Virus record (IMG/VR): IMGVR_UViG_3300028650_000017
Coordinates: 1 to 23,392 of that record
Source of the DNA: a virus
Reading direction: 5' to 3' (one strand)
Length of the DNA stretch: 23,392 nt
The notes beneath the pieces are model-generated. The model saw nothing but the letters and a program-made list of their open reading frames with translations. It was not told where the DNA came from and ran no database searches. The position numbers were made by a program, and so were the translations under genes. This document shows positions 1 through 23,392 of the stretch, piece after piece. How positions within the stretch are numbered: the first letter of the stretch is position 1; each line of letters begins with the position of its first letter.

Positions 1-32
1 TTTGCAGTGTTGTGGTAAAATATATACCACAA
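1..32 (+). promoter_or_regulatory. Truncated promoter box plus operator-like palindrome
   Basis: The window opens with TTTGCAG, which is what the right half of a Bacteroidales -7 box (TAnnTTTG) looks like; the left half lies outside the window. Just downstream is a perfect inverted repeat, TTGTGGTA (10-17) and TACCACAA (25-32), around a 7-bp AT spacer. It would overlap the expected transcription start, where a repressor dimer could block the early operon that begins at 84. The palindrome is seen directly; the promoter and operator roles are inferred. Confidence 0.45.
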
Positions 33-83
33 ATGTAGTAAAATAATTCCCTTTTCAAAATAGGGAAAACACCCTAAAAAGAT

Positions 84-281
84 ATGAGCTATACGATTAC
101 ACATAATATTGATGAATGCATGGAAGCTGAAAAGGCTTCTAGCAAAGCAAATGATCTTCTAGTAAAGTGCAAGGAGGCTGAAAAAAAGCTTCTTGCATCA
201 GGTAAGATAAATAAAGTGAAAATAATCAATGGGTATGCTTTTACTGCCCATCCGGAAGATTTTGACTACTATAAAAAATAA
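84..281 (+). CDS. Small hypothetical early protein (65 aa)
   Basis: I do not recognise this protein. It is 65 residues, charged, with an N-terminal half predicted to be helical and Lys/Glu-rich (around residues 14-42) and no membrane segment. The C-terminus reads GYAFTAHPEDFDYYKK. It is the first gene after the palindromic site at 10-32 and ends 4 bp before the next start, so it is probably the first gene of the early operon. The start is the first ATG after the AT-rich leader. Position suggests an early regulatory or host-takeover role, but nothing in the sequence proves a function. Confidence 0.6.
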   Translation: MSYTITHNIDECMEAEKASSKANDLLVKCKEAEKKLLASGKINKVKIINGYAFTAHPEDFDYYKK

Positions 282-285
282 GCTT

Positions 286-540
286 ATGAGTGAATTAACA
301 GACGCATTTAACGCTCCCATTACTAGGGAAAATTATCCGGATAAATTATATCGGATAACTTCTTTCTATAAGAAGAAATTACTTGAGTTATCGAAAAACG
401 CCCCGATCAATGGAGCTCATATAAACATTGATGGGAAACAGGTTCTCATTTCAAAATCTGATTTATCCATGATCCGTAAACAGTTATCAGCAGATGCGCA
501 CCGATTGGATTCTTTGCTGAAAATTAATAAATGTAACTAA
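286..540 (+). CDS. Small hypothetical early protein (84 aa)
   Basis: This is a soluble, basic protein of 84 residues starting MSELTDAFNAP. The frame is open upstream to 229, but those extra codons overlap the previous gene. ATG 286 lies 4 bp after the upstream stop at 281 and is the natural start. The protein is rich in Lys and Leu, consistent with a helical fold, and has a central GKQVLISKSDL stretch. No catalytic or membrane motif is visible. It ends 1 bp before the next ATG at 542, so the three genes are tightly packed and probably co-transcribed. Function unknown. Confidence 0.6.
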   Translation: MSELTDAFNAPITRENYPDKLYRITSFYKKKLLELSKNAPINGAHINIDGKQVLISKSDLSMIRKQLSADAHRLDSLLKINKCN

Positions 541-541
541 A

Positions 542-865
542 ATGACAGAAAAAGTGTACAGCTTCAAACCGGGGTTGGGATTGGTCCCGGCTTCTCAACA
601 GCAGCAAATACGAGATGAACTTATGATCGCTCTGAATTGTAAAGATAGGTCATACTATTACAAAAAGGCTCGAGGCATTCTTAATATCCGGATTGATCTT
701 AAAGAATCAATCGAGGCCATATTCCTAAAATATAGTGTTTCACCGAATAAAATTTGGAAGGTAAATGAGAAAAGAATTCCTCTCAAAGAGAGAGGCAGAA
801 ATAGCGGAGCTCGTAGCCTGGGGCGCGGAGTTCAAAGAAATTGCCGATCGGCTGAACATAAGTAG
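542..865 (+). CDS. Small putative DNA-binding phage protein (107 aa)
   Basis: The N-terminal 76 residues begin MTEKVYSFKPGLGLVPAS and continue with a helical segment (RDELMIALNCKDRSYYYKKA). From memory they resemble small XRE/Cro-like proteins common in Bacteroidales phages, which usually end soon after an IW motif; here that motif is KIW at about residues 74-76. The remaining ~31 residues are basic and are encoded in the region overlapping the N-terminus of the LuxR-type gene at 765. The overlap is 101 nt, with the downstream gene in the +1 frame. This tail may be a true extension, or the ORF may have lost its original stop. A regulatory role is inferred from the resemblance and position. 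Confidence 0.55.
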   Translation: MTEKVYSFKPGLGLVPASQQQQIRDELMIALNCKDRSYYYKKARGILNIRIDLKESIEAIFLKYSVSPNKIWKVNEKRIPLKERGRNSGARSLGRGVQRNCRSAEHK

Positions 866-1124
866 AAAAACGGTTGATAATACGATTCAATCAATTCATC
901 AAAAGCTTAATGTGAATAAGAATACCGAAATATCGGCCTGGTATTTCTGCTCAAAGTTTCATATCAGCTTTGATTTGAGCCCGCTTAAAAAGCAAATCAT
1001 AGCAACAATATTCTTACTAGTGTTTGTTTTTGGCGAATATCAAAATATAAATATCCCTTTACGTCGTGGGGAATTGAGAGAAAGTCGGCGAGAAATAAGA
1101 TGTAATAGAGCAAGGAGAGATTAG
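765..1124 (+). CDS. LuxR/GerE-type HTH regulator with membrane segment
   Basis: Residues 6-65 form a clear LuxR C-terminal HTH: LSKREAEIAELVAWGAEFKE, then IADRLNISRKTVDNTIQSIH and QKLNV. This includes the family's 'LT.RE.EVL.L...G.s.keIA..L.iS..TV..h...i..KL' pattern. No response-regulator receiver domain precedes it. A short hydrophobic stretch follows at about residues 78-92 (IIATIFLLVFVFGEY), so the protein may be tethered to the inner membrane. The C-terminal tail is Arg-rich. The protein probably binds DNA to control phage or host promoters; its targets are unknown. It starts inside the preceding gene and stops with TAG just before the next ATG at 1127. Confidence 0.75.
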   Translation: MRKEFLSKREAEIAELVAWGAEFKEIADRLNISRKTVDNTIQSIHQKLNVNKNTEISAWYFCSKFHISFDLSPLKKQIIATIFLLVFVFGEYQNINIPLRRGELRESRREIRCNRARRD

Positions 1125-1126
1125 TT

Positions 1127-1420
1127 ATGATACAAACAAATTTGAAAAGAGAAGGCAAAATAAAGATCGCTGATTTTGAAAAACAAAAAGATAAGAATAT
1201 CATTTATGATAGGTTTAGATGTGATAAAAATAGATTTGTCTTGAAGGTAAATGGAAGAAAGATAATTGAGTGTGGATCCATTCCTATAAAATGGAACCGT
1301 GAAGGTGTTTGTAGATCATGTATAGATGGCAAATTATTACCAGAGTTAAATATATCTTCAGGTTCTAAGAACTCTGATATTGTTATGAACGACTTAACTA
1401 CAAGATTAGATCATGAATAA
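1127..1420 (+). CDS. Hypothetical protein (97 aa)
   Basis: This is an unrecognised soluble protein of 97 residues, Lys-rich in its first half (MIQTNLKREGKIKIADFEKQ). It contains three cysteines near the middle (ECGS, and CRSC around residues 62-65); CRSC could be half of a metal-binding site, but no second CxxC pair is present. ATG 1127 comes 2 bp after the stop of the HTH gene, and the gene ends inside the start of the next one (8-bp overlap), so it belongs to the same operon. Function unknown. Confidence 0.55.
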   Translation: MIQTNLKREGKIKIADFEKQKDKNIIYDRFRCDKNRFVLKVNGRKIIECGSIPIKWNREGVCRSCIDGKLLPELNISSGSKNSDIVMNDLTTRLDHE

Positions 1421-1604
1421 ATCAACTCTATTTTTGATATGGTATATTTTGGGAGTAGTACCTCTTTTCATGGCTTTTATTCGTTTTGTGTTGAGAATAC
1501 ACATAATAAGGAAAGCTTTTTTATTTAGCGCACTTGCATTCGTTGTTTATTCAGCTTGGCTGTTGATCAGCTATTCAATCTATAATTATAATGGACCCAG
1601 GTAA
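1413..1604 (+). CDS. Small membrane protein, two TM segments (63 aa)
   Basis: A 63-residue hydrophobic protein with two likely transmembrane helices, about residues 5-24 (LFLIWYILGVVPLFMAFIRF) and 34-55 (KAFLFSALAFVVYSAWLLISYS), joined by a basic loop (RIHIIRK). The loop would favour the cytoplasmic side. It overlaps the upstream gene by 8 bp and the next small gene by 14 bp. Small membrane proteins in phage early operons are sometimes superinfection-exclusion factors, but there is no direct evidence for that here. Confidence 0.55.
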   Translation: MNKSTLFLIWYILGVVPLFMAFIRFVLRIHIIRKAFLFSALAFVVYSAWLLISYSIYNYNGPR

Positions 1605-1764
1605 GCTAAAAGATGGAAACATATATGAGTGCACAGAAACTCTAAGTGTTGGCCGATACGAATATCAAGGAAAAGAACACGAACTACACAAGTTCATTTC
1701 TTTTATTTCAAAGCAAACAATTTCATTGTCAGATCATCAAGTCTGGCTGTTTATAAAAGAATAA
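1591..1764 (+). CDS. Small hypothetical protein (57 aa)
   Basis: A short ORF starting MDPGKLKDGNIYECTETLSV and ending VWLFIKE. It begins 14 bp inside the upstream membrane-protein gene and ends 5 bp before the ATG at 1770, fitting the compact spacing of this operon. The composition is mixed and soluble-looking, with no obvious low complexity. A different frame across the same DNA is also open from 1629 into the 1770 gene, but that reading gives an unusual basic N-terminus. I prefer two separate genes, 1591-1764 and 1770-1907. Function unknown. Confidence 0.45.
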   Translation: MDPGKLKDGNIYECTETLSVGRYEYQGKEHELHKFISFISKQTISLSDHQVWLFIKE

Positions 1765-1769
1765 TCATT

Positions 1770-1907
1770 ATGAATGTGCAAGAATTAATTGATAAGCTTT
1801 CAGTACTTAACCCTGACGCTGAAGTATTAATGAATACCGGTGATATTAATTATACTCCGGCAGGTGATGTGATAATTTATGATAGTTCTAACGTCGTAAT
1901 AATATAA
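1770..1907 (+). CDS. Small conserved-looking protein (45 aa)
   Basis: Starting at MNVQELIDKL, the protein reads as a short Leu-rich helix followed by a beta-rich end (NPDAEVLMNTGDINYTPAGD, then VIIYDSSNVVII). This resembles a common phage small-protein pattern of the type 'ELI..L..lnPDAeV......d...p...V'. That resemblance is from memory and no function attaches to it. The frame extends upstream to 1629, but ATG 1770 follows the stop of the 1591 gene by 5 bp and is the better start. The next small gene at 1911 starts with a similar MNV-x-EL sequence. Confidence 0.5.
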   Translation: MNVQELIDKLSVLNPDAEVLMNTGDINYTPAGDVIIYDSSNVVII

Positions 1908-1910
1908 GCC

Positions 1911-1991
1911 ATGAATGTAGCAGAGTTAATGCATAAGGGTGTGACAACTAGAGGCAACGGAGATATTGCAATAATATCATTTCCGTTTTGA
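1911..1991 (+). CDS. Very small ORF (26 aa), possible partial duplicate
   Basis: The 26-residue reading MNVAELMHKGVTTRGNGDIA + IISFPF begins 3 bp after the preceding stop and ends 2 bp before the ATG at 1994, so it fits the gap exactly. Its start resembles that of the gene at 1770 (MNV-x-EL, then a GDI motif), as if it were a shortened paralogue. At this length it could be a leader peptide, a decayed duplicate, or chance. Confidence 0.3.
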   Translation: MNVAELMHKGVTTRGNGDIAIISFPF

Positions 1992-1993
1992 TT

Positions 1994-2341
1994 ATGGACT
2001 TCTCAAAATACCGTTTAACAGATTACAAGTTCATTGATCAATACATCAATGAACTTGGTGAAGACTTGTTTTGGAAATACGTTGAAAAGGTCAAAGTTAC
2101 CTTATCAAAACTAAAAGAAAATCAATGGTATAACATCTCTAATATAAAGGATCATCTTGATCTTTTTATAAAAATATCCTGTGAATATTGCCTTACCGGA
2201 CAATGGGAATTTAGTGATGATTATGCTAAAATTAGGAGAATAAAAAGTTATGAAGAATACAAAACAAAAACATTGGCTGAAGGAAGAAAGCGAGTTCGCA
2301 ATCAATTCCGCGGGAAAATTGCCGATATACGCAATTGCTGA
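1994..2341 (+). CDS. Hypothetical protein (115 aa) overlapping an HTH gene
   Basis: This soluble protein starts MDFSKYRLTDYKFIDQYINE. ATG 1994 is preferred over a TTG two codons upstream. The first ~85 residues look like an ordinary helical domain, rich in aromatics and Lys (GEDLFWKYVEKVKVTLSKL). The last ~30 residues are strongly basic and are encoded within the first 92 nt of the downstream HTH gene, which is in the +1 frame. No motif is recognised. Like the 542/765 pair, a small upstream ORF runs far into a gene for a DNA-binding protein. Confidence 0.5.
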   Translation: MDFSKYRLTDYKFIDQYINELGEDLFWKYVEKVKVTLSKLKENQWYNISNIKDHLDLFIKISCEYCLTGQWEFSDDYAKIRRIKSYEEYKTKTLAEGRKRVRNQFRGKIADIRNC

Positions 2342-2648
2342 ACAAGTTCACCGTTCAGAACGCGCCGTCAAAATATATTTGCTCCGGCATCAGGTTCGGC
2401 CAGGACTCAAAGTACAGCGAAATATTGTACTTGAAATGATAAAAATGCGTTTTGGAGATCATCCGGAATACTTTCAGCCTACACGCGATTTTTATCGGCG
2501 TGTTAAAATTGGCCAGCGACGTTGGGGACAATTATATTCAGGACTTCGTGCCCCGAGACCTGAAGAAATACTCTCTGTCGCCAATGAATTGGGTGTTAGC
2601 ACTTCACAAGTATTTGAACATAGACAACTTTCTTTATTTGGAAAATAA
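2250..2648 (+). CDS. Two-part HTH DNA-binding protein (132 aa)
   Basis: Residues 8-48 look like a Myb/SANT-like HTH common in phage regulators (HWLKEESEFAINSAGKLPIY, then AIAEQVHRSERAVKIYLLRH). Residues 85-127 look like a small XRE-like segment (SGLRAPRPEEILSVANELGV, then STSQVFEHRQLSLFG). The pairing suggests a DNA-binding protein that acts on phage promoters or at an initiation site. It ends TAATG, sharing one base with the primase zinc-finger gene at 2648, so it is translationally coupled to the replication genes and could be a replication-linked regulator. The role is inferred; the HTH pattern is seen. Confidence 0.6.
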   Translation: MKNTKQKHWLKEESEFAINSAGKLPIYAIAEQVHRSERAVKIYLLRHQVRPGLKVQRNIVLEMIKMRFGDHPEYFQPTRDFYRRVKIGQRRWGQLYSGLRAPRPEEILSVANELGVSTSQVFEHRQLSLFGK

Positions 2649-2947
2649 TGACTGATTTTGAAAAAGTAGCAAATGCACTTGATATAGTGCATGTTATCGG
2701 TAAATTCCTTACGTTACGTCGCGCCGGATCTAATTATAAAGCGGTATGTCCGTTTCATGAGGATAAACATCCAAGCTTGTTTATATCCGCGTCAAAACAA
2801 CATTATAAATGCTTTGTTTGTGGTGCAGGAGGTGACGTAATAGAGTTTATACAGAACTATTTGAAGTTGTCTAAAGCGGAAGCTTTGGAATGGTGCGCTA
2901 AAGAAGCTGGTATACAGCTTGATAATCACATTCTTACTACGGCTTAG
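2648..2947 (+). CDS. DnaG-type primase zinc-binding domain (CHC2), stand-alone by a stop codon
   Basis: The 99-residue protein is a complete CHC2 zinc finger as found at the N-terminus of bacterial DnaG. C34-P-F-H37 and C55-x-x-C58 are the zinc ligands, followed by the usual GGDVIEFIQNYLKLSKAEAL segment. In DnaG this module recognises template initiation sites and works with the RNA-polymerase domain that follows. Here the frame ends in TAG (2945-2947), yet the reading frame downstream stays open and runs straight into the TOPRIM protein at 2975 with nine codons between. The split lies in the linker between the zinc-binding and polymerase domains. It may be a two-subunit primase, a recent amber mutation, or a read-through product. 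Confidence 0.85.
   Translation: MTDFEKVANALDIVHVIGKFLTLRRAGSNYKAVCPFHEDKHPSLFISASKQHYKCFVCGAGGDVIEFIQNYLKLSKAEALEWCAKEAGIQLDNHILTTA
2945..2947 (+). other. In-frame amber codon splitting the primase
   Basis: TAG interrupts one continuous reading frame: 2648 and 2975 are in the same frame, and the codons in between (I-E-K-G-R-I-K-E-S) are open. Without it the protein would be about 1313 residues in the normal DnaG domain order. No ATG, GTG or TTG lies between the TAG and ATG 2975. Confidence 0.85.
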
Positions 2948-2974
2948 ATAGAGAAAGGTCGAATAAAAGAATCC

Positions 2975-5900
2975 ATGCGTGCCGGTAACGAATTTGCTGC
3001 ACGCTTCTTTGAAACGAATTTGCTTGCAGCAAAAGATTTTCTGGAAGCACGTGGATGGGATATTGATAACCCGGTCTTGATGCAATATCATGTTGGTTAT
3101 GCTTCGGCGGGAAACGCCTTCCGGTCGTCAGCTCTTGGCGCGAAATACTCTAAAAGCGTACTGATTGATGCCGACTTATTGAAAGAAAATGAAAATAAAC
3201 AGTGTTACGATACATTCCGTGATCGTGTGATATTTCCTTATTATGACCTTCAAGGAAGAATAGTTGGGTTTACAGGGCGTATCGTTACGCCTAAAGAGAA
3301 TGTCGGTAAATACATCAACACGGGTAATACAGCATTATTTACAAAGGGGAATAATTTATATGGTATATATCAAGCGAAACAGGAAATAAGCCGTTGTAAT
3401 AGCGTTTATATTGTTGAGGGGCAATTTGATGTATTGTCCATGGTCAATGCAGGTGTTAAAAATGTCATTGCCGGAAGTGGATGTGCATTCACCGATGCGC
3501 AAGTTCGGCTTATACATCGACTCACAGACAATGTCGTTCTCATGTATGATGATGATGTGGCCGGAGCAAAAGCCTCTTTGGTAAATTGTGAATCTCTATT
3601 GAAAGCAGGCATTACGGTAAAGTGTATTATTATCCCGGATGGAATGGATCCGGATGAACTCGCAAGGAAGGAAAAAGATAATCTTCCTATTTGGCTTAAA
3701 AATAGAACCTTAGATTTCGTTACATATTTCTATGATATATTGCTAACCACCCCTAATCTCTCTCATGAAGAAACAGAGAAACGTGTCGATAAAATATGCA
3801 ATCTTATCGCCTCTTTGCCTTCCGAATTTCAAAAAAACTCATATATTACTGATTTGGCCTCACTGACCAAAATCAATGCAGAGATATTAATAAACAAAGT
3901 TAGATCAATTAGGAAAAAACTTCCGGCTGAAGATAAACCGATAAAGGCAGGGATATACGGTATAGAGGAACTAAAAGAATCGTTCTCAGCTTCAGATGAA
4001 GTAGAAATATTTTATGATTATGATCTATTCCTTGACCAATATGGCACAAAGCCGGTTCTTTATATTACTGGTGTTCCATCTGAATCAAACGTACAACTAC
4101 TTAGGCAAGTCGCGCAGAAATTCATTGTGAAGAATATTTCTATAGAAGATCATTCTCTTGAAGGTGGTGAACCTGATGAGTTACTTTCACTTAAAGCCTT
4201 ATTTCAGTCCGGCTATGATATTCTTATAGAAAAAGAAGAGCAACCTCTTATCTTTCTCCAATATTATGTAAGACTATATTCTGTATTTCTGAGGGAATAC
4301 CTTGGTGAAAAAACGCCTTATTTGAATCAAGTAATGGAGATGATCAGCTATGCTCCTGATCCCGTTCGTTTAGTTAATAAGTCCGATTTCAAAACAAGAT
4401 TAGAGATCACAGAAAAAACATACGATGGATTGCTCAAACCGTATGTTGATCGACGAAAATCTTTAATTAAAAACACGAAACTATCTAATAATGATGATCT
4501 ATTCGATCAAGACGAATTACCTGATTATGTTGAAGATAAATACCACGAGTTATTCCACACTTATGGCTTTTATCCGAGACTTAATAAGGATGGTATACCG
4601 GTATGTTATATGTTCAGAAACGAGAAAGGTGGTTATACACAAGTTGCTGACTTTTACCTTGAGCCATTGTTGCATATCTATGATAAAGACCCAGAGCAGA
4701 ACCGTCGTATATTTAAAATAAATAGAAGATATTACAAGAAGCCACTATATGTAGAATGGATATCAAAAACATTGAATAAGCTATCACTCATCAAGGATAA
4801 TATTATAAATCTTGAAGCTGTGAACTTTACGAATGGCGAGGAGAAGCATTGGACGAAAATACAAGAAGGTATGAGTAGGCATTATGTATTGTGCAATGAG
4901 ATTTCAGTATACGGGAACCAACAAACGAACGGCTTGAGCCGAAATGAGGACGAAATGTTTTTCGCATTTTCTAACGCTATTTTCCATTTCGTAAATGGTA
5001 AAGCCCGCGTTGACCGCGTCGATGAGCTTGGTGCCGTTGATCACAATGCACAAAATTATTACTTGCCAGCCTTTAGTACAATCTATTCCGGAATGGGTAA
5101 GCATGATGAGAAATATGAAAATATATCTCAACTCTATTATTACGATGTACCTGTTGAAAAACAATGCTCTTTCAAAAAATGGTCATGGTTGATGGATAAT
5201 GTCTATAAAATAAATGATAATGGTAAGTGGGCACTTCTATATTCCATAATGTGTGCTTTCCGAAGCAATATTCATGCTATTGACCGCTTGTTTACTGCAT
5301 TGTTTTTTATAGGGCCTACTAATGCCGGTAAAACCCAGATAATGATTTCAATTCGAAGTTTGTTCATTTCTCCCAATGTACCTATATTCAATCTAAATAT
5401 GGGTACTGATGCTGTGATGAGCACGCAGATAGGTACGTTCAGAGATGTTCCTATTGTCTTGGACGAATATAACAATAGACAGATATCTGATTTCAAGTTT
5501 CAGGCCTTAAAAAGTATTGTTTATGATGGAGATGGCCGTCAGAAACGTAAGGCTACTGGAACAAAAGAAGTTGAGACCGATAAAGTTTTTGCACCGGTTA
5601 TAATTGGTGGGCAAGAGACGCCACAGAGAGATGATAATGCGTTGATGAACCGTGTGATTATTTGCGAAGTGAAACTTCCTAGTCGATCACGTACATCTGA
5701 GGAGGTTGATTTATTCACGGAATTGAAAGAAATAGAAGATCCAGAAAAGATAGGGTTGAGTAATGTACTTTTCGAAATTTTGAAGCTCCGCCCTGTGGTA
5801 ATGGATCACTTTAGGGAGGCGAAAAAACAATGTTACAATGAACTGAAAGCCTGCCTGTCGCAGACAGGAGAAATAGACCGTTTAATGAAGACATGCAGCC

Positions 5901-6589
5901 TATTTCTTGCAATGTGTAAACTCATCGAGAATTATACTGAATTAGAATTGCCATTCAGTTATACTGAATTTTTTAAAACAGCAATAGATAAGATCCGGAC
6001 ACAAATGGACATGATATCGCACACCGATAAGTTGGCCATCTTCTTTAAGGCAATGGATGTAATGATTGATTCACACAACATAGTTGAAGGTCGTGACTTC
6101 GCTATTGGGACTCCTTCAAAACTTACCATTAAAGTTCCTGGTGGAGATAAACAAGAAATATCTCTTGCGCCAGGAACGCATGTACTTTATCTTCGAATAA
6201 GTGCCGTATATACTCAATTTGCTCGTAGCTCATTTAATACCGAAGATAGTAATCAATCTACGATAGAACAGAATCTTCGAAGCCATCGCGCTTATCTTGG
6301 AGCTATGAGCTCACATAAATTCACTTGGGAAGAAACGGTTGAAGTAACACATGATGATCCAAATAAAATAGATTCTGCAGCTCTCAATCAAATGAAAGCA
6401 GCTGGAATAAATGTGGGTATTGATAATACAATGGTTCGAAAACGCATTAAGAAAAGCGTCCCAACAAGCTGTATCGCACTTAATTATGACATGTTCAAGG
6501 AATTCTATGATATAGACCTTACACGTGCTAATCCTGATGCAGAACAATTTTTAAAAGATACGCAAGATGATGAAGATGTACCATTTTAA
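2975..6589 (+). CDS. TOPRIM primase / SF3-like helicase (1204 aa)
   Basis: The N-terminal half is the DnaG RNA-polymerase domain. FRDRVIFPYYDLQGRIVGFT lies around residues 81-100, KYINTGNT around 112-119, and the TOPRIM catalytic residues are E148 (VEGQFD), D192/D194 (YDDD) and the PDGMDPDE motif at 221-228. The C-terminal part carries an ATPase. Walker A is GPTNAGKT at about 780-787, Walker B is VPIVLDE (D830/E831), and a downstream NALMNRVI segment resembles the arginine-finger/sensor region of SF3-type helicases. The protein therefore probably unwinds phage DNA and primes its synthesis. The middle (about 250-700) is not recognised. Its zinc finger is encoded separately just upstream. ATG 2975 is the first usable start after the amber codon, and gene 6601 follows 11 bp later. 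Confidence 0.85.
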   Translation: MRAGNEFAARFFETNLLAAKDFLEARGWDIDNPVLMQYHVGYASAGNAFRSSALGAKYSKSVLIDADLLKENENKQCYDTFRDRVIFPYYDLQGRIVGFTGRIVTPKENVGKYINTGNTALFTKGNNLYGIYQAKQEISRCNSVYIVEGQFDVLSMVNAGVKNVIAGSGCAFTDAQVRLIHRLTDNVVLMYDDDVAGAKASLVNCESLLKAGITVKCIIIPDGMDPDELARKEKDNLPIWLKNRTLDFVTYFYDILLTTPNLSHEETEKRVDKICNLIASLPSEFQKNSYITDLASLTKINAEILINKVRSIRKKLPAEDKPIKAGIYGIEELKESFSASDEVEIFYDYDLFLDQYGTKPVLYITGVPSESNVQLLRQVAQKFIVKNISIEDHSLEGGEPDELLSLKALFQSGYDILIEKEEQPLIFLQYYVRLYSVFLREYLGEKTPYLNQVMEMISYAPDPVRLVNKSDFKTRLEITEKTYDGLLKPYVDRRKSLIKNTKLSNNDDLFDQDELPDYVEDKYHELFHTYGFYPRLNKDGIPVCYMFRNEKGGYTQVADFYLEPLLHIYDKDPEQNRRIFKINRRYYKKPLYVEWISKTLNKLSLIKDNIINLEAVNFTNGEEKHWTKIQEGMSRHYVLCNEISVYGNQQTNGLSRNEDEMFFAFSNAIFHFVNGKARVDRVDELGAVDHNAQNYYLPAFSTIYSGMGKHDEKYENISQLYYYDVPVEKQCSFKKWSWLMDNVYKINDNGKWALLYSIMCAFRSNIHAIDRLFTALFFIGPTNAGKTQIMISIRSLFISPNVPIFNLNMGTDAVMSTQIGTFRDVPIVLDEYNNRQISDFKFQALKSIVYDGDGRQKRKATGTKEVETDKVFAPVIIGGQETPQRDDNALMNRVIICEVKLPSRSRTSEEVDLFTELKEIEDPEKIGLSNVLFEILKLRPVVMDHFREAKKQCYNELKACLSQTGEIDRLMKTCSLFLAMCKLIENYTELELPFSYTEFFKTAIDKIRTQMDMISHTDKLAIFFKAMDVMIDSHNIVEGRDFAIGTPSKLTIKVPGGDKQEISLAPGTHVLYLRISAVYTQFARSSFNTEDSNQSTIEQNLRSHRAYLGAMSSHKFTWEETVEVTHDDPNKIDSAALNQMKAAGINVGIDNTMVRKRIKKSVPTSCIALNYDMFKEFYDIDLTRANPDAEQFLKDTQDDEDVPF

Positions 6590-6600
6590 TAAAAAAAATT

Positions 6601-6825
6601 ATGAATGAAGAGGAAAAGAAATTAGTGGAAATGTCAAGAAACTTATGGAATGAGTTCTTTGATTTGCCTGAGTATTTACCATCAGACAAAGAGGATTTTG
6701 TATTTCATATAAGAGCTATACAGGCTATTATCATGCAGCGTGTGGCTGTGAGAGTTAATCCGGATGAGTTTACTATAGGAGAGTATGGAGGGCGGACAAA
6801 TGATGATCAGCAACAAAAAAAATGA
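6601..6825 (+). CDS. Small conserved phage-type protein (74 aa)
   Basis: An acidic 74-residue protein with a core NEFFDLPEYLPSDKEDFVFH and HIRAIQAIIMQR. From memory similar small proteins with a 'FFDLP.........FHI.AIQ.II..R' pattern are frequent in Bacteroidales prophages and mobile elements; no function is known to me. It starts 11 bp after the primase-helicase, so it likely belongs to the replication operon. It ends in a poly-Lys/Gln tail (QQQKK) encoded by an A8 run. An inverted repeat (6838-6857) separates it from the next gene. Confidence 0.6.
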   Translation: MNEEEKKLVEMSRNLWNEFFDLPEYLPSDKEDFVFHIRAIQAIIMQRVAVRVNPDEFTIGEYGGRTNDDQQQKK

Positions 6826-6837
6826 GAAATAGTACTA

Positions 6838-6857
6838 TGATAATATTTTTATTATCA
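6838..6857. repeat. AT-only inverted repeat between two small genes
   Basis: TGATAATA (6838-6845) and TATTATCA (6850-6857) are perfect inverted arms around TTTT. It may be a weak transcription brake or an operator for gene 6871. It is not a canonical Rho-independent terminator because the stem has almost no G or C and no T-tract follows. Confidence 0.5.
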
Positions 6858-6870
6858 AACAAGCATTACA

Positions 6871-7095
6871 ATGAGAGGAAGTGACGAAAGAAATGCATTG
6901 AAACAGATATTGCCGGCAATATCTGTTTCTTATATTGCAGAAAATTATTTTAATAAATCAGTGTCATGGTTTTACCAAAGATTAAATGGAAATCCTGTGC
7001 ACGGAAAAATATATCGGTTCACTCCGGAAGAGATTGCCACTATCAATAGAGCATTGAAAGAAATCGGGGATAAAATTTTATCTGCTAGAGTATAA
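6871..7095 (+). CDS. DUF5053-like small protein (74 aa)
   Basis: The core reads VSYIAENYFNKSVSWFYQRL followed by NGNPVHGKIYRFTPEEIATI. This matches my memory of the DUF5053 family found in Bacteroides and its phages (consensus roughly SYIA..YFgKS.sWlYQRLNGN.VnGkp..FT.eEl..L..AL.dI). The helix-turn pattern and basic character suggest nucleic-acid binding, but no activity is established to my knowledge. At 74 residues it is shorter than members I recall (about 120), lacking N-terminal helices. It is the last gene of the replication block before the 173-bp gap that begins the accessory region. Confidence 0.65.
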   Translation: MRGSDERNALKQILPAISVSYIAENYFNKSVSWFYQRLNGNPVHGKIYRFTPEEIATINRALKEIGDKILSARV

Positions 7096-7268
7096 CTTAT
7101 TCCTACGAAAAAGTTAAGGGGTTTCGTTACTCATAAGTGCGCAAATTTGTGCCTATAGAATGATTAAATAAAGAGAAAAGCTGTAAAATTAATTAGAAAT
7201 TAAGCATTTTTTTTTCTTTTAAGTCTGAAATATATTATTATATTTGAACAAATTAAAAATAAAATATT
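7096..7268 (+). promoter_or_regulatory. Intergenic region with promoter for the accessory block
   Basis: TATATTTG at 7239-7246 matches the Bacteroidales -7 consensus TAnnTTTG and lies 23 bp before ATG 7269; I see no good -33 TTTG box. A 14-bp near-palindrome, GCGCAAATTTGTGC (7139-7152), and a nine-T run (7207-7215) after a weak AT hairpin are also present. Together they suggest the replication operon ends here and a separate transcript starts. The rest of the gap holds no gene that I can see. Confidence 0.5.
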
Positions 7269-8234
7269 ATGGACACAATGAAAGAAAGTGATAAAATTTT
7301 TGCCAAAGTCGCAGAGTCTGTTGAATGGACAGAAACGCAATCTATTGAGCAAGCAACAGAGCTTCTTAAGAAATTAAGAAATGATACGAATGGGTTAGTT
7401 ATTGTCGATTTTTTAGATTCTGAATGTTATGATTGCATTGGTGGTGTTGAATCTGATAATGGTTTCTTAAAAATCCTATGGAAGGACTTTGGGACAGCAA
7501 ATGGAGAAGGGAAAAAGTGTTCTGAAGGTCTAAGCCTAAACTCTACCTTGATTAAATTCAAGGAATTGAGAATCGAAAAGACTCAAAGATTTCCTGTATT
7601 TATATTGAGAGGTTATGCGCTAAAAGATAAAGAGATAAAAAAATATCTAGAAAAAGATAGTACTGAATTTAAAATATATGACTTTCAAGACAACTTCTCT
7701 AAAATGGTCATGAGGAAAATAAATGGTCTATATGAAACTTATAGATGTTTAAATACACCCATTTTCTCAATGATAATAATTCCGAAAAACGGTAACATCT
7801 CTTCCTCTTCTTCAAAAAAAAGATTATTTTATTACAATCTTTCAGATTCAATTGTAAGATTAAATAAAGTAAAAGGCGAACTTGAAAATGAAGAACTAGT
7901 TGATGCAGACTTAATATGTGAAAAAGCAAACTCTATTCGTAGAATTCTTGAATATCTTCTGAAAGTTGAGTTATGTTACAGATCTAGTAAATTAAATGTA
8001 AAAAAGGATTACTCTATGCTAATGCTTGGGGAATTAACGAGCCTTATAAAGCCATTTATAAACGAAACGATTAACGATTTATTGAGACAAATAGTTGTCT
8101 TGTCAAACGAATTATCTCATGAATCGGGAAAGCCGATTAAACGAGAGACAGTTTTGGCTCTTAGTCAAATGACTATTTTTTATGCAGACCGGCTACAATC
8201 AATAATAAATAGAAACCCATATTATGAAGAATAA
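7269..8234 (+). CDS. Accessory protein with possible HEPN-like C-terminus (321 aa)
   Basis: I do not recognise the whole protein. The N-terminal half (1-170) alternates strands and helices (NGLVIVDFLD at 41-50, RFPVFILRGY at 107-116). The C-terminal ~100 residues are helical with EKANSIRRILEYLLKVEL (218-235) and LLRQIVVLSNELSHESGKPI (271-290). The pattern ANxIRRxLE followed by NxLSHES recalls the helical C-termini of several defence-type ATPases and HEPN-like proteins. A strict RX4-6H motif is not present, and there is no ATPase domain. It has its own promoter, AT-rich codon use, and lies between phage modules, as expected of a cargo gene carried by a prophage. A defence or immunity role is inference only. 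Confidence 0.55.
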   Translation: MDTMKESDKIFAKVAESVEWTETQSIEQATELLKKLRNDTNGLVIVDFLDSECYDCIGGVESDNGFLKILWKDFGTANGEGKKCSEGLSLNSTLIKFKELRIEKTQRFPVFILRGYALKDKEIKKYLEKDSTEFKIYDFQDNFSKMVMRKINGLYETYRCLNTPIFSMIIIPKNGNISSSSSKKRLFYYNLSDSIVRLNKVKGELENEELVDADLICEKANSIRRILEYLLKVELCYRSSKLNVKKDYSMLMLGELTSLIKPFINETINDLLRQIVVLSNELSHESGKPIKRETVLALSQMTIFYADRLQSIINRNPYYEE

Positions 8235-8478
8235 AAATGCGGCGGGTAATACATAGGACTTCGTACCGTAATACGGCATGATATGACGTTTACCTGCTTC
8301 GATGGTTTGCGGCATCTACTAGGCTTTAGCTTTCGTGCTATTGTTACTATCTCATATTGACCGATTAGAATATACAGTAGGGTTGATGTGGAAACTCACA
8401 ATAAGTGATCACGAATTTCTTCAATTAGTAAGACAATATAGAAACGTATTTAGTGAGATAAGTCAAAATTATAAAATT
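8235..8478. other. Gap without a convincing gene
   Basis: 244 bp without a recognisable + strand gene. The left 100 bp are noticeably richer in G+C than the neighbours. They hold a 38-codon minus-strand reading (8315 to 8199) whose first 26 residues look protein-like (QTIEAGKRHIMPYYGTKSYV) before it runs into antisense of the 7269 gene. This may be a remnant of a gene or the edge of an inserted segment. The + frame of the next gene is open from 8335, but its natural start is the signal peptide at 8479. Confidence 0.35.
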
Positions 8479-9318
8479 ATGAATAAGAAAGTTGCACTTT
8501 TTTTTATGTTTAATTTAATTACATTTTTTGTATTCCCTCAAAAAATGGTTGATAATATTAATAGAGACCCAAGGAAAAAGGATTTTGCAAATGTATTTTG
8601 GAACAGAGAATATACACTATTTGATCTATTAACTGACGAGCCTATTTCTCCTGACAAAAATAGATGCTATGATATCTGGTATTCAAGCAATGAAGATCCG
8701 ACGCCACATCATAAGCTTTTTAGCATAGATGAGCTCATTCATTTTTATTTCTATAAATTTAAAAATGAAGGAAATTGCGTGAAGTGGTGTGATAGCAAAA
8801 GTGGTAATGACCATTTATTAGATCCGGATACTTATAAAAAGATACTATTAGAAAAACTTGATATTTATAAAGGATGTTATCAAAGAAAAGATTATATCAA
8901 AATGTCATCCTTTGTTTTGCCCATTTTAATACAAGATATAGGAGGTGTGGATAAATTCGTAGAGCAAATGAAGAATTTACCGCATTTTTTTGAATCAAAA
9001 GGTATGCAAGTTGATATGTCGGCCAGCACATTTGGAGAGCCTGAACAATTTTATAAAAGTGGAAATTCAATAATTTCCCTTGTTTGCACAAAGTTGCCTA
9101 TTTCAATAAATAATCAAAAAGGTTTTATTGAAAGTTCAATAATTTGCTTTTCTAAAGATGAAGGTGCAACATGGTTTTTTATAGAGGGAGACAATGAAGG
9201 TAAAAGCTATATTGCAGCTACTAATCCTGAAATAATTCAAGAGTTAGATGTTCCAATTCCCCAAATAAGAATCAATGGTAAAATATTATACCAAAAAAAT
9301 GGTAGTTGGCAACATTAG
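8479..9318 (+). CDS. Exported protein of unknown function (279 aa)
   Basis: ATG 8479 is chosen because it starts a typical signal peptide, MNKKVALFFMFNLITFFVFP (basic n-region, hydrophobic core, likely cleavage around residues 20-24). The frame is open further upstream, but those codons do not look like signal sequence. The mature part is soluble, with Cys residues at spaced positions and a C-terminal beta-rich region containing SSIICFSKDEGATWFFIEGD. That stretch resembles a pattern I associate with secreted Bacteroidales proteins of unknown function. Export to the periplasm or cell surface suggests a lysogenic-conversion or superinfection-exclusion role; this is inference. The stop is TAG. 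Confidence 0.55.
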   Translation: MNKKVALFFMFNLITFFVFPQKMVDNINRDPRKKDFANVFWNREYTLFDLLTDEPISPDKNRCYDIWYSSNEDPTPHHKLFSIDELIHFYFYKFKNEGNCVKWCDSKSGNDHLLDPDTYKKILLEKLDIYKGCYQRKDYIKMSSFVLPILIQDIGGVDKFVEQMKNLPHFFESKGMQVDMSASTFGEPEQFYKSGNSIISLVCTKLPISINNQKGFIESSIICFSKDEGATWFFIEGDNEGKSYIAATNPEIIQELDVPIPQIRINGKILYQKNGSWQH

Positions 9319-9427
9319 AAGTGTTGCAAGATAAATGCCTTGTTCTAAAAATCTGATAAAAAGGCTTATAACCAATACCATTTGATCTATTCTAAGTTCA
9401 TGATTATGAATTATATGTTAATTTATA

Positions 9428-9435
9428 TATCTTTG
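9428..9435 (+). promoter_or_regulatory. Promoter -7 box (TATCTTTG)
   Basis: TATCTTTG followed by CAG is a good match to the Bacteroidales -7 element and lies 32 bp before the signal-peptide ATG at 9467. No clear -33 TTTG is found. A small inverted repeat, TTCAT-GATT-ATGAA (9397-9410), sits at the expected -33 region and could be an operator. Confidence 0.5.
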
Positions 9436-9466
9436 CAGAGATATTAAAATGCATATAAAAACGTTT

Positions 9467-9868
9467 ATGAAAAAGTTATTATTAACGCTAGCCATTGTGC
9501 TAGCTTCTACTGCGGGTGCGTTTGCACAAACTCCTTACAAAGTATTTTGTGAATTAGTTGGAGAAGGGAATCTTTTTGGCACGAAAGTGAAGATATCCAT
9601 TGACCTTGGTAAGAAAGGTAGTTGGAAAACCTATGAAAGCAAGTTGGTTGATGGAAATGGAAAAGAGATAGAATTCAACTCAATGGTTGATGCTATGGAT
9701 TATATGGGAAAATTGGGATGGGATTTCAATCAAGCTTATGCCATAACTGAAGGTGGAATTTCTAAGCAAAATGTTTACCATTGGCTATTGAGTAAATCAG
9801 TGACGAGTGATGAACAAGTTGGTGAAGGAATTATTACAAAAGAACAATATAAAGAAACCCATAAGTAA
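9467..9868 (+). CDS. Small exported protein (133 aa)
   Basis: Starting at ATG 9467 gives a canonical signal peptide, MKKLLLTLAIVLASTAGAFA followed by QTPYK, with an AFA|Q cleavage site. An ATG six codons upstream (9449) is possible but would only add MHIKTF. The mature protein is about 113 residues and soluble, with a strand-rich first half (YKVFCELVGEGNLFGTKVKI) and an acidic C-terminus. It has its own promoter upstream and a strong terminator 10 bp downstream, so it is a free-standing single-gene unit, typical of a phage moron. It is probably periplasmic. Function unknown. Confidence 0.7.
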   Translation: MKKLLLTLAIVLASTAGAFAQTPYKVFCELVGEGNLFGTKVKISIDLGKKGSWKTYESKLVDGNGKEIEFNSMVDAMDYMGKLGWDFNQAYAITEGGISKQNVYHWLLSKSVTSDEQVGEGIITKEQYKETHK

Positions 9869-9878
9869 TAAGACATAA

Positions 9879-9909
9879 AAAGATTGCTCAAGCTTGAGTA
9901 ATCTTTTTT
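9879..9909 (+). terminator. Rho-independent terminator
   Basis: AAAGATTGCTCAAG (9879-9892) pairs with CTTGAGTAATCTTT (9893-9906) through 14 positions with one G-T pair, followed by a run of T. It closes the single-gene unit at 9467-9868. Confidence 0.8.
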
Positions 9910-9942
9910 ATGTAAAGGAATGAGGGATAAAAATGAATTTGT

Positions 9943-10644
9943 ATGGAAAATAAAACTCAAGAACAGAGCCTTGGAATGAAAATAGCAGGGATAGTGAATC
10001 TCATCACACTTATTGTAGGGATAATATTGCTTTTTACAGATTTGTCAAATATAGGTCTGATATTAATCCTTATTTGTATTTTTGTAGTCATTGTATTTTA
10101 TTTAATAGATTCATCTCAGCTGAAGGAACTTACTAAGAAAAAGGAAGAACTCAAGCAGAAGGAGTATAATGATAATATATTGAATTATACTGAAAAATAT
10201 GGCGATATAACGAAGAAAATAGAAATTGCTGAGAGAGACATTAATAAGCAAATTATAGTTTTCGAATCTTCTCAGAGAATTATCATTCTAGGCAAAGACA
10301 TTCCTTTATCGGATGTTATAAGTTGTGATATTCAAGATAAAACAATCGTCTGTGGAGGGGATTTGGAAAGACACAGGGGCGCGGTAAGTACAATAGGACG
10401 AGCTGCAGTAGGAGGAGTCTTGTTTGGAGGCGTAGGTGCTACTATTGGAGGATTAAGCGGTAAAGAAACATTAGAGAAAAGTCCGGAGACTACTCTTCAT
10501 TTTTATTCCGCATTAATTACAATAAATAGTTTATCTGACCCAGTGATAAAAATAGATCTTAGTCAGAGTGACGATAAGAAAATCGTTGATGAACTATTCA
10601 GCTTAATGAAAGTTATTATTAGGAGGAATGATAATAAAAAATAA
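9943..10644 (+). CDS. Two-TM protein with coiled coil and glycine-rich segment (233 aa)
   Basis: Two transmembrane helices are clear, about residues 13-31 and 36-55, forming an N-terminal hairpin. A charged coiled-coil-like segment follows (58-105; KELTKKKEELKQKEYND). A cytoplasmic beta-rich part contains a glycine-rich stretch at 151-173 (IGRAAVGGVLFGGVGATIGG). That stretch resembles small membrane-associated proteins found in many bacteria, where it often sits beside PH-like or SHOCT-type domains. No enzyme motif is visible. It stands after the terminator at 9879-9909, so it needs its own promoter or read-through. A role in membrane-based immunity or stress is possible but unproven. Confidence 0.6.
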   Translation: MENKTQEQSLGMKIAGIVNLITLIVGIILLFTDLSNIGLILILICIFVVIVFYLIDSSQLKELTKKKEELKQKEYNDNILNYTEKYGDITKKIEIAERDINKQIIVFESSQRIIILGKDIPLSDVISCDIQDKTIVCGGDLERHRGAVSTIGRAAVGGVLFGGVGATIGGLSGKETLEKSPETTLHFYSALITINSLSDPVIKIDLSQSDDKKIVDELFSLMKVIIRRNDNKK

Positions 10645-10690
10645 TCTGATAATAATTTTGTTATCTCAATTATTCTTCCAATATTTGCAG

Positions 10691-10890
10691 TGCTAAATAC
10701 ACTGGATGAATTATCATCTCCGATGAGCGCGGTTCAGCTCAAAGATATTCTTTCGGGCTTTTTTTATGCCTGAAAAATGATACGGCGGTTGCCTATCCTT
10801 AATCTTTTTATTGCTCTTCGGAGGATAATCTGGTGTGTTTAGCGACGGGATATGGCAGCCGTTTTTCTGCCTAAATGCTAAACACATCAG
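10691..10890 (+). ncRNA. Structured leader RNA with two exclusive folds (candidate switch)
   Basis: A long helix can form from 10692-10705 with 10830-10843 (14 pairs, 3 of them G-U), 10710-10715 with 10824-10829 (6 pairs) and 10718-10723 with 10818-10823 (6 pairs). It encloses hairpins TGAGC/GCTCA (10724-10741), TTTCGGGC/GCCTGAAA (10751-10775) and GGC-GGTT-GCC (10784... 10793). The 3' strand of the outer helix, 10830-10843, can instead pair with 10877-10890 (14 pairs, one G-U), ending 3 nt before ATG 10894, with GGCAG/CTGCC (10854-10871) nested inside. The two pairings exclude each other, as in translational riboswitches or attenuators. A promoter-like TTTGCAGTG (10684-10692) lies just upstream. 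Pairings are seen in the sequence; the switch role is inferred. Confidence 0.6.
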
Positions 10891-10893
10891 GTT

Positions 10894-11175
10894 ATGGAAA
10901 TTAAATTATCCATCAACAAACAACCGGCTAATATCTATATTGTCGGTGTTATCAAAAGCTTCATGAATAGTGAAGTCAAATCATTCTCTCGTACTGCCGG
11001 GATCAGTATCACAATCAAAGAATTGCTTGCCACGCTGCAGCTAATCATTATCTTATTTATTTCGTTGGCCATGGTTAATACAATGCATGCGCTCCTGGTC
11101 ATTGCCGGATTCTCACTCATGGTATTCAGCTTTGCTATATTCAAACGTTTTGGGAAGAAAGGATGCATAGCATGA
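10894..11175 (+). CDS. Small membrane protein, first gene of the switch operon (93 aa)
   Basis: A 93-residue protein with a soluble N-terminus (MEIKLSINKQPANIYIVGVI) and two transmembrane helices, about residues 44-62 and 64-84, ending in a basic FKRFGKKGC. It begins 3 nt after the stem that would block its start in one fold of the leader RNA. It ends in ATGA with the next gene, so the operon is translationally coupled. G+C is higher than in the accessory block just upstream, suggesting it belongs to the phage backbone. Function unknown. A holin-like or other membrane role is conceivable from size and topology, but nothing supports it directly. Confidence 0.6.
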   Translation: MEIKLSINKQPANIYIVGVIKSFMNSEVKSFSRTAGISITIKELLATLQLIIILFISLAMVNTMHALLVIAGFSLMVFSFAIFKRFGKKGCIA

Positions 11176-11495
11176 AATATTTTATATACAGTATTGTTGG
11201 ATATGCCAACGTGAACAAAAAGGGGCAGGAACTAAAAGATTATGTTATAGATAAATACAAAAATTGCCTTGTTCCGGACAAGCAATCTTATCAAGAAATT
11301 ATTGCCGATGTGAAACAGAAAACAGATTCTCTTAATAACAAGTATCCCCGGACCAAAAAACTGGTTTTAAAAGAATATCATGACGGCTTCATTGTGAAAC
11401 CAGCGGAGGGTAACGATGAATACATGCTACTTGCCAGCTATCATCAAGTGGAAAAAGAATATGTATCATTAAGCGCGAAAGGAGATAATTTATGA
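11172..11495 (+). CDS. Hypothetical protein, second gene of the switch operon (107 aa)
   Basis: ATG 11172 forms an ATGA overlap with the stop of the upstream gene and is preferred over the in-frame ATG at 11163. The protein is soluble and Lys-rich, starting MKYFIYSIVGYANVNKKGQE, with a helical centre (SYQEIIADVKQKTDSLNNKY) and a beta-rich end (HDGFIVKPAEGNDEYMLLAS). No motif is recognised. It shares an ATGA overlap with the third gene too, so the three products are probably made in fixed ratio and may act together. Confidence 0.6.
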   Translation: MKYFIYSIVGYANVNKKGQELKDYVIDKYKNCLVPDKQSYQEIIADVKQKTDSLNNKYPRTKKLVLKEYHDGFIVKPAEGNDEYMLLASYHQVEKEYVSLSAKGDNL

Positions 11496-11791
11496 CTGTC
11501 AAAATGAATCAGGATGGCAGTGTGGCCATAACTCCTTACGATTGCGCAAATATGGCTATTGTCAATAACGAAGCCGTTGAATTGATAGAACTATTCCAGG
11601 AAGATAATTGCTTGTTTCTTGATGACTTTGCAAATGACTTAGATGGGTATATCTTTGTGGTGATTAATTCTTCTTCTCTTGGGCAAGATGAAAAAGATCG
11701 CCGGCTACACAACTTGATGGATATGAAAAGATTCTTCAAATCGCTAAGCACAAGAGAAGTTGATAGCAATTATTTAGTGCCAATTGTTTAA
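11492..11791 (+). CDS. Hypothetical acidic protein, third gene of the switch operon (99 aa)
   Basis: A 99-residue acidic, soluble protein. It begins with a beta-like TVKMNQDGSVAITPYDCANM, then an acidic helix (NEAVELIELFQEDNCLFLDD) and a C-terminal helix with basic residues (DEKDRRLHNLMDMKRFFKSL). The size, strong negative charge and lack of membrane segments are compatible with a small inhibitor or DNA-mimic type protein, but that is speculation. It overlaps the preceding gene by four bases and is followed 28 bp later by a strong terminator that ends the operon. Confidence 0.6.
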   Translation: MTVKMNQDGSVAITPYDCANMAIVNNEAVELIELFQEDNCLFLDDFANDLDGYIFVVINSSSLGQDEKDRRLHNLMDMKRFFKSLSTREVDSNYLVPIV

Positions 11792-11819
11792 TAAGTAGTT
11801 TTCATTTTTTAGATTTATT

Positions 11820-11852
11820 CCGGGGTGGTATTGTTCCACTCCGGTTTTTTTT
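11820..11852 (+). terminator. Strong Rho-independent terminator
   Basis: CCGGGGTGG (11820-11828) pairs with CCACTCCGG (11836-11844) across a 7-nt loop, with one G-T pair, followed by eight T. It ends the operon that starts at 10894. Confidence 0.9.
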
Positions 11853-11878
11853 GTGTATTCTTCTGTTTTTGAAACATT

Positions 11879-11922
11879 CATGACCGGGAAGTAGAGCAGT
11901 GATGCGATAATTCCCGATCATG
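11879..11922. repeat. 12-bp inverted repeat with 20-bp spacer
   Basis: CATGACCGGGAA (11879-11890) and TTCCCGATCATG (11911-11922) are inverted copies with one mismatch. The repeat starts the gene-free stretch and may be a protein-binding site or a recombination/attachment site; no function can be assigned. Confidence 0.5.
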
Positions 11923-11928
11923 CCGATT

Positions 11929-11984
11929 AAGCAGCTCAATCATTTCTAAAATCATAGTCAACGCAAGTAGCTCAATCATTTCTA
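11929..11984 (+). repeat. 20-bp direct repeat, 36-bp period
   Basis: AAGCAGCTCAATCATTTCTA (11929-11948) recurs as AAGTAGCTCAATCATTTCTA (11965-11984), one mismatch, starts 36 bp apart. Only two copies exist, so it is not a CRISPR array. It may be a binding-site pair belonging to the adjacent origin-like region. Confidence 0.6.
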
Positions 11985-12084
11985 TTTTTAGTACCCACAA
12001 AAAGAAATATAGACCAATCGACCTTGAAAATCCCCCGCACCCCCTAATATTAAAAAAAATAACAAATAGAGCACATCAGTTTCG

Positions 12085-12448
12085 TGAAAAATATTTTTCA
12101 AAACAGCGTCCTACCGTCCTACCATCCTACTTTTTTATTCTTATCCTATTCTCGTAAAAATATTTCGAAACATAACAGACTTATTAGTAGTATATTATAT
12201 ATATTTCTTTTAAAAAATATATATATATCATAGTAGTAGGATGGTAGGACGTGGTAGGACGGTCATTTTTTCAAGGTAGGACGATGTTTTTTTTCCATCT
12301 GTTTGTCATCCTACCAAAAGTAGGTCGGTAGGATGACATTTCTATACTATTGTCTAATATTTTAGACGGTGTTCTTTGTTTATTTTGCTGATTTTTAGTA
12401 ACTTAGTCAAGAATAGATACAGTGGTAGGACGGTAGGTCGGTAGGACG
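12085..12448. other. Octamer-iteron cluster, candidate replication origin
   Basis: This gene-free region holds 13 copies of GTAGGA(C/T)G or its close variant GTAGGTCG. Three run in reverse orientation at 12107-12130, head to tail. Three run forward at 12236-12261, one at 12276-12283, one reverse at 12307-12314, two forward at 12320-12335, and three forward at 12425-12448. The first two groups mirror each other around a 105-bp AT-rich core. A perfect palindrome TGAAAAATATTTTTCA lies at 12085-12100, and TGTCATCCTAC/GTAGGATGACA (12304-12314, 12328-12338) can form a hairpin. Repeated short sites beside an AT-rich element are typical of replication origins bound by an initiator. Regulatory or packaging sites are alternatives. 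Confidence 0.6.
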
Positions 12449-12494
12449 CCTATCTGCACAAAAAGTATTAGTAAAAACTTCATCGCTAAATATT

Positions 12495-12971
12495 ATGATT
12501 ACGAAAATTAACATCAGGCCATATCTGGCTGAGTATATTTATGGGAAATATGGAACATGTGACGAACAATCTGTACAGTTCCCTGATTCATTGGATATAT
12601 ATCATATCATCTATGATTTGTTGGAAAAGCGGCCAGAAGGTGTCAGTCCTGCTGATGACGGTAATCTAGCCATCCATTTACCCCAAAGAAGATTAGGTAA
12701 AAATCCCGAAACCTACAATTTTCTATCTATTCGTGCTAAAAATATCATTGCGGAGCATATCAAGCGTATATTTGACAATGATCTGCATGCCTGCTTTGAG
12801 GAAAATCTCCAGAACGGACGTGATTACGAAAATATCGAAGTCGCTTTCTTGTTTATGAAAAAATATAAGATAAACAGCATCTCGGAAGACGCCCTGTTGA
12901 AAAATTATTATCGCTGGCGCGACGCTGTTCGGAAGAAAAGCAAGCGAAGAAAATATAAACGCGTGGCTTAA
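12495..12971 (+). CDS. Hypothetical phage protein with basic tail (158 aa)
   Basis: A soluble, mostly helical protein of 158 residues starting MITKINIRPYLAEYIYGKYG, with a central SIRAKNIIAEHIKRIFDNDL and a strongly basic C-terminus (RRKYKRVA preceded by KKSK). The basic tail and helical make-up suggest DNA binding. Its start lies 46 bp after the last octamer of the origin-like cluster, so binding to those repeats is an attractive idea. No initiator motif is recognised. From memory similar proteins occur in Bacteroidales phages without assigned function. Confidence 0.6.
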   Translation: MITKINIRPYLAEYIYGKYGTCDEQSVQFPDSLDIYHIIYDLLEKRPEGVSPADDGNLAIHLPQRRLGKNPETYNFLSIRAKNIIAEHIKRIFDNDLHACFEENLQNGRDYENIEVAFLFMKKYKINSISEDALLKNYYRWRDAVRKKSKRRKYKRVA

Positions 12972-13129
12972 TGATGAATATTAATGTTAATTCGGATAAA
13001 TGACGTTAAAAACAGGGGTAAAAAATCACCGACAAAGTGTATGGATTTGTCCCTTTTTATGGGTATTTATGGCGGAAAAACGTCCTATATGTGGAGAACT
13101 TATTGCAAATCAATTAATTATAATAGAAA
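12972..13129. other. Gap before the head genes
   Basis: 158 bp without a convincing gene. A short frame (13000-13200) is open across it but runs into the next gene out of frame and has no protein-like character. It probably holds the promoter of the late operon; I cannot place the box with confidence. Confidence 0.35.
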
Positions 13130-13450
13130 ATGGAGCAATTTTCACAACTGATTCAAGTTATTCCGTTGTCAACCGGCGAATCAATCTCATTGATTGTTGA
13201 CAAATTCTCGTTTGAGCCTACATCAGAAGAAGCATCTCAAGGAACTCTATATGATTGTGCTCTTACATTATATACTACTGATACTATTTCCTCTCCATTT
13301 TCAAAAGGAACCTTCAAGGGAACGGTGTTGCTAAATAATGGAGATGTCGCAATAGGTTCTTCCGATTACCCGGCTCATATCAAAATAGATCCATTATTGA
13401 ATGTTACCAGGATAACCCTCTCATGCAAGCAGCCTAATAGCCCGATCTGA
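13130..13450 (+). CDS. Hypothetical beta-rich protein before the head protease (106 aa)
   Basis: A 106-residue protein rich in beta-type residues and Ser/Thr (QVIPLSTGESISLIVDKFSF, then GTLYDCALTLYTTDTISSPF), with a GTVLLNNGDVAIGSSDYP segment and no membrane span. This composition is typical of small virion components such as decoration or head-completion proteins. It lies 52 bp before the S49 protease and is likely the first gene of the late head operon. Function not recognised; virion association is inferred from composition and position. Confidence 0.55.
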   Translation: MEQFSQLIQVIPLSTGESISLIVDKFSFEPTSEEASQGTLYDCALTLYTTDTISSPFSKGTFKGTVLLNNGDVAIGSSDYPAHIKIDPLLNVTRITLSCKQPNSPI

Positions 13451-13502
13451 CGTACTTTATATAGCTGGTAGTGCTCGTTATCTTTACCAAAAAATAATAA
13501 AG

Positions 13503-14408
13503 ATGGCGAAAGATCACATACCCGCTTTTATCATTCATTCAAACCAGCTTATGATGATGAATGAATCCTATCTTCAGGCCGTTATGGCCATTGATAAGCA
13601 TGACAGAATAAAATACAAAGAAAGCATGCTGAAAAAAATCAGCATGCTTCAGGATAACAACAATACCATTCCCCTTACTACCAGTTACGACTCCCCGGAT
13701 ATCAATCCAAATTCAATGGCGTATTATTTCGTCGATGGTGCAATCTGTGCCCAGGATGATTATGGTAGGTATTTTTCTTCTAAAGGCTTCGAACAGGATT
13801 TCCTAGCGGCCGAACAGAATGATAATATCAACGTCCACTTCCTTCATGTGAGCTCCGGAGGTGGTGAGGGGTGGTATCTTGATCGCTTAAGTGAAACCTT
13901 AAGTAATGCACAAAAGCCTATTTATGCAATGATAGAGAGGATTTGCGGATCAGCTGCTTATTATATTGCCTGCCATGCTGATACATTAAAGGCATTGACA
14001 CAGAATGACCTGATCGGGTGCATAGGATCAATGTGCAAGGCGTATGATATTTCGGGGATGCTGGAACAAATGGGCATCAAAGAGCTTAGCCTGTATGCAG
14101 ATCAATCTGATCTGAAAAACAAAAAATATAACGATGCCATGACAGGAAAACCGGAACAGTATATCACAGAAGAGTTGAACCCGATGGCTCAACAGTTCAT
14201 AGATGAAGTTCGGAATAGCCGGTCACAATTAGCAGACCTGCCTGATGATGATCCAATATTAAGAGGGGAGACTTTCACGGCGGATGTGGCAGTAGAGAAT
14301 GGTTTGATTGATGGAATCATCACCCTGCCTGAAGCTTTGATAGAAGCTTATCAAATGGGAATGGATTTCTCGAAAAAGCAAAGTTTGTGTAGTATGTTCA
14401 ACAATTAA
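13503..14408 (+). CDS. S49-family prohead protease (301 aa)
   Basis: The fold of the ClpP/SppA-like S49 peptidases is visible: HFLHVSSGGGEGWYLDRLSE (112-131; the SSGGG oxyanion/strand region), then ERICGSAAYYIACHADTL with the likely nucleophile Ser150, IGCIGSMCKAYD (171-182), and a C-terminal GETFTADVAVENGLIDGI of the type that ends S49 domains ('G..fta..A...GLiDgi'). Phage S49 proteases mature the prohead by removing the scaffold or N-terminal part of the capsid protein. The capsid gene begins 12 bp downstream and carries a long N-terminal extension, as expected for such a substrate. The ~70-residue N-terminus before the catalytic domain may target the prohead. Confidence 0.85.
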   Translation: MAKDHIPAFIIHSNQLMMMNESYLQAVMAIDKHDRIKYKESMLKKISMLQDNNNTIPLTTSYDSPDINPNSMAYYFVDGAICAQDDYGRYFSSKGFEQDFLAAEQNDNINVHFLHVSSGGGEGWYLDRLSETLSNAQKPIYAMIERICGSAAYYIACHADTLKALTQNDLIGCIGSMCKAYDISGMLEQMGIKELSLYADQSDLKNKKYNDAMTGKPEQYITEELNPMAQQFIDEVRNSRSQLADLPDDDPILRGETFTADVAVENGLIDGIITLPEALIEAYQMGMDFSKKQSLCSMFNN

Positions 14409-14420
14409 ATAAAACACGAA

Positions 14421-16502
14421 ATGTTCGAAAAGATTAACAAAATTCTTAACAACCTAGGCTTTCTTGATAAAGCAAAGGCTGGGACTTTGAGTAAAGCCGA
14501 ATGGAAACTGATTGCAAAATCTTACAAAGAGGAATACAAATCAGATTTCAATGAGGATATAGCGAAAGAGGATGACGAAAAGCAGAAAGTTCAGATGGCA
14601 AGTCTGCAAAAGATTCTTTCTTCTGTGGCTCCTGTTGCTCAAGATGATCCTGAAGATGAAGCACAAGGTGATAAAAAGCCTGAAACACAAGATTCAGCTA
14701 CTCCAGCAGGAGCACAAGCTGCTAAAGAGCCTGATACAAGTGTGAAAGAAGATGATATGGCAGCTGCTATCAAAAGTGCAGAAACATTGGTCGCTAAAAA
14801 CGCAGCTCTTCAAAAGCAAGTAAACACCTTATCCAATCAAGCAGCTGTAGATCATCCGGAAACGGTTGCAGTTGCAGTTAATATAGATAATATGTCTAAT
14901 AATACTACCAAAAAATCTTTGTTCGGGATTGATAATCCTATTTTTTCAATGGAAAAACGCTGGAATAAAATTTCTCATGATCCGCGTATTGTTGCAACGC
15001 TTTCTGATCCGGGAGAGCAAGAAGTGGTTGCTTTCAAAGCTGATATGCGATCTTATTCTGCGTCACTACAGCAGAGGTATAATCACCTTTTGCAAAACAA
15101 ACAACTTGATCCGAAGAAACTTTCTGCCGGAGAGTTTTCTACAAACACCACATCTGTGGATGGAAGTTCAATGGGAAATCTTGCCGATCAATATATCGTG
15201 CGTCGCCAGGATGCATTGATTGCTAGAATTATTCAGATCAAGTCCGTATCTGACCTGTTCCCTACTCAATATGGTGTACAGGATAGAACATTGATGTTTA
15301 GTGCTTATTTTGAAGAAGTTTCACAGGCTTACCAAAAAGGCAAGGTTTGGAAAGGCGGAATGAAGATCGAACCGGAATGGGGATATGTTGATGATGCCAT
15401 GGTGAAAGTTATGTTCGGCCCAATGAAAGATTTGGAACGAAAATATATCGGATACCTTAATAAAGAAAATTCTGATCCTATCAAATGGAGTTTGATTGAA
15501 TTTGCTTTGATCAACGTTTACACAAAAATGCAAATGGAGCAAAATACCCGTCACATTATGGGCATTTACAAAACTCCGGAAGATGGTGTTGCAGGTAATG
15601 CTCTCAATGCAGGTACTGGTGTATACTACACTCTTGCTAGAGCATATCATGAGTTATCGCTGAAATTGAATGACAGTGCTGCTTATCGTACTTATGACAA
15701 AAGCAGCTTTGTTGATTCAGTCAAAGAGTTTGTTTCGGATGTTATGTCTCAATTAGATGAAGGTGCCGATTTATCGGGATCATCTATTTATTTGAATAAG
15801 AATCATTACAGCTGGTGGCTTGAGGGATTACGTGCAAAATATGGATTGCAGACCGATTTCACTACCGGACCTACCGCTTACGCCAATGTAGTACCGGATA
15901 CAGAATTACCTATTAAATGGGTTCCTAATCTAGGACAGGAAACCTTGATGTTTATTCAAGAACCTGGAAATATTACATTCCTTGAATTTGCAGCCGGGGA
16001 GATGTTGAATGTGAAGATGAAAGACGATATGGAAATCGTATACGGATGGTCTACCTGGAAAGAAGGTTGTGCACCATCGTTCGCCGGTCCTCATTTTTTG
16101 AAAAAAGATGACCTTGATGCCAATAACTATAGCTTGCAACGCATTTTCATGAACAAACCGGCTGCTACAGTGGCTGCTGATGCAACAACTATCACAGTCG
16201 ATAGAAATCGTCGTTGGTATTTGACCGGAACAAACACAAAAGCTACGGCCATTACTAATATCGTAGGGGCTAAAGAAGGTGCAGCTTATATCATTGAAAT
16301 AGGGGATGCAGCTTTCCCCAGTTCAATAGACAAAGCCGGAAAGTTTGCAACTATTAGCAGTGCATTCACTCCTACAGCTGTAGGAGATTACATCATGGTA
16401 ATTCTTAACTCTGAAGGTAATTTTGATGAATTGGAACGTAGTATAGCCGGCACTCGTGCTGTAAATGCCAAATTACAACCGAATGTTCCAGGTGCGCGAT
16501 AA
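14421..16502 (+). CDS. Major capsid protein with built-in scaffold-like N-terminus (693 aa)
   Basis: Three regions can be seen. Residues 1-165 are charged, Ala/Glu/Lys-rich and coiled-coil-like (AAAIKSAETLVAKNAALQKQ), resembling a scaffolding or delta domain. Residues about 180-570 form the body: motifs such as FSTNTTSVDGSSMGNLADQY, a VSDLFPTQYG segment, GYVDDAMVKVMFG, and HYSWWLEGLRAKYGLQTDF are compatible with an HK97-like capsid. Residues about 580-693 are Thr/Ala-rich and beta-like and may be a decoration domain on the outside. The S49 protease encoded just upstream probably cleaves the N-terminal part. A terminator follows the gene. Capsid identity rests on size, neighbours and fold-like features, not on a diagnostic motif. 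Confidence 0.7.
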   Translation: MFEKINKILNNLGFLDKAKAGTLSKAEWKLIAKSYKEEYKSDFNEDIAKEDDEKQKVQMASLQKILSSVAPVAQDDPEDEAQGDKKPETQDSATPAGAQAAKEPDTSVKEDDMAAAIKSAETLVAKNAALQKQVNTLSNQAAVDHPETVAVAVNIDNMSNNTTKKSLFGIDNPIFSMEKRWNKISHDPRIVATLSDPGEQEVVAFKADMRSYSASLQQRYNHLLQNKQLDPKKLSAGEFSTNTTSVDGSSMGNLADQYIVRRQDALIARIIQIKSVSDLFPTQYGVQDRTLMFSAYFEEVSQAYQKGKVWKGGMKIEPEWGYVDDAMVKVMFGPMKDLERKYIGYLNKENSDPIKWSLIEFALINVYTKMQMEQNTRHIMGIYKTPEDGVAGNALNAGTGVYYTLARAYHELSLKLNDSAAYRTYDKSSFVDSVKEFVSDVMSQLDEGADLSGSSIYLNKNHYSWWLEGLRAKYGLQTDFTTGPTAYANVVPDTELPIKWVPNLGQETLMFIQEPGNITFLEFAAGEMLNVKMKDDMEIVYGWSTWKEGCAPSFAGPHFLKKDDLDANNYSLQRIFMNKPAATVAADATTITVDRNRRWYLTGTNTKATAITNIVGAKEGAAYIIEIGDAAFPSSIDKAGKFATISSAFTPTAVGDYIMVILNSEGNFDELERSIAGTRAVNAKLQPNVPGAR

Positions 16503-16527
16503 TCACAATAAAACACGATAGATAAAT

Positions 16528-16557
16528 CAGGGTAACGCGAAAGCGTTACCTGATTTT
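16528..16557 (+). terminator. Rho-independent terminator after the capsid gene
   Basis: GGTAACGC (16531-16538) and GCGTTACC (16543-16550) pair perfectly around a GAAA tetraloop, extended by CAG/TG, then TTTT. It sits 26 bp after the capsid stop and probably lowers expression of the genes downstream relative to capsid. Confidence 0.8.
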
Positions 16558-16578
16558 AATTAAAAACAAATTACGATC

Positions 16579-17598
16579 ATGACAAAATTTCAAAAAAAAT
16601 CGATCACTCGAGCAATGCGTGCTTATAAAAAAGATATGACGCGCAATTTCAATAAGATGCAGAGTATGTTTTTCTTGCTAACGGCCGTTGTATTGGTTGT
16701 TGCTGTTCTTTTCTCTTTTATGTTTCCTGAATCGGCTCACGGCTGCCTTGTTTGTGCAGGGACTTCCTTAGCCGGTATGGCTGCAGTGGGGAATGTGGAT
16801 GACGTAGAGGATGTACAGACTTCTGGAAATGATATAGGATATCAGGTTTATTTGATTAACCTCAATCAGGTTGATAGAACTGTTGCTTTTCCGTCTCCCA
16901 ATGGAAATAGAGAATTGGGCAGTATACCTATGTTGGCAGGAGAATTCTTTCATTATTTTATCGCACACTCGTTCCCTGAATATGAAAGCTCTATTGAAAA
17001 AGGTGATATCACAACAACAGGAACTAATACGCTGACGCTTATCATGGGAGGCATGAGGAATAACCTTATCAACTTCCAGGAAGAGTTCACAGGCGGGAAA
17101 TTCATTGTTATATTTAAAGAGAAAACCTCTGGAGACTGGAAGGTTCTGGGATCGATTGATGATCCGATTGTTCTGAAAAAGTCGGAGAATAAGCATAATA
17201 AAGACGGTCGTTATGTAACGTTTACTTTCGAACGTTCAAGTGTAAAACAATATTACACCTATGTTGGAGCTTTCTCCACCGTTCCTCCTACGGTAAATGC
17301 TGTAGACTCTGATACACTTGTTGTAAAACCTGGTATTGATCAATATGAAATACCGGCAGGTTCAGCTGCTGCTTATGCAATTTCTAAAATATCCGGAATA
17401 ACAGCCAGCGATAAAGGACGTAACATAACGTTGATCGGAACGGCTGTTGCAAATCCAGCCTCTATTTCAGACGGAACACTATTCACTCTTGAAGACGGTG
17501 CATCTTGGACTGCGAAAGCTGGAAGCAGAATCACCTTACGCATCCTTGATACTACAACTTTGGTTGAAGTGGATGGAACAAGAGTGCAGATTGCCTGA
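16579..17598 (+). CDS. Putative virion protein with N-terminal membrane segment (339 aa)
   Basis: Residues 31-50 are strongly hydrophobic (FFLLTAVVLVVAVLFSFMFP) after a basic N-terminus, so the protein starts with a membrane anchor or signal. Residues from about 67 on read as a beta-rich structural domain (GYQVYLINLNQVDRTVAFPS, FIVIFKEKTSGDWKVLGS), with a C-terminal segment (ITLIGTAVANPASISDGTLF) resembling an Ig-like or tail-fibre-type fold. Position right after the capsid suggests a virion component. A membrane helix on a virion protein is odd; an internal start at Met67 would give the soluble form. Function is not recognised. Confidence 0.5.
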   Translation: MTKFQKKSITRAMRAYKKDMTRNFNKMQSMFFLLTAVVLVVAVLFSFMFPESAHGCLVCAGTSLAGMAAVGNVDDVEDVQTSGNDIGYQVYLINLNQVDRTVAFPSPNGNRELGSIPMLAGEFFHYFIAHSFPEYESSIEKGDITTTGTNTLTLIMGGMRNNLINFQEEFTGGKFIVIFKEKTSGDWKVLGSIDDPIVLKKSENKHNKDGRYVTFTFERSSVKQYYTYVGAFSTVPPTVNAVDSDTLVVKPGIDQYEIPAGSAAAYAISKISGITASDKGRNITLIGTAVANPASISDGTLFTLEDGASWTAKAGSRITLRILDTTTLVEVDGTRVQIA

Positions 17599-17639
17599 TA
17601 CTTGTACTCTAAATATAAATAGTTTTGACAATTTGTTTT

Positions 17640-17669
17640 GCATCCCGGTATTTTTGCCGGGGTGCTTTT
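17640..17669 (+). terminator. Rho-independent terminator
   Basis: GCATCCCGG (17640-17648) pairs with CCGGGGTGC (17657-17665) across an 8-nt loop with one G-T pair, then TTTT. It lies between the 16579 gene and the repeat-arm protein. Confidence 0.85.
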
Positions 17670-17683
17670 AAAGTAAAAGCAAC

Positions 17684-18358
17684 ATGAATTTTAAAGAGAA
17701 AAAAATAGCTTACGAGAGACTCTTGTCTCCCACTCAGGCCAAACATGACATTGAGCTTTTGAAGAAAGTTTTCAAGGACGAAAGCAAGATAATCACCTTT
17801 GCTCGTGATCCTATCAGATATGCCGGTGATATTCTATATGCTCTTCTTGAGCACAAGACACCCGAGCAAATCGTTCAGAACAGACGTAAGAAGCAAGCTG
17901 ATGCCGACAAAGCCGCCGATCAAGCTGCCGCTGACAAGGTTGCTGCAGATAAGATTGCCGCCGATCAAGCTGCCGCTGACAAGGTTGCTGCTGATCAAGC
18001 TGTTGCCGACAAAGCTGCCGCAGATAAGATTGCTGCCGATCAAGCTGCTGCTGACAAGGCTTCTGCCGATAAGATTGCTGCCGATCAAGCTGCCGCTGAC
18101 AAGGCTTCTGCCGATAAGATTGCTGCTGATCAAGCTGCTACTGACAAGGCTGCCGCAGATAAGATTGCTGCCGATCAAGCTGCTACCGACAAGGCTTCCG
18201 CAGATAAGATTGCTGTTGATCAAGCTGCTGCTGACAAAGCTGTAGATCAAACAGTCGATGAAGCTATAGCTCAAGAACACAATGCTGAAGAATCAACAGA
18301 ACAAATTGTAACTGAAGCTGCTGTCTCAGTAAAGGATGAAGAAAAAAAAAGCGAATAG
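17684..18358 (+). CDS. Protein with Ala-rich pentapeptide-repeat arm (224 aa)
   Basis: Residues 1-70 form a small helical domain (MNFKEKKIAYERLLSPTQAK; RDPIRYAGDILYALLEHKTP). Residues ~71-192 consist of 5-residue units of the form A-(A/S)-D-(K/Q)-(A/V/I), grouped in a 15-residue period such as AADQAAADKASADKI. This would form a long, highly charged helix like the TolA linker. The last ~30 residues are acidic. The frame ends with TAG soon after an A9 run (18342-18350); a -1 shift there would continue into the next gene, giving a protein of about 385 residues. It follows a terminator and precedes the packaging genes. Function unknown; the arm may be a flexible spacer in a virion or scaffold protein. 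Confidence 0.65.
   Translation: MNFKEKKIAYERLLSPTQAKHDIELLKKVFKDESKIITFARDPIRYAGDILYALLEHKTPEQIVQNRRKKQADADKAADQAAADKVAADKIAADQAAADKVAADQAVADKAAADKIAADQAAADKASADKIAADQAAADKASADKIAADQAATDKAAADKIAADQAATDKASADKIAVDQAAADKAVDQTVDEAIAQEHNAEESTEQIVTEAAVSVKDEEKKSE
17894..18250 (+). repeat. In-frame 45-bp / 15-bp tandem repeats
   Basis: Roughly eight imperfect 45-bp units encode 15-residue repeats built from three 5-residue units. Wobble differences (GCC/GCT, GAT/GAC) between units suggest selection at protein level or older duplication. Long open frames on the minus strand and in another + frame across this stretch are by-products of the repeat. Confidence 0.85.
18342..18350 (+). other. A9 slippery run, candidate -1 frameshift site
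   Basis: Nine A in a row, read in the zero frame as A_AAA_AAA, a classic slippery heptamer. The -1 frame is open from 18340 through the tail of the repeat protein into the gene at 18415, with no stop until 18837. No strong downstream stem is visible; polymerase slippage on A9 is an alternative mechanism. Confidence 0.5.
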
Positions 18359-18414
18359 TAACTAAAGATGAAGAATATCCACTAATAGACTGGAAGAATC
18401 TTTCGGATAAACGA

Positions 18415-18837
18415 GTGCAATTCGCTACGATCATTTACAACGATCGTATCAATACATATAATCAAATGAAGGTTCTTGATCAGGAGCTCGATAAAAAGCC
18501 TAAAACGTCAAGCGTGAAGGAAATGGCCGAGCTTCGTATCAGGAACCTTCTTTGTTTTAAAGAACTTCAAAGCTTGAATGACAAAGGTAAATTCCTTTAT
18601 CAACACCCGTTGATATCTTGTATGAGCGAACGAGAAGAATTGAAAAAACTATTGAGAAACAATCCGACAGAATTTCTACACCGGTACAAGTCGGCTTCAA
18701 ACAATCTGCGTAGGTATAAAGGGTATGTGAAAAAGAAACGGTCGAAACTCTACAATGAAGACAAAGCCCATTTCAAATATTACCAAGCTTTAGTTGATGT
18801 ATTCAACAATATAATTCAAGAAAAAAATGGAAACTGA
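18415..18837 (+). CDS. Helical protein, possibly the C-terminal part of a frameshift fusion (140 aa)
   Basis: As a separate gene it can only start at GTG 18415, because the frame upstream has no ATG. The preceding 25 codons are nonetheless open back to 18340 and encode a protein-like stretch (YPLIDWKNLSDKRVQFATII across the GTG). That frame meets the A9 slippery run in the repeat-arm gene, so this may normally be made as a fusion. The protein is soluble, Lys-rich and helical (LDQELDKKPKTSSVKEMAEL; RYKSASNNLRRYKGYVKKKR), with a basic middle that could bind DNA. It overlaps the next gene by 11 bp. Function not recognised. Confidence 0.55.
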   Translation: MQFATIIYNDRINTYNQMKVLDQELDKKPKTSSVKEMAELRIRNLLCFKELQSLNDKGKFLYQHPLISCMSEREELKKLLRNNPTEFLHRYKSASNNLRRYKGYVKKKRSKLYNEDKAHFKYYQALVDVFNNIIQEKNGN

Positions 18838-19153
18838 TTCCCTTATTAAAATAGACAGTTCCTACCTTAATCGTGTAGAGGAACTGGCATCGCTCGGATA
18901 TTCCCCTGGGCGTATTGTCTCTATTATTGACCTTGACAGGACGGAGTCAGCCGTGTTGTTATTAAAGCTGAATCTTCCTAATGATGAGTTTTACGAGGCA
19001 TATCATAAAGGATTAAGCAAGGGCGAATATAAGATGGATTCCTCTTTGCACAAACAGGCGGACGACGGTGACATTGATGCGATCAAACTTATTCAGGAAC
19101 GCAACGCCTTGAGGCAGGAGCAAGAACTTCGCAAAAAACTATTTGGTGTATGA
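18827..19153 (+). CDS. Putative small terminase subunit / HTH packaging protein (108 aa)
   Basis: The N-terminal half has an HTH-like pattern (NRVEELASLGYSPGRIVSII, with DRTESAVLLLKLNLP). The second half reads GLSKGEYKMDSSLHKQADDG, then DIDAIKLIQERN. The pattern 'G...g......L...A..GD..AikL' is often seen in small terminase and related HTH phage proteins. Small terminases recognise the packaging site and deliver DNA to TerL. Its position two genes before TerL, with tight overlaps (11 bp upstream, ATGA downstream), supports that role. Assignment is by motif shape and context; the next gene could equally share the function. Confidence 0.55.
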   Translation: METDSLIKIDSSYLNRVEELASLGYSPGRIVSIIDLDRTESAVLLLKLNLPNDEFYEAYHKGLSKGEYKMDSSLHKQADDGDIDAIKLIQERNALRQEQELRKKLFGV

Positions 19154-19803
19154 GTAATTATCTTGATTGTATAGAAAAACTGAATCCGGATATCATTGAT
19201 AATTTTCTTGAAACCGGAAAATCAGCAGGCATTCCTGAAGATGTACAAATGTTCCTCAAGCAATTGCAATGGGCAGCTGAAATATATGAGTACGAACGTA
19301 ATATTTCTCGTGCATCTACAGACTTGCGTCGGAGAATAGTTGCTGAACAGCAGATATTAGTACCTGTACGTACTTGTAAAGCTCGTATTTATGCGGCGAT
19401 CCGCTATTTCAACATCGATAATAACGTATCTACTAAGGTATGGGCCAGCAATTATGCCGACAAATACGAGGATTTAGCCAAAATAGCAGTATCAACAGGT
19501 GAGTATAAGACTGCTCTTATATGCTATGATAAGGCCCAAGAGTGCCGAATAAAAGCAAGTGAGGCGGCTGAAACGGACAAAGACTGGGCTCCTGTATTTC
19601 TGATCAACGACAATATACCGATTGAGAAGATGGGATTCAAAAAGAAGTCTCTTAAAGAGATTGCCCGTAAGAGTAACGAGGGGTATTATATACGAATGAT
19701 TGATTCGCTTCCCATTGATCCGGAAGAAAAGAAACGATTACTTAGAGATGCCGATATTGAGGAAGCTAAAATGGTGGAAATAAATGAAGACGGAGAAGAT
19801 TAA
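19150..19803 (+). CDS. Packaging-associated protein preceding TerL (217 aa)
   Basis: A helical, charged protein of 217 residues (MSNYLDCIEKLNPDIIDNFL; LKQLQWAAEIYEYERNISRA; YKTALICYDKAQECRIKASE). It contains a TPR-like or coiled-coil middle and a C-terminus rich in acidic residues. It shares ATGA with the preceding gene and overlaps TerL by 20 bp, so it is translationally coupled to both. It may be part of the small terminase or an adaptor in the packaging motor. No catalytic motif is visible. Confidence 0.5.
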   Translation: MSNYLDCIEKLNPDIIDNFLETGKSAGIPEDVQMFLKQLQWAAEIYEYERNISRASTDLRRRIVAEQQILVPVRTCKARIYAAIRYFNIDNNVSTKVWASNYADKYEDLAKIAVSTGEYKTALICYDKAQECRIKASEAAETDKDWAPVFLINDNIPIEKMGFKKKSLKEIARKSNEGYYIRMIDSLPIDPEEKKRLLRDADIEEAKMVEINEDGED

Positions 19804-21553
19804 TGAACAAGGTACGGCGTTCCCGGATTTTGAGGAGTTTTACATGAATCATATGCAGATTATGGCAAATCTGATTGATCCTAATATATTGATCTGCGAG
19901 GATGCGCGTGCAGCCGGCAAGACAGAGGGTGTAATGACACCACGTATTATTCGTGTAGCCAATTCGATGCCGGGAGAGCTGGCGTTTTTGGTACACAAGA
20001 CTTATGTAGCGTTGATGACGAATGTATGGCCTAATATTGCAGCTTCGTTTGCACGGCCGGTGCAAGGTGGATCCAGGTCGATGCTGCAGTATGGAATAGA
20101 TTATGTGGTGGGAGAAACGAAACTCCCTTCTCATTTCAAACGTCCGAAATATCCAATTACTTACCCGAAACACAGCATTATTTTTCGTAATGGATTCCAC
20201 CTGCAGATGGTTAGTTCGGATCAACCGGAATCTGTAGCCGGTCGATCAGGCGTGCATGCCTTCATAGAAGAAATGAAACACAACCGTGGAGAGAAATTAA
20301 AGAGCCGGCTATTCCCTTCTTTGCGTGGCTCTTCGTTTGATGTAAGGCAATGTCCCTATTATCAAGGAATCACCGGTGTGAGTGACACAGCACGTGTGGA
20401 CCTTGGTGAAGATGACTGGTTCTATGACTATGAAAATAATGTGGATCAGGACTTGATTGATGAAATCGCTACTGTGTCAGCGCATGTGAACAAGGCCATG
20501 CTTGAGTATTACCAATGTCGGAACATGCAACCGAGGGAAACAAATCCGGTGAAGCTTGAAAAGCTGAGGATGTTACAAGAACAGGCGGAAAAGCAAATCA
20601 AACTATGGCAACCACGGCTGAATGAAATGAGAAAGAATTCCACATTCTATATCCGGGCATCCTCTTTCGTAAACAAAGATATACTCGGTCCGAAATTCTT
20701 TAAGACTCAGCTCGATACTCTTGATACAGATGAGTTTCTTACATCTATCTGTGCCATCCGGATGAAGTCGGCCGTAAATCGTTTCTTTGCTTATTTCAAT
20801 AAAAGAAAACACCAATTTTCAGATAGTTACAAGTATGAATCTATATTGAAACTTGATCTAAAAGATAAGTTCATACTGACTGCTGAATATCTGAAGTGGT
20901 ATAATCCGGATGATGAACTGATTCTCGGATATGATCCGGGACATTTTTCTTCTCTTGTGGTTGCTCAAGACAAGCCAAGGCGTGAGGAATTGCGCGTAAT
21001 AAAGAATTTTACCTGTTTCTATCCGGCTGAACAGCCCGAATTGGCACGACAATTCTATGATTTTTTCGGAAGTTATGCCAGAAATAAACGCATTATCCTG
21101 TTTCATGACCGTGCAGCAAACAAGACACGGGAAGAATATGAGCAGATTACGACTGATGCCAGGGCTTTAAAACGTGAATTAGAGAGTTATGGGTTTACGG
21201 TTGAACTAAGAAATGAAGGGCAATCGGTTATTTACCATTGGCAACAATTCAAGTTGATGCAATTCATATTCTCCGGGCGTACTCATTCGCTTCCTACCGT
21301 GATTGTGGATGAGAATGAATGCAAGGATTTGTGTTCATCTATAATGCTGTCACCTCGTAAGGATATAGATGGACGTGTGCAACTGGATAAGACAAGTGAA
21401 CGCAAAGTACCATTGAAAATGCAGGCAGGACTCACTACACAGCTCGCATCTGCATTTATTTATATGCTTTATGGCCTATATGGTGACCAAGTTTCGTCAA
21501 TCTGCATTGATATTCCTGATGATTTACCTGATAATATTACACTGAATCTATGA
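19784..21553 (+). CDS. Terminase large subunit (589 aa)
   Basis: The packaging ATPase-nuclease. Walker A is ARAAGKTEG (G45-K46-T47), a phage-type variant. Walker B is VHAFIEE (E162/E163). A motif resembling the ATPase coupling region follows (YQGITGVSDTARVD). The RNase H-like nuclease has acidic residues at D384 (GYDPGHFSS) and D442 (LFHDRAANK), with the usual beta-strand before each. The length of 589 is within the normal range. The protein cuts concatemeric DNA and pumps it into the prohead through the portal. The start at 19784 overlaps the upstream gene; an internal Met at residue 21 is an alternative. Confidence 0.9.
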   Translation: MKTEKINEQGTAFPDFEEFYMNHMQIMANLIDPNILICEDARAAGKTEGVMTPRIIRVANSMPGELAFLVHKTYVALMTNVWPNIAASFARPVQGGSRSMLQYGIDYVVGETKLPSHFKRPKYPITYPKHSIIFRNGFHLQMVSSDQPESVAGRSGVHAFIEEMKHNRGEKLKSRLFPSLRGSSFDVRQCPYYQGITGVSDTARVDLGEDDWFYDYENNVDQDLIDEIATVSAHVNKAMLEYYQCRNMQPRETNPVKLEKLRMLQEQAEKQIKLWQPRLNEMRKNSTFYIRASSFVNKDILGPKFFKTQLDTLDTDEFLTSICAIRMKSAVNRFFAYFNKRKHQFSDSYKYESILKLDLKDKFILTAEYLKWYNPDDELILGYDPGHFSSLVVAQDKPRREELRVIKNFTCFYPAEQPELARQFYDFFGSYARNKRIILFHDRAANKTREEYEQITTDARALKRELESYGFTVELRNEGQSVIYHWQQFKLMQFIFSGRTHSLPTVIVDENECKDLCSSIMLSPRKDIDGRVQLDKTSERKVPLKMQAGLTTQLASAFIYMLYGLYGDQVSSICIDIPDDLPDNITLNL

Positions 21554-21556
21554 AAA

Positions 21557-21805
21557 ATGACTTCTAAAGACATAATAATAGTAGGTTTTGACATCGAAAA
21601 GATATTTAAGTCTTTGCCTTTCAGTTGCTTGAATGATCCTAAAAAAACAAAAAAAGCGACATCTGACGTTTGTGTCTACGCCCCACTAAGTCTGGCGGGT
21701 GATGCGCACCTTACTCAAAGCATGGGAAATATGGTTGAGGGCTGCGCCCCCCCACCGGGGGTGTCCTTGGGAATCATCATCATCAAATGTAAATTCGTGA
21801 CATGA
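21557..21805 (+). CDS. Small hypothetical protein between TerL and portal genes (82 aa)
   Basis: 82 residues, starting MTSKDIIIVGFDIEKIFKSL, with a hydrophobic end (SLGIIIIKCKFVT). The region encoding residues 64-70 (CAPPPGV) is unusually G+C-rich, with a C7 run followed by G5 (about 21746-21760), out of character with the surrounding DNA. The start is 3 bp after the TerL stop, and the end shares ATGA with the next gene, which supports a real gene. The C-terminal part of the reading is less protein-like than the start. Confidence 0.4.
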   Translation: MTSKDIIIVGFDIEKIFKSLPFSCLNDPKKTKKATSDVCVYAPLSLAGDAHLTQSMGNMVEGCAPPPGVSLGIIIIKCKFVT

Positions 21806-22119
21806 TAGAACTCAAAGGTATTGAAGCGTTGACGATGGCAAGAGAGATAAGCAAGGTACCAGGCATGACCTTTACTATTGCTTTCTTCCCTTACTCAAGG
21901 TCTAAGAATGTGGCATCAGCAGATATAGTTGTAAAGGAAGGGTGTACTTATAGAGCACAACTTCCTAAGGAACAGTTCTCTATTGATTCGGATAACTTCT
22001 TTCTGTTCAATGATGGCCATGGTGAGCCACGTATGTGCTACAGGTACTTGATCAGATACATGGGTTTCCCTCAAGATAATTACAAATTGCATAAAATAAA
22101 ATGGTTTAAACATGAATGA
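21802..22119 (+). CDS. Small conserved-looking protein before the portal (105 aa)
   Basis: A soluble protein of 105 residues: KGIEALTMAREISKVPGMTF, then TIAFFPYSRSKNVASADIVV and GEPRMCYRYLIRYMGFPQDN. It is basic and beta-rich near the middle, with no membrane segment. It overlaps the portal gene by 8 bp and the preceding one by 4, so it is co-translated with the packaging genes. From memory similar small proteins lie between terL and portal in Bacteroidales phages, without assigned function. Confidence 0.55.
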   Translation: MIELKGIEALTMAREISKVPGMTFTIAFFPYSRSKNVASADIVVKEGCTYRAQLPKEQFSIDSDNFFLFNDGHGEPRMCYRYLIRYMGFPQDNYKLHKIKWFKHE

Positions 22120-23392
22120 TACTATTGAAATGTTTGGCAACATGGGACATTACCTGGAAGAGAATAATGTAATCTCTTTTCAACTTGGTAACTCATTCAC
22201 TCCGGATGATCCTGTGTTCAACAACAATGTAATAGGTGCATTGGGACACCTGCAATGGCTGAAGGTTACAGGATATTCTGTGGCTTCACGTGGCTTCAAT
22301 AATCTTCAATGCGAAGAGATCGAGTCAGATATTAAAAAGAATAGGTTGCTGCCTAAACTTATTAATAAGCAAAGTACGATGCTGTTCGGATCAGGGCCGG
22401 CTGTGTATAAGCGCACGATGGCAGACGGTAAGATATCAAAGACATGGGTTGATCTGCCTGATGTTACTGATTGGCTGGAGAGTTGGGACAGGAACGGTAT
22501 GGAGTGTAGTTACATTGACTTTGCCAAGGCAATTATAAAGAACTACTATTACTTTCATGACTTCTTTGTGAAGTGGCGAATGTATAATGGCAAGAGACTG
22601 GGCATGATGCCGATTGCCGGAATGGAGGTAGTAGATAATAAGTATTGCAGGTTGGCCACTATTAAACAGGATGTAGTCACTCAACTTGTAAACTATAAGG
22701 ATTTCGGGCAAATACTTGTAGGGAACTGGGCGTATGGATCGGCGAACTTTCAGGTGTATCCTAAGCTTGATTTATTTGAAGTGGACAATATCAATTATGC
22801 CGGTATATCTCATCATCGTGATATGTCACCTGGTGATTGGTACGGATTGAATGAAACACACTCCGGTGCATTGCCATATATCAAGGCGAGCAATGATAAC
22901 CCTATTTATATAAATTCATTCTTGAAAAACAGTCTTGCAGCAAAGATACATATCATTATTCCAAATGCATGGATTGAGTCAAAGCGAGCTCAAATAAGAC
23001 AGTTATGTGATGAGAATAAAAAGCGTGAAAAAGATAAACAGACCTTATTAAGCTTTAATGAGGTGAATATCGGAACCACTTATAAAGAATCGTCTTTAAT
23101 AGAATTCGTTCAATCCGAATTGCGCAAACTGTCGAAGTATTTGTCTGGAGCACCAAATCAGGGAAAGGCATATGCAAGTATCTCTTTTATTAATGGCCAG
23201 GATAAAGTGGAGCAACGTTGGCAGATTGAAACGGTAGACTTGAAATATCAGGAATATATAAACGCTTTGATCGCTTATGATAAACGTGCAGATGAAGTTA
23301 TGTTGTCATCGGTTGGTATGGATTCATCTATTTCAGCGGTGAGTAAAGATGGTGTGATCAGTAAATCGGGAGCGGATGTGTACTACAATTAT
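22112..23392 (+). CDS. Portal protein, 3' end outside the window (427 aa so far)
   Basis: The frame is open from ATG 22112 to the window edge without a stop. The reading includes ALGHLQWLKVTGYSVASRGF, LLPKLINKQSTMLFGSGPAV, and near the end RWQIETVDLKYQEYINALIA followed by YDKRADEVMLSSVGMD. The helical 'KLINKQ...LFGSGPAVYK' region and the late 'Y..Y..ALI.YDKRADEV...S.VG' segment are typical of portal proteins (the dodecameric ring through which DNA enters). The position right after TerL agrees with this. Only the N-terminal ~430 residues are here. Identity is by motif shape and context. Confidence 0.7.
   Translation, partial: MNDTIEMFGNMGHYLEENNVISFQLGNSFTPDDPVFNNNVIGALGHLQWLKVTGYSVASRGFNNLQCEEIESDIKKNRLLPKLINKQSTMLFGSGPAVYKRTMADGKISKTWVDLPDVTDWLESWDRNGMECSYIDFAKAIIKNYYYFHDFFVKWRMYNGKRLGMMPIAGMEVVDNKYCRLATIKQDVVTQLVNYKDFGQILVGNWAYGSANFQVYPKLDLFEVDNINYAGISHHRDMSPGDWYGLNETHSGALPYIKASNDNPIYINSFLKNSLAAKIHIIIPNAWIESKRAQIRQLCDENKKREKDKQTLLSFNEVNIGTTYKESSLIEFVQSELRKLSKYLSGAPNQGKAYASISFINGQDKVEQRWQIETVDLKYQEYINALIAYDKRADEVMLSSVGMDSSISAVSKDGVISKSGADVYYNY

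Follow-up and report, generated by a model that had tools for sequence, protein, structure and literature searches.

Positions 10692-10893 of the window (the whole stretch of DNA analysed, a 23,392-base virus record) constitute one member of a structured-RNA family carried by phages and prophages of Bacteroidales, bacteria of the gut and the mouth. We consider it probable (at roughly 0.6), judging from comparison of the homologues, that the element is a bistable leader controlling translation of the first gene behind it and hence entry to the late operon. The comparison demonstrated mutually exclusive pairings, selection at the RNA level, adjacency to a start codon and a position at the late operon, all at the level of sequence. 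If this reading is right, the element would be a common regulatory RNA for late genes in phages of Bacteroides, Porphyromonas, Barnesiella and their relatives, in which little is known of late-gene control. The design is unusually clean, with one strand, two sets of partners and covariation behind each, and the family would provide dozens of natural, differently addressed RNA switches usable as parts.

Organization of the leader

The element is preceded by a promoter of the Bacteroidales sigma-ABfr type (10657-10687, + strand, as are all parts described below), with TTTG at 10657-10660 as the -33 element and AATATTTG, ending at 10687, as the -7 element. The assignment is based on the sequence, the homologues and the published consensus of sigma-ABfr promoters (PMC7366714). 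The original prediction had placed a promoter-like sequence here and had let it end at the first base of the outer helix; the promoter is present, but its -7 element TATTTG stops five bases short of the helix, and transcription is therefore expected to start at about 10692. In nearly all homologues a promoter of the form TTTG...TAnnTTTGCAGT abuts arm a. In B. thetaiotaomicron, most 5' UTRs are far shorter than this leader (median 32 nt; PMC7366714).

The expected 5' end of the RNA is formed by arm a (GCTAAATACACTGG, 10692-10705), the partner of A' in state I. Its end overlaps hairpin H0 (GATGA-ATTA-TCATC, 10705-10718), of which equivalents with changed stems were recognized by eye in the homologues. 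This is followed by hairpin H1 (GAGC...GCUC, 10725-10740), defined from the family alignment, and by hairpin H2 (GGGC, a U-rich loop and GCCU/GCCC, 10755-10771), the most conserved part of the family. Strand b (CGGTTGCCTATCC, 10786-10798) pairs with b' across A' and thus forms a pseudoknot with a.A', as indicated by duplex energies. Hairpin H3 (CUC-UUCG-GAG, 10814-10823) lies immediately 5' of A'; read by eye, its stem changes in homologues to UUGC/GCAA, CGC/GCG, AUGC/GCAU or UCACGC/GCGUGA. Arm A' (CTGGTGTGTTTAGC, 10830-10843) is the shared switching strand, and strand b' (GGATATGGCAGCCG, 10848-10861) pairs either with b (10786-10798, state I) or with c' (state II). Directly 3' of b' there is a U run (10862-10866), a possible terminator tail of b.b', and then the c' strand (CTGCC, 10867-10871), which in state II pairs with GGCAG of b' (10854-10858). 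Arm A3 (GCTAAACACATCAG, 10877-10890) is a near-copy of a, and its pairing with A', which takes in 10825-10843, reaches 10895 and covers the start codon of gene 1.

Two states can be drawn from these parts. State I combines a.A' with b.b' (the pseudoknot), and state II combines A'.A3 with b'.c' as a single nested long hairpin at the start codon. The states are mutually exclusive, as each base of A' or b' can be used in one of them alone. Two additional helices of 6 pairs, originally proposed to close the domain, are not conserved by the family, which instead conserves H0, H1, H2 and the UUCG hairpin, together with b.b' and b'.c', neither of which had been listed.

Conservation of the competing pairings

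The strand 10830-10843 forms 14 pairs with 10692-10705, three of them G.U, or 14 pairs with 10877-10890, one of them G.U. The sequence and a repeat search reproduced both pairings exactly as predicted, and the repeat search extended the second to 10825-10843/10877-10895 (19 nt at 89%). The complementarity is three-way: A' is complementary to both a and A3, and b' is complementary to b and, over 5-8 bases, to c'.

Over 56 copies, 97.6% of cells were paired in a.A' and 100% in A'.A3, compared to 62.5% in shuffles and 34-48% when the anchored arms were slid, all raw percentages being inflated because the arm anchors were chosen by maximal pairing. The unbiased control is a swapped-partner test on sites chosen by the core motifs alone. 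In this test, the best cis pairing exceeded the 95th percentile of swapped partners in 47/52 non-redundant sites for a.A' and in 51/52 for A'.A3, a set which includes two chance pattern matches (L105 and L112) that were rejected as family members. Changes on both sides were found in 220 cells of a.A' and 224 cells of A'.A3, with 11 of the 12 pairs changing on both sides among the 56 copies, and the covariation scores were 0.85 and 0.90, respectively, versus 0.17. Whole-element alignment with MAFFT misplaces the end of A', and the arm statistics were therefore computed on anchored, ungapped arms. Conservation of both pairings in homologous leaders of Bacteroidales phages had been set beforehand as the test of the prediction; the sequences demonstrate that both are maintained by compensatory change in unrelated contexts.

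For the inner pairings, the cis value exceeded the mean of swapped partners in 53/59 copies for b.b' and in 43/59 for b'.c', numbers that are weakened, not helped, by the automatic b' finder having misplaced b' in four copies (L091, L093, L111 and L134). The b.b' duplex comprises 12-14 pairs, with a mean energy of -22.8 kcal/mol in cis versus -18.3 kcal/mol for swapped partners.

The three-part repeat is visible in the DNA too, and the arms could in principle be operators that change along with their regulator. A DNA element, in which the repeats serve as protein-binding, recombination or replication sites and RNA pairing is incidental, is nevertheless very improbable. Over the 14 columns of a.A', non-Watson-Crick cells comprised 40 G.U versus 4 A.C (p = 1.7e-8, an optimistic value as the copies are related), while a DNA-level repeat would give equal numbers, and therefore the selected molecule is the coding-strand (+) RNA. 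This strand asymmetry contradicts a DNA element or MITE, and the argument from G-U pairs made in the original prediction is borne out. Moreover, b.b', b'.c' and the hairpins covary as well, the unrelated arms of two copies in one genome mean that no single protein reads both, and the element is co-directional with an ORF, mostly 17-21 nt before its start. Insertion with target duplication, which would make a and A3 direct repeats, was also considered and rejected as the main reading: A' matches both arms, and the first arm bases are constrained (GCTAAA, GCGAAA, GTCAAA).

Folding of the two states

RNA folding, proposed earlier as a check, gave -74.5 kcal/mol for the window leader (z = -5.3 versus shuffles). 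In a nested model the probability of a.A' was 0.998 without A3; with A3 it fell to 0.01 and that of A'.A3 was 0.99, in agreement with the earlier claim that the folds exclude each other and that one of them would hide the start region. Nested folding of RNAs cut before A3 gave a.A' above 0.5 in 53/56 copies. When A3 was included, A'.A3 exceeded 0.5 in 40/56 and a.A' was kept in 15/56, state II not being the nested minimum in 16/56. It should be noted that this folding is nested and without pseudoknots; which of the two is the resting state can thus not be read from the stabilities. The mean duplex energies were -22.3 kcal/mol for a.A' and -25.3 kcal/mol for A'.A3, the latter being stronger in 40/57 copies and weaker in 5 (median difference 2.6 kcal/mol). 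In many copies the pairing of A' with A3 extends a few bases beyond that with a.

With 14-20 uninterrupted pairs in addition to b'.c', the state II hairpin reaches a mean energy of -33.7 kcal/mol, a stability that would also suit a plain 5' structure, either protecting the late mRNA or cut by RNase III within this hairpin to yield a mature 5' end. RNase III cleavage makes the mature 5' ends of T7 mRNAs. For the element we regard such a role as quite improbable; it gives no reason for the equally conserved a.A' and its exact competition, or for b.b'.

The length and strength of b.b' would also fit a transcription attenuator. According to this reading, b.b' and the U run act as an intrinsic terminator, the promoter mostly yields an RNA of ~175 nt, and the late operon is reached by read-through when a protein or antitermination prevents b.b'. 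At least 5 T are found within 8 bases after b' in 68/82 copies, and one subgroup (L071, L087) carries a near-textbook CGGCTGTCACCG...CGGTGACAGCCGTTTTTTT. On the other hand, several copies have an interrupted U run (TTTCTCTG, TTCTTGTG, CTTCTCTG), upstream of it b and b' have no competing partner except within the pseudoknot, and the conservation of A3 at the AUG is left unexplained, A3 being transcribed after the decision point. A simple terminator scan, which covers loops of 3-8 only, called no terminator. We consider attenuation, the main rival reading, rather unlikely; it could also act together with translational control.

Position at the head of the late operon

In the window, the element separates replication genes (primase, 2975-6589) to its left from late genes to its right. 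Three small overlapping genes at 10894-11791 open the late block: gene 1 (10894-11175, 93 aa), whose start codon lies 17 nt after the A3 start and whose small hydrophobic product had no PHROGs or Pfam match; gene 2 (11163-11495, 110 aa), the start of which overlaps gene 1; and gene 3 (11492-11791, 99 aa). The three-gene operon of the original prediction is present in the form of these overlapping genes and leads on into structural genes. The downstream late genes (12495-22119) include those at 12495 and 13130, an S49 head-maturation protease (13503-14408), a capsid-like gene (14421-16502), a structural gene (17684-18358) and a terminase-like gene (19784-21553); we infer the terminase and capsid roles from gene order and by comparison with BT-TP2, an annotated relative. 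The protein encoded at 17684-18358 contains a long repeat of the type AADKIAADQAAADK and gave a weak match to a virion structural family.

This position recurs in the family. Counted from the A3 start, the AUG of gene 1 is found at 17-21 nt in 51/56 copies and at 8-12 nt, inside A3, in the other five. In Porphyromonas phage 023a the AUG lies inside A3 in both copies, and one of these is the start of the depositors' CDS. A recognized structural or packaging gene was found in the available flank of 48/83 copies, always on the element's strand, typically a tape measure gene at 0.9-3.7 kb or a head protease gene at 0.7-3.5 kb downstream. Genes 1 and 2 fall into many unrelated families without known function, and since they vary in this way, the leader is tied to the head of the operon and not to one product. 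Owing to the lack of conservation of gene 1, a search with its protein recovered a single contig, nearly identical to the window.

The genes behind the leader also differ in their Shine-Dalgarno (SD) sequences. No such sequence precedes gene 1, either in the window or across the 56 copies. Gene 2 has a correctly placed AAAGGAGG (AGGAG/GGAGG) in 43/56 copies (77%), compared to 13/506 (2.6%) of other ORFs on the same strand, and this sequence overlaps the end of gene 1 (e.g., L003, L030 and L069). In the window, gene 2 has GAAAGGA only, before an alternative ATG at 11174, and AAGGAG precedes the start of gene 3 (11478-11494). As outlined in PMC9976891, ribosomes of Bacteroidia ignore SD sequences, because bS21, bS18 and bS6 sequester the anti-SD. 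The gene for bS21 frequently carries an extended SD of its own, and loss of bS21 gives the ribosome a regulatory function. A strong SD before gene 2 is therefore odd in a phylum whose ribosomes ignore it, and it would make the start of phage translation in a non-SD phylum testable. A search for phage-encoded bS21 in 29 records gave no match over the cut-off. A sub-threshold match to ribosomal protein S21 at 13291-13389 of the window contains a stop and is most likely due to chance.

Proposed mechanism and comparison with known systems

According to the bistable-leader model, 10692-10893 would be the 5' leader of the late-operon mRNA. State I would form first during RNA synthesis and leave A3 and the AUG free (on). 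Once made, A3 could displace a from A', since A'.A3 is stronger in most copies, and the long hairpin would then close the start codon of gene 1 (off). The two states may be close in energy, with a factor holding the core (H1, H2, H3 and b.b') or the age of the transcript deciding between them. Translation of gene 2 is probably coupled to that of gene 1 via the stop-start overlap, and the genes behind gene 1 would be translated or not along with it. Structure close to the start codon, up to ~20 nt away, tunes translation initiation in F. johnsoniae (PMC6847099). The features of a metastable leader were found by comparison and calculation: competing pairings, of which one is complete earlier in the transcript and the other, made later, is located at the start codon.

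Synthesis-ordered alternative pairings of this kind, with one fold exposing and the other hiding the translation start and with covarying competing helices, are known from the MS2 maturation-gene leader, hok mRNA and H. pylori aapA3 (PMC6733600). The element is unrelated to these in sequence and structure and belongs to a late operon of a DNA phage; it also differs in having two competing helix pairs, a pseudoknot among them, and arm sequences peculiar to each copy. With trp-type attenuators (1:2 / 2:3) it shares a single strand with two exclusive partners and a GC-rich stem followed by a U-rich stretch, but no conserved leader peptide was seen, and the terminator-like stem precedes the second partner, which is located at the start codon. 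A leader peptide in the H2 loop (AUGCCC...) was considered and rejected: the ORF lengths differ, and L063 and L066 lack the AUG.

Distribution of the family

A blastn search found two diverged fecal phage contigs (28-42% coverage) with the same order of parts and different arm sequences. Pattern scans with the most conserved stretches extended the family to 83 copies, 56-60 of them non-redundant depending on the cut. The order of parts is promoter, a, H0, H1, H2, b, H3, A', GAC or similar, b', a U-rich stretch, c', A3 and AUG, with three or four hairpins between a and the b/A' region. The family forms are CGGCTGCC...CC for b, GGGATATGGCAGCCG for b', a UUCG-type H3 loop and CTGCC for c'. The last varies along with b' in homologues (CTGTC, CTGTAC, CACAC, CCGTATC, GCGCTT) and is absent from some copies (L071, L086, L087 and L129).

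Annotated phages with the element are Bacteroides phage BT-TP2 of B. thetaiotaomicron BG12, in which it lies within 16046-16376 of PQ571279.1, and Porphyromonas phage 023a (two copies). A core covariance model, from which the arms were excluded, identified 1-4 copies per phage record, including one in the window, and matched 8/393 sampled Bacteroidales genomes; the element thus belongs to phages. A plasmid collection gave no relatives, and a LoVEphage match was rejected, since it covers the promoter alone. One contig labelled as a Clostridium MAG (L051, JAMPBQ010000001.1) carries the element with a Bacteroidales-type promoter and is probably a mislabelled Bacteroidales genome. Locus L128 carries two elements, at 3808 and 4154 on its reverse strand and separated by 346 nt; the second, directly behind the first, is divergent, has b' (GGAACC) and c' strands of unrelated sequence and is followed by a gene 1 of its own.

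The conserved core H1-H2-H3-b with competing exclusive helices has the architecture of a riboswitch, a core joined to an expression platform; the unrelated genes 1 and 2 of the members indicate no ligand. As in the original prediction, which could match the leader to no riboswitch class, a search of the window against Rfam 15 covariance models gave no family at curated score, riboswitches, 6S, c4 and Bacteroidales-1 included, the permissive threshold yielding chance-level matches alone (E ~1-10). The alternative of a 6S-like RNA, named at that time, was abandoned: 6S RNA gave no covariance-model match, and the 3' arm of the element ends at the start codon. The c4 antisense RNA was rejected in the same way, with no match and a fold different from that of c4, which has three stems and free a' and b' loops. 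Among 16 homologous loci searched against Rfam, none matched on the element; the sole match, above threshold, was a c4-2 RNA elsewhere in one element-carrying phage contig (L095:8092-8169, - strand). RNAs of the c4 type have been described from Proteobacteria and their phages.

The family probably represents bistable phage RNAs that had not been named, and it has no match in Rfam 15. A survey of human microbiomes, covering the same kind of hosts, listed candidate structured RNAs by the thousand and without names, some of them close to phage genes of Bacteroidetes (Fremin and Bhatt 2021, PMC8040213). The Bacteroidetes examples named in its text are 80-132 nt long and have neighbours other than those of the element; a partial earlier listing of the family in its alignments is possible.

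Copies within one genome

In several phages the element is present two to four times. Recent copies in the same genome are close in core, linker and gene 1, but their arms have diverged: the arms are 36% identical in phage 023a (promoter 92%, downstream 88%), 36-50% in G034 (downstream 83%) and 50-79% in G007 (downstream 95%), and over four phages the arms are 36-71% identical versus 83-95% downstream. Each copy keeps its own three-way match despite this divergence. Between genomes, arm identity at the same core identity averages 0.55-0.62 (0.79 at core 0.90-0.95, two pairs); the arms thus also change fast between genomes, and few pairs underlie the same-genome contrast. Drift would not be expected to make a three-way complementary sequence hypervariable, and a pure cis switch leaves the strong same-genome differences unexplained. 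Possible sources, any one of which could suffice, are diversifying selection, exchange between phages and template switching between the repeats.

This divergence, found in four phages with near-identical cores, is what would be expected if a terminated or processed leader acted in trans as an operon-specific antisense RNA, with A' pairing to A3 of the mRNA of its own operon; copies in one genome would then need different arms to avoid cross-regulation. The mode of action would be that of c4 of phages P1 and P7, an RNA that shares a transcription unit with its target. In the many copies in which A' pairs further with A3 than with a, the extra bases would provide a toehold. Like the element, c4 (RF01695; relative c4-2, RF02944) is a phage leader RNA complementary to a downstream translation start in its own unit, with variable pairing segments within a conserved frame. 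However, c4 is a ~77-nt RNA processed by RNase P, in which the loops of three stem-loops pair in trans (PMC5320573), whereas A' of the element is held in a helix with a and would be covered by it in a short RNA. In addition, the A' of the intact mRNA, next to A3, should beat a second molecule, and the rapid change of the arms between genomes weakens the same-genome contrast. No arm copies were found in the window beyond a, A' and A3, and trans partners of the arms over all contigs showed no excess (29 vs 23 expected). We judge an antisense function unlikely.

Somewhat more plausible, and offered tentatively, is that the arms are copy-specific address tags, kept different by selection, through which RNA pairing switches each late operon independently of the others, either in cis or with the operon's own leader acting in trans. 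Late genes behind the SD of gene 2 would then depend on ribosomes in a special state or on coupled re-initiation.

In Porphyromonas phage 023a (L159, BK068104.1) the leader and gene 1 are present as tandem copies, at 7835-8090 and 9019-9250. The second gene 1 (9219-9554, + strand) is unannotated; in its place the annotation shows minus-strand ORFs that run across the element.
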